Shown here: positions 1-64,000 of the stretch, in pieces
Position numbering within the stretch: position 1 is the stretch's first letter
How the letters are laid out: every line of letters starts with the position of its first letter
DNA from: Isoetes taiwanensis
Lineage: Eukaryota > Streptophyta > Lycopodiopsida > Isoetales > Isoetaceae
Length of the DNA stretch: 64,000 nt
Reading direction: 5' to 3'
Assembly (NCBI GenBank): GCA_021234155.1
Contig: JAJEKV010000076.1
Location: 171,452 to 235,451 of the forward strand
Notes under the pieces: generated by a model
Told to the model about the DNA's origin: nothing
Seen by the model: only the letters and a program-made list of their open reading frames with translations
Databases searched by the model: none
Translations under genes and position numbers: made by a program

Positions 1-1340
1 CTGCATTTTGAATCTTGCATTTGGTCAGGAAAGCTTACAATCTCTATTCAAAGCTAGAAACAAACAAAAAACAAGCATAAATAACTCAGTCCAGACTCAG
101 AGTCCCTTTTTCCCTTTCCAAGTGCGACATATTCTTCTCCTTGTTCTTGCAAAACCGGAATGATGAAGTAAGCGTCCAGACTAACATCAACAGCTCGGTA
201 GTTGTTCTTGCATCTAAAAAGCAGATGATAACCCCGGTTATGGATTGGTTGTGGATGAAGAAATCCGAAGGCTTGCTTGCAGAGAAAGATGGTAGGCTAG
301 TGTCGGATCGCATGTCTCTGTAGCAGCATAACCCTAAATAAGCTTGCATTAAACCGTTTCGGATTGACTGCTGCTTTGCTCTCAAGTAAACCAGTTCTAC
401 TCCAACCTCTTGAAACCACTATCTTGGTTCCACTCCTCCGCAACCTTGCAAGCTCGCCCTGCCCCTTTTTATACGAAACCAAAGAGCCTTTCAAACTTGC
501 AAGAGAAGCTTCTAGACACTTTTAGAATGCAGAGAGGCCCTCTAGAAACTCCAAATTAGGTCCATTCTAGACTAGAATGAAAGGAAGCTTCTCGATGCTT
601 CCTAAACTTTTTGAAGCTTACACGTGTTTACCATCCGAGGGTCTGAGATGTGCCATGTGGCATCACCTTGGCTATCGATGGGCCGTGACTTACAGACACT
701 ATTTTTCTTATTATATAGGAGGAGTATTATATAGGAGGAGGATTATACTATTCTAACATTTTCCATTTTCTCATTTCTCTGTTCACCATATTTACAACGA
801 TGTCATAGACAATTTTGGGTATCTTTCAAGTATTTCCTTTCACTGCACTATTTTCTAATTATATAGGATACAAGAATTTAGCGCGGGCGGAGCTGGAGCC
901 CCATGCACCCCTGGGACCGAACTGAAGTGCGCGATTTGGAGAGGGACGAGCATCGATCCTTACATTCCAATAGCAAAGAAAATTGTGATAGTAAAGGTGT
1001 TAAATATTCTTACATTGCAATCATGATCTAGTTCGGCCAACAATCATACGCCCCAATTCCATATAAAGGGTCCAATTGCCAAAGCCCTTAACATTGAAAG
1101 ATAGTTACCGATGTTTATGTATTAGTGTCCATCAAATGCAAGACCAATTTTGACTATGGCATCAGCAACACATTACATGCAAACTGTGTAAAACATCATT
1201 GGACTATGGCGAGGATTCTTGTATAGTCCTTTTGTGACTTTATTTAAGCTCCAATATATGCATGGAAAAGGCTAAAATGTAAAGTTAAGGTTTTGTGATT
1301 CAAAAATTAGATGTTGGACAGGTAAGGTTATCGGTCCGCC
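1..1340. other. No recognised gene; small conserved open frames
   Basis: This stretch holds a 60-residue plus-strand frame (141-323, starting MFLQNRND and ending DRMSL) and an overlapping 99-residue minus-strand frame (86-385). Both are kept open in unit B (27,258-27,557). I recognise neither and see no splice or domain signal. Around 500-620 the DNA is rich in GCTTCTAGA/TTCTAGA words. At 715-745 ATTATATAGGAGGA is repeated in tandem. A segment near 735-830 reappears in diverged form at about 4,340-4,440. Confidence 0.5.
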
Positions 1341-1395
1341 GAGGTCGTGATAACCAAAAAATGCGGTGATCGAGGTTATGCGTCCGAGGCTAGAA

Positions 1396-1458
1396 ATTTG
1401 CACGTAAGGGCAAGGCCGCTTGAGGGCCGAAGGCCAGCCGAGGCCTTACGTGCCAAAT
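1396..1458. repeat. Inverted repeat, GC-rich hairpin (unit A)
   Basis: GCACGTAA and TTACGTGC arms enclose a GC-rich centre. Unit B shows the arms better: ATTTGGCACGTAA at 28,563 pairs perfectly with TTACGTGCCAAAT ending at 28,629. The centre is GGC/GCC-rich and varies between copies, as expected where CHG sites are misread. It could be the fold of a small foldback element; no target duplication is visible. Confidence 0.7.
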
Positions 1459-1588
1459 ATATGGCCAAGGACATACAACTGAGGCCACGCATTTTAGCCG
1501 CTCCAGAGATCAAGACTCGAGCAGTTTTGGCAGTCTATGGCAAAACTCTATTCATATGCATCAGCCTACATCTCTGGAAGGGCGATGA

Positions 1589-1762
1589 CACCTAGGAGCC
1601 AACGGTTCAATTAAGAAGCTAGCTGCAAACGGAACAGAAATTGATGCTATGGTGGCAGCATTATGCAAGCAAGCATGTGAAGCTGCCACATACAAACGGG
1701 GCAAATGCTCTCCATGTCTTCTCAAAAATACAGCCGGAAAAGCCATTCCAAAATGTCACTAA
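1589..1762 (+). pseudogene. Cysteine-containing ORF fragment, unknown family (first paralogue)
   Basis: An open plus-strand frame of 57 codons without an obvious start. It reads through LAANGTEIDAMVAALCKQAC and TYKRGKCSPC to a TAA. It has five cysteines and a basic TYKRGKC segment. A diverged relative lies 2.6 kb downstream (4,177-4,401), where EIDAMVAAL and TYKRGKC are kept but most cysteines are lost, so the protein frame shows more conservation than chance alone would suggest. Unit B and C versions (about 28,770-28,925 and 55,870-56,040) are frameshifted. Upstream, another frame encodes SAYISGRAM, which may be an adjoining exon or the same frame broken by an indel. I do not recognise the family. 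It is probably a duplicated gene or retroelement fragment. Confidence 0.35.
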
Positions 1763-1767
1763 TTCCC

Positions 1768-1784
1768 AAAAAAAAAAAAAAAAA
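1768..1784 (+). repeat. Poly-A tract, length-variable between units
   Basis: A run of 17 A here, 23 at 28,932-28,954 and 24 at 56,038-56,061. It directly follows the EIDAMVAAL fragment, so it could be a retroposed 3' tail or simply an unstable homopolymer. Confidence 0.8.
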
Positions 1785-1809
1785 TTGTTAATAATCGTAT
1801 ATATAGGAA

Positions 1810-2200
1810 GGACAGAAGCCAAGCCATCCAAGAAAGATCCTCTATCAGCATCTTGTTGAAATTGTTGTGACTCAAACAACAATTTATTGGATGGAATAGG
1901 TCTTCAGCTTCGGCTATGTCCTGCAAGCTCCCAGCAAACTCGACGATGTATTCTGCAAAGAAATCCACAAATTTTCTACCTCAAAAGCCAAGCCATCCAA
2001 GATAGATCCTTTATCAGCATCCTGTTGAAATTGTTGTGACAGATTAAGTTTTTCTATCTCCATCGTTTCAATAATTTCTTCTTTCCATCCCCTATCTCTT
2101 AGCCTTTCTGCAATGTCCTGCAAATAACCATTTGACTCAAACAATGATTTATTGGATGGAATAGATCTTCAGCTTGTAAGAAGCAAAGAAAATCTTCTGC
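1810..2200 (-). pseudogene. Unassigned coding-like fragment with an internal repeat motif (minus strand)
   Basis: On the minus strand two adjacent frames share the motif QQFQQDAD(K/R)GS(I/F)LDGLA, once in a frame containing ERLRDRGWKEEIIETMEIEK and once about 170 bp further on. The DNA repeat underneath is AAGCCAAGCCATCCAAGA, at about 1,818 and 1,988. Conservation at protein level, with K/R and I/F changes, suggests an old coding origin. Copies occur at about 28,975-29,350 (unit B) and 56,085-56,460 (unit C), where frames are broken. I do not recognise a domain. It may be two tandem exons of a larger gene. Confidence 0.35.
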
Positions 2201-2459
2201 TTCAACAAAAAACAAAATTCTCACGCCCACTCTAGAGATCAAGACTCGAGTAGTTTTGGCAGTCTATGGCACAGCGGTATGGTAAGATGCCTAGGTAGAT
2301 AGATATTTTGAAGATAGAGTTTTGAAGATAGATATTCTTCTGTTGAGAAAATGAAGTCCACAGTTTTTCTAAGTGGATAAAAACCTATGCTAGATCTAGA
2401 CAAAGCTTACGCATTTTACGATCGTAGGTTCAACCAAGTAACCCTCATGTTTTGTGCCT

Positions 2460-3720
2460 TGGGACTATGGTAGGTGGCACTAGGATGGTGAGGCTAAAAG
2501 CCATGCCCCTAGAGTTGCCCCTAGGACCTAGACTTCCTAAGGCGGGATTAAATCCTGCCTACAAAGTGTGCATGTAAGGCAAAAGTTTTATCCAACGGAT
2601 GTGTGGTGAGTTGGTATAGGCCTAGTAATGCCAAAATAAATGTACATTTGGTCATGGGTTCAAATTTTGCCAGTTTCATTTATATTTGGAAGTTGGTTAC
2701 TAGGGGTATACGATGATGATCCCTGACGTGGTAGAACTTAAAAGCCTATATGTGTCCTCCACTTTGGTTGTCGCAAGGAGGCGTGGGATAAACTAGCTAG
2801 TCTGTACAAGATTAGTCTAGTATGGACCTTAAATAAAATAATAAAAAATCAATGGGACTATGGTAGGTGGCACTAGGCAAGCAACCCTGAATGTTACCAA
2901 CATGCCCAACACACTTAAGACACCTTATGCAATTCGTAATTATTATATTTAAGAAGTTAGAAGTGACATGTATGCAACAGGATCATAGGACATACTCACG
3001 GGGAGACCCAAAAAACTCAGGGATTAGACATGCTTCTAAGAGGAGAAGGAGAAAAAGAATAACAGTGAAGCACTTACTTACTTAAGGGACATCTTTATAC
3101 CTAGGGATGAATGAACTACGTACCAAAATTTATGACAAACCTGGCAGATGATTAGTTTAAATTTGTTGGTTGAATTGGTCAATCCAAAAATAAAATTATG
3201 CCAGAAAGAAATTGATCAACTTCATGTCTATGAAGAATAACACTGAACCCAAAACCCGGTAAGCAAAAAGCCATGCCCTAGAGTTGCCCCTAGGACCTAG
3301 ACTTCCTAAAGGCGGGATTAAATCCACGCCTATAAAGTGTGCATGTAAGGCAAAAGTTTGCCGAACGGATGTGTGGTGAGTTGGTATAGGCCTAATAATG
3401 TCAAAATAAATGTACATTTGGTCATGGCATCAAACCTTGTCGGGTGTCATTTATAATTGGAAGTTGGTTACTATGGCGTGGTAGCCTCCACTTTTGGTCG
3501 CCGTAAGGCTATGGGATAAACTAGCTAGTCCGTACAACATTAGTCTAGTATGGACCTTAAACGAAGTAATGAAAAATCAATGGGACTATGGTAGGTGGCA
3601 CTAGGATGGTGAGGCTAAAAGCCATGCCCCTAGGGACCTAGACTTCCTAAAGGCGGGATTAAATCCGCCTACAAAGTGTGCATGTAAGGCAAAAGTTTTG
3701 CCCAACGGATGTGTGGTGAA
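2460..3720. repeat. Nested block of three related repeats (GGACTATGGTAGGTGGCACTA family)
   Basis: The sequence beginning GGACTATGGTAGGTGGCACTA and running through CTTCCTAAGGCGGGATTAAA to GTGTGCATGTAAGGCAAAAG appears at about 2,463, 3,268 (partial) and 3,588. The first two continue into GAGTTGGTATAGGCCTA and a GGTTCAAA word. The third is cut at GTGTGGTG. A different repeat (2,872-3,260) lies between the first two. Units B (29,620-30,890) and C (56,730-57,990) keep the same arrangement, so the nesting predates the 27-kb duplication. Confidence 0.85.
2872..3260 (+). repeat. 390-bp dispersed repeat, copy 1 of unit A
   Basis: Begins near GCAAGCAACC and TGTTACCAACATGCCCAACA, and runs through GAGGAGAAGGAGAA and TTTGTTGGTTGAATTGGTCA to CTATGAAGAATAACACT. 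The same sequence lies at 5,594-5,990 in unit A, at 30,052, 32,787 and 35,778 in unit B, and at 57,147 and 59,875 in unit C. Its 64-65-residue plus-strand frame is open in most copies, but the encoded text is dominated by RRRRR from the GGAGAA run and I see no reason to call it a gene. Confidence 0.85.
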
Positions 3721-4176
3721 CCCTAAAATCGAAGAACACTAAATCGACAATTCCACTAGCCGTAGCTCCAACTTTGTTCTAGAATTGCCCAAATTCCTGA
3801 AAATCACTAGGGATTAGCTTTCTACCGATTTTGGCCTGCATTAGCTCGATTTTTAGGTTCTGATAGTTCAGATTTTTATTGTCCATGCATCGTTGCGAGT
3901 GTTTTTCACAAATCTGGCTCCATTCTGCGTGAATCTACTAATGAATCGTTCTAAACCGAGCACCCGTTGAAGCAGCAAGAACCGTAATTTTTTTGTTCGA
4001 CATTTTTTTGCAACGTGGCTTCGACGTGGCGATGGCCAAGATCTTGGTCAGGAGATAACCCCCGACCAAAAGCAGGTTGCTTGCCAGTTTCGGAGAAAAA
4101 GAATGTCAAAATCTTGAGAAAAGCACAAAACTCTATTCATATGCATCATTCTACATCTCTGGAAGGGCAATGATTT
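3721..4176. other. No gene seen
   Basis: Unique within the unit and very well conserved in units B (30,890-31,340) and C (57,985-58,436). On the minus strand unit B has a 98-residue open frame (31,037-31,333) that is not open across the other copies. I can assign nothing. Confidence 0.4.
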
Positions 4177-4401
4177 TCAATTAAGAAGCTAACTGCAAAC
4201 AGAACAGAAATTGATGCTATGGTGGCGGCGTTATACAAGAAAGCACGTGAAGCCGGCACATACAAACGGGGCAAATGCTATCCACGTCTTACCGAAAAGT
4301 CACTAATTCCAAAAAATCTTTTTTTGCTAGTAATCATATATATCGGAAGTCTCATTTCTCTATTCACCATATTGTTCACCATATTTACAACCATGTTATA
4401 A
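4177..4401 (+). pseudogene. Second paralogue of the EIDAMVAAL ORF fragment
   Basis: This frame matches the 1,589-1,762 frame: KKLTANRTEIDAMVAALYKK is followed by GTYKRGKCYP, then the frame continues into unrelated hydrophobic sequence and stops at 4,401. Three cysteines of the first paralogue are replaced (C to Y or R). The flanking DNA is also shared with the first paralogue (CTCTATTCATATGCATCA before it, GTCACTAATTCC after it), so a DNA segment of about 200 bp was duplicated. The unit B counterpart is near 31,341-31,500 and the unit C counterpart near 58,437-58,580. Function unknown. Confidence 0.35.
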
Positions 4402-6270
4402 ACAATTTTGGAAATATTTCCTTTCAATGCAAAATGTGATGGCCGTTTCATGTCTATAATGACACTTTCCTTAAGCCTCAAATAAGAGAGAGAAAATATG
4501 CCCCATTATTTTCTGCTCTTAAATTCTGGTGATTTTTTAAGAATCTCCATGTAGAAAGTTATAATCACTTTACTATGAACAGAGCAGTATCCAAGTGCAG
4601 TACTCAAGTCACTCCAGCAAACATCTTCATGTTAGTGCAATGAAATCCAGGAGTAGAATGTTTGAACAAACACATGGACAACATGATTATCTATGCAGCC
4701 AACTAAGACTCACGTAGGAGAGCTAATTGCAAATATATATTGATGCTCAAAAGTCACATCCTGCAAAATGCAAAAAGTAACAAGAGTCATGCAAATGAGC
4801 TCAATGAAGTGCCCAACATAATATCATTGACATAAAGAAAGAGGCAAACAAAGTAGATAACATGAACTTAGACTAAGACAGCCTAGTAACTCTGGGAGCA
4901 TAGATATTTGTCCAAGGTCTTACATTAAGTATGCAAACTGGCTGCCATTGGCACTGTCTCCTACTTAGCCATTACAACCAACCTCCATTGAGTAAAGAAT
5001 TGAAAATATTAGTGGAGAAACTTCCTATTACATATGGTAAAAATTTTAACATGCCCCCATCAATATTCACCTCACTTCAGAATCACAGTCGACAACTTAC
5101 ACTAACTTACACTAAGTGACAGTGGAATAATTGCAGCACACAATTTGAGGTTCATAACATTTCGGTAGTAGTGATGCCAATCTAGATAGGCCTATTTCAT
5201 CGGGGCGCACAAAATAGAAGCATGTATCAAATCCATCATCTCTCAATGAATGGAGATATAAATGGATGTAAAGAAAGATATGTCCATCACTAAAAGGAAA
5301 AATACACAAGAAAACTTTGATCTAATTCAGCAGCCCCTCTGAGAGTGAGATGCCAGACATGCCTGCGGCTGCAGTTATTATAGCCAAATGTTTATTTCTA
5401 AAATAAATCAAAGCCAGAACACATCAAAATCTTCGCATTTGAAGCACTAAACTTTATCGTCCTAGCAAAATGCTTTGGTTGGGCCGATACTTTTCGATCA
5501 TTTCTGTACCAAGCATCCAAGAGCCACCTTTATGGTAAGGCACAAAGCACGGGCGCCTTTTAATATATTCTTTTTGAAACAAGAGGCTCTACCCCCGCAA
5601 GCAACCACGAATGTTACCAACATGCCCAACACACTTGAGACACCTTATGCAATCCGTAATTACTATATTTAAGAAGTTAGAAGTGACTTTGTATGCAACG
5701 GGGGATCATAGGACATACTCCTCGGGGAGACACAAAAACTCGGGGATTAGACATGCTTCTAAGAGGAGAAGGAGAAGGAGAATAACAAAGAAGCACTTAC
5801 TTACTTAGGGACATCTTTATACCTAGGGATGAATGAACTACGCATACCAAAATTTATGACAAACCCGGCAGATGATTAGTTTAAATTTGTTGGTTGAATT
5901 GGTCAATCCAAAAATAAAATTATGCCGAAAGAAATTGATCAACTTCATGTCTATGAAGAATAACACTTGAACCCAAAACCCAAGAAGACTTGGGCTACCT
6001 AAAGCGGTATACCTACTTGGTGTCGGTTTTATTTGCTCAAGATGATCCGACAAAACGCATAAACTTGTAAGTCACAATTGCAAACCAGAAATGGGCAACA
6101 TAAAACAAATTCCGCCTTGCTTGCTTTCATTTGAATCCTCTAGGGGCCCATAAACCCTAAAAAATTCGACTTTTAATCTTGCCTTTAAAGTCATTTTGCG
6201 GAAGCATTTGGCGATTTCTTTGATTCAACCCTAGTCGATCTTGCGGTCGATTCGGACCATTTTTGTGATT
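4402..6270. other. No recognised gene; contains 390-bp repeat copy 2 and conserved minus-strand frames
   Basis: The minus strand 5,112-5,309 encodes LRDDGFDTCFYFVRPDEIGL, kept in unit B (32,300-32,497). A second minus frame, ending NAKILMCSGFDLF, is kept at 32,586-32,768, 35,578-35,763 and 59,671-59,907. These look more coding-like than their surroundings, but I recognise no family and find no start or splice sites that join them. 5,594-5,990 is the second copy of the 390-bp repeat. Confidence 0.4.
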
Positions 6271-6410
6271 ATTTGCCTTATCCAAGCAGCTGTGAGCTCT
6301 GCCGGGGAGATACCACTTTGTAACTTCTGAGGAGGAAGAAAGAAACCCTTTTCCAAAATCCGGATAAAAGCATGGCCGGAAGAAATTTTATAGGGCAAAA
6401 GGTTAAAAGG
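6270..6410 (+). repeat. About 140-bp repeat shared with the region upstream of the secreted-peptide gene
   Basis: The segment from GTGATTATTTGCCTTATCCA through GAGATACCACT to GGAAGAAATTTATAGGGCAA is repeated at about 8,878-9,005, immediately upstream of the secreted-peptide gene. It recurs in unit B at about 33,465, 36,470 and 37,328 and in unit C at about 60,555 and 63,185. A duplicated promoter-proximal segment is one explanation. Confidence 0.8.
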
Positions 6411-6413
6411 TAC

Positions 6414-6447
6414 AAGAAATTTATCGCGGCGGCCTTGAACATTTCTC
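6414..6447 (+). repeat. GCGGCGGCC palindromic mini-element (degraded copy)
   Basis: AAGAAATTTATC, then GCGGCGGCC, then GAACATTTCT: half of the palindrome found complete at 36,615-36,657 and, inverted, at 17,913-17,955. The right GC arm is missing here. Confidence 0.6.
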
Positions 6448-6477
6448 TTCACTTCACTTCACTTCACTTCACTTGGA
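6447..6477 (+). repeat. CACTT pentanucleotide microsatellite
   Basis: About five CACTT units; copies near 33,628, 36,658 and 60,745 have different numbers of units. A simple length-polymorphic tract next to the GC palindrome. Confidence 0.85.
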
Positions 6478-6545
6478 TTTCAACTCAGATAACGAGGGTT
6501 TTGCAGGGTTTTCGAGCAAAAGAAGCCAATAGTGAGAAGCTCAAG

Positions 6546-6641
6546 TCATTCCGAACTGCATTATGTAAGTCTACAGTACGGTCCTATTCACAGTCATTCG
6601 GAACTGCATTATGTAAGTCTACAGTACGGTCCTATTCACAG
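6546..6641 (+). repeat. 48-bp perfect tandem duplication (unit A only)
   Basis: TCATTC(C/G)GAACTGCATTA through GGTCCTATTCACAG occurs twice with a single difference. Unit B (33,720-33,775) and unit C (about 60,835) have one copy, so the duplication arose in unit A. Each copy contains ATGTAAGT, a donor-like word, but no exon is evident. Confidence 0.9.
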
Positions 6642-8338
6642 GGATTCTTTCTTCAACAACTAAGGTTTTTGATAGCTAAATATGTAATTCGCACCATGTT
6701 TATTTGAAATTTTTAATTTCTTATCGCGTTTTTCTTATCACCTTGTGAGTTCAAAGTTTTTATTATTCCACCACTTCTCATCACCTTGTGCTTATGGGAA
6801 GGTGCGAGGTGCTAAACTAAAATTATATATTCTGATGTTGATTTTGTATCAAAAGGGAGACAGACCTAGCATTTCTAGAGAAAGAGAGGTTCATTTCAAA
6901 ACGTTAGATATTGGCATCAAAGCTTGACCCTTGAAGCCAAATTATATGACTTAGCGTTGTTATCACGTATAGGCAACCAAACTATTTCCTCCTCCTTCAA
7001 TTTCATTCCTTCATCTGCACTGCTATCTTATTCATCCTCAAGCCTTTCCAATCCATCCCACTCTGCCCGCTCAGACCACTCTGTTGCTCCAAGCTCCTTC
7101 AATTATTTGTATTCATCATCTTTAGACTCAACAAAGACAGAATAATCTACCAGATCCTCTAGATATCGTCTGAACTTCCCGCTTTACCTCTTTCTTTTAT
7201 CTTTTCACTTATTGCCTAAAGAATAGGCTGTCTGAAACATGCCTCTTCTCTATTTGCCCGTTGATAGTCACGTACAGCCTTGGCAATTTCTATCTGACAA
7301 CAATATTTTTGCATCCAGCAATGCCCATCTGTTATTTTCAAGATATATCCGTTGAGAATGCTCAGCATAATAAACATCTTCTTTCTTTATTTCTGTGATG
7401 GAATCCTTCTTCTGTTGTGGCACACTCAAATTGAGAATGTTACTGGTATGACGACCCCATTGCCTGCGACTGCCAATTTCTTTTAGAATTTGGAAGCCAT
7501 TGGACTGTCCTGCAATTCCATTCAAAGCTGTGACATGATTGCTGAACCTTAAATGAGCTATGAGTTCCACATGATGCCATTGACATGGTTGACGATGCAT
7601 TTTCAGAATGATTACATGCAGTAGCAACAGGTGTGAATAAATATATGCTTTGTAGGTTGTTTGGAATTTAACCAGCTCTACATGAATGCATGCTACATAG
7701 AATGAAAGGACAACTGAACTCCCTAAAGTTATGTGGCACTTCCATCAAAGAGAATGAATGCCTGTCACAGGTAAGACATGAGGCTTATAAGCATCCTTGA
7801 ATAATTTAGCAAAATAAAGGAGAGCTAAACTGGCATGATTTAGACAAAATAACGTGCAGTAAACAAACATGAAAAGAAATAACTCTGACGGCCGAAATTT
7901 TTGCATAAATCTGAAAATGTAGTGCAACAAAATCTCATCAAGGCCAAATAAGAAAACATACAACTTTCTGCAACATATGATGATGCCTCATATATTGATG
8001 CCTAATACAGATATATTTATCTAAAAATCATGGTATACGAAAAGCATCTGCAAGTCTATGAAATAGTAGATCACGGCCAACTAATATTTAAATTGGAGAG
8101 CTGGGAATTGCTGGCCACAGTGAGGAGAGAATGCTGATTCAGGTTGATAAACGGGGAAATCGATTAGGTTAAAGAACTGAAAAGAATGCGGCAATTTACC
8201 TGAAGCATGTTATGGATTGGCATCGCTTGGTTGAGGGGCGCAGCCAGATTGACAGAAGTCTGCGACATGTAAAATTAGCCACGCCACTAACTTTATAGAC
8301 TGCATCCTTAATGATGCTTGGAGCTTCTGGCTATGGCA
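6642..8338. other. No recognised gene; largely absent from unit B
   Basis: 6,642-7,286 is shared by all three units; 7,287-8,874 is missing from unit B and present in C. A minus-strand frame at 7,268-7,627 (119 residues, with the words GQSNGFQILKEIGS) is open in A but broken in C; I cannot assign it. The plus strand between 7,020 and 7,110 is pyrimidine-rich. Confidence 0.4.
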
Positions 8339-8567
8339 GAACAGGGACGCCCAAAACCAGAGCCTTCTCATTACCTTTTACACCCAAGCTTAAAAGTATG
8401 AAGCACAACATCGCCCACAGCAGGCACCATTAGATTTAGCATGCAAACTCGAGTTTTCAAAACCCAAAATTGCGTTCATGTTTCTCACAAGAGAATCTCT
8501 GCCAATGGCGCCTTTGTGGGACGAATTCTTCCGGCATCACAATCTAGGATTTCAATTGTTTGAGGCA
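8339..8567 (+). pseudogene. GT14 / Branch-domain glycosyltransferase fragment (unit A)
   Basis: The frame reads FSKPKIAFMFLTRESLPMAP then LWDEFFRHH. This matches the start of the Core-2/I-branching (Branch, DUF266) domain of plant GT14 proteins, which opens with a hydrophobic strand of the type KVAFLFLT, an LP..PLW motif and an FF..H segment. Upstream the frame is basic (TPKLKSMKHK), as often seen before this domain. After FFRHH the similarity stops, so only about 70 of the usual 350-400 residues are present and there is no catalytic domain. The fragment sits 540 bp upstream of the secreted-peptide gene on the same strand. It is probably a captured or decayed exon. Unit C has a longer open version; unit B has lost it. 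Confidence 0.6.
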
Positions 8568-9106
8568 GAGATTTGGTGCTGCTTCATCGACCAGTCAGAA
8601 AGCTTAACATCGAAGTATCTGTTCTGGGTCATCAAGATATGCCTGTGTACCTTTACGGTGACCATAAACCCATAACCTATTTTCCTGATAATGTAAGCTT
8701 CACGCCGCTTAAACCTGAATCATTGAACTTATTTCCGGGGCTTTTTCTCAACAATACTGCATCTACCTTTTCTTGAACACTGCATGAACACTGCCGGAAG
8801 ATTTGCTTCCTTGATGAAGTTCTTGCACTAAAGCCATCATCTCAAACAGTGTAGGGCTGCCTTATCCAAGCAACTGTGATTTTTTGTGATTATTTGCCTT
8901 ATCCAAGCAACTGTGAGCTCTGCCAGGAGATACCACTGTAACTACGGAGGAAGAAAGAAACCCTTTTCCAAAATCCGGCCGGAAGAAATTTATAGGGCAA
9001 AAGGTTAAAAGGTAAAAGGAAAAAGATAGAAGTAGGGTAATTATAAGAAGTCCAAGGCTATAAGCACCACCAACAAATAAGCAAACAACCGAATCTGCTT
9101 CATTTC
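8568..9106. other. Spacer and 5' region of the secreted-peptide gene
   Basis: The 140-bp repeat also seen at 6,270 lies at about 8,878-9,005. After it comes an A/G-rich leader (AAAAGGAAAAAGATAGAAG) and CACCACCAACAAATAAGCAA just before the ATG, typical of a plant 5' leader. No convincing TATA box is placed. The segment is kept in unit C (62,880-63,411); in unit B only its 3' part remains (37,315-37,554). Confidence 0.5.
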
Positions 9107-9360
9107 ATGGCAAGCAAGAAGGTTATGGTTTGCTTTTTGTTTTCATTATTATTATGTGTCTCCTTAGCACAAGGCCGCGCCACCAGGATACTTTCGACCC
9201 AAAAATTACTTCAAAAAATATAGTCAATAACAATAATGGTTTATTCGGTTTGGAGATTGATGGGGCTTCGGGCTCAACAGCCTGGAACAGGAAGCAAGTG
9301 GATTTCAAAGGTGAATGTTTCCCTTTTGAGTCTTGTGGGGATTTGATGGAAGAGCCTTGA
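9107..9360 (+). CDS. Small secreted peptide, family unknown (unit A, one frameshift)
   Basis: Starts MASKKVMVCFLFSLLLCVSL, a good signal peptide: basic n-region, hydrophobic core, likely cleavage after AQGRA. The mature part contains LSTQKLLQKN, a polar NNNNGLFGLEIDGASGST stretch and a C-terminal tail with two cysteines (GECFPFESCGDL, ending MEEP). The ATG lies in good plant context (TTTCATGGC). In this copy an A6 run where unit B has A7 shifts the frame after LLQK. Reading on in the next frame gives the same protein to the stop at 9,358-9,360. Intact length would be about 84 residues. Size, signal peptide and cysteine pair suit an apoplastic peptide or a peptide-hormone precursor, but I recognise no named family. 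The frameshift may be a homopolymer sequencing error. Confidence 0.55.
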
Positions 9361-10180
9361 GATTAGACGGAAGTGGCCAGGCTATAGAAGGTTTATAATT
9401 TTGTTTCATAGGAGGTTTATAGGTTGCTTTTCTCCGGAGGCCACATTATAATTATTGTTGATAATGTTGCCATAATAGACTTTCAATGCTTCTCATATAG
9501 ATTATTTTTAATGAAATAATTTTCAAAGTTCACTTTCCCTTATACATTAGAGAAACTTACAAAATACTCTTAATTATTGACTAAATTATCAAAAAGCTTC
9601 TTAAACAAATCCTAATTTAATTTAAAATTTCCCAACTTGCCCATTTTTCCTAACAATCTTCTTGCATAACTTGGATAGGTGGAATTACATTTCTAAAGGG
9701 TGATATTGAAGCATAATTAAGGGCTAGTTTGAATGTATATGGATGTTCACGTACACCTTTACAAAAAAAAGAATATCATAGAAGATAAGAACTCGTATAT
9801 AATTGTAGGGATTGGATGTCCAGAAGGGTGATATTGAAGCACAAAAGATAAGCAATTAAGGGCTAGTTTGAATGTATGCGGATGACCACTCACACCTTTT
9901 CAAAAGTAATGTCGTAGAAGATGAGAACTCGTAGTATCATTATAGGGACAAAATGGATAGAGCCCGTGCAAATAACGAAAGAGAATTTCTCCATTTAATT
10001 GGTCTAATCCTAGACCCATAAATGGCACATGCCTATTTATATTCAAATCAGATATAGCATGAAATTCAAGATACCATTATCTTAACATATATAAACAAGA
10101 AATTTAATGCGTCCTACGGTGCATGTTCGAGTTTTAACATGTTCCTACGTGCAAGTTCTTGTCGTGCCCTACATTCTAAA
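9361..10180. repeat. AT-rich flank with a 128-bp imperfect tandem duplication
   Basis: AAGGGTGATATTGAAGC begins at 9,696 and again at 9,824. Both halves continue through AATTAAGGGCTAGTTTGAAT and GAACTCGTA. Unit B has the same pair at 38,161 and 38,286. 9,361-9,695 is AT-rich downstream sequence of the peptide gene, and I see no gene in the remainder. Confidence 0.8.
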
Positions 10181-10900
10181 AGAATCTCTTGAGAATACTC
10201 TAAATTCATAGATTCTCAAAGATTCTACCAAGGTTCTCTTAGAGGTTTCGTGAGCATTTCTCTAAATTTTATAAGATTCCCTCTAGATTCCATTAGATTT
10301 CCCTAGATTCTCCAAGATTCTATGAAGATCCCCTTGGATTCCCTTAGATTCCTTTAGATTTTATGAGATTGCCCTAGGTTCCCTTACATTACATGAGATT
10401 CAAAGAGATTCTATAAAGATTCCCTTAGATGCTCTAAGATTTCATCAACATTTTCTTAGATTCCCTTAGATTTTATGAAGATTCCTTTAGATCCCCCAGA
10501 TTTTAAGAGATTCCCTTAGGCTTGTAAATATTTTTCTAGATTCTCTTACATTTTATAAGATTTTCTTAGATTCTATTAGATTCTTTCGATTCCTTTACAT
10601 TCTAGAACTTTTTTAGAACATTCTAAGACTTTTCTCGGAACATTCTAAGACTTTCAATATATTCTAGAACTTTTCTCGAAGTATTTCCCTAGATTTCCTT
10701 ATATTCCTGTAGATTCTCCTACATTCTAGAACATTCCAAAACTTATTAGAACAATTTGGAACTTTCTGGAAGAATTTTCTTAGATCCCCCCTAGATTCTC
10801 TTATGTTCTAGAACTTTCTAGAGAGCCTTCCAGAACATTCTAGAACTTTCTTGAACTAGCTAGAACGTTATAGTCTATTTTATCTTAATGGGAAAATTAC
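10180..10900 (+). repeat. Degenerate short-period array of TTAGATTCCC and TTCTAGAAC words (unit A)
   Basis: For about 400 bp the sequence cycles through variants of (C)TTAGATTC(C), spaced 10-25 bp. It then grades into CATTCTAGAAC/TTTCTAGAAC words. There is no open frame. Unit B keeps it at 38,637-39,320 with few changes. It looks like an old minisatellite whose second half happens to contain heat-shock-element repeats. Confidence 0.85.
10806..10855. promoter_or_regulatory. Extended heat-shock element array (unit A)
   Basis: A run of alternating TTC and GAA blocks every 5 bp: TTCTAGAACTTTCTAGAG at 10,806, then TTCCAGAACATTC, TAGAAC and TTTCTTGAA through 10,855. The second stretch (10,828-10,855) has six perfect nTTCn/nGAAn blocks in register, where three are enough for heat-shock-factor binding. 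Several shorter matches lie upstream (10,600-10,760). The target gene, if any, is unclear; the nearest downstream item is the SINE head. Confidence 0.6.
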
Positions 10901-10936
10901 CCTTAAGTATATTTGAAACATAAATTATTCTTAGAG

Positions 10937-11010
10937 TTAATGCTTGGTCTAGTGGTTAGCATGGGGGGCTGAGGGGTCAATGGCCAGGGTTCGAATGCCC
11001 ACATAACATA
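10937..11010 (+). mobile_element. tRNA-derived SINE head (unit A)
   Basis: TGGTCTAGTGG at 10,945-10,955 is a near-perfect RNA polymerase III A box. GGTTCGAATGC at 10,988-10,998 is a good B box. Box starts are 43 bp apart, as in tRNAs. The stretch between does not fold as a functional tRNA (no CCA-ready acceptor stem that I can pair), and the sequence continues into non-tRNA DNA, so a SINE or tRNA pseudogene is likelier than an active tRNA gene. Confidence 0.6.
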
Positions 11011-11079
11011 AAAATTTTAAAAGCCTTTTCCTAAGGGATGAGCATTCAACTTGGGCCGTAGAATCTTGGACTCGATCAC

Positions 11080-11462
11080 GGGTCGAGATCTCACCACGTG
11101 ACAATAATTAAAGCAATATGATAGGATCTATTATATATAATTCCCAAAGTCATGTGCACCGTAGGATATGTGCCAAGCCAAGTGAGCCGTAAGATCTCGG
11201 ATCGATGATCAGGATCGGATCAACCTAGACCGTAGGATCGATTACATATAATTCCCAAAGCCATGTGCACCGTAGGATGTGTCCCAAAGCAACGTGAGTC
11301 GTAGGATCTCGGACCGACGATCAGAATCAGATCAACCTGGACGGTAGGATTGCCTACATATAATCTACAAACAAACTCCCAAGCCATCTGGGCCATAGAA
11401 CACGTCCCAAAGCCACGTGAGCCGTAGGATCTCGGATCAACGGCCGGATTCAGAAGGACAAA
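11080..11462 (+). repeat. 111-bp tandem repeat block, CCGTAGGATC family
   Basis: TAGGATC(T/G)ATTA.ATATAATTCC occurs at about 11,122 and 11,233, with a diverged third unit at 11,345. The spacing is 111-112 bp. Each unit carries CGTAGGATCTCGGA and GATCAACCT. Unit B holds the block at about 39,590-39,985. Several CACGTG/ACGTGAG words are embedded. Confidence 0.85.
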
Positions 11463-11834
11463 CATAAGAACATATATATGTTATGATATGATATTCTAGA
11501 ATGGGACTCGCAAGAAACCAACAAACCGCCCGACTACCAGAGAACTTCCTTACAAACTAGGATCAAGGACAATGTCACAGGACGAGGCCAAAGGCCGGTA
11601 AAGGATAGCAAGAAAGATACGCCAAATTGGCTAAACCAGGCAGGAAGAAGCCCCTCCCCTGCCTGGAAACAATTCATAGATAGGCTTCTCATTCATCTCA
11701 GCAGATTTTCTACAATGGTGGACAGTGGGTAGCCGCACACATGCGAACTACCCACGAAAAATAAAGGGAAAATCCAATTATATCATTTGGACCCCAAAAA
11801 AATACAATGCTAATAGATGAGTGGCTGATGTACC

Positions 11835-11915
11835 TGCCGAAAGCTTATCACCGGGATTAAAAAACCCCGCCCTTTCGGGTTTTCGAGGAAAAACCCTAGT
11901 GATAAGCCTTCGGCA
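11835..11915. repeat. Long hairpin with nested GC/AT inner stems
   Basis: TGCCGAAAGCTTATCAC (11,835-11,851) pairs with GTGATAAGCCTTCGGCA (11,899-11,915) at 16 of 17 positions. Between them AAAACCCCGCCCTTTCGGGTTTT can form a second stem. It lies inside the 1.54-kb insertion. Confidence 0.85.
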
Positions 11916-12242
11916 AGGGGCTTAGACAAACGTAAGGCATAGAATCGCTCCCAAAAACCCCCGCATGGAGAAGTCGAAACAGATGCCGCTCGCCAACCTG
12001 TACCTGCACATCACCAACACAACAAACGAGAAAACATACCAGAGAATAGCATCACCCAGCGGGTGGAAAAATATGATAAATAGAACTTGTACAAAATATA
12101 ATAAACAAAGAAGGGGGAGGGTGGGTTCAAGAGAATAAGATATCTTCTGAGAGAGAAGAGGAAGCACCGATGAGTCGTGGATGCGTAAAACGAGCCCGAA
12201 ATAGTCAAATTCCCAACCGTAATCCGCATGGGCCGCCGCGAT

Positions 12243-12261
12243 GCATGCATGACATGCATGC
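12243..12261. repeat. Palindromic RY-motif pair, unit 1 of 3
   Basis: GCATGCATG-A-CATGCATGC, a perfect 9-bp inverted repeat around one base. It contains CATGCATG (RY/Sph motif) on both sides. Followed ten bases later by CTAG. Confidence 0.9.
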
Positions 12262-12607
12262 TCGTCCCATTTCTAGAATGGCGATCCGATGTCTCCGGAT
12301 CGATGCGATTCTAGAATGGGACTCGCAAGAAACCAACAAACCGCCCGACTACCGCGAGAGAACTTCCTTACAAACTAGGATCGAGGGACCGAAGGTCACG
12401 GGGACGAGGCCAAAGGCGGTAGGAAGGATAGCAAGAAAGGTGCACCAAAGTGGCTAAACCAGCAGAAGAAGCCCCTCCCCCGCCACGGAAATAATTCAAG
12501 AGAATAAGGTAATCGCCGAGAGAAGAGGAAGCGCCGATGAGACGTGGATGCGTAAACGCTACCGAAATAGCGAACTCCCAACCCAAAACGGGCATGCGCC
12601 GCCGCAT

Positions 12608-12626
12608 GCATGCATGACATGCATGC
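12608..12626. repeat. Palindromic RY-motif pair, unit 2 of 3
   Basis: Same 19-bp palindrome, 365 bp after the first. Confidence 0.9.
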
Positions 12627-12970
12627 TCGTCCCCATTCTAGAATGGCGATCCGATGTCTCCGGATCGATGCGATTCTAGAATGGGACTCGCAAGAAACCA
12701 ACAAAGCCCGACTACCGTAGAGAACTTCCTTACAAACTAGGATCAAGGACGAGGTCACGGGGACGAGGCCAAAGGCCAGATAAAGGATCGCGAAGAAAGA
12801 TACGCCAAATTGGCTAAAACCAGCGGGAAGAAGCCCCTCCCCCTGCCTGGAAACAATTCAAAGAGAATAAGGTACTGCTGAGAGAAGAGGAAGCGCCGAT
12901 GAGACGTGGATGCAGAAACGCGCCTGAAATAGCGAACTCCCAACCCAAAACGGGCATGCGCCGCCCGCAT

Positions 12971-12989
12971 GCATGCATGACATGCATGC
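12971..12989. repeat. Palindromic RY-motif pair, unit 3 of 3
   Basis: Same palindrome, 363 bp after the second. Here the following CGATCCGA-TGTC-TCGGATCG hairpin is perfect; in the other two units it reads CTCCGG, probably a sequencing change. Confidence 0.9.
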
Positions 12990-13036
12990 TCGTCCCATTC
13001 TAGAATGGCGATCCGATGTCTCGGATCGATGCGATT

Positions 13037-13720
13037 GTAGGTTGATTCCTCTAGAACATTATTCTGAAATTCCTATCTAGAATTTTGACACCTCAGCCAA
13101 CTTCGTGCGCAACACTTCTCCATAAAAAAATTTGAAACGTATAATAAATTGAGGCAAAGGAACAATCGAAAGCTCCAAAGGCGGAGGGAAAGAATGGATC
13201 GATGGAGCAGTCAGCGAGAGGGCTCCATTTAATTGATCTAATCCTAGACCTATTTGTATTCAAATCTGGTATAGTATGTGATTCTAGCATGAAATTTAGG
13301 ATACTAATATTATCTACTCTTATATAATCGATATAAGCCAAGATTCGATTCCCATATTCCTTGGATTCCCGTCCGGGGAAAAAAATAGGGTGCTCGTGTG
13401 AAAAAAAAGGAAAAATAAGAACCGTATCAGGGTGGACATCTGTCGATCGAAGATATTTTTGTTGTGACAAATGGCAGTCGTGAGTTCGTCTCGTCGTTGA
13501 TCTTATCTGCTTCTTATCTACCGAAGGACTCGCTTCCGTCAAGTGCTCTTCCCCGCCGATTCGTTTGCTCCATTTCGGCGAGCTCTCCTTTCACCGCCGC
13601 CATAACCCAGGTAGTAAAAAAATTTGTGTGTCTGTGATGCATCTCTTTGGCTATGGTTCTTTCTGGCATGGTTCGCCCTTTGGTCAGGTTGATCGCATCC
13701 CCTGTTCTTGGGTCCGATCA
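13037..13720. other. 5' flank of the CCR-like fragment
   Basis: No gene on the minus strand is credible, although a 149-residue frame is open there (13,093-13,542) and partly in unit B. On the plus strand, CACCGCCGCCATAACCCAG is followed by GTAGTAAA at about 13,610, which resembles a 5' exon end and donor site. A short untranslated exon upstream of the CCR-like start is possible. Confidence 0.4.
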
Positions 13721-14673
13721 ATGCCATCAAGCATGGCCGCTTCCAATTCATGCAAATCCGAACAGAGAGGCCTGCTTTGTGCCACCGGAAACTGGGGACT
13801 TCTTGGGTGTTCTATTATCAGGCCTCTCATTAGGGATTTTTTGAGATCATAAAAGGGCCTTCTAAGAACTGCTGACTAAGCTATATGAACTACCAATCGG
13901 AAAACAGAACTGGTAATCCAGTCAGCAAAACAGTTATAACTAACTTACTGGATCACATTTTCTAGCATAAGTGTTGATAGAAAAGTCCAAATGAGCTCTT
14001 GTTTGGTGCAATAGATAGATCTCATTGAGATCTTTCCAACCTTGGGTGGTTTGCATATCTTTTAGTCCCGTAGGATAGTAAAAAATGGTAAAAACCATAT
14101 TTTTTAGAGTTTTGACAATCATAAGTGGTTAGAATATGTGCAGCACCTAAGGTTGGAAAGATCTCAATGAGATCTATCTATTGCACTAAAGGAGAGCTCA
14201 TTTGGACTTTTCTATTAATAGTTATACTAGAAAATGTGATCCAGTGAGTTAGTTATAACAGTTTTGCTGACTGGACCCGTCAGGCTCTGATTTCTGATTG
14301 GTAGTCCATTTATCTTCATTTGGCTTAGTTGGCATGTTTTGAAGGCCCTTTTTTAATCTAAAAAAAAACCTAATGTCTTTTTAAAGGCTACCATGCCCGC
14401 TGCACAATTAGCATCACACCAGGTTAGATTTGTTAATGTGGAAAAAGAAATTTTCCTTTTTTCTGCCATCTAAAATGGCTATCTCATTTCTAAATTTTGC
14501 AAAACCCGGAGCATGCAAGTTTGATTAATGTAATCTTGCTGTGCAGAGGTGAGTCATGAGCTTGTGCATGCTTATTTGCTTAGCTACAACAGCCTTTCTA
14601 AGGCATTAATGGCTGTGAAGGAGTCTTCCATGTTCCCGCTCCACATGAAATAATTGGCACTAGAGATTATCCA
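13721..14673 (+). pseudogene. Cinnamoyl-CoA-reductase-like fragment, two exons, broken by a transposon (unit A)
   Basis: Exon 1 (13,721 to 14,422, including the element) begins MPSSMAASNSCKSEQRG and continues LLCATGNWGLLGCSIIRPL. The TGxxGxxG pattern of the NAD(P)-binding Rossmann fold is present. At 13,828 a 548-bp foldback element interrupts the codons that should follow RPL. Coding text resumes at 14,376 (KGYH, then CAG/GT at 14,422). Exon 2 (14,547-14,673) encodes HAYLLSYNSLSKA, but one C is missing (AAGGCATTAATGG against AAGGCCATTAATGG), shifting the frame before NGCEGVFHV. It ends CCA/GTAAGT. The family acts in phenylpropanoid and related NADPH-dependent reductions. Later exons, including the catalytic YxxxK, are not found, so this is a fragment and in this copy clearly dead. 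Confidence 0.7.
13828..14375. mobile_element. 548-bp foldback MITE inserted in the CCR-like exon
   Basis: Unit B has the empty site (GGCCTCTTCTTTCTAAAGGC at about 40,821), so the ends are well defined. The element starts CATTAGGGATTTTTT...AAAAGGGCCTTC and ends GAAGGCCC...CCTAATG. Most of its length is a giant inverted repeat: CAGTCAGCAAAACAGTTATA pairs with TATAACAGTTTTGCTGACTG, and GAGATCTATCTATTGCA mirrors TGCAATAGATAGATCTC. A short TCT direct repeat flanks it. There is no coding capacity. A 3-bp target duplication and long inverted repeats do not settle the superfamily; Mutator-type elements would give 9 bp. Confidence 0.85.
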
Positions 14674-15211
14674 GTAAGTTTGGTAAAGTTTCCTCTGGTT
14701 TTACATTTGCAAAACTAAAGGTTACTAGGCGGTTTAAAGGGAAAATGCTTAATCTCCTTTATTCTTCATGTTTAATCGATGAGCCGTCGGTTGTTACTTT
14801 ATTTTTCCGTTTAATCTCACATTTGCAAGGGCGTCTCGATCTTTGAATCATACAGTTTTCCCTTTGTTCCAGCAGAGAGGTTTTGCCTTTTCCAATTTCG
14901 ATGCGGTGATGTTGACATGGGTTTGGAGCTGCTGAAAATAAGCCGTGCAATGGATAGGACATTTTCCGTTTTTTCGGAAATAGGTTTGGTTGGTTGTCTT
15001 TGGGATAATAGCCACGTGTAGGCTTTTATGTCGTTTGTTTTTTGCCGGAGTTGAGCTCAGATATAAATCGGGAGACTTCATGCCGGTTTAGGGAAAGTAA
15101 AGCCAAAGGACACCAAGGTAGCTATTTGCATTATACTTCATATTGTCTTTTTTTTGTACAGATTTGACATTAAAGTCCGGGTCAATATTTTTATTGTTTC
15201 TCTTGAAGGGC
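14674..15211. other. Intron-like sequence after the CCR-like exon 2
   Basis: T-rich, bounded by GTAAGT at 14,674. There is a possible acceptor near 14,870 (TTGTTCCAGCAG) followed by text encoding VLPFPISxCxDVDMGLELLKIS in one frame. That does not match the third exon expected for the reductase family. The unit B counterpart is 41,126-41,650. Confidence 0.35.
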
Positions 15212-15655
15212 AGGGAGCAAGCGACCTTAAAAAGAAATCTACTACAAAACAAGGAGTTCAAGTTGATCCAAGTGCATTAAGTGTTGTTAGAGTTCCTACT
15301 TCCACTTTCGGGGGTGTGAAGATCTGGTTTTGAAAGCTCGATGATGGAGATGAACAACAAAGGCGTCTCACCATAGTCTCACCATAGCACCGCCCATTTG
15401 TCCCATTGTTGGGCCCCTGAATCACAAATATTGTCACATTCCGCATGAAGCAAACTTTGATAAAAGCCCAAAGTAAGGAAGATGTCGGAAGTTCTTGTTT
15501 GATTCTTTCTATCCTAGAGGTTAAATTTACACGAAGTCTCTTCCGCATAGGTCTGCGGAAGGGAACTTGTTGGCTTCGTGAAATAGAAATGTGGAACACA
15601 AGTCCTTAGTGAAGCTTCTTCCCATACAAGTCCAACAAATGCGGTGATTTTATAG
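15212..15655 (+). pseudogene. Exon-like fragments of an unidentified gene (unit A)
   Basis: After GAAGGGCAG the plus strand encodes KSTTKQGVQVDPSALSVVRV, then PTST, with a frameshift after CACTTTCGGGG. About 300 bp later comes text corresponding to GNLLASGNRNVEPEVLSEAS in unit B. The unit B version is the better reading. No family recognised. Confidence 0.4.
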
Positions 15656-15659
15656 CTTG

Positions 15660-17115
15660 AAGTCCGGCATGGGGGTCCGTGTTGCCAAATCTCAAACTAT
15701 CCCATGTGTGCTACATAAAAAAATGAACGTCCCGCCATCATCGAGCTTCAAAAGCCCTGTTTTTTTGTCGTGGAATTGGGTTATGGGGGGCTTCCAACTC
15801 TGATTCATGCGGTTATGTGGTATATGCATATCTCGCATTTCCCATCATTCTAAAAATCTGATACAGAAAGTGAAACAGGGAAACGGGGAACAGGAATGGA
15901 ATGGATCTTCCAAATGGTGATTCTAATTTCTTTGCTTTCGATTACGCAAAGGACGAGGACATAATCTTTTAACTGTGATTCACCAAAATTGTTAGTAAGG
16001 CAACTGACTTCATGTCAAATTATAAATGTTCTGCAATAGTATAGGTAATTGAGTCCTGCTTTTAATATAATAGGATAGAATTTAAAAGAATTCTAAATTG
16101 AGACTGCACAGATATACTTATCTATAGTCAAAAAAAAAAATAGATATTCTTCTCCTCGAAATGATGGCCCTAGCTCGCATATATTATTTTATAAATTTTC
16201 TGAATCATGTTATCGGCAAAGTGATTGTTGTCGATGCCTAACAAAAGCCATTGATTTTAAACATCCAGTAGTTCTTAGGCTCCTTTAACATTATCTATAA
16301 TTTACGCAGTCCCATTGTCTAAATGGTCTGATTTGGTTTTATTTTTTCATAAGATTTGTTGTGTGTAATTTTTAACCCAGGATTCCCTTCTGCTAGATGT
16401 TTGTAATTCACTAAACATTGTGCTAAGACTGTTAATGGACATCACCTCTGTCTTGCAATCAAAACAGCAAAGCATTGAAGTCCTTGCTTACAGCATATTG
16501 ACTGCATTTTACTTGCATGATATATAACTCACTGGCACCCTTTACTTCATTTTTCGATTCTTTGGCCCAAATATGTGCGAGGCATTTTATTTTTACACCA
16601 CAACTCAATCATTGAGGATATTAAGAAGCTAAAGCTTTCGCAATAGCTTGATCTAAGCGTGCATCATTGGCATCTGTCATTTGAATCACCTTGCAAAGGC
16701 ACTTTGTGCCACATTGTGTTTAAATATATAAAACATCATGCGTGTTGTATTATTCAGAATATTGGAATAATGGTTAGCCTCATAAGGCAAGCTCCTTAAA
16801 ACTGATTGTTTTAAAAACATCTTTCAAGATCGTCATGGTTTCCCAATTGTAGAATTCTAATTTTGACTAAAGAATCCCAATAATTGAAGATTCTCATGTT
16901 GGATTCCCAATTGAAGGATTTTGATTTTGGCTTAAGAATCTTACTCCCAAAAGATGAAAACCAAGTTGCTACATTGCATTGAGTTGTCGAAGTAGTACAT
17001 TGAACATTGATGAAGATGTTATTTTAGAAATTTGGGAAAGGATCAGTATTAGTTTCTGGAATTGTTAAGTTCCACTGGTTGCAAGATTTATTTCGGGCAA
17101 GATATTTGGAGCATT
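15660..17115. other. No gene seen
   Basis: AT-rich. Includes a short ORF-like text near 15,895 (in unit B MDLPNGDSNFFALRL at about 42,336) and nothing else I can assign. Well conserved in unit B (42,100-43,552). Confidence 0.4.
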
Positions 17116-17279
17116 AGCTTCCAACCACATCAGACAGATCTTAAGTTGAGCTTAGGCATCATGGCGGAGGCACATTCTTAGGAATATGAATGAGAGTAGC
17201 TTCCAACCACATTAGGCAGATCTTAAGTTGAGCTTAGGCATCATGGCCGAGGCACATTCTTAGGAATATGAATGAGAGT
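17116..17279 (+). repeat. 82-bp tandem duplication (unit A)
   Basis: AGCTTCCAACCACATCAG/TTAGG through GGAATATGAATGAGAGT is repeated twice. Unit B has the same pair at 43,553 and 43,634, so this predates the unit duplication. Confidence 0.92.
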
Positions 17280-19577
17280 ACAGAGAGATGCCGAATAAGA
17301 AAATATAATTTTTCAAGTCAAGCAAAATCTAGTCTTTGCCATGCCTTCTTACCTGTAATTAGAGGATAACTCGAATTTGTTGGATATAATAACATGTATT
17401 GTGATAGATTTCATATATAATTACTGGTCGTATCATTCTTATTGCATTGTTTTTTACATGACGTTCTTGAAACTCTTAAGTTACTTCTCACGTGTTTGTC
17501 CCAACACTTGATTTTGATGCAAGGCTTGGTTGAAAGGAAATCGTTCGAATACTACATCGTAGAAAAATGTGCACCTACGAGTACTCAAGGAAAAGTCTCC
17601 TCTTGACATGTGTGATCTTTAGAACAAGATTGTGTTAAGTATTAGCATAAAGAGATGGACAATTGCAACCTAATGCCTGGCATGCAGCATTTAAATTTTG
17701 TGCAGTGAGGATCAACTACTTAGTACCATGCGGGTAGCATTTAAATTTTGAGCAAGATTCTAAAATTATCTGGTCTATCTTACGACAAGGACAAGCGTCC
17801 CATATATTCAATCCGTTCAAGAAGGCCTTTTGCGCAAATGCGAACTATGATAAATCCATTACTAAACAAGATTAGAACAAAGACTCAGGCCAACTTTATA
17901 GGGTTAGAACTAAAGAAATGTTCGCGGCGGCCTTGGCCGCCGTGATAAATTTCTTGTATACATAAACACACTTTGATGTGTGGGATGCATGGGTTGCTCC
18001 TTTCCATTTCGGTCATCAAATTTAGCTGTAAAATCTCGGCCACATGTTTAGATATGCGTACATGGCATGCGTGCATGATGGCATGCGTGCAGCAGATCTT
18101 AGTCGTTAGATCAAAAGGTGAGGATAAATCCTAGCCATTAAGTTTTTATAATAAATTGCAATGAGGTGAGGTGGCATCTTCATTAATAAAAAGGTAGCGA
18201 TTAGGTGGACTTTCTAGGAAGCTTTCTCTGTCTTAATTGCCTTCAAAGGCCTGTAACTTGCACTAGAGGGGTCGGATGAAGATGGGGCACATGCCTTGTA
18301 TTCTTCTCGTCGAGAGCTTTTCAACGACCGGTACTTTGGCACCGTTCATGTGTGTATCTTAGCATTAGGTTTCACTTTGCATTAACAATTACATACATCT
18401 TAGAAGTAAATAGCTAAACCTTTGTAATAATTCTAAACCTTGCTAATTGTGCATTGTGTAGATAATAATGTGTACCATAAAAGTGGTAGCAATGTACATT
18501 ATTGCATATAAATTGGAAAATATATTTATTAGGTTATGCCTTACACTATACCATAAAATGGCCACACTAACATAATCTATAGAATGGTCATTGTAACTCA
18601 CTAAGCATTTTAACCAATGTTAACATGAATTCTCTAGATGTTAGTTGTGGGGTTAGTTGTTTTGCAATCCTTGATGCTTATTTGTTGTTGCATTTGCTCA
18701 ACAATGTGATGCAAACGCATGCGTGATTGTAAAATTTCCAATAATGTCCTTAAAACAATGTAGAGACGCTTAGAGGTATCCATAATGTTCCTCTGGAGCA
18801 AACGATGATGATTTACCATTCTAAATGAAAAATATCTTGTATACATCAAGTATGTTTCTATATAGCAACATAAATAGACGCCCTTACATCCTTGAAGACA
18901 ATTGTCGATGCTTTATTATTTTAATTATCTTGTACACATAAGAACAGGTATAAATGTCCTTACATTCTCATGACTATCAACCACGTGAGACAACTCATCC
19001 CGAAGATGGTTGTAAACGATTTCAAAGTGGCATTTGTAATGGTTATGGACATAAAATCACTACATACAGCTAAAAGAACCCATCTTGCTACAAAACGTAA
19101 ATCTAGAGAACAATGTGCTACATATAGAAAGTTTTCAAGGTTGAGCGGAAGATCTGAGTATGGGCTGCTTGCAAAATAGGGCGCCTATGAGTTCCTTGTC
19201 GATGCACTCAGGCTCTTCTTTTGTAATCCTCAACGTCTTCAATGTACCCGATAAACAGATTCGAAGCATACTCTGTTTTGCACCAAATGTAACCATCCAT
19301 ATTTCTTTCTATAATTCATGCTTCGACGTCTTCTTCTGGACCAAAATCTTAGATGCTCATACCAACACATTTTATGCCTATGAAAGGCTTATAAATCAGA
19401 GTTAAAACACGGGTGGAACAAAATACAGGCAAATAGTTCAAGGCCATGCTTTCTATGGAAAAAAAGAGCTTAAGATGTTGTTAGTGGCTATGTTAGAACT
19501 GATAGTGTTCATCTCGTGTGTTTCAGTGGAAAGGTCACATACATTAACTTTCTTCCATATCGTGCCATGGCTATCTT
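17280..19577. other. No recognised gene
   Basis: Contains the inverted GCGGCGGCC mini-element (17,913-17,955) and GCATGCGTGCATGATGGCATG near 18,063. Small plus-strand frames at 18,970-19,179 and 19,160-19,405 are only partly kept in unit B (45,382-45,633). No domain recognised. Confidence 0.4.
17913..17955 (-). repeat. GCGGCGGCC palindromic mini-element, inverted copy
   Basis: AAGAAATGTTC, GCGGCGGCC, TT, GGCCGCCG, TGATAAATTTCTT: a 43-bp near-palindrome. Read on the minus strand it matches 36,615-36,657 in unit B, including the AAATTTAT and GAACATTTCT flanks. The counterpart at about 44,354 is degraded. Confidence 0.75.
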
Positions 19578-19829
19578 TTAGTCCAATTTTTGTACTAATA
19601 TTTGGAATCTATCCAAATGCAACTCCCAATGTACCCCAGTGGTAATCCTAACAATAAATGATTCTCCCATCAGAATTTGTTGGCATGCCCACTCCAGTTG
19701 GACATGTTCCGATGATCCAATCAGGTCCTTTACATTGTTCAATCTCAGTAATAGTGCTCCTACTACCAGATCATCTTCTAGCTCCTTGTCCATCCCCTGC
19801 AATTGAAGAGCTGCAATTGAAGGAACTCC
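19578..19829 (-). pseudogene. Copia-type gag (UBN2-like) fragment, C-terminal part (unit A)
   Basis: Minus-strand frame LQLQGMDKELEDDLVVGALL followed by LRLNNVKDL. It matches the part of copia gag (UBN2 family) where a helix is followed by D.LV..LL..L. The N-terminal half, present in unit B, is missing here, replaced by a direct junction at about 19,812. The frame ends HLDRFQILVQKLD. No protease, integrase or reverse transcriptase follows on this strand. It is a relic of a copia element, opposite in strand to the LTR at 22,397 and so from a different insertion. Confidence 0.5.
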
Positions 19830-20880
19830 CCTTTATAAATCTTAGGAGGTGTATCACTTATGGACCTCACCGCACTGCTTGATTAATGGAACAGCTAAAG
19901 CAAGCTCCTTAACTTTTGGAATTTTAGAAATAGCTAACTCTATTTTGACTGAACTCTAACAACCAGACGTCACATGACTAAAAGTCATATTTGTTACAAT
20001 ATCAGAGTTACAATAAATAAAACTGTGGAATTAGCTCATCATAAAGAAATACTTAGAACCCGTATACACTATTCCTGCTTATATACTGAAGTTTTTGTTA
20101 TGCACATGATTCAGATTTAACAGTGCCAGCCAATTCCTCAAGAAATCCTGCTTCGCAAAGCTTTGCAATATCTTCTAGTCCATGTTCTTTTTCTGCATAT
20201 TTTAGCTTATTATTTTTGCTTGATTTCCTTATCAACATAAAGCTTATCATCAGACTGTAAGTTATCATTTTCGTTTTTACCTAAGCATATAAAAGTGTCT
20301 ACCTCACAAGTTATGCAATTGATTTCTTGTTAATGTTGGACGGATATGGCTGCTTCAAAATATTTATCACATATGAGAAAGTATTCCAATGTAAAGAGAA
20401 TGGAATAAAGCAAGTGGACTATATGGAAAGGTTCGATTTCTACATGATGAAAAAATGAGACCTCTTTTATGAAAGGTGGAATTGAAGGTATGTGTTCATG
20501 AGACAAACTTATGTATTCTTTTTTATCTTTTAGTGTGGCCTACAATGAATGGATTACGAACGCTTATGTTCAATATCAGAATTCCACCGCCCATTTCTCT
20601 CACAGTCTAGAAAATATTCTTTAGCATGAATAGAGACATGTACTTTGCCTGCATCCTTCATGTTGGATTGTTTTCATGAAGAAAACAATTGATTAACTGA
20701 TAAATAGAGTTAGGTTTTAAAGCACATGATTTCTTACTATATTAGTAAGATTAAGGCACTCTAGATCCTTCTTTCTCCTGCTACCTCATTAGTAAGACTG
20801 AGGTAGTAAGATTATTAGGGGTTTGGAGAAGCACTTGTTCTGGTGGTCCACATAAAGTTGTCTCTTGGGGTCGCGATTAC
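19830..20880. other. No recognised gene
   Basis: AT-rich, conserved in unit B (46,790-47,870). GAGGTAGTAAGATTATTAGG and related ATTAGTAAGA(T/C)T words are repeated at 20,740-20,820. No coding signal. Confidence 0.4.
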
Positions 20881-22205
20881 AATTGGCCAAGTCGGGTCCT
20901 TAGTAGTACCCATGTTTGTATGGCATCCTTACTGCTAGCCCCACAGATCAACGTGCGTGAGCTCATTGCAATAGTTTGGAACTTTATTTGGGCGAAGGTG
21001 GCTTGGTCGAAGTGTATCCTTCCAAGATGGGCAAGTGGTCTGGGTATGATGGACTTCTTACTGCAGAGCAAAGTGCTTATTTCAAAGTTCATTTGGAGAC
21101 TCCTGAATAGTGAGGATGACTCTCCTGGTTCATGCCTTCTTAGACAAGCTCTTCGTCACTGTATCCTTCTAGGCAAGAAGGCTGTCAAACCAATCCTACC
21201 TTGGGCTTTATTTCAGACTCTGCAGCCTTTTCCAAGTGCTTCTCCATTTTTGCGTGGCTTGTTGACTGAGATGGAAGGCAAATCAGGACATCTTTTTCCG
21301 CCATGCCCCTCTATCCACACCCTATTGAGACTCCATGGTGGTGGGCACCACTACCTCCGGACCCCTCGGCACCTCCATTGGCAAAGACATCGGGTTCATC
21401 CCCTTACACGAGATGATGGGTCCTTGCGTGTGTTGTCTCTATTCAAGCATAGTATGAAGCGGGTCACCCTCTTGTCTTGGCCTGAATTTCGGGCAAAGTT
21501 CCGCGCTCTCGTTGGGATGTATCTCTATGGGAGAAGGTCGCAGAAAATTTGCCTCTTATAGTGCAAGTTGGTGTTCTTTGAAAAGGGTGCCATGGGACTG
21601 TCATGAAAATATTCACAAAGGCAAGCACTTTGTCGATCAAGATATCGCCTTCTTTTTAGCACCACGACCCCTCCGGTTGCCGGATGGGTGGCACCTCACA
21701 GTTCCACAACCCATTTTGTGTCGCGACATGGCGATGGCTTTGGGATAGGTTGCTCCACCCTAAAGTCTCTCAGATTGTAGTGGCGGGTTATCCACGTGTG
21801 CTGCGGGTTAATGCCTTTCGACATCACTATGATCCTCGTGATATCTGCAGTATACCCGCTCTCTCTTCGGGACGTTGAGACTCTTGAGCATTGTCTCTTT
21901 TATTGTTGTGGGGTTCAACCAGCGTGGTCACGGCTATAAGGTTTATTTAACAAGACATTGGACCTGCCGATGCATCCTCTTGGCGCCCTATCCCAACGCA
22001 TGACCTCCATCTAAACAAAGGGCTTCCATCTTGGTTCGATTAGCTCTTATGGTCGATATGGGAGCGTCGCCAGACACCACATCTTTCGGGCATTAATTCA
22101 TCGCGACGCGATTTTATTATGGTTGCCCGTAAAAAGATATTGATGACCTACGAAAGTGTTCCTCCCTTGAATCGTAAATGATGGAACGCATTTGGATTCG
22201 ATATC
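20880..22205 (+). mobile_element. LINE (non-LTR retrotransposon) ORF2 3' end, degraded (unit A)
   Basis: The plus strand encodes NFIWAKVAWSKCILPRW then GLGMMDFLLQSKVLISKFIW and RLLNSE. This corresponds to the region just after the reverse transcriptase of plant L1-type elements (FLW..... W...C.PK..GGLG..DL...N.ALL.KW.WRL). About 750 bp further on, WRWLWDRLLHPKVS and, in another frame, VETLEHCLFYCC with QPAWSR form the zinc-binding domain that ends such polymerases (W..PPKV...W... C..C....ET..HLF..C). Several frameshifts separate the blocks. The catalytic YADD region is upstream and missing, so this is a 5'-truncated relic, as expected of incomplete target-primed reverse transcription. Confidence 0.8.
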
Positions 22206-22416
22206 TCAATTGATTCTTCTCGTTAGTCTCCTATTTCGGAGTAAGTACACCGTGCTCCGTGTGCTCGTGTTCTGTGGCATTTTTTTGTGCTTACGGTTAG
22301 ATGATGTGGCGTTCGAGGGAAATATCGCCATAAATACGTATATTTCCAGGTCCATCACTATACAAGTCTATCTTCATAGCCTTGTATACCATAGATTGTG
22401 GCACTAGGGGGCATGA

Positions 22417-22438
22417 CTAAGTTATTCATATAACTTAG
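22417..22438. repeat. Subterminal palindrome of the LTR
   Basis: CTAAGTTAT-TCAT-ATAACTTAG, nine paired bases with a four-base loop. Unchanged in unit B (about 49,367). Confidence 0.9.
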
Positions 22439-22516
22439 CCAACCTTAGGTTAAGACCATTTTCCACATGGCCTTAACCTATTGGGCACCCGCCACACGGA
22501 CTTACCCTATTGGAGC

Positions 22517-22570
22517 CACGTGGCATAACACGTGAACCCTAACCTATAAAGGCCTAAACCCTAACCCTAG
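22517..22570 (+). promoter_or_regulatory. LTR promoter: two G-boxes, TATA box, telobox
   Basis: CACGTG at 22,517-22,522 and 22,529-22,534, two ATTGG (inverted CCAAT) words shortly upstream, TATAAA at 22,545-22,550, then AAACCCTAACCCTA at about 22,556. Order and spacing fit a plant polymerase II promoter; transcription would start about 30 bp after the TATA box, near 22,578. Confidence 0.6.
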
Positions 22571-23948
22571 GCCTCTTTTCTGGCTCCAACAGTCCGGGAA
22601 CATTCTTCGCGCTCGAAACTCCGTTTCGAGAACCGCTTGTCGTGGGCACAAAGATAGCATGGCAGCCCCCAGAGCGTGAGCGCATCAGCAGGAGTGGGAG
22701 CTACCTCGAACACTTCAAAGACCATGGAGATGCCAGGATTGGGAGGGAGTGCTTCTGGGGCAGGTATATAGAGTAGTGCTCTTAGTAGTTCATCTGGAAG
22801 TTAGCACTCCAGATGGGTTAGCATTTCGTATCTAGAGTAGAGCCATCCTAGAACCCTTATTGAACATCTTGAACCCTAATCAAGGAACCCTAACTGTAAG
22901 TTATATATGTATGATCAGGTTAAGATGTTCTTATGATGATTATCATGATATGATATTATGTGATGTTGGTTGATCATGTTTACTCCTCTTGTATTGGGAA
23001 GGGGGGTAGAGACCTAGTAGCCATTACGTAGCATGCTCCTAGTTTAGACCCCTTAGTTCCTATTATTTGTGCATAGGAACCCACCGGGCTATGGAGGCCA
23101 TGATGTGATTCAGCACTACACAACGGGGCTAGAGGCAATGCGGAGGGAGGATCCCTGCCGAGCGGGGGCTACGGGGGATCCCATAGTGAGCTAGGCTTAT
23201 GGTCGGTCACTTCGTGTGGGCCGGGCATGGGTACGACACCTCCTGGGGCAATGGTGTCGCCCTGCCTCTCAAGAGTTGCAAGTGTTGGCTTGGCTCTTGT
23301 TTTGGGGGGTTAAGTCGGGTATGAATCGTGTGTCGCGACGATTCTCTAGCCACTCGTGGAACCTCTAGACCCCGGGAAGGGGAGATGCAACCATTCCTGC
23401 CTCCACGGACCAGGGAGATGCAACCTGGAGTAGTCCCGATGGGTGATGCCATGGGATTGCGTATCCGGAAGGCTAGAGTCATGCCAGAGCTTGATCTAGC
23501 CCATCTGCAAAGTATGCACAGGAGGGGCGGATGGAGTGGTCAACCCTAGCCATTGTCTATAGCCAGCCCCACCATTGTTATGACTCGGTCTGCTCTATCT
23601 TGAGGCCTAGCGGTCCAGTCCAACCTCCTCATGAGTCGGAGCCATGGGTAGGAGCTCTCATATTTTATGGCATATGTTTATCTTTTTTGTAGCTATGGAT
23701 ATGTGGATGGACTACCCTTCGAGGTAGTATGATGTGTTGTTATTGCTAGTTCTGACGTTGTTTATGCTTCCGCTGTGATAGGAGCCCATAGGGGAAGGGC
23801 GCGCAAGACACCTTCGTGTCCCCTTCCCGCAATTAGGTGATCCCAAAGTGCGGGATAGACGGAGGGCCCGTGCGGTCGGAGGACCGGATGGGGGATTTCC
23901 TACGGAGTGTACGGCCGGGTGCCGTATATTTTGTAGGGAGCATCACAA

Positions 23949-23960
23949 TGGTATCAGAGC
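23949..23960 (+). promoter_or_regulatory. Primer-binding site for initiator tRNA-Met (unit A)
   Basis: TGGTATCAGAGC, complementary to the 3' end of plant tRNA-iMet, one base after the CACA end of the LTR. Confidence 0.9.
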
Positions 23961-24690
23961 AATGTTCTTGGTTGACCAAGAGCTAGCCCTGACCATATCC
24001 TTGAATAGGTAGACTAACTGGCTTAGCTAATAAATGGAATGGGAATTCCAGTCTTGAACCGCGAAATGTGGGAGAAATTTTTTCCCCATTAGCAAGGTCA
24101 TAATTAGATTGAATATAGTCTAAGTGAGAAATAATATAGTCAAAAGAAACCTTCTAGTAAATTTGAGGTCAAGTTGTTCATGAACCGCACCTTTCAAGAA
24201 AAAATTGAACGAGAAATCGCTCAAAAGAAGCTTGAAAGAAAATGGCGTGAAATGACCACTACTTGGCCCAAAAGAAATTAGGAAATTATGAGAAATAGTT
24301 AGGTGATTAGGGAAAGTACCTTAATTAATAACCCATAGTTATAATAAAATTACTCTTAAGAAAAGTAGCTATTAAATCTATGGAAGCACCTCTACTCCTT
24401 AGAAATTCCCAAAGAGTAGCTTGAACCTGTCCTTTACCCTTGTAAGGCGAATTATAAACTAATCTCTGAAGCTGCCATAAGAGCGTCGATCGACTCAAAG
24501 GAGCTGCGAATAGACATAGTCGACAATTAACAGAGGCAAGATCGCTCGAAGAGGCCAGCATCAAAGAATTAAACAAGTAGCTAGGAAGGTTGGAAGCTCC
24601 AGCTTGCACCAGAACGTTAAGCACTCAAGGTGGGCGGCGACAAGCAAATTCTTGAGGCCCGGCGACCTAGGCCAGATGACCTCGGCAGTA
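23961..24690 (+). other. Leader of the LTR element
   Basis: AT-rich, with a 33-codon charged frame from ATG 24,179 (MNRTFQEKIEREIAQKKLER) ending at about 24,280, broken by an A insertion in unit B. Otherwise non-coding. No gag signature was seen. Confidence 0.45.
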
Positions 24691-25545
24691 GGAGCCAACA
24701 CCAGGAAGAGCAGGTGAGGAGCAAATAGCAAGAGCAACCTCAACAACAGGAGCAACCACAACACCAGGAAGAGTAGGTGAGCAGCAAGTAGCAGGAGCAA
24801 CCTCGGAATACGAAAGCAACCCCAAAGCAGAACAACAAACAAAGAAGGGGCAATCAATCACGCGAAAAGAAAAGGAAGGAAGGGACGAGGCAAGGGAGAA
24901 GCGAGAAAGAGGCGGAAGCTAGGAAGGGGAGGGGGCGTGGTTATCGAGAACAAATGCCTGCATTTAACCGGAGGAGGATGAGCTCGAGGAGGAAAGACCA
25001 CACCAACAAGAGGAGGGAGCAAGAGGCTAAAGAAGAAGAGGAGGAGGAGGCCAAAGAACGTGACGGAGTCTCACGCCAAGCAACCATATCCAATGCAGTC
25101 CAAGGAGGGCAACATCGTGAGAAGCTACTTAAAGCTGAAGCAAGATATGGAGTACGAGAAGAAGAAGGCAGCATGCAAGATTTATCTCCCGCCAATGGAT
25201 CGACAAGGTAGCGACCGTGGTCGAAAAGCAAGCCTCCACCACCTCGACTCGACTCTCCGAAGAAGGTCCTCCATGGGCCAAACTCCCGGCACGCTCGGGT
25301 GTTTAAGGAGATTAGGCACTTTCAACAGTGTATTAATCTCCTAATAAGGAAAGCGCCATTCAAACACCTTCTTCGCTAAGTATCACGGGGAGTTCCGGAC
25401 TGATTCTGTGGTCATACCTCTAACCACCCGGGCCCCCAAGAAGAAGCCTCCGAAGTAGAGCCTCTAAAGTGAGCGAGAGCTTTTATACAAGATACCATTG
25501 TGGGTTCAAAGAGGTATACCAAGAGATCAAACTCAAATAACATCC
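24690..25545 (+). pseudogene. Histone-H3-like core with a long charged N-terminal tail (unit A)
   Basis: A coding-like stretch begins with a repeated PGRAGEEQIARATS / PGRVGEQQVAGATS motif. It becomes rich in E, K, R and Q (NKRREQEAKEEEEEEAKE) and ends in a segment alignable to the histone fold of H3: TPGT at 25,282, VFKEIRHFQQCINLLIRKAP with FKHLLR (25,299-25,378), TDSVVIPLTTR (about 25,397), then text for ALQEASE (about 25,431). Canonical H3 has PGTVALREIRRYQ, ELLIRKLPFQRLVREI, TD and ALQEASEAY in this order and at nearly this spacing. A later KRYT resembles KRVT. Frames change at three or four points, most at CCG/CTG text. It lies 1.3 kb downstream of the LTR primer-binding site on the same strand. 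It may be a histone gene captured by a retroelement, or an H3-variant pseudogene. Confidence 0.6.
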
Positions 25546-26104
25546 TAAGCAGTCTTCCACTACCGATTCTAGTTGACCTAGAGTGCATTGAGTGAAAGGG
25601 CAACTAGTTGACCGTGATCGAGTTGATATTGGCTCGATTGACCATGGAAGTTGGTCTCTAGGGTAATTTGGATGATTTGGACGTATCTGAAAAAAGTGAT
25701 ACCATATTTTGAGTTTGATAGAAATTTTGGATTGGCCAAATGCTACATTTCCTCGTCATGCCTCTAATAATCATTACTTCTTTTTTTAAATATACAATTG
25801 ATTATATCTTTATTGGTTTCTTTGATCAACCATCCACCTTCTTCCATGTGGCCATCGGGTTTATGATCTCTTGTTCTCATTTTAGTCCGATCCATTTTCA
25901 TAGTGCATGCATGACTTTTGCAACTGTAGACCATCATAGAAAATGGATACAATATCATACTGATGCGCTATACTCTAAACCTTTGTAGATCACCAAAGGG
26001 ACAACTAAACTATATCCAACACGAAGATTTTGGGCAATGACTAATCCTCTTCCAGAGCCAGGGGATATGGGAATAAGAACATGAAAGGGTGTACACACAT
26101 ATTA
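25546..26104. other. No recognised gene
   Basis: Starts with TTGACC words (AGTTGACC repeated at 25,570-25,660). The minus strand near 25,764-25,958 has a conserved frame (in unit B DIVSIFYDGLQLAKSHACTM) that might belong with the RNase-H-like relic. Unassigned. Confidence 0.4.
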
Positions 26105-26275
26105 CTGAGTTGAAGGATGAACTTGTGCATTTCTTGGGTACGATCTAGGTGTACAACAAGATACTCTGCTTTGTTGTTTTGTAGCAGAGACCCTTAATGA
26201 TTGCAAGAGCATCCCCTGACAGCTCCCCAGAATTCTTGGCAAATTGGATCAAACTCAGTTTAAATGGATCCATCC
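26105..26275 (-). pseudogene. RNase-H-like relic of a retroelement (unit A, minus strand)
   Basis: Read on the minus strand, WIHLN is followed by FD, then QEFWGAVRGCSCNH, a stop, GSLLQNNKAEYLVVHLD. Plant RNase-H-like domains of LINE and related polymerases start W.KLNFDGA, have a G.....R...G segment and then NN.AEY.AL. The NNKAEY motif carries the catalytic glutamate. One in-frame stop and a frameshift after HLN make it non-functional. It is opposite in strand to the LTR and the LINE, so it is a third retroelement trace. Confidence 0.5.
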
Positions 26276-27172
26276 CTCTCTTTTCGAACTCCCCTCCCAT
26301 CCTTCCAGAATGAACACCAAACAAATAGCACAAGAAACACATACCAATTGAATTTACAAGAAAAAAAATCAATTTCAATCTGCACATAAAGGCACATCCA
26401 GAAAGAGTAGTTTTTGGTGCTCATTTGTTGCAAGATCATAGGCTTTTTTTTTTTTTCCGAACTCGTGATTGAAAATTTTCTTTTGAAGTTATTGTTATGA
26501 AATCAATGATTGGAAATTTGAAAGATGGGCTTCAAAACGTAATGCCTGCAAATACCAAAGACAAGTTGGCTGTAAAACATTCACTATTATCAATTATTGT
26601 TTGAAAAAAAGAGAGATATAAACAAGGATATTACTTCAAAATTGCTAAAGATACAACCAAGAAATTTATCCAAAGTTGCAGCAAAAAAAATGAAAATAAT
26701 GTCATTAAGCAAAGCAAACTTTGGGCTTTTTGGGAAGGAGGCCAAGATCAAATAGAATTGATAATTCAATCAAACATCGGGTTTATGGATTTTGGCTTGA
26801 TAATATCAAAATTCCACCAAAAGTTAGAGATTTCATGAAGAGGAGAACACAAGTAATATAATGCCTTGATATCTCACATGTTTGCTCTTGTATTTGGATC
26901 AATTCTATTTTGAGATTATGTTTTTCTTCTAAAATTATTTCAGGACTTTCTTAGTATATTTCAAAGGCAATTTTTGTTGACCTATTAATGAATCCACATG
27001 GTTTTCATGAAATGTATTGCATCTCAGTATTTTGGCAGCAGCAGCCTTGCAGTCATGTACGATTAGGTACTTTTTAGACTTAAATCCCATTATGTTTACA
27101 TGTACTTGAATATTACATTTACATCCATCTATTTAAATGTACTTTGAGATAATGAAGCCAAACAATAACATC
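26276..27172. other. No recognised gene; poly-T tract and small frames
   Basis: A T-run lies at about 26,445 (12 T) and is expanded in unit B (about 53,565-53,582, 18 T). A lysine-rich plus-strand frame follows (53,623-53,817 in unit B, KRNARKYQRQVGCK), broken in unit A. No family recognised. Confidence 0.4.
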
Positions 27173-30100
27173 CTGCATTTTGAATCTTGCATTTGGTCAG
27201 GAAAGCTTACAATCTCTATTCAAAGCTAGAAACAAACAAAAAACAAGCATAAATAACTCAGTCTAGACTCAGAGTCCCTTTTTCCCTTTCCAAGTGCGAC
27301 ATATTCTTCTCCTTGTTCTTGCAAAACCAGAATGATGAAGTAAGCGTCCAGACTAACATCAACAGCTCGGTAGTTGTTCTTGCATCTAAAAAGCAGATGA
27401 TAACCCCGGTTATGGATTGGTTGTGGATGAAGAAATCCGAAGGCTTGCTTGCAGAGAAAGATGGTAGGCTAGTGTCGGATCGCATGTCTCTGTAGCAGCA
27501 TAACCCTAAATAAGCTTGCATTAAACCGTTTCGGATTGACTGCTGCTTTGCTCTCAAGTAAACCAGTTCTACTCCAACCTCTTGAAACCACTATCTTGGT
27601 TCCACTCCTCCGCAACCTTGCAAGCTCGCCCTACCCCTTTTTATACGAAACCAAAGAGCCTTTCAAACTTGCAAGAGAAGCTTCTAGACACTTTTAGAAT
27701 GCAGAGAGGCCCTCTAGAAACTCCAAATTAGGTCCTAGAACGAAAGGAAGCTTCTCGATGCTTCCTAAACTTTTTGAAGCTTACATGTGTTTACCATCCG
27801 AGGGTCTGAGATGTGCCATGTAGCATCACCTTGGCTATCGATGGGGCGTGACTTACAGACACTATTTTTCTTATTATATAGGAGGAGTATTATATAGGAG
27901 GAGGATTATACTATTCTAACATTTTCCATTTTCTCATTTCTCTGTTCACCATATTTACAACGATGTCATAGACAATTTTGGCTATCTTTCAAATATTTCC
28001 TTTCACTGCACTATTTTCTAATTATATAGGATACAAGAATTTAGCACGGCCATGAGCTGGAGCCCCATGCACCCCTGGGACCGAACTGAAGTGCGCGATT
28101 TGGAGAGGGACGAGCATCGATCCTTACATTCCAATAGCAAAGAAAGTTGTGATAGTAAAGGTGTTAAATATTCTTACATTGCAATCATGATCTAGTTCTG
28201 GCCAACAATCATCTGCCCCAATTCCATATAAAGGGTCCAATTGCCAAAGCCCTTAACATTGAAAGATAGTTACCGATGTTTATGTATTAGTGTCCATCAA
28301 ATGCAAGACCAATTTTGACTATGGCATCAGCAACACATTACATGCAAACTGTGTAAAACATCATTGGACTATGAGCGAGGATTACTGTATAGTCCTTTGA
28401 CAGCTTTATTTAAGCTCCAATATATGCATGGAAAAGGCTAAAATGTAAAGTTAAGGTTTTGTGATTCAAAAATTAGATGTTGGACAGGTAAGGTTATCGA
28501 TTCCGCCGCCGAGGTCGATAACCAAAAATGCGATATCGAGGTTGTATGCGTCGAGGCTAGAAATTTGGCACGTAATGGGGCAAGCCCGCCAGGGCGAAGG
28601 CCAGGCCACCGAGGCCTTACGTGCCAAATATATGGCCAAGGACATACAACCGAGGCCACGATTTTAGCCGCCTCCGAGATCAAGACTCGGCGGTTTTGGC
28701 GGCCTATGGCAAAACTCTATTCATATGCATCGGCCTACATCTCCGGAAGGGCGATGACACCTAGGAGCCAACGGTTCAATTAAGAAGCTAGCTGCAAACG
28801 GAACAAAAATTGATGCTATGGTGGCAAAGATTATGCAAGCAAGCATGTGAAGTCGCCACATACAAACGGGGCAAATGCTCTCCATGTCTTCTCAAAAATA
28901 CAGTTCGGAAAAGCCATTCCAAAATGTAATTAAAAAAAAAAAAAAAAAAAAAAATAATTGTTAATATATAGGAAGGGAAGGAGGAAGCCAAGCCATCCAA
29001 GAAAGATCCTCTATCAAGATCTTGTTGAAATTGTTGTGACTCAAACAACAATTTATTGGATGGAATAGGTCTTCGCCTTCGGCTATGTCCCTGCAAGCTC
29101 CCAAAGAAACTCGACGATGTATTCTCGTGAAAGAAATTCACAAATTTTCTACCTCAAAAGCCAAGCCATCCAAGATAGATCCTTTATCAAGATCCCTTTG
29201 AAATTGTTGTGACAGATTAAGTTTGTCTATCTCCATCGTTTCAATAATTTCTTCTTTCCATCCCCTATTTCTTAGCCTTTCTGCAATGTCCTGCAAATAA
29301 CCATTTGACTCAAACAATGATTTATTGGATGGAATAGATCTTCAGCTTGTAAGAAGCAAAGAAAATCTTCTGCTTCAACAAAAAACAAAATTCTCACGCC
29401 CACTCTAGAGATCAAGACTCGAGTAGTTTTGGCAGTCTATGGCACAGCGGTATGGTAAGATGCCTAGGTAGATAGATATTTTGAAGATAGATATTCTTCT
29501 GTTGAGTAAATGAAGTCCACAGTTTTTCTAAGTGGATAAAAACCTATGCTAGATCTAGACAAAGCTTCTGCATTTCTGATCGTAGGTTCAACCGTAACCC
29601 TCATGTTTTGTGCCTTAGGACTATGGTAGGTGGCACTAGGATGGTGAGGCTAAAAAGCCATGCCCCTAGAGTTGCCCCTAGGACCTAGACTTCCTAAGGC
29701 GGGATTAAATCCTGTCTATAAAGTGTGCATGTAAGGCAAAAGTTTTATCCAACGGATGTGTGGTGAGTTGGTATAGGCCTAGTAATGCCAAAATAAATGT
29801 ACATTTGGTCATGGGTTCAAATTTTGCCAGTTTCATTTATATTTGGAAGTTGGTTACTAGGGGTATACGATGATGATCCCTGACGTGGTAGAACTTAAAA
29901 GCCTATCGTCAGGTAGAACTCCTATATGCGTCCTCCACTTTGGTTGTCGCAAGACTGTGGGATAAACTAGCTAGTCTGTACAAGATTAGTCTAGTATGGA
30001 CCTTAAATAAAATAATAAAAAATCAATGGGACTATGGTAGGTGGCACTAGGCAAGCAACCCTGAATGTTACCAACATGCCCAACACACTTAAGACACCTT

Positions 30101-33100
30101 ATGCAATTCGTAATTATTATATTTAAGAAGTTAGAAGTGACCTGTATGCAACAGGATCATAGGACATACTCACGGGGAGACCCAAAAAACTCAGGGATTA
30201 GACATGCTTCTAAGAGGAGAAGGAGAAGGAGAATAATGATTGAAGCGCTTTACTTAGGGACATCTTTATACCTAGGGATGAATGAACTCACGCATTCAAA
30301 ATTTATGACAAACCTGGCAGATGATTAGTTTAAATTTGTTGGTTGAATTGGTCAATCCAAAAATAAAATTATGCCAGAAAGAAATTGATCAACTTCATGT
30401 CTATGAAGAATAACACTGAACCCAAAACCAGTAAGCAAAAAAGCCATGCCCTAGAGTTGCCCCTAGGACCTAGACTTCCTAAGGCGGGATTAAATCCTGC
30501 CTACAAAGTGTGCATGTAAGGCAAAAGTTTGCCGAACAGATGTGTGATGAGTTGGTATAGGCCTAATAATGTCAAAATAAATGTACATTTGGTCATGGGT
30601 TCAAACCTTGTCAGTGTCATTTATAATTGGAAGTTGGTTACTATGACGTGGTAGCCTCCACTTTGGCTGCCGCAAGGCTATGGGATAAACTAGCTAGTCT
30701 GTACAACATTAGTCTAGTATGGACCTTAAACGAAGTAATGAAAAATCAATGGGACTATGGTAGGTGGCACTAGGATGGTGAGGCTAAAAAGCCATGCCCC
30801 TAGGACCTAGACTTCCTAAGGCGGGATTAAATCCTGCCTACAAAGTGTGCATGTAAGGCAAAAGTTTTGCCCAACGGATGTGTGGTGAACCCTAAAATCG
30901 AAGAACACTAAATCGACAATTCCACTAGCCGTAGCTCCAACTTTGTTCTAGAATTGCCCAAATTCCTGAAAATCACTAGGGATTAGCTTTCTACCGATTT
31001 TGGCCTGCATTAGCTCGATTTTTAGGTTCTGATAGTTCAGATTTTTATTGTCCATGCATCGTTGCGAGTGTTTTTCACAAATCTGGCTCCATTCTGCGCG
31101 AATCTACTAATGAATCGTTCTAAACCGAGCACCCGTTGAAGCAGCAAGAACCGTAATTTTTTTTGTTCGACATTTTTTTGCAACGTGGCTTCGACGTGGC
31201 GATGGCCAAGATCTTGGTCAACCCCCGACCAAAAGCAGGTTGCTTGCCAGTTTCGGAGAAAAAGAATGTCAAAATCTTGAGAAAAGCACAAAACTCTATT
31301 CATATGCATCATTCTACATCTCTGGAAGGGCAATGATTTTCAATTAAGAAGCTAACTGCAAACAGAACAGAAATTGATGCTATGGTGGCGGCGTTCTGCA
31401 AGAAAGCACGTGAAGCTGGCACATACAAACGAGGCAAATGCTATCCACGTCTTACCGAAAAGTCACTAATTCCAAAAAATCTTTTTTGCTAGTAATCATA
31501 TATATCGGAAGAATTATACTATTCTAACATTTTCCATTCTCATTTCTCTATTCACCATATTGTTCACCATATTTACAACCATGTTATAAACAATTTTGGA
31601 AATATTTCCTTTCAATGCAAAATGTGATGGCCGTTTCATGTCTATAATGACACTTTCCTTAAGCCTCAAATAAGAGAGAGAAAATATGCCCCATTATTTT
31701 CTGCTCTTAAATTCTGGTGATTTTTTAAGAATCTCCATGTAGAAAGTTATAATCACTTTACTATGAACAGAGCAGTATCCAAGTGCAGTACTCAAGTCAC
31801 TCCAGCAAACATCTTCATGTTAGTGCAATGAAATCCAGGAATAGAATGTTTGAACAAACACATGGACAACATGATTATCTATGCAGCCAACTAAGACTCA
31901 CGTAGGAGAGCTAATTGCAAATATATATTGATGCTCAAAAGTCACATCCTGCAAAATGCAAAAAGTAACAAGAGTCATGCAAATGAGCTCAATGAAGTGC
32001 CCAACATAATATCATTGACATAAAGAAAGAGGCAAACAAAGTAGATAACATGAACTTAGACTAAGACAGCCTAGTAACTCTGGGAGCATAGATATTTGTC
32101 CAAGGTCTTACATTAAGTATGCAAACTGGCTGCCATTGGCACTGTCTCCTCCTTAGCCATTACAACCAACCTCCATTGAGTAAAGAATTGAAAATATTAG
32201 TGGAGAAACTTCCTATTGCGTATGGTAAAAATTTTAACATGCCCCCATCAATATTCACCTCACTTCAGAATCACAGTCGACAACTTACACTAACTTACAC
32301 TAAGTGACAGTGGAATAATTGCAGCACACAATTTGAGGTTCATAACATTTCGTTAGTAGTGATGCCAATCTAGATAGGCCTATTTCATCGGGGCGCACAA
32401 AATAGAAGCATGTATCAAATCCATCATCTCTCAATGAATGGAGATATAAATGGATGTAAAGAAAGATATGTCTATCACTAAAAGGAAAAATACACAAGAA
32501 AACTTTGATCTAATTCAAGCAGCCCCCTCGAGAGTGAGATGCGGACATACCATGTACTGCAGTTATTATAGCCAAATGTTTATTTCTAAAATAAATCAAA
32601 GCCAGAACACATCAAAATCTTCGCATTTGAAGCACTAAACTTTATCGTCCTAGCAAAATGCACTGGTTGGGCCGATACTTTCTCGATCATTTCCTGTACC
32701 AAGCATCCAAGAGCCACCTTTATGGTAAGGCACAAAAGGGCGCCTTTTAATATATTCTTTTGAAACAAGAGGCTCTACCACCGCAAGCAACCCCTGAATG
32801 TTACCAACATGCCCAACACACTTGAGACACCTTATGCAATCCGTAATTATTATATTTAAGAAGTTAGAAGTGACCTGTATGCAACAGGATCATAGGACAT
32901 ACTCACGGGGAGACCCAAAAAACTCAGGGATTAGACATGCTTCTAAGAGGAGAAGGAGAAGGAGAATAACAGTGAAGCACTTACTTAACCGGGACATCTT
33001 TATACCTAGGGATGAATCAACTACGTACCAAAATTTATGACAAACCTGGCAGATGATTAGTTTAAATTTGTTGGTTGAATTGGTCAATCCAAAAATAAAA

Positions 33101-33810
33101 TTATGCCAGAAAGAAATTGATCAACTTCATGTCTATGAAGAATAACACTGAACCCAAAACCAGTAAGACTTGGGCTACCTAAAGCGGTATACCTACTTGG
33201 TGTCAGTTTTATTTGCTCCGCATGATCCAGACAAAAACGCAACTAATAACCTGCATAAGGTTTCAGTTGTAAGTCACAATTGCAAACCAGAAATGGGCAA
33301 CATAAAACAAATTCCGCCTTGCTTGCTTTCATGCTGAATCCTCTAGGACGCCCATAAACCCTAAAAAATTCCTGACTTTTAATACTGCCTTAAAGTCATT
33401 TGCAGAGCAGCTGCTGATTTGCTGATTCAACCCTAGCTGATCAGGTCGATTCAGACCATTTTTTGTGATTATTTGCCTTATCCAAGCAACTGTGAGCTCT
33501 GCCAGGAGATACCACTGTAACTACGGAGGAAGAAAGAAACCCTTTTCCAAAATCCGGATAAAAGCATGGCCGAAACAAAAGGTTAAAAGGTACAAGAAAT
33601 TTATCGCGGCGGCCTTGAACATTTCTCTTCACTTCACTTCACTTCACTTGGATTTCAACTCAGATAACGAGGGTTTTGCAGGGTTTTCGAGCAAAAGAAG
33701 CCAATAGTGAGAAGCTCAAGTCATTCGGAACTGCATTATGTAAGTCTACAGTACGGTCCTATTCACCTATTCACAGGGATTCTTTCTTCAACAACTAAGG
33801 TTTTCGATAG
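27173..33810. other. Unit B counterpart of 1-6,700
   Basis: Matches unit A in order: the 60-residue frame (27,313-27,495), the GC hairpin (28,563), the EIDAMVAAL fragments, the nested repeat block (29,620-30,890) and 390-bp repeats at 30,052 and 32,787. Mostly clean text with CAG and CTG intact, so it is the best reference for this part. No additional gene seen. Confidence 0.6.
28563..28629. repeat. Inverted repeat, GC-rich hairpin (unit B)
   Basis: Perfect 13-bp arms (ATTTGGCACGTAA / TTACGTGCCAAAT) around about 40 bp of GC-rich sequence. This is the best preserved copy of the hairpin seen in degraded form at 1,396 and near 55,675. Confidence 0.8.
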
Positions 33811-34163
33811 CTTCAGAATCACAGTCGACAACTTACACTAACTTACACTAAGTGACAGTGGAATAATTGCAGCACACAATTTGAGGTTCATAACATTTCG
33901 GTAGTAGTGATGCCAATCTAGATAGGCCTATTTCATCGGGGCGCACAAAATAGAAGCATGTATCAAATCCATCATCTCTCAATGAATGGAGATATAAATA
34001 TGTAGCATAATAACAGGGGGTTTTCTTTGTGTTTTTATACGCTTTTCACTAAGGTTTTCCTATGATTTCGTGATGTATTCAAATGGATGTACTAATGCGT
34101 ACATCTAGAGTGCACCATTTCTGAGCCATTGATTTTAGCCTTTTTTTTTCAATGGTCAACAAC

Positions 34164-34409
34164 CAATGGCTCACAACAAAAGCCCTTTTTTTGTGCGTGT
34201 GGTGCATAATGGGCACATGAAGATTGATTTTAGCCCAACAAACCAATGGCTCACAACAAAAGCCCTTTTTTTGTGCGTGTGGTGCATAATGGGCACATGA
34301 AGGACCATTGATTTTAGCCCAACAACCAATGGCTCACAACAAAAGCCCTTTTTTTGTGTGTGTGGTGCATAATGGGCACATGAAGTGCTTGAAGGGCGCA
34401 TGTAGTGTA
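34164..34409 (+). repeat. 80-83-bp tandem repeat, three units
   Basis: CAATGGCTCACAACAAAAGC through GGTGCATAATGGGCACATGA starts at 34,164, 34,244 and 34,327. Each unit includes a T7 run and a GATTTTAGCCCAACAA linker. The minus strand is open across all three units (34,171-34,440), simply because the period is near a multiple of three in places. Confidence 0.93.
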
Positions 34410-35230
34410 GTTTCCCCTTCGGCAACACATTTCTTATCATAACGTTTGATCCAGAGCTCTGTTTGAGATGATTTTTATTGCGTTGGAAAGCTCTCTCCGA
34501 GATCTTTTTGATAGTGTATGATATGGATATATTTGGTTTAGTTATCTATGCTAAAACAGCAATGTTTCGGCCGGGTTTGGTAGGCTAACACATCCTACCA
34601 GCTGATTAATACAGGATTGTGCTATTGGATATTGTTTTATGGCTCATTCCGAATGAAGCTTGCAAAAAATTACCATGTATTTTTAGATTTTGAGGCAGTT
34701 ATTAAGCAAATTCCAAGGCTTCTAGATCCTTGTGCTAACAAGCAGAAAAGTTTCCCACTTTGGTTTCTCACCACAAGAATCCATGGAGGCCAAAGGCTGC
34801 TGTTAAATTCCAGTTGAAAAATGTTTGTGTATGAGTGTTGCAAACTTTATGACTTTCAGAATAATGGGATCAATCTGCTCTATCTTTATAGTAACTTTTA
34901 CTTATGTTCTATTTGTTTTATTGTGATCAAATTCAAAAGCTACAGGTGATGAAAGCCTCAAATGAATTCTAGTTTTTTTTTTTTGTTTGAATTCTAAAAA
35001 TTTTGTCACAGGGGGCATCCCTAAGGCCTCGAAGGGGCCAAAAAAAAATTTTTATCAACACAAACCATTAACATCCAACATATAAAAATTAAATCCCCCA
35101 ACACATAACAACCAACACATAACAACCATTTACATTAATAACCAACACATAACTACCATTGACATTAATTAACACAACTATTGGGTCCAACACATTTAAA
35201 TTAAAATCCCCCTTAAACCCCCTTTGGTTT

Positions 35231-35445
35231 GGGTGCATATTCACACGGGGGGTGACGTAGGGCAGCGAGAGCCCTCATAATTGTATTTTGCACGTACAAA
35301 ATCAACACCATATAGTATTTCGCTTGAAATCTTATAGTATTTTGCGAATCTTGTTATATAGTATAGCAAATTTTGTACTTGCATACCCCACAAACGAGGA
35401 ACTTTACGTACGGTGTAGATTAAGGAATAAGGGGTGAATATGCCT
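35231..35445. mobile_element. Possible small foldback element
   Basis: GGTGCATATTCAC at 35,232 is mirrored by GTGAATATGCC at 35,434-35,444, ten perfectly paired bases with weaker pairing inside (TGACGTA against TACGTACGGTGTA). About 215 bp, AT-rich, non-coding. Present once in the window, so no empty site to compare. Confidence 0.4.
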
Positions 35446-36614
35446 ATCCAAAGAAAGATATGTCTATCACTAAAAGGAAAAATACACAAGAAAACTTTGA
35501 TCTAATTCAGCAGCCCCTCTGAGAGTGAGATGCCAGACATGCCTGCGGCTGCAGTTATTATAGCCAAATGTTTATTTCTAAAATAAATCAAAGCCAGAAC
35601 ACATCAAAATCTTCGCATTTGAAGCACTAAACTTTATCGTCCTAGCAAAATGCACTGGTTGGGCCGATACTTTCTCGATCATTTCCTGTACCAAGCATCC
35701 AAGAGCCACCTTTATGGTAAGGCACAAAGCCTGGGCGCCTTTTAATATATTCTTTTGAAACAAGAGGCTCTACCCTGCAAGCAACCCTGAATGTTACCAA
35801 CATGCCCAACACACTTGAGACACCTTATGCAATCCGTAATTATTATATTTAAGAAGTTAGAAGTGACCTGTATGCAACAGGATCATAGGACATACTCACG
35901 GGGAGACCCAAAAAACTCAGGGATTAGACATGCTTCTAAGAGGAGAAGGAGAAGGAGAATAACAGTGAAGCACTTACTTAAGGGACATCTTTATACCTAG
36001 GGATGAATGAACTCACGCATCAAAAATTTATGACAAACCCTGACGGATGATTAGTTTAAATTTGTTGGTTGAATTGGTCAATCCAAAAATAAAATTATGC
36101 CAGAAAGAAATTGATCAACTTCATGTCTATGAAGAATAACACTGAACCCAAAACCAGTAAGACTTGGGCTACCTAAAGCGGTATACCTACTTGGTGTCAG
36201 TTTTATTTGCTCCGCATGATCCAGACAAAAGCGCTTAACTAATAACCGCATAAGGTTTGGGTTGTAAGTCACAATTGCAAACCGAAATGGGCAACATAAA
36301 ACAAATTCCGCCTTTGCTTGCTTTCATCTTTGAATCCTCTAGGCGCCCATAAACCCTAAAAATTCTCGACTTTTAATATCGCCTTTAAAGTCATTTTGCA
36401 GAAAGCAAGCCGCCGATTTCTTTGATTCAACCCTAGCTGATCTTGCGTGTCGATTCAGACCATTTTTGTGATTATTTGCCTTATCCAAGCAAACTGTGGA
36501 GCTCTGCCGGGGAGATACCATCAGAATTACGGAGGAGGAAAAAAAAACCCTTTTCCAAAATCCGGATAAAAGCATGGCCGGAAGAAATTTATAGGGCAAA
36601 AGGTTAAAAGGTAC

Positions 36615-36657
36615 AAGAAATTTATCGCGGCGGCGAAGGCCGCCGCGAACATTTCTC
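36615..36657 (+). repeat. GCGGCGGCC palindromic mini-element, complete copy
   Basis: AAGAAATTTATC, GCGGCGGC, GAAG, GCCGCCGC, GAACATTTCTC. The other plus-orientation copies (6,414; 33,595; 60,700) have lost the right arm. Confidence 0.75.
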
Positions 36658-37310
36658 TTCACTTCACTTCACTTCACTTCAACAACTAAGGTTTTCGATA
36701 GCTAAATATGTAATTCGCACCATGTTTATTTGAAATTTTTAATTTCTTATCGCATTTTTCTTATCACCTTGTGAGTTCAAAGTTTTTATTATTCCACCAC
36801 TTCTCATCACCTTGTGCTTATGGGAAGGTGCGAGGTGCTAAACTAAAATTATATATTCTGATGTTGATTTTGTATCAAAAGGGAGACAGACCTAGCATTT
36901 CTAGAGAAAGAGAGGTTCATTTCAAAACGTTAGATATTGGCATCAAAGCTTGACCCTTGAAGCCAAATTATATGACTTAGCGTTGTTATCACGTATAGGC
37001 AACCAAACTATTTCCTCCTCCTTCAATTTCATTCCTTCATCCGCCTTTGCTATCTTATTCATCCTCAAGCCTTTCCAATCCATCCCCTCTGCCTGGCTCG
37101 GACCACTCTGTTGCTCCAAGCTCCTTCAATTATTTGTATTCATCATCTTTAGACTCAACAAAGACAGAATAATCTACCAGATCCTCTAGATATGCGTCTG
37201 AACTTCCCGCTTTACCTCTTTCTTTTATCTTTTCACTTATTGCCTAAAGAATAGGCTGTCTGAAACATGCCTCTTCTCTATTTGCCCGTTGATAGTCACG
37301 TACAGCCTTG

Positions 37311-37315
37311 GCAAC
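37311..37315. other. Deletion junction in unit B
   Basis: CCTTGGCAA of the left side joins CTGTGATTTTTT of the right side. The intervening 1,588 bp (7,287-8,874 in unit A, including the GT14-like fragment) are gone. GCAA is shared by both ends, suggesting microhomology-mediated deletion. Confidence 0.85.
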
Positions 37316-37554
37316 TGTGATTTTTTGTGATTATTTGCCTTATCCAAGCAACTGTGAGCTCTGCCAGGAGATACCACTGTAACTACGGAGGAAGAAAGAA
37401 ACCCTTTTCCAAAATCTGGCCGGAAGAAATTTATAGGGCAAAAGGTAAAAGATAGAGGTTAAATTGGAAAAAGATAGAAGTAGGGTAATTATAAGAAGTC
37501 CAAGGCTATAAGCACCACCAACAAATAAGCAAACAACCGAATCTGCTTCATTTC

Positions 37555-37811
37555 ATGGCAAGCAAGAAGGTTATGGTTTGCTTTTTGTTTTCATTATTAT
37601 TATGTGTCTCCTTAGCACAAGGCCGCGCCACCACGATACTTTCGACCCAAAAATTACTTCAAAAAAATATAGTCAATAACAATAATGGTTTATTCGGTTT
37701 GGAGATTGATGGGGCTTCGGGCTCAACAAACTGGAACAGGGGAAGCAAGTGGATTTCAAAGGTGAATGTTTCCCTTTTGAGTCTTGTGGGGATTTGATGG
37801 AAGAGCCTTGA
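37555..37811 (+). CDS. Small secreted peptide (unit B)
   Basis: Same gene as at 9,107. The signal peptide MASKKVMVCFLFSLLLCVSL is intact and the frame stays open through LLQKNIVNNNN, GLFGLEIDGASGS and TNWNRG. Here the break is different: extra G residues (AGGGGAAG against AGGAAG in unit A) shift the last 22 codons, giving an early stop at about 37,797. The unit A frame would instead end at 37,809-37,811 with the two-cysteine tail. Because A and B break at different places, and both at homopolymer or CAG-type positions, the ancestral gene was intact and either copy may be functional. Confidence 0.6.
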
Positions 37812-39288
37812 GATTAGACGGAAGTGGCCAGGCTATAGAAGGTTTATAGGCTGTTTCATAGGAGGTTTATAGGCTGTTTCATCGGAGGCCACATTATAAT
37901 TATTGTTGATAATGTTGCCATAATAGACTTTCAATACTTCTCATATAGATTATTTTTAATGAAATAATTTTCAAAGTTCACTTTCCCTTATACATTAGAG
38001 AAACTTACAAAATACTCTTAATTATTGACTAAAATATCAAAAAGCTTTTTGCGTTTACAAAATTCTTAAACAAATCCTAATTTAATTTAAAATTTCCCAA
38101 CTTGCCCATTTTTCCTAACAATCTTCTTGCATAACTTGGATAGGTGGAATTACATTTCTAAAGGGTGATATTGAAGCATAATTAAGGGCTAGTTTGAATG
38201 TATATGGATGTTCACGTACACCTTTACAAAAAGAATATCATAGAAGATAAGAACTCGTATATAATTGTAGGGATTGGATGTCTGTAAAGGGTGATATTGA
38301 AGCACAAAAGATAAGCAATTAAGGGCTAGTTTGAATGTATGTGGATGACCACTCACACCTTTTCAAAAGTAATGTCGTAGAAGATGAGAACTCGTAGTAT
38401 CATTATAGGGACAAAATGGATAGAGCCCATGCAAATAACGAAAGAGAATTTCTCCATTTAATTGGTCTAATCCTAGACCCATAAATGGCACATGCTATTT
38501 ATATTCAAACCTGGTATATAGCATGAAATTTAAGATACCATTATCTTAACATATATAAACAAGAAATTTAATGCGTCCTACGGTGCATGTTCGAGTTTTA
38601 GCATGTTCCTACGTGCAAGTTCTTGTCGTGCCCTACATTCTAAAAGAATCTCTTGAGAATACTCTAAATTCATAGATTCTCAAAGATTCTACCAAGGTTC
38701 TCTTAGAGGTTTCGTGAGCATTTCTCTAAATTTTATAAGATTCCCTCTAGATTCCATTAGATTTCCCTAGATTCTCCAAGATTCTATGAAGATCCCCTTG
38801 GATTCCCTTAGATTCCTTTAGATTTTATGAGATTGCCCTAGGTTCCCTTACATTACATGAGATTCAAAGAGATTCTATAAAGATTCCCTTAGATGCTCTA
38901 AGATTTCATCAACATTTTCTTAGATTCCCTTAGATTTTATGAAGATTCCTTTAGATCCCCCAGATTTTAAGAGATTCCCTTAGGCTTGTAAATATTTTTC
39001 TAGATTCTCTTACATTTTATAATATTTTCTTAGATTCTATTAGATTCTTCTGGATTCCTTTACATTGTAGAACTTTTTAGAACATTCTAAGACTTTCTGG
39101 AACATTCTAAGACTTTCAATATATTCTAGAACTTTCTGGAAGTATTTCCCTAGATTTCCTTATATTCCTGTAGATTCTCCTACATTCTAGAACATTCTAA
39201 AACTTATTAGAACAATTTGGAACTTTCTGGAAGAATTTTCTTAGATCCCCCCTAGATTCTCTTATGTTCTAGAACTTTCTAGAGAGCC

Positions 39289-39316
39289 TTCCAGAACATT
39301 CTAGAACTTTCTTGAA
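39289..39316. promoter_or_regulatory. Extended heat-shock element array (unit B)
   Basis: The same six-block TTC/GAA alternation as in unit A, unchanged. Conservation between otherwise noisy units is notable but may only reflect the absence of CHG sites. Confidence 0.6.
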
Positions 39317-39394
39317 CTAGCTAGAACGTTATAGTCTATTTTATCTTAATGGGAAAATTACCCTTAAGTATATTTGAAACATAAATTATTCCTA

Positions 39395-39460
39395 GAGTTA
39401 ATGCTGGTTAGCATGGGGGGCTGAGGGGTCAATGGCCAGGGTTTGAATGCCCACATAACA
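39395..39460 (+). mobile_element. SINE head with deleted A box (unit B)
   Basis: The unit A text AATGCTTGGTCTAGTGGTTAGC is here AATGCTGGTTAGC. About ten bases, including most of the A box, are missing between short TGG repeats, and the B box reads GGTTTGAATGC. This copy should not be transcribable by polymerase III. Confidence 0.6.
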
Positions 39461-39473
39461 TAAAAATTTTAAA

Positions 39474-39589
39474 AGCCTTTTCCTAAGGGATGAGCATTCA
39501 ACTTGGGCCGTAGAATCTTGGACTCGATCACAGCCTTTTCCTAAGGGATGAGCATTCAACTTGGGCCGTAGAATCTTGGACTCGATCAC
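39474..39589 (+). repeat. 58-bp tandem duplication private to unit B
   Basis: AGCCTTTTCCTAAGGGATGA through GGACTCGATCAC is present twice in a row, once at 39,474 and again at 39,532. Unit A has it once (about 11,022). A recent local duplication just after the SINE head. Confidence 0.9.
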
Positions 39590-40719
39590 GGGTTGAGATC
39601 TCACCACGTGACAATAATTAAAGCAATATGAGCCATAGGATCTATTATATATAATTCCCAAAGTCATGTGCACCATAGGATATGTGCCAAGCCACGTGAG
39701 CCGTAAGATCTCAGATCGATGATCAGGATCGGATCAACCTAGACCGTAGGATCGATTACATATAATTCCCAAAGCCATGTGCACCGTAAGATGTGTCCCA
39801 AAGCAACGTGAGCCGTAGGATCCCGGACCGACGATCAGAATCAGATCAACCTGGACGGTAGGATTGCCTACATATAATCTACAAACAAACTCCCAAGCCA
39901 TCTGGGCCATAGAACACGTCCCAAAGCCCGTGAGCCGAGGGATCTCGGATCAACGGCGGATTCGGAAGGACAAACATAAGAACATATATATGTTATGATA
40001 TGATATTGTAGGTTGATTCCTCTAGAACATTATTCTGAAATTCCTATCTAGAATTTTGACACCTCATCCAACTTCGTGCGCAACACTTCTCCATAAAAAA
40101 ATTTGAAACGTATAATAAATTGAGGCAAAGGAACAATCGAAAGCTCCAAAGGCGGAGGGAAAGAATGGATCGATGGAGCAGTCAGCGAGAGGGCTCCATT
40201 TAATTGATCTAATCCTAGACCTATAATTGGTCCATGCCTATTTGTATTCAAATCTGGTATAGTATGTGATTCTAGCATGAAATTTAGGATACTAATATTA
40301 TCTACTCTTATATAATCGATATAAGCCAAGATTCGATTCCCATATTCCTTGGATTCCCGTCCGGGGAAAAAAATAGAGTGCTCGTGTGAAAAAAAAAAAG
40401 GAAAAATAAGAACCGTATCAGGGTGGACATCTGTCGATCGAAGATATTTTTGTTGTGACAAGCGGCGGTCGTGGAGTTCGGATCTCGTCGTTGATCTTAT
40501 ACGCTTCTTATCTACGCCGAAGGACTACGCTCCGTCAAGTGCTCTTCCCGCATGGATTCGTTTGCTCCATTCCGTGCCGAGCTCTCCTTTCACCGCCGCC
40601 ATAACCCAGGTAGTAAAAAAATTTGTGTGTCTGTGATGCATCTCTTTGGCTATGGTTCTTTCTGGCATGGTTCGCCCTTTGGTCAGGTTGATCGCATCCC
40701 CTGTTCTTGGGTCCGATCA

Positions 40720-41125
40720 ATGCCATCAAGCATGGCCGCTTCCAATTCATGCAAATCCGAACAGAGAGGCCTGCTTTGTGCCACCGGAAACTGGGGACTT
40801 CTTGGGTGTTCTATTATCAGGCCTCTTCTTTCTAAAGGCTACCATGTCTGCTGCACAATTAGCATCACACCAGGTTAGATTTGTTAATGTGGAAAAAGAA
40901 ATTTCCCTTTTTTCTGCCATCTAAAATGGCTATCTCATTTCTAAATTTTGCAAAACCCGGAGCATGCAAGTTTGATTAATGTAATCTTGCTGTGCAGAGG
41001 TGAGGCATGAGCTTGTGCATGCTTATTTGCTTAGCTACAACAGCCTTTCTAAGGCCATTAATGGCTGTGAAGGAGTCTTCCATGTTCCTGCTCCACATGA
41101 AATAATTGGCACTAGAGATTATCCA
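40720..41125 (+). pseudogene. Cinnamoyl-CoA-reductase-like fragment, two exons intact (unit B)
   Basis: Exon 1 (40,720-40,873) reads from ATG through LLCATGNWGLLGCS to IIRPLLSKGYHV, matching the family's TGAxGFxGSWLV..LL..GY.V opening, and ends CAG/GT. Exon 2 (40,998-41,125) follows TGCAG and encodes ELVHAYLLSYNSLSKAINGC then EGVFHVPAP, matching the DLLDYxSLxxAIxGCDGVFHVASP region. It ends CCA/GTAAGT. The one spare base of exon 1 plus two of exon 2 complete a codon, so the spliced frame is open throughout. About 15 residues usually found between the two blocks are missing. No third exon (EPAV.GT.NVL) or YxxxK was found in the next 2 kb. It is a captured or truncated SDR108E-type gene, with the splice sites kept. 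Confidence 0.75.
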
Positions 41126-41652
41126 GTAAGTTTGGTAAAGTTTCCTCTTGTTTTTTGTTGCAAAACTAAAGGTTACGGGCGGTTTAAAGGGAAAATGCTT
41201 AATCTCCTTTATTCTTCATGTTTAATCGATGAGCCGTCGGTTGTTACTTTATTTTTCCGTTTAATCCTGTTGCAAGGACGTCTCTGATCTTTGAATCATA
41301 CACAGTTTTCCCTTTGTTCCAGCAGAGGTTTTGCCTTTTCCAATTTCGTGCGATGATGTTGACATGGGTTTGGAGCTGCTGAAAATAAGCCAGGCAATGG
41401 ATAGGACATTTTCCAGATTTTCGGAAATAGGCTGGTTGGTTGTGCTGGAATAATAGCCACAGGTAGGCTTTATGTCGTTTGTTTTTTTGCCGGAGTTGAG
41501 CTCTGTATAAATCGGGAGACTTCATGCCAGTTTAGGGAAAGTAAAGCCAAAGGACACCAAGGTAGCTATTTGCATTATACTTCATATTGTCTTTTTTTTG
41601 TACAGATTTGACATTAAAGTCCGGTCAATATTTTTATTGTTTCTTGAAGGGC

Positions 41653-42090
41653 AGGGAGCAAGCAGCCTTAAAACAGAAATCTACTACAAAACAAGGAGTT
41701 CAAGTTGATCCAAGTGCATTAAGTGTTGTTAGAGTTCCTACTTCCACTCGGGGTGACAGAAGATCTGGTTTTGAAAGCTCAGTGATGGAGATGAACAGCA
41801 AGGCGTCTCACCATAGTCTCACCATAGCACACGCCCATTTGTCCCATTGTTGGGCCCTGAATCACAAATATTGTCACATTCCACGCATGAAGCAAACTTT
41901 GATAAAAGCCCAAAGTAAGGAAGATGTCAGAAGTTCTTGTTTGATTCTTTCTATCCTAGAGGTTAAATTTACACGAGTCTCTTCTGCAGGGCTGCGGAAG
42001 GGAACTTGTTGGCTTCAGGAAATAGAAATGTGGAGCCTGAAGTCCTTAGTGAAGCTTCTTCCCATACAAGTCCAACAAATGCAGTGATTT
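41653..42090 (+). pseudogene. Exon-like fragments of an unidentified gene (unit B)
   Basis: Following GAAGGGCAG at 41,647-41,655, the frame reads KSTTKQGVQVDPSALSVVRV, PTSTRGDRRSGFESSVMEMN and SK. A second block after CTGCAGGGCTGC gives GNLLASGNRNVEPEVLSEAS and SHTSPTNAV in another frame. Composition (polar, serine-rich, no chance-like stops) and acceptor-like CAGs suggest two true exons 250 bp apart. Lying 530 bp downstream of the CCR-like exons, in the same orientation and with unrelated sequence, they suggest that pieces of different genes were brought together. I cannot name the gene. Confidence 0.45.
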
Positions 42091-42099
42091 TATAGCTTG

Positions 42100-45000
42100 A
42101 AGTCTGGCATGGAGGGTCTGTGTTGCCAAATCTCAAACTATCCCATGTGCTACATAAAAAAAATGAACGTCCTGCCATCATCAGAGCTTCAAAAGCCCTG
42201 TTTTTGTCGTGAATTGGGTTGCGGGGCTTCCAACTCTACAGATTCATGCAGTTATGTGGTATATGCATATCTCGCATTTCCCATTCTAAAAATCGATCTG
42301 AGAATAGGAAGCGAGGGAGCGAGGGAGCAGGGAATGGATCTTCCAAATGGTGATTCTAATTTCTTTGCTTTACGATTACGCAAAGGGCGAGGACATAATC
42401 TTTTAAGCGTGATTCACCAAAAGTTGTTGGTAAGGCAACCGACTTCATGTCAAATTATAAATGTTACGCAATAGTATAGGTAATTGAGTCTGCTTTTAAT
42501 ATAATAGGATAGAATTTAAAAGAATTCTAAATTGAGGCTGCTTGCGGATATACTTATCTATAGTCGAAAAAAAAAAATAGATATTCTTCTCCTCGAAATG
42601 ATGGCCTAGCTCGCATATATTATTTATAAATTTTCTGAATCATGTTATCGGCGGTGATTGTTGTCGATGCCTAACAAAAGCCATTGATTTTAAACATCCA
42701 GTAGTTCTTAGGCTCCTTTAACGTGTATCTATAATTTACGCAGTCCCATTGTCTAAATGGTCCTGATTTGGTTTTATTTTTCATCAGATTTGTTGTGTGT
42801 AATTTTTAACCCGAATTCCCTTACGCTAGATGTTTGTAATTCACTAAACATTGTGCTAAGGCTGTTAATGGACATCACCTCGTCTTGCAATCAAAAGCGA
42901 CAAAGCATTGAAGTCCTTGCTTACTGACATATTATTGCGCATTTTACTTGCATGATATATAACTCTTTGGCACCCTTTACTTCATTTTTCGATTCTTTGG
43001 CCCAAATATGTGCGGGCATTTTTATTTTCTGACCACAACTCAATCATTGAGGATATTAAGAAGCTAAAGCTTTTCTGCAATAGCTTGATCTAGCGTGCAT
43101 CATTGGCATCTGTCATTTGAATCACCTTGCAAAGGCACTTTGTGCCACATTGTGTTTAAATATATAAAACATCATGCGTGTTGTATTATTCAGAATATTG
43201 GAATAATGGTTAGCCTCATAAGGCAAGCTCCTTAAAACTGATTGTTTTAAAAACATCTTTCAAGATTGTCATGGTTTCCCAATTGTAGAATTCTAATTTT
43301 GACTAAAGAATCCCAATAATTGAAGATTCTCATGTTGGGTTCCCAATTGAAGGATTTTGATTTTGGCTTAAGAATCTTACTCCCAAAAGATAAAAACCAA
43401 GTTGCTACATTGCATTGAGTTGTCGAAGTAGTACATTGAACATTGATGAAGATGTTATTTTAGAAATTTGGGAAAGGATCGGTATTAGTTTCTGGAATTG
43501 TTAAGTTCCCACTGGTTGCAAGATTTATTTCGGGCAAGATATTTGGAGCATTAGCTTCCAACCACATCAGGCAGATCTTAAGTTGAGCTTAGGCATCATG
43601 GCGAGGCACATTCTTAGGAATATGAATGAGAGTAGCTTCCAACCACATTAGGCGGATCTTAAGTTGAGCTTAGGCATCATGGCGAGGCACATTCTTAGGA
43701 ATATGAATGAGAGTCTGAGGAGAGATGCGAATAAGAAAATATAATTTTTCAAGTCAAGCAAAATCTAGTCTTTGCCATGCCTTCTTACACGTAATTAGAG
43801 GATAACTTCGAATTTGTTGGATATAATAACATGTATTGTGATAGATTTCATATATAATTCTTGGTCATTATCATTCTTATTGCATTGTTTTTACATGGCG
43901 TTCTTGAAACTCTTAAGTTACTTCTCACGTGTTTGTCCCAACACTTGATTTTGATGCAAGGCTTGGTTGAAAGGAAATCGTTCGAATACTACATCGTAGA
44001 AAAATGTGCACCCTCACAGTACTTAAGGAAAAGTCTCCTCTTGACATGTGTGATCTTTAGAACAAGATTGTGTTAAGTATTAGCATAAAGAGATGGACAA
44101 TTGCAACCTAATGCACGGCATGCAACATTTAAATTTTGTGCGGTGAGGATCAACTACTTAGTACCATGCGGGTAGCATTTAAATTTTGAGCAAGATTCTA
44201 AAATTATACGGTCTATCTTCACGACAAGGACAAGCTCCCCATATATTCAATCTGTTCAAGAAGGCCTTTTGCGCAAATGCGAACTATGATAAATCCATTA
44301 CTAAACAAGATTAGAACAAAGACTCGGGGCCAACTTTATAGGGTTAGAACTAAAGAAATGTTGCGGCCCGGCCTTGGGCGATAAATTTCTTGTATACATA
44401 AACACACTTTGATGTGTGGGATGCATGGGTTGCTCCTTTCCATTTTGGTCATCAAATTTAGGTGTAAAATCTAGACCCACATGTTTAGATATCGTACATG
44501 GCATGCGTGCATGGCATGCGTCGCGGCGAATCTTAGTCGTTAGATCAAAAGGTGAGGATAAATCCTAGCCATTAAGTTTTTATAATAAATTGCAATGAGG
44601 TGAGGTGGCATCTTCATTAATAAAAAGGTAGCGAGGTGGCAAGCGCATTTATTAGGTGGACTTTCTAGGAAGCTTTCTCTGTCTTAATTGCCTTCAAAGG
44701 CACGTAACTTGCACTAGAGGGGGGATGAAGATGGGGCACATGCCTTGTATTCTTCTCGTCGAGAGCTTTTCAGCGGCCAGGTACTTTGGCACCCGATCCA
44801 TGTGTGTATCTTAGCATTAGGTTTCACTTTGCATTAACAATTACATACATCTTAGAAGTAAATAGCTAAACCTTTGTAATAATTCTAAACCTTGCTAATT
44901 GTGCATTGTGTAGATAATAATGTGTACCATAAAAGTGGTAGCAATGTACATTATTGCATATAAATTGGAAAATATATTTATTAGGTTATGCCTTACACTA

Positions 45001-46000
45001 TACCATAAAATGGCCACACTAACATAAACTATAGAATGGTCATTGTAACTCACTAAGCATTTTAACCAATGTTAACATGAATTCTCTAGATGTTAGTTGT
45101 GGGGTTAGTTGTTTTGCAATCCTTGATGCTTATTTGTTGTTGCATTTGCTCAACAATGTGATGCAAACGCATGCGTGATTGTAAAATTTCAATAATGTCC
45201 TTAAAACAATGTAGAGGCGCTTAGAGGTATCCATAATGTTCCTCTGGAGCAAGCGATGATGATTTACCATTCTAAATGAAAAATATCTTGTATACATCAA
45301 GTATGTTTCTATATAGCAACATAAATAGGCAGCCCTTACATCCTTGAAGACAATTGTCGATGCTTTATTATTTTAATTATCTTGTACACATTAGAGCGGT
45401 ATAAATGTCCTTACATTCTCATGACTATCAACCACGTGAGACAACTCATCCAGAAGGTGGTTGTAAGCGATTTCAAAGTGGCATTTGTAATGGTTATGGA
45501 CATAAAATCACTACATCTGACTAAAAGAACCCATCTTGCTACAAAGCGTAAATATCATCTAGAGAACAATGTGCTACATATAGAAAGTTTTCAAGGTTGG
45601 CGGAAGATCGAGTATGGGCTGCTTGCAAAATAGAGCCTATGAGTTCCTTGTCGATGCACTCGTGCTCTTCTTTTGTAATCCTCAGCGTCTTCAACGGCCA
45701 GATAAGCAGTTAGAAGCATACTCTATTTTGCACCAAATGTAACCATCCATATTTCTTTCTATAATTCATGCCGGCGTCTTCTTACGGACCAAAATCTTAG
45801 ATGCTCATACCAACACATTTTATGCCTATGAAAGGCTTATAAATCGAGAGTTAAAACACGGGTGGAACAAAACAGGACAAATAGTTCAAGGCCATGCTTT
45901 CTATGGAAAAAAGAGCTTAAGATGTTGTTAGTGGCTATGTTAGAACTGATAGTGTTCATCTCGTGTGTTTCGAGGTGGAAAGGTCACATACATTAACTTT
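42100..46000. other. Unit B counterpart of 15,660-19,570
   Basis: Heavily altered at CAG/CTG sites but otherwise collinear. An extra GCGAGGTGGCAAGCGCATT lies near 44,632. No gene recognised. Confidence 0.5.
43553..43714 (+). repeat. 82-bp tandem duplication (unit B)
   Basis: Counterpart of 17,116-17,279, with an 81-bp period here. Confidence 0.92.
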
Positions 46001-46019
46001 CTTCCATATCGTGCCATGG

Positions 46020-46640
46020 CTATCTTTTAGTCTAATTTTTGTACTAATATTTGGAATCTATCCAAATGCAACTCCCAATGTACCCCGGTAGTAATCCTAA
46101 CAATAAATTATTCTCCCATCGAGGAATTTGTTGGCATGCCCCTCGAGTTGGACATGTTAGATGATCCAATCAGGTCCTTTACATTGTTCAATCTCGGTAA
46201 TAGTGCTCCTACTACCCGGATCATCTTCTAGCTCCTTTTCCATCCCCCGCAATTGAAGAGCTGCAGATTTAATCCTTGAAATATACTCCTCTCTCGGAGG
46301 CCCAATCTTTCAACCGTGGTGAAGATTACGGATTACAAATTTTCTTTGAGAGAAGTGTCTCTTAGGTAGATCTTTGACAATTGCTTCTTTGGCATAGCTA
46401 ATTTGCTTCGACTGTGCTATCATAGTATCATCTATAGCGCATCATTCGATTGCCTTCCAATATCGTTGGAGCCATTTCAAGAGAGCTTGTCTCTCTGCAT
46501 CATTCCCTTATTTGCCTTCGGTTGATGTTTCATCTTTAACCACATGGGCTGCATTTTGCCTTGTGATATAGCGGTCTTGGCTCATCTCAGGAAACCACAT
46601 GCGAGTCCCTTCTCTGTCAATTTGCCTCGCACCTTTATAA
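46020..46640 (-). pseudogene. Copia-type gag (UBN2-like) fragment, longer copy (unit B)
   Basis: On the minus strand, ALLKWLQRYWKAIE, then AIDDTMIAQSKQISYAKEAI, then EEYISRIKSAALQLQGM follow in order. Copia gag has this layout: W..(D/N)..A...I..(A/S)..D, AkeaW/AKEA, then a helix of the type YL..IK.....L and D.LV..LL..L. One in-frame TGA lies between WKAIE and AIDD, and another follows the LHHG segment. About 520 bp of this (46,266-46,782) is absent from unit A. Further upstream, MWFPEMSQDRYITRQNAAHV may be an N-terminal extension. The element is dead. Confidence 0.55.
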
Positions 46641-47869
46641 ACCAATAAAGGCATTAGCATGCGTTAGTATTTCAATTCTTCCCATCTCGCCTGGCGGGAT
46701 CAACAATCCAACGCCCGGAGGATTGACCCGATTCGATACCATATTAGAGGCGGGAAGAAATACCATCAAAAGGCATTGATCTATTGAAGGAACTCCCCTT
46801 TATACATCTTAGGAGGTGTATCATTTATGGACCTCACCGCCTTTGCTTGATTAATGGAGCAGCTAAAGCAAGCTCCTTAACTTTTGGAATTTTAGAAATA
46901 GCTAACTCTATTTTGGTGAACTCTAACAACCGGGCGTCACATGACTAAAAGTCATATTTGTTACAATATCGAGTTCAATAAATAAAAGCGTGGAATTAGC
47001 TCATCATAAAGAAATACTTAGAGCCCGTATACACTATTCTGCTTATATCTTGAAGTTTTTGTTATGCACATGATTCAGATTTACTTGATGCCGACCAATT
47101 CCTCAAGAAATCACCGCCCAAAGCTTTGCAATATCTTCTAGTCCATGTTCTTTTTTGCATATTTTAGCTTATTATTTTTGCTTGATTTCCTTATCAACAT
47201 AAAGCTTATCATCAGACTGTAAGTTATCATTTTCGTTTTTACCTAAGTATATAAAAGTGTCTACCTCACAAGTTATGCAATTGATTTCTTGTTAATGTTG
47301 GGCCGGATATGGCTGCTTCAAAATATTTATCGGATATGAGAAAGTATTCCAAGGTAAAGAGAATGGAATAAAGCAAGTGGACTATATGGAAAGGTTCGAT
47401 TTCTACATGATGAAAAAATGAGACCTCTTTTATGAAAGGTGGAATTGAAGGTATGTGTCTGAGACAAACTTGCGTATTCTTTTTTATCTTTTAGTGTGGC
47501 CTACAATGAATGGATTCTGAGCGCTTATGTTCAATATCAGAATTCCACAGCCCATTTCTCTCACGAGTCGAGGAAAATATTCTTTAGCATGAATAGAGAC
47601 ATGTACCCCTTTTGCATCCTTCATGTTGGATTGTTTTCATGAAGAAAACAATTGATTAAGCGATAAATAGAAGTTAGGTTTTAAAGCACATGATTTCTTA
47701 CTATATTAGTAAGATTAAGGCACTCTAGGTCCTTCTTTCTCTGCTACTACCTCATTAGTAAGGCTGAGGTAGTAAGATTATTAGGTGTTTGGAGAAGCAC
47801 TTGTTACGGTGGTCCACCGCAAAGTTGTCTCTTGGGGTAGCATTCACGGTGGCCAAGTCGGTCCTTAGT

Positions 47870-49165
47870 AGTACCCATGTTTGTATGGCATCCTTCTTGC
47901 TAGCCCCACGGATCAGCGTCGTCGTGAGCTCATTGCAATAGTTTGGAACTTTATTTGTAGTAGTAAGGAAGGTGTTGTGCTTAAGGTGGCTTGGTGAAGT
48001 GTATCCTTCCAAGATGGGCAAGTGGTGCGGGTATGATGGACTTCTTCTTTGCTTGAGAGCAAAGTGCTTTTCAAAGTTCATTTGGAGACTCTGAATAGTG
48101 AGGATGACTCTCTGGTTCATGCCTTCTTAGACAAGCTCTTGGTCCTTTGTATCCTTCTAGGCAAGAAATTTTGTCAAACCAATCCTACCTTGGGCTTTAT
48201 TTGGGACTCTGCGGCCTTTTCCAAGTGCTTCTCCATTTTTTGCGTGGCTTGTTGGCGGCATGGGAGGCGATCGGACATCTTTTTACGGCCATGCCCCTCT
48301 ATCCACACCCTATTGGAGACTCCATGGTGGTGGGCACCACTACCTCCAGACCCCTCGGCACCTCCATTGGCGGCATCGGTTCATCCCCTTACCACGAGAG
48401 ATGATGGGTCCTTGCGGGTGTTGTCTCTATTCAAGCATAGTATGAAGCGGGTCACCCTCTTGTCTTGGCTTTGAATTTGAGGCAAAGTTCTGCTCTCTCA
48501 TTGGGATGTATCTCTATGGAAGAAGGTCTTTGAGAAAATTTGCCTCTTATAGTGCAAGTTGGTGTTCTTTGAAAGGGTGCCATGGGATTTGTCATGAAAA
48601 TATTCACAAAGGCAAGCACTTTGTCGCCTTCTTTTAGCACCACAACCCCCTCCGGTTGCGGATCTCGCCTTCTTTTAGCGTCACACATGGTGATGGCTTT
48701 GGGATAGGTTGCTCCACCCTAAAGTCTACGTATTGTAGTGGCGGGTTATCCCGCGGGTGCACAGCGGGTTAATGCCTTTCGACATCACTATGATCCTCGC
48801 ATATGCGGTATACCCGCTCTGTCTTTGGGGCGTTGAGACTCTTGAGCATTGTCTCTTTTATTGTTGTGGGGTTCAACCCAGCGTGGTCACGGCTATAAGG
48901 TTTATTTAACGGTACATTGGATTTGTCGATGCATCCTCTTGGCGTCCTATCCCAGCGCATGGCCTCCATCTAAACAAAGGGCTTCCATCTTGGTTCGGTT
49001 GGCTCTTATGGTCGATATGGGGCGTCGTAGACACCACATCTTTCAGGGCATTAATTCATCTGCACGCGATTTTATTATGGTTGCCCAGAAAAAGATATTG
49101 ACAGCCTACGAGTGTTCCTCCCTTGAATCAGAAATGATGGAATGCATTTGGATTGGTATCTAATT
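47870..49165 (+). mobile_element. LINE ORF2 3' end, degraded (unit B)
   Basis: Same relic as in unit A. The zinc-binding segment is clearer here: YPLCLWGVETLEHCLFYCC. The expected first cysteine (CPLC) is Y, a single G-to-A change. It is more frameshifted than unit A in the polymerase part, much of it at former CAG/CTG sites. Confidence 0.8.
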
Positions 49166-49346
49166 GATTCTTTCGTTAGTCTCTTATTGCGGGTAAGTAC
49201 AGCGTGCTCGGGCTCGTGTTCTGTGGCATTTTTTGTGCTTACGGTTAGATGATTGTGGCGTTCGAGGGAAATATCGCCATAAAATCGTATATTTCCGGGT
49301 CCCATCACTATACAAGTCTATCTTCATAGCCTTGTATACCATAGAT

Positions 49347-50888
49347 TGTGGCACTAGGGGGCATGACTAAGTTATTCATATAACTTAGCCAACCTTAGGT
49401 TAAGACCATTTTCCACATGGCCTTAACCTATTGGGCACCCGCCACCGCGGACTTACCCTATTGGAGCCACGTGGCATAACATGTGAACCCTAACCTATAA
49501 AGGCCTAAACCCTAACCCTAGGCCTCTTTTACGGCTCCAACGGTCAGGGAACATTCTTGGCCTTTCGAAACTCCGTTTTGAGAACCGTTCTTGTGGCCGC
49601 GACATAGCATGGCAGCCCAGGCGTGGCGCATCGGCAGGAGTGGGAGCTACCTCGAACACTTCAAAGACCATGGAGGCGCCCGGGATTGGGAGGGAGTGCT
49701 TACGGGCGGTATATAGAGTAGTGCTCTTAGTAGTTCATCACGGAAGTTAGCACTCGGATGGGTTAGCATTTAGTATCTAGAGTAGAGCCATCCTAGAACC
49801 CTTATTGAACATCTTGAACCCTAATCAAGGAACCCTAGCGTAAGTTATATATGTATGATTAGGTTAAGATGTTCTTATGATGATTATCATGATATGATGT
49901 TATGTGATGTTGGTTGATCATGTTTACTCCTCTTGTATTTGGAAGGGGGTAGAGATCTAGTAGCCATTACGTAGCATGCTCCTAGTTTAGACCCCTTAGT
50001 TCCTATTATTATGCGGCTGTGCATAGGAACCCAGGGCTATGGAGGCCATGATGTGACTCGGCACTACACAGCGGGGCTAGAGGCAATGCGGAGGGAGGAT
50101 CCCCCGGGCGGGGGGCTCTCTGGGGGATCCCATAGTGGGCTAGGCTTATGGTGGGTCACGCCGTGTGGGCGGGCATGGAGTGCGACACCTCTGGGGCAAT
50201 GGTGTCGCCCCTGCCTCTCAAGAGTTGCAAGTGTTGGCTTGGCTCTTGTTTTGGGGGTTAAGTGGGGGTATGAATGGGTGTGTGCGGCGATTCTCTAGCC
50301 ACTCGTGGAACCTCTAGACCCGGGAAGGGGAGATGCAACCCTTCCTGCCCCGCGGACGAGGGAGATGCAACTTTGGGTAGTCCAGATGGGTGATGCCATG
50401 GGATTGCGTGTCAGGAAGGCTAGAGTCATGCGAGCTTGATCTAGCCCATGCAAAGTATGCACATGAGGGGCGGATGGAGTGGTCAACCCTAGCCATTGTC
50501 TATAGCCAGCCCGCCATTGTTATGACTCGATGCTGCTCTATCTTGAGGCCTAGCCCGGTCAGTCCAACCTCCTCATGAGTCGGAGCCATGGGTAGGAGCT
50601 CTCATATTTTATGGCATATGTTTATCTTTTTGTAGCTATGGATATGTGGATGGACTACCCTTGAGGTAGTATGATGTGTTGTTATTGCTAGTTCGGCGGT
50701 GTTTATGCTTCATTTGTGATAGGAGCCCATAGGGGAAGGCGGCGCCAAGACACCGCCGTGTCCCCTTCCGCAATTAGGTGATCCCAAAGTGCGGGATAGG
50801 CGGAGGGCCCGATGCGGTCGGAGGGCCGGATGGGGGATTTCCCTCTGAGTGTGCGGCCGGGTGCGTATATTTTGTAGGGAGCATCACA
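49347..50888 (+). mobile_element. Long terminal repeat, 5' type (unit B)
   Basis: Same LTR, 1,542 bp, with the same TGTG and CACA ends. Numerous small changes are concentrated at CAG/CTG/CCG. The second G-box has become CATGTG. Confidence 0.75.
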
Positions 50889-50889
50889 A

Positions 50890-50900
50890 TGGTATCGAGC
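50890..50900 (+). promoter_or_regulatory. Primer-binding site (unit B, one base missing)
   Basis: TGGTATCGAGC: the CAG of the unit A site reads CG here. Such a loss in an otherwise matching site fits the CAG-type alteration seen throughout. Confidence 0.8.
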
Positions 50901-51779
50901 AATGTTCTTGGTTGACCAAGAGCTAGCCACGACCATATCCTTGAATAGGTAGACTAAGCGGCTTAGCTAATAAATGGAATGGGAATTCGGTCTTGAACCA
51001 TGAAATGTGGGAGAAATTTTTTCCCCATTAGCGAGGGTCATAATTAGATTGAGTATAGTCTAAGTGAGAAATAATATAGTCAAAAGAAACCTTCTAGTAA
51101 ATTTGAGGTCAAGTTGTTCATGAACCGCACCTTTCAAGAAAAAAATTGAGCGAGAAATCGCTCAAAGAAGCTTGAAAGAAAATGGCGTGAAATGACCACT
51201 ACTTGGCCCAAAAGAAATTAGGAAATTATGAGAAATAGTTAGGTGATTAGGGAAAGTACCTTAATTAATAACCCATAGTTATAATAAAATTACTCTTAAG
51301 AAAAGTAGCTATTAAATCTATGGAAGCACCTCTACTCCTTAGAAATTCCCAAAGAGTAGCTTGAACTGTCCTTTACCCTTGTAAAGTGAATTATAAACTA
51401 ATCTCTGAAATTTTGCCATAAGGCGTCGATCGAACAAATAGTATCGCGAGATCGACTCAAAGGAGGCTGCGAATAGACATAGTCGACAATTAGAGAGGCA
51501 AGATCGCTCGAAGAGCCACCATCAAAGAATTAAACAAGTAGCTAGGAAGGTTGGAACTCCGGCTTGCACCCGAGCGTTAAGCACTCAAGGTGGGCGGCGA
51601 CAAGCAAATTCTTGAGGCGGCGACCTAGGCGGATGGCGAACTTAGCCACTCAAGCTCTTGGACAAATTGTTCCACTCGTGGAGGAGCAATGACTTAGCAC
51701 TTGGTGAATGATCGCAAGGCTCGGGGAAATTGAGATCGTATTTGGCGTGCATACGGAGGTGAAGATCAAGTAGCAAGAG

Positions 51780-52690
51780 CAACCTCGGCGGTGGGCCAAC
51801 ACCGGGAAGTATAAAGCGGTGAGGAGCAAATAGCAAGAGCAACCTCAACAACAGGAGCAACCACAACACGGGAAAGAGTAGGTGTTTAAAAGCAGTTCAA
51901 GTAGCGGGAGCAACCTCGGCAATCTGAGCAACCCGGAGGGCCGTATTTTTGGGAACAACGATCAAGCGGGGGCGTTATAAAAGCAATCAATCTTGAAAGA
52001 AAAGGAAGGAAGGGGCGTAGGCAAAAAGAGCAACCGAGAAGAGGCGTGAAGCTAGGCGTAGGGGGCGTGGTTATCAAGAGAACAACAGGGCCAAACGGCT
52101 GGAGGAGGATGAGCGAGGCGAGGAGGAAAGACCACACCAACAAGAGGAGGGAGCAAGAGGCTAAAGAAGAGGAGGAGGAGGCCAAAGAAACGGCTTAGAC
52201 GTTTCGGCAACCATATCAATGCAGTCAAGGAGGGCAACATCAGTGAGAAGCTACTTAAAAGCTGAAGCAAGATATGGAGTCTGACGAGAAGAAGAAGGCA
52301 GCATGCAAGATTTATCTCCGCCAATGGATCGACAAGGTAGCCGGCCGAGGGTCGAAAAAGCAAGCCTCCACCACCTCGACTTTCGACTCTCAGAAGAAAG
52401 GTCCTCCATGGGCCAAACTCGGCACGCTTCGGGTGTTTAAGGAGATTAGGCACTTTCAGCGGTGTATTAATCTCCTAATAAGGAGCCATTCGAACACCTT
52501 CTTGAAGTAATGTCATGGGGAGTTAGGACTGATTACATGGTCATACCTCTAACCACAGGGCCTGCAAGAAGCCTTAGAAGTAGAGCCTCTAAAGTGAGCG
52601 AGCTTTTATACAAGATACCATTGTGGGTTCAAAGAGGTATCCCAAGAGATCAAACTCAAATAACATCCTAAGCGGTCTTCCACTACCGAT
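51780..52690 (+). pseudogene. Histone-H3-like core with charged tail (unit B)
   Basis: Same gene as at 24,690. A frame from 52,274 encodes EKKKAACKIYLRQWIDKVAG, then KLGTLRVFKEIRHFQRCINL with LIR, and breaks where unit A has RKAPFKHLL. It resumes with GVRTD and VIPLTT, and CTGCAAGAAGCC (LQEA) lies at 52,561. Between the units the core can be read except at altered CAG/CTG sites. The tail here has a 155-bp stretch (about 51,625-51,785) missing from unit A. No intron is evident in the H3 part, as with replication-type plant H3 genes or a retrocopy. Confidence 0.6.
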
Positions 52691-53224
52691 TCTAGTTGAC
52701 CTAGAGTGCATTGAGTGAAAGGGCAACTAGTTGACCGTATCGAGTTGATATTGGCTCGATTGACCATGGAAGTTGGTCTCTAGGGTAATTTGGATGATTT
52801 GGGCGTATCGAAAAGTGATACCATATTTTGAGTTTGATAGAAATTTTGGATTGGCCAAATGCTACATTTCCTCGTCATGCCTCTAATAATCATTACTTCT
52901 TTTTTAAATATACAATTGATTATATCTTTATTGGTTTCTTTGATCAACCATCCACGTTCTTCCATGTGGCCATCGGTTTATGATCTCTTGTTCTCATTTT
53001 AGTCGATCTCATTTTCATTGTGCATGCATGACTTTTTGCAAGCTGTAGACCATCATAGAAAATGGATACAATATCATCTTGATCGCTATACTCTAAACCT
53101 TTGTAGATCACCAAAGGGACAACTAAACTATATCCAACACGAAGATTTTTGGGCAATGACTAATCCTCTTCGAGAGCGGGGGATATGGGGATAAGAACAT
53201 GAAAGGGTGTACACACATATTCTT

Positions 53225-53395
53225 GAGTTGAAGGATGAACTTGTGCATTTCTTGGAGTGCGATCTAGGTGTACAACAAGATACTCTGCTTTGTTGTTTTG
53301 TACTTGAGATCCATAATGATTGCAAGAGCATCCCACGGCGGCTCCCAATTCTTGGCAAATTGGATCAAACTTCGGTTTAAATGGATCCATCCCTC
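53225..53395 (-). pseudogene. RNase-H-like relic (unit B, minus strand)
   Basis: Same relic, with the frame open through KFDPICQELGAAVGCSCNHY then GSQVQNNKAEYLVVHLD. The stop seen in unit A is absent (TAT, Y), so the ancestral frame ran through. The likely domain start is the FD at about 53,370. Confidence 0.5.
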
Positions 53396-54290
53396 TCTTT
53401 TGAACTCCCCTCCCATCCTTCGGAATGAACACCAAACAAATAGCACAAGAAACACATACCAATTGAATTTACAAAAAAAAATCAATTTCAATCGCACATA
53501 AAGGCACATCGGAAAAGAGTAGTTTTTGGTGCTCATTTGTTGCAAGATCATAGGCTTTTGCTTTTTTTTTTTTTTTTTTTTTCGAACTTCGTGATTGAAA
53601 ATTTTCTTTTGAAGTTATTGTTATGAAATCAATGATTGGAAATTTGAAAGATGGGCTTCAAAAGCGTAATGCACGCAAATACCAAAGACAAGTTGGCTGC
53701 AAAACATTCACTATTATCAATTATTGTTTGAAAAAAAAGAGATATAAACAAGGATATTACTTCAAAATTGCTAAAAGATACAACCAAGAAATTTATCCAA
53801 AGTTGCAGGCAAAATGAAAATAATGTCATTAAGCAAAACAAGCTGTGGGCTTTGGCGGGAAGGAGGCCAAGATCAAATAGAATTGATAATTCAATCAAAC
53901 ATCGGGTTTATGGATTTTGGCTTGATAATATCAAAATTCCACCAAAAGTTAGAGATTTCATGAAGGAGAACACAAGTAATATAATACCTTGATATCTCAC
54001 ATGTTTGCTCTTGTATTTGGATCAATTCTATTTTGAGATTATGTTTTCTTCTAAAATTAAGGACTTTCTTACGTATATTTGATTGCAATTTTCAGTGACC
54101 TATTAATGAATCCACATGGTTTTCATGAAATGTATTGCATCTCGGTATTTTGGCGGCGGCAATACTTGCGTCATATGCGATTAGGTACTTTTTAGACTTA
54201 AATCCCATTATGTTTACATGTACTTGAATATTACATTTACATCCATCTATTTAAATGTACTTTGAGATAATGAAGCCAAACAATAACATC

Positions 54291-57200
54291 ACGCATTTTG
54301 AATCTTGCATTTGGTCGGAAAGCTTACAATCTCTATTCAAAGCTAGAAACAAACAAAAAACAAGCATAAATAACTTCGGTCGGACTTCGAGTCCCTTTTT
54401 TCCCTTTCAAGTGCGACATATTCTTCTCCTTGTTCTTGCAAAACCCGGAATGATGAAGTAAAGCGTCGGACTAACATCAACGGCTTCGGTAGTTGTTCTT
54501 GCATCTAAAAGCGGATGATAACCCGGTTATGGATTGGTTGTGGATGAAGAAATCGAAGGCTTGCTTGCGAGAGAAAGATGGTAGGCTAGTGTCGGATCGC
54601 ATGTCTGTAGCAGCATAACCCTAAATAAGCTTGCATTAAACCGTTTAGGATTATTTGCTGCTTTGCTCTCAAGTAAACCAGTTCTACTCCAACCTCTTGA
54701 AACCACTATCTTGGTTCCACTCCTCCTTAACCTTGCAAGCTCACCCCTGCCCTTTTTTTATCTGAAACCAAAGAGCCTTTCAAACTTGCAAGAGAAGCTT
54801 CTAGACACTTTTAGAATCTTGAGAGAGGCCCTCTAGAAACTCCAAATTAGGTTCTAGAATGAAAGGAAGTTTCTCGATGCTTCCTAAACTTTTTGAAGCT
54901 TGCGTGTTTACCATCAGAAGTGCGAGATGTGCCATGTGGCATCACCTTGGCTATCGATGGGCGTGACTTCTGGACACTATTTTTCTTATTATATAGGAGG
55001 AGGTATTATATAGGAGGAGGATTATACTATTCTAACATTTTCCATTTTCTCATTTCTCTGTTCACCATATTTACAGCGATGTCATAGACAATTTTGGGTA
55101 TCTTTCAAATATTTCCTTTCTTTGCACTATTTTCTAATTATATAGGATACAAGAATTTAAGCCTTGGTGAGCTGGAGCCCCATGCACCCACAGGACCCGA
55201 ACTGAAGTCTTGTGATTTGGAGAGGGGCGAGCATCGATCCTTACATTCCAATAGCAAAGAAAATTGTGATAGTAAAGGTGTTAAATATTCTTACATTGCA
55301 ATCATGATCTAGTTACGGCCAACAATCATACGCCCCAATTCCATATAAAGGGTCCAATTGCCAAAGCCCTTAACATTGAAAGATAGTTACCGATGTTTAT
55401 GTATTAGTGTCCATCAAATGCAAGACCAATTTTGACTATGGCATCGGCAACACATTACATGCAAGCTGTGTAAAACATCATTGGACTATGGCGAGGATTC
55501 TTGTATAGTCCTTTGTGACTTTATTTAAGCTCCAATATATGCATGGAAAAGGCTAAAATGTAAAGTTAAGGTTTTGTGATTCAAAAATTAGATGTTGGAC
55601 GAGGTAAGGTTATCGATGCGGCGAGGCTGATAACCAAAAAATGCGGTATCGAGGTTATGCGTCAGAGGCTAGAAATTTGTACGTAAGGGCAAGGCCGCCC
55701 GGGGCGAAGGCAGCCGAGGCCTTACGTGCCAAAAATATGGCCAAGGACATACAAGCTGAGCCCGCATTTTAGCCGCTCGAGATCAAGACTTCGGCGGTTT
55801 TGGCGGTCTATGGCAAAACTCTATTCATATCATCAGCCTACATCTCGGAAAGGCGATGACACCTAGGACCAGCGGTTCAATTAAAGCTAGCTGCAAAGCG
55901 GAGCGAGAAATTGATGCTATGGTGGCGGCATTATGCAAACAAGCATGTGAAGGCTGCCACATACAAGCGGGGCAAATGCTCTCCATGTCTTCTCAAAAAT
56001 ACTGTAGGAAAAGCCATTCCAAAATGTCACTAATTCCAAAAAAAAAAAAAAAAAAAAAAAATTGTTAATAATGGTATATATAGGAAGGGACGAAGCCAAG
56101 CCATCCAAGAAAGATCCTCTATCGGCATCTTGTTGAAATTGTTGTGACTCAAACAACAATTTATTGGATGGAATAGGTCTTCAACTTGACTATGTCTGCA
56201 AGCTCGACAAACTTCGGACAATGTGATACGCAAAGAAATCCACAAATTTTCTACCTCAAAAGCCAAGCCATCCAAGATAGATCCTTTATCGGCATCTGTT
56301 GAAATTGTTGTGTGATTAAGTTTGTCTATCTCCATCGTTTCAATAATTTCTTCTTTCCATCCCTATCTCTTAGCCTTTACGCAATGTCACGCAAATAACC
56401 ATTTGACTCAAACAATGATTTATTGGATGGAATAGATCTTGACTTGTAAGAAGCAAAGAAAATCTTACGCTTCAACAAAAACAAAATTCTCCGCCCACTC
56501 TAGAGATCAAGACTTCGAGTAGTTTTGTGATCTATGGCCTGTGGTATGGTAAGATGCCTAGGTAGATAGATATTTTGAAGATAGAGTTTTGAAGATAGAT
56601 ATTCTTACGTTGAGAAAATGAAGTCCACAGTTTTTCTAAGTGGATAAAAACCTATGCTAGATCTAGACAAAGCTTACGCATTTACGATCCTTGAGGTTCA
56701 GCAAGTAACCCTCATGTTTTGTGCCTTAGGACTATGGTAGGTGGCACTAGGATGGTGAGGCTAAAAAGCCATGCCCTAGAGTTGCCCCTAGGACCTAGAC
56801 TTCCTAAAAGGCGGGATTAAATCCTGCCTACAAAGTGTGCATGTAAGGCAAAAGTTTTATCCAGCGGATGTGTGGTGAGTTGGTATAGGCCTAGTAATGC
56901 CAAAATAAATGTACATTTGGTCATGGGTTCAAATTTTGCGGTTTCATTTATATTTGGAAGTTGGTTACTAGGGGTATCACGATGATGATCCACGGCGTGG
57001 TAGAACTTAAAAGCCTATATGTGTCCTCCACTTTGGTTGTCATTAAGGCTGTGGGATAAACTAGCTAGATCACGTACAAGATTAGTCTAGTATGGACCTT
57101 AAATAAAATAATAAAAATCAATGGGACTATGGTAGGTGGCACTAGGCAAGCAACCACAGAATGTTACCAACATGCCCAACACACTTAAGACACCTTATGC

Positions 57201-60200
57201 AATTCGTAATTATTATATTTAAGAAGTTATAAGTGACTTTGTATGCAATGAGGATCATAGGACATACTCACGGGGAGACCCAAAAACTTCGGGGATTAGA
57301 CATGCTTCTAAGAGGAGAAGGAGAAGGAGAATACTTGAGTGAAGCACTTACTTAGCAGGGACATCTTTATACCTAGGGATGAATGAACTCGTACCAAAAT
57401 TTATGACAAACTGGCGGATGATTAGTTTAAATTTGTTGGTTGAATTGGTCAATCAAAAATAAAATTATGCGAGAAAAGAAATTGATCAACTTCATGTCTA
57501 TGAAGAATAAACTTGAACCCAAAACCGGTAAGCAAAAAGCCATGCCCTAGAGTTGCCCCTAGGACCTAGACTTCCCTAAAGGCGGGATTAAATCCACGCC
57601 TACAAAGTGTGCATGTAAGGCAAAAGTTTGCGAGCGGATGTGTGGTGAGTTGGTATAGGCCTAATAATGTCAAAATAAATGTACATTTGGTCATGGGTTC
57701 AAACCTTGTCGGTGTCATTTATAATTGGAAGTTGGTTACTATGGCGTGGTAGCCTCCACTTTGGCTGCCCCCAAGGCTATGGGATAAACTAGCTAGTGCG
57801 TACAACATTAGTCTAGTATGGACCTTAGGCGAAGTAATGAAAAATCAATGGGACTATGGTAGGTGGCACTAGGATGGTGAGGCTAAAAGCCATGCCCTAG
57901 GACCTAGACTTCCTAAGGCGGGATTAAATCCACGCCTACAAAGTGTGCATGTAAGGCAAAAGTTTTGCCCAGCGGATGTGTGGTGAACCCTAAAATCGAA
58001 GAACACTAAATCGACAATTCCACTAGTAGTAGCTCCAACTTTGTTCTAGAATTGCCCAAATTCACGAAAATCACTAGGGATTAGCTTTCTACCGATTTTG
58101 GCCTGCATTAGCTCGATTTTTAGGTTACGATGGTTGATTTTTATTGTCCATGCATCGTTCGAGTGTTTTCACAAATCGGCTCCATTACAGCGAATCTACT
58201 AATGAATCGTTCTAAACCGAGCACCCGTTGAAGCGGCAAGAAGCGTAATTTTTTTGTTCGACATTTTTTGCAGCGTGGCTTCGACGTGGCGATGGCCAAG
58301 ATCTTGGTCAGGAGATAACCCCCGACCAAAAGCAGGTTGCTTGCCAGTTTCGGAGAAAAAGAATGTCAAAAGCTTGAGAAAAGCACAAAACTCTATTCAT
58401 ATGCATCATTCTACATCTCTGGAAGGGCAATGATTTTCAATTAAAAGCTAGCGCAAAGCGAAGAGAAATTGATGCTATGGTGGCGTTATACAAAAAGCGT
58501 GAAAGGCGGCACATACAAAGCGGGGCAAATGCTATCCCGTCTTACCAGAAAAGTCACTAATTCCAAAAATCTTTTTTGCTAGTAATCATATATATCGGAA
58601 GAATTATACTATTCTAACATTTTCCATTCTCATTTCTCTGTTCACCATATTGTTCACCATATTTACAACCATGTTATAAACAATTTTGGAAATATTTCCT
58701 TTCAATGCAAAATGTGATGGCCGTTTCATGTCTATAATGACACTTTCCTTAAGCCTCAAATAAAGAGAGAAAATATGCCCCATTATTTTACGCTCTCAAT
58801 TACAGTAGGTGATTTTTTAAGAATCTCCATGTAGAAAGTTATAATCACTTTACTATGAGCATTATCCAAGGCGTACTCAAGTATCAAGTCGCGTTACTCA
58901 AGTCGAGGAATAGAATGTTTGAACAAACATGGACAACATGATTATCTATGCGACCAACTAAGACTCCGTGGGAGAGCTAATTGCAAATATATATTGATGC
59001 TCAAAAGTCACATCACGCAAAATGCAAAAAGTAACAAGAGTCATGCAAATGAGCTCAATGAAGTGCCCAACATAATATCATTGACATAAAGAAAAGAGGC
59101 AAACAAAGTAGATAACATGAACTTAGACTAAAGGCGACCTAGTAACTCACGGGAGCATAGATATTTGTCAAGGTCTTACATTAAGTATGCAAAGCGGCTG
59201 CCATTGGCCTTGTCTCCTCCTTAGCCATCACAACCAACCTCCATTGAGTAAAAAAGAATTGAAAATATTAGTGGAGAAACTTCCTATTAAGTATGGTAAA
59301 AATTTTAACATGCCATGCCCCAATCAATATTCACCTCACTTGAGGGATCCACGATTCGACAACTTACACTAACTTACACTAAGTGGCGCGGTGGAATAAT
59401 TGCGACACACAATTTGAGGTTCATAACATTTCGGTAGTAGTGATGCCAATCTAGATAGGCCCTATTTCATCGGGGAGCACAAAATAGAAGCATGTATCAA
59501 ATCCATCATCTCTCAATGAATGGAGATATAAATGGATGTAAAGAAAGATATGTCTATCACTAAAAGGAAAAATACACAAGAAAACTTTGATCTAATTCAG
59601 TGAGCCCCTCACGAGGTGAGATGCGGACATGCACTGCATTACTGCGGTTATTATAGCCAAATGTTTATTTCTAAAATAAATCAAAGCGAGAACACATCAA
59701 AATCTTAGCATTTGAAGCACTAAACTTTATCGTCCTAGCAAAATGCCTTTGGTTGGGCGATACTTTCTCGATCATTTCTGTACCAAGCATCCAAGAGCCA
59801 CCTTTATGGTAAAGGCACAAAGCTTTGAAGCCTTTTAATATATTCTTTTTGAAACAAGAGGCTCTACCACGCAAGCAACCACGAGATGTTACCAACATGC
59901 CCAACACACTTGAGACACCTTATGCAATCCGTAATTATTATATTTAAGAAGTTAGAAGTGACACGTATGCAGCAGGGATCATAGGACATACTCACGGGGA
60001 GACCCAAAAACTTCGGGGATTAGTCATGCTTCTAAAGAGGAAGGAGAAGGAGAATAACGGTGAAGCACTTACTTAGGGACATCTTTATACCTAGGGATGA
60101 ATGAACTACGTACCAAAATTTATGACAAACTGGCGGATGATTAGTTTAAATTTGTTGGTTGAATTGGTCAATCAAAAATAAAATTATGCGAGAAAAGAAA

Positions 60201-61200
60201 TTGATCAACTTCATGTCTATGAAGAATAACATTGAACCCAAAACCCGGTAAGACTTGGGCTACCTAAAAGCGGTATACCTACTTGGTGTCGGTTTTATTT
60301 GCTCGCATGATCGGACAAAAAGCGCACAACTAATAACACATAAGGTTTTGGTTTGTAAGTCACAATTACAAACCGAAATGGGCAACATAAAACAAATTCC
60401 GCCTTGCTTGCTTTCATCTTTGAATCCTCTAGGGCGCCCATAAACCCTAAAAAATTCGACTTTTAATCTTGCCCTTAAAGTCATTTTGCGGAAGTGATTT
60501 GCTGATTTCTTTGATTCAACCCTAGCTGATCTTGCGGTCGATTCGGACCATTTTTGTGATTATTTGCCTTATCCAAGCAAGCGTGAGCTCTGCCGGGGGA
60601 TATACCTTTGTAACTTCTGAGGAGGAAGAAAAAAACCCTTTTTCAAAATCGGATAAAAGCATGGCGGGAAGAAATTTATAGGGCAAAAGGTTAAAAGGTA
60701 CAAAGAAATTTTCGCGGCCAGAGGCCTTGAACATTCTCTTCTTCACTTCACTTCACTTCACTTGGATTTCAACTTTCGGATAGCGAGGGTTTTGCGGGGT
60801 TTTCGAGCAAAAAAGCCAATAGTGAAGCTCAAGTCATTGGGCGCATTATGTAAGTCGGTCTGATGCGGTCCTATTCGAGGGATTCTTTCTTCAACAACTA
60901 AGGTTTTCGATAGCTAAATATGTAATTAGCACCATGTTTATTTGAAATTTTTAATTTCTTATCGCATTTTCTTATCACCTTGTGAGTTCAAAGTTTTTAT
61001 TATTCCACCACTTCTCATCACCTTGTGCTTATGGGAAGGTGCGAGGTGCTAAACTAAAATTATATATTCTGATGTTGATTTTGTATCAAAGGGAGACAGA
61101 CCTAGCATTTCTAGAAAGAGGTTCATTTCAAAACGTTAGATATTGGCATCAAAGCTTGACCCTTGAAGCCAAATTATATGACTTTAGCGTTGTTATCACG
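54291..61200. other. Unit C counterpart of 1-6,970
   Basis: Collinear with unit A. Contains 390-bp repeats at 57,147 and 59,875 and the nested block at 56,730-57,990. Most CAG and CTG trinucleotides are replaced by CGG, TCGG, ACG, CTTG or TTTG-like text, with islands of normal text (for example 54,605-54,720). No gene recognised. Confidence 0.55.
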
Positions 61201-62122
61201 TATAGGCAACCAAACTATTTCCTCCTCCTTCAATTTCATTCCTTCATCTGCACTGCTATCTTATTCATCCTAAAGCCTTTCCAATCCATCCCACTCTGCC
61301 CGCTCGGACCACTCTGTTGCTCCAAGCTCCTTCAATTATTTGTATTCATCATCTTTAGACTCAACAAAAGACAGAATAATCTACCGGATCCTCTAGATAT
61401 CGTCTGAACTTCCGGCTTTACCTCTTTCTTTTATCTTTTCACTTATTGCCTAAAAGAATAGGCTGTCTGAAACATGCCTCTTCTCTATTTGCCCGTTGAT
61501 AGTCCGCGTACAGCCTTGGCAATTTCTATCTGACAACAATATTTTTTGCATCCAGCAATGCCCATCTGTTATTTTCAAGATATATCCGTTGAGAATGCTC
61601 CGCATAATAAACATCTTCTTTCTTTATTTCTGTGATGGAATCCTTCTTCTGTTGTGCACACTCAAATTGAGAATGTTACTTGGTATGGCGACCCCATTGC
61701 ACCGACTGCCAATTTCTTTTAGAATTTGAAGCCATTGGACTGTCCTGCAATTCCATTCAAAGCTGTGACATGATTGCTGAACAACAAATGAGCTATGAGT
61801 TCCACATGATGCCATTGACATAGTTGACGATGCATTTTCAGAATGATTACATGCAGTAGCAACAGGTGTGAATAAATATATATATGCTTTGTAGGTTGTT
61901 TGGAATTTAACCAGCTCTACATGAATGCATGCTAAAAACAGAATGAAAGGACAACGCTGAACTCCCTAAAGTTATGTGGCACTTCCATCAAAGAATGAAT
62001 GCCTGTCACAGGTAAGACATGAGGCTTATAAGCATCCTTGAATAATTTAGCAAAATAAAGGGAAGGCTAAGCTGGCATGATTTAGACAAAATAGCGTGCA
62101 GTAAGCAAACATGAAAAAGAGA

Positions 62123-62306
62123 GAAATAACTCTGACGGCGAGAATTTTTTGCATAAATCTGAAAATGTAGTGCAGCAAAAAATCATCAAGGCCAAATGAA
62201 AACATACAACTAAAGAAATAGCTCTGGCCGGCCGGAAATTTTTTATAAATCTGAAAATGTAGTGCAACAAAATCATCAAGGCCAAATAAGAGAAAACATA
62301 CAACTT
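62123..62306 (+). repeat. 92-bp tandem duplication private to unit C
   Basis: GAAATAACTCTGACGG/GAAATAGCTCTGGCCGG through AACATACAAC occurs twice (62,123 and 62,215). Unit A has it once, at about 7,877. Confidence 0.88.
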
Positions 62307-62648
62307 TCTGCAGCATATGATGATGCCTCATATATTGATGCCTGAATATATTTATCTAAAATCATGGTATCTGAAAGCATCTGCAAGTCTATGAAATAGT
62401 AGATCACGGCCAACCAATATTTAAATTGGAGGCTGAAGATTGCTGGCCACAGTGAGGAAGATGCTGTGATTCAGGTTGATAAACGGGAAATCGATTAGGT
62501 TCAAGAACTGAAAGAATGCGGAAGCATGTTATGGATTGGCATCGCTTGGTTGAGGGCGCAGCCAGATTGACATGAAGTCTGCGACATGTAAATTAGCCAC
62601 GCCACTAACTTTATAGACTGCATCCTTAATGATGCTGGGCTTCTGGCT

Positions 62649-62876
62649 ATGAACAGGGACGCCAAAACCAGAGCCTTCTCATTACCTTTTACACCCAAGC
62701 TTAAGAGTATGAAGCACAAGCATCGCCCACAGCAGGCACCATTAGATTTAGCATGCAAGCTCGAGTTTTCAAAGAGCAAAATTGCGTTCATGTTTCTCAC
62801 AAGAGAATCTCTGCCAATGGCGCCAGCGTGGGACGAATTCTTCCGGCATCACAATCAGGGATTTCAATTGTTTTGA
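62649..62876 (+). pseudogene. GT14 / Branch-domain glycosyltransferase fragment (unit C)
   Basis: An open frame of 75 codons from an ATG. It is basic at first (PFTPKLKSMKHKHRPQQ), then has SKIAFMFLTRESLPMAP, AWDEFFRHH and a stop soon after. It is the same fragment as 8,339-8,567 with the W preceded by A instead of L (CTG read as CAG/AGC-like text is possible). Only the first part of the Branch domain is present. GT14 enzymes normally have an N-terminal membrane anchor before this point, and none is visible within the frame. Whether the ATG is a real start is doubtful. Confidence 0.6.
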
Positions 62877-63411
62877 GGCAGAAATTTGGTGCTGCTTCAT
62901 CGACCGATCAAGCAGCATCGAAGTATCTGTTCTGGGTCATCAAGATATGCCTGTGTACCTTTACGGTGACCATAAGCCCATATTTTCTGATAATGTAAGC
63001 TTCACGCCGCTTAAACCTGAATCATTGAACTTATTTCCGGGGCTTTTCTCAACAATACTGCATCTACCACCTTTCTTGAACACTGCATGAACACTGCCGG
63101 AAGATTTGGCTTCCTTGATGAAGTTCTTGCACTAAAGCCATCATCTCAAACAGTGTAGGACTGCCTTATCCAAGCAACTGTGATTTTTTTGTGATTATTT
63201 GCCTTATCAAGCAACTGTGAGCTCTGCCAGGAGATACCACTGTAACTACGGAGAAGAAGAAACCCTTTTCGAAATCCGGCCGGAAGAAATTTATAGGGCA
63301 AAAGATTTAAAAGGTAAAAGGAAAAAGATAGAAGTAGAGGGTAATTATAAGAAGTCCAAGGCTATAAGCACCACCAACAAATAAGCAAAACAACCGAATC
63401 TGCTTCATTTC

Positions 63412-63672
63412 ATGGCAAGCAGAAGGTTATGGTTTGCTTTTGTTTTCACCAGTATTATGTGTCTCCCTTAGCACAAGGCCGCGCCACCAGGATACTTTCG
63501 ACCCAAAGAAATTACTTCAAAAAATATAGTCAATAACAATAATGGTTTTATTCGGTTTGGAGATTGATGGGGCTTCAGGCTCAACAGCCTGGAACGGGAA
63601 GCAAAGTGGATTTCAAAGGTGAATGAATGTTTCCCTTTTGAGTCTTGTGGGGATTTGATGGAAGAGCCTTGA
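63412..63672 (+). CDS. Small secreted peptide (unit C, several frameshifts)
   Basis: The ATG at 63,412 is followed by the same signal-peptide sequence, with single-base losses (AGCAGAAGG for AGCAAGAAGG, GCTTTTG for GCTTTTTG) and a CACCAGT replacing CATTATT. The downstream NNNNG and GLEIDGASGST coding text is recognisable, as is the MEEP stop at 63,670. An extra GAAT duplicates part of GGTGAATG. It is the most damaged of the three, and lies where text quality falls again after a clean stretch. Confidence 0.4.
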
Positions 63673-64000
63673 GGGTAAAGGCAAGGAAGTGGCAGAGGCT
63701 ATAGAAGGTTTATAAGAACATTTCATAGGGTTTATAAGTTTGTTTTCGCGGAGGCCACATTATAATTATTATTTGATAATGTTGCCATAATAGACTTTCA
63801 ATGCTTCTCATATAGATTATTTTAATGAAATAATTTTCAAGTTCACTTTCCCTTATACGTTAGAGAAACACAATACTCTTAATTATTGACTAAATTATCA
63901 AAAGCTTCTTAAACAAATCTAATTTAATTTAAAATTTCCCAACGCCCATTTTTCCTAACTTTCAATCGCTTCTTGCATAACTTAGGCAATACGTAATACC

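Follow-up and report, generated by a model that had tools for sequence, protein, structure and literature searches.

A decayed histone H3-bearing ORF1 of a Ty3/gypsy chromovirus family in Isoetes taiwanensis

Core histones are thought to be under strict host control. The nearest precedent for the element described here, going by the accessible text of the report, is the H3-like gene H3L of a hAT DNA transposon in the fungus Pyrenophora tritici-repentis (Manning et al. 2013, PMC3538342), which fits neither H3 nor CenH3 fully and has insertions in its tail. A core histone is also encoded by a bracovirus, where CpBV-H4 joins host nucleosomes and its tail alters gene expression, according to the available portions of two papers (PMC5423620, PMC9145170). 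Among plant Ty3/gypsy elements, extra open reading frames (ORFs) are common and mostly heterogeneous (PMC6317226), and the domains named in the accessible parts of the literature are the plant mobile domain, Transposase_28, and Athila ORF-1 (PMC6317226, PMC3350952). No report of a retrotransposon-encoded histone was found in the literature searched, the coverage of which did not extend to subscription papers and preprints.

The Isoetes taiwanensis genome was assembled from nanopore and Illumina data as 1658.30 Mb in 204 scaffolds and 909 contigs (PMC8566536), and the word "histone" is absent from the accessible main text of both Isoetes genome papers (PMC8566536, PMC10541799). The stretch of DNA analyzed here, called the window throughout, is 64 kb long (C1085:171452-235451), and the assembly searched for related copies comprises 1,658,258,908 bases in 1,110 contigs. 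What the window holds is ORF1, in decayed form, of a Ty3/gypsy chromovirus family. Three protein subfamilies of this family have an H3 fold, and so does a more distant lineage that includes the window copy.

The window and its H3-like relic

A tandem unit of about 27 kb is repeated 2.36 times in the window (positions 1-27172, 27173-54289, and 54290 to the end), and the units are 92-94% identical over their first 6.6 kb. A 1.3-kb probe from this array (window 16600-17900) found 8 matches on C1085 inside 212 kb (C1085:3828-215791) and many further matches over about 1.1 Mb of contig C1034 (5.5-6.6 Mb); the matches were mostly 95-99% identical, with 40 of 140 candidates scored. The window sits inside a macro-tandem array, as allowed for by an earlier sequence-only reading, in which one account of the locus was an H3 variant with a long tail, located in a repeat array. 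An exon at 40985-41284 (+) resembles cinnamoyl-CoA reductase or dihydroflavonol reductase (PDB 4r1s, E = 2.2e-4) and has no match in Pfam; the array may be a tandemly amplified gene cluster. An inverted repeat at 13828-14375, with 142-bp arms that are 90% complementary and separated by 75 nt, is the sole pair of at least 80 bases reported within the window. Rfam and tRNA scans returned nothing useful.

Both complete units carry an LTR, then a primer-binding site (PBS), and then, about 1.35 kb farther on, H3-like text, all in the same sense, and in these respects the sequence-only reading was right. In copy A, the 5' LTR (TGTGGCG...CATCACA) spans 22305..23947 (+) and the PBS, TGGTATCAGAGC, was read in the sequence at 23949..23960 (+). 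In copy B, the LTR lies at 49254..50888 (+) and the PBS at 50890..50900 (+); when the two units are aligned, it is shorter by one base than its counterpart in copy A. The LTR ends were set by the ends of a relative on contig C913, which are flanked by a target-site duplication (TSD), and by locus L018. We take the PBS to be of the initiator tRNA-Met type, and a 25-mer spanning it has a single occurrence in the window when as many as three mismatches are allowed. Sequence 5' of the LTR (20755-22300, +) gives the impression of the 3' end of a LINE, with no Pfam match at 0.05 within 20755-21558, and the LTR element may have inserted into this LINE-like sequence. Neither gag nor pol turned up in the window frames searched; the absence of both between the LTR and the H3 text, which had been remarked upon earlier, follows from the gene order of the family, because ORF1 precedes gag-pol.

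In copy A, the leader and the decayed ORF1 with its Q/E/K/R-rich tail were delimited at 23951..25287 (+) by blastn to a full-length relative, L038, and the decayed ORF1 tail of copy B lies at 51782..52420 (+). A decayed H3 fold follows in each unit: at 25285..25460 (+) in copy A, with alphaN-alpha1, loop 1, the start of alpha2, and several frame breaks, and at 52421..52579 (+) in copy B, where it extends to LQEALE. The ALQEASE string quoted in the sequence-only reading occurs literally in neither copy, as copy A has QEEASE at this place. A single frame of copy A reads RVFKEIRHFQQCINLLIRKAPFKHLLR (25296-25376), and the 55-aa frame that holds it (25212-25379) matched H3 chains weakly when compared with PDB sequences by phmmer (best E = 0.0032). 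Pfam detected no histone in single frames of the window. With the pieces of copy A joined by X, the histone profile PF00125 gave 16.8 bits (E = 0.0085), below its gathering cut-off of 26.4, and copy B joined in the same way gave no match. Against PDB sequences, the X-joined copy B placed four gp41 constructs on top (E = 2e-5) and H3 next (E = 7e-4); no stretch of the gp41 matches passes alone.

Frameshift-tolerant alignment, for which the query was a plant H3 fold, scored 93 at copy A and 67 at copy B, and the next place on either strand scored 51. Sixty shuffled windows reached at most 58 when shuffled whole and 59 when shuffled in 500-bp blocks, and 280 shuffled H3 folds reached at most 67 against the window; Gumbel P values were 3e-6 for a score of 93, which becomes 0.06 after correction for 20,000 families, and 0.004 for a score of 67. 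When the fold was divided into segments, alphaN-alpha1 of either copy outscored every one of 400 shuffles and each of the 1,162 other stretches. Support for the loop 1-alpha2 start was modest: in copy A, 6 of 400 shuffles and 7 of the 1,522 stretches equalled or exceeded it, and in copy B, 0 of 400 shuffles and 1 of 1,522 stretches did. The H3-fold text described earlier at this place is upheld in these segments, but its KR(Y)T portion is not: the alpha3 segment is at chance level, with scores as high in 224 of 400 shuffles for copy A, where a possible remnant of the alpha2 end and alpha3 (KRYT..EIKL) lies at 25461..25536 (+), and in 157 of 400 for copy B. The N-terminal tail of H3 is likewise at chance level in the relic (241 of 400 shuffles in copy A and 125 of 400 in copy B).

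A stretch at 25104..25404 (+) aligns with the ORF1 linker and H3 of the L024 lineage at a score of 125, compared to 100 for host H3 (maximum of 160 shuffles, 77; P = 1.7e-7), and copy B scores 79 with the same query (P = 0.0045). For the fold only, the L024 and host H3 queries score alike against the relic, at 97 and 94. The N-domain of ORF1 is undetectable in the window copy with the L024 query, for which shuffles against the window reach 68. A candidate H4 beside the H3 of copy A (24871-25185, score 75) was rejected as an effect of composition, given scores of up to 68 for shuffled H4 and of 44 for copy B. From the window alone, the identity of the relic as H3 is probable, if unproven. The resemblance is real, and its decisive support comes from the other copies in the genome.

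The array also shows an unusual pattern of sequence differences. When three units were compared over 6.5 kb, 37-60% of the single-copy differences were indels. Over longer stretches, differences between units were about 2-9 times denser in CHG triplets than elsewhere, with densities in CAG, CTG, CCG, and CGG that were often 0.2-0.45 compared to 0.04-0.09 elsewhere; this enrichment was weaker between units A and B over 1-6500 and in the ORF1 tail, where it was 1.5-2.5 times. CAG in unit A is often CGG in unit B, and CTG is often ACG or TTG; overall, CAG of one unit was CGG in another in 28 of 101 cases. The pattern resembles systematic base-calling error at methylated CHG sites, probably from nanopore reads, rather than mutation. 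Because the differences look like base-calling error, being concentrated in CHG and rich in indels, part of the frame breakage in the window may have this origin; the breaks are not clean evidence of decay, and we rejected them as proof of pseudogenization. Host H3 and element sequences are both affected by assembly noise, and the CHG pattern calls for care whenever reading frames from this assembly are analyzed.

A full-length relative and the genomic family

The window LTR gave at least 41 matches in the genome, with 40 of 8,127 candidates scored, and several were spaced as pairs. The one pair examined bounds the full-length relative L038 (C913:3098733-3110591), which has a 5-bp TSD (GTGCT) on both sides, a PBS with one mismatch, and a polypurine tract (PPT), AAGGGGGGGAGAA, 5' of its 3' LTR. 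Its two LTRs share 98.06% identity across 1,550 aligned sites, and both are 93-94% identical to the window LTR. By blastn, the window matches L038 at 88% through the leader (window 23951-24679) and at 84% through the tail (window 24741-25287; L038:2766-3304), and the DNA similarity stops at window 25287. Just past the aligned tail, L038 carries a 45-aa H3 stretch that is over the PF00125 cut-off (56.3 bits, E = 5e-15); the alphaN-alpha1 half of H3 was not seen there, and the ORF1 N-domain is borderline (score 71 with the L024 query). A chromodomain lies about 5 kb beyond the H3 (Chromo, 39.3 bits, over the cut-off). The window H3 belongs to the element: a relative with LTRs of 93-94% identity bears H3 at the same place. 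The sequence-only reading had asked after other copies with the same LTR and had named the same tail without H3 as an outcome that would undo it; in L038, H3 follows the tail. Among the seven other LTR matches taken as short loci, three (L031, L035, and L037) have H3-like text that starts at the end of the sequence examined. No such text was seen in L033, L034, or L036, and most of these three stop short of the expected place or exactly at it.

A genome search with PF00125 produced 8,705 first-look candidates, and the 150 that were scored were all over the gathering cut-off. Fifteen of them span profile positions 2-122 at 164-165 bits, and the eight inspected (L002-L009) are ordinary H3 genes. 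The remainder, at least 135, form a separate class that scored 144.5-154.7 bits (E = 3e-39 or better), with open frames as long as 494 aa; five of them have an inner stop. Transposons can therefore inflate histone gene counts in such genomes. Twenty of the 135, chosen by H3 score, were inspected with their flanks, and the H3 fold was found in every one. LTR-like sequence lies 5' of ORF1 in 18 of the 20 and gag-pol downstream in 18 (in L018 solely past a second LTR), which, together with the H3 of L038, bears out the earlier suggestion of a retroelement that captured a histone. The PBS 12-mer, allowing one mismatch, follows the LTR in 13 of the 20. Seventeen have an uninterrupted ORF1 of 411-459 aa that opens with a shared start motif and closes beyond the H3, and the Pfam Histone domain was found in all four ORF1s tested (141-147 bits, E = 4e-43 to 3e-41), so that the profile check proposed for the relic, which fell short there, succeeds in its family.

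Searching the genome with the N-domain gave 2,972 candidates, of which 150 were scored and 12 inspected, none of these among the scored PF00125 matches. H3 was at the right place in 11 of the 12, although broken in several, and none was found within the 1.65 kb examined of L045. The family copy numbers from this one species are lower bounds of at least 135 (20 inspected) and at least 150 (12 inspected). In viral contigs, the PBS pattern had no matches and the ORF1 alignment yielded 108 pattern stretches, none of which was confirmed; a 16-residue match there (L001) falls outside the H3 part and was regarded as chance.

ORF1 begins with a conserved N-domain of about 230 aa and ends with the H3 fold; between them lie a linker rich in Q/E or E/K/R and then a basic stretch. 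Its three protein subfamilies have N-domains that are 32-36% identical to that of L010. ORF1 is followed on its 3' side by two more ORFs, both well conserved: ORF2 (about 480 aa) in 19 of 20 loci and ORF3 (about 170 aa) in 16. Pfam detected Ty3_capsid, RVP_2, RVT_1, RNaseH, H2C2, rve (just under the cut-off), and Chromo in L019, and gag and PR in L024; a putative zinc knuckle in gag was below the cut-off (E = 0.005). With the order gag-PR-RT-RH-IN and a chromodomain, along with paired LTRs, PBS, PPT, and TSD, the element is a Ty3/gypsy chromovirus with three extra ORFs upstream of gag. No significant Pfam match was obtained for the N-domain, for ORF2 (L010, L012, L020, L022, and L029), or for ORF3 (L013 and L024), nor did a PDB sequence search with the N-domain and ORF2 (L020) give one. 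AlphaFold modeled ORF1 poorly (mean pLDDT of 53, with 34-53 per block in the H3 part), and Foldseek with this model found nothing at E = 0.001 or better. In the chromodomain, YLVKWKHLPVEDATW, the middle Trp is kept and the presumed last cage site has no aromatic residue. It looks like the plant type that is without part of the methyl-lysine cage, among the types given in the accessible text of PMC6317226.

Residues and selection in the H3 fold

The H3 fold of ORF1 is identical to host H3 at 77-82 of 92 positions (84-89%). An alignment of 17 ORF1s shows the alphaN sequence PGTVALREIR, a loop 1 of H3 length with FKTDLRF, and AIHAKRVTIM. Residues C110, H113, R116, and D123 and the FKTDLRF loop, which we take to be positions in contact with H4, H3', or DNA, are invariant in all 17. 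Among copies picked by the N-domain, loop 1 varies, reading FKIDL in L044 and YKTDM in L051. By its residues, the fold is of canonical H3 type and not CENH3; the two had earlier been called inseparable at this locus, and it is the FKTDLRF loop and the identity to host H3 that separate them. Relative to host H3, the changes S86A/T, S87F/H, E105S/G, and T107A occur in all 17 ORF1s, and V89I and I124L in 16. A protein tree of H3, with 1 of 20 branches starred, is too shallow to place the capture, and the changes common to the subfamilies suggest that there may have been a single one.

The N-terminal tail of H3, ARTKQTARKSTGGK, was not demonstrable in 18 ORF1s compared with 500 shuffles each: 15 were matched by at least 55 of the 500, and the other three by 10, 18, and 34. 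ARKS occurs only in L024 and L029 of these 18, and the same shuffle test gave no good evidence for an H3-tail origin of the ORF1 sequence upstream of RKPHR.

The median dN/dS of the H3 fold was 0.044 in subfamily I (36 pairs) and 0.013 in subfamily II (21 pairs), at median dS values of 0.70 and 0.57, and that of the N-domain was 0.092 in subfamily I, for the 23 of 36 pairs whose dS is finite, and 0.117 in subfamily II; values from these first 20 loci are biased downward because the loci were picked by H3 score. In copies picked by the N-domain, the H3 fold had a median dN/dS of 0.036 and a maximum of 0.087 (10 of 15 pairs with finite dS), using six copies with the full 92-codon fold, one of which (L046) has a stop whose codon was omitted. 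Between subfamilies, dS is mostly saturated, yet the fold keeps its identity to host H3. These codon comparisons place the H3 fold under strong purifying selection, and its retention at mostly saturated dS implies that the element needs it.

A putative element-made histone and its relation to known systems

We consider it likely, on sequence grounds, that the window holds a decayed H3-bearing chromovirus ORF1 whose better-kept relatives encode an element-made nucleosomal H3 variant. ORF1 would be translated, its conserved fold would pair with host H4, and the protein would enter chromatin with the N-domain displayed in place of the H3 tail. The element might thereby gain chromatin at its own DNA or target sites that is without the usual K4/K9/K27 tail. 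Because no such tail is demonstrable, ORF1 nucleosomes would miss the usual silencing marks, and this chromatin could resist silencing or tether the integration machinery. More tentatively, the element may build chromatin of its own, with the N-domain-fused variant replacing host H3 on the element or its targets, a possibility that we rate somewhat short of even; the integrase has a chromodomain, and a single selfish element would then be the source of a histone as well as of a putative reader of histones. The data lend no support to self-recognition through H3K9me, because the chromodomain seems to be short of the full methyl-lysine cage. The testable question that this raises is whether a transposable element can provide a nucleosome subunit of its own and in this way escape silencing or direct integration.

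The H3 fold could instead work within the element particle or the pre-integration complex, as a nucleocapsid-like module that binds DNA or RNA or dimerizes, and never enter host nucleosomes. The position of ORF1 upstream of gag and its long charged and basic linker are compatible with such a role, and a large foreign N-domain might impede nucleosome packing. DNA binding, however, would not require that 77-82 of 92 host H3 residues be kept, the conserved residues presumably include H4 and H3' interface sites, and gag itself has the possible zinc knuckle, so that we judge this role unlikely. We strongly disfavor the notion that a host H3 was transduced and merely copied as a passenger without function. 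Heterogeneous extra ORFs are frequent in plant LTR elements, and a fungal hAT element has amplified an H3-like gene, as far as the accessible text of these reports goes (PMC6317226, PMC3538342). A passenger, however, would hardly show a median dN/dS of 0.013-0.044 at a dS of about 0.6-0.7, or persist where dS is mostly saturated between lineages with N-domains that are 32-36% identical; copies chosen regardless of H3 also have it in 11 of 12 cases, at a dN/dS of 0.036.

A CENH3-type histone for centromere targeting is suggested by INLLI and APF in the relic, which resemble CENH3. CENH3 has a longer, divergent loop 1 without FKTDLRF, whereas better-kept copies have a loop of H3 length with this motif and the high identity to host H3 given above, and the relic itself scores 93 against H3 compared to 75 and 70 against CENH3 sequences; we regard a CENH3 as very improbable. 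A solo LTR next to an unrelated host H3 or CENH3 pseudogene in a duplicated 27-kb segment would accord with the weak match and the gag/pol-free frames searched when the window is taken alone, but no PBS is expected after a solo LTR, and the TSD-flanked L038, alike in LTRs (93-94%) and in leader and tail (84-88%), has H3 at the same place. This full-length relative refutes the idea, to which we give scarcely any weight. Chance resemblance in a low-complexity frame might be entertained from the family-corrected P of about 0.06 for the window match alone, and it is refuted by the family copies, with their PF00125 E of 3e-39 or better, and by the homologous place in L038 (E = 5e-15), leaving it a probability close to nil.

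Several known systems share features with the element that we consider to be the source of this putative H3 variant. Compared to the host H3 genes (L002-L009), ORF1 has a fold that is 84-89% identical and a canonical loop 1, but it differs in having no demonstrable ARTKQTARKSTGGK tail, in its subfamily-wide changes, and in its fusion to other domains. LTRs, a Met-type PBS, a PPT, a 5-bp TSD, and gag-PR-RT-RH-IN-chromodomain are common to it and to plant chromoviruses as described in the accessible parts of PMC6317226 and PMC3350952; the Isoetes element differs by its three extra pre-gag ORFs, the first of which has the H3 fold. H3L of Pyrenophora is alike in that a transposon bears and multiplies an H3-like gene. 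It belongs, however, to a DNA transposon of a fungus with 26 very similar copies, going by the available text (PMC3538342), whereas the Isoetes element is an LTR retrotransposon of a plant, with at least 135 scored matches (20 checked), in which H3 is fused to a new domain of about 230 aa and diverged subfamilies are under purifying selection. A hAT element of the Pyrenophora type was rejected for the Isoetes family, which has LTRs and a retroviral-type pol in place of TIRs and a hAT transposase, with no hAT domain in the frames scanned. CpBV-H4 is similar in being a core histone that comes from a mobile or viral genome, although it is H4 rather than H3 and belongs to a wasp polydnavirus. Its joining of nucleosomes is reported in the accessible text on that system, and by analogy it may serve as a model for how ORF1 would act.
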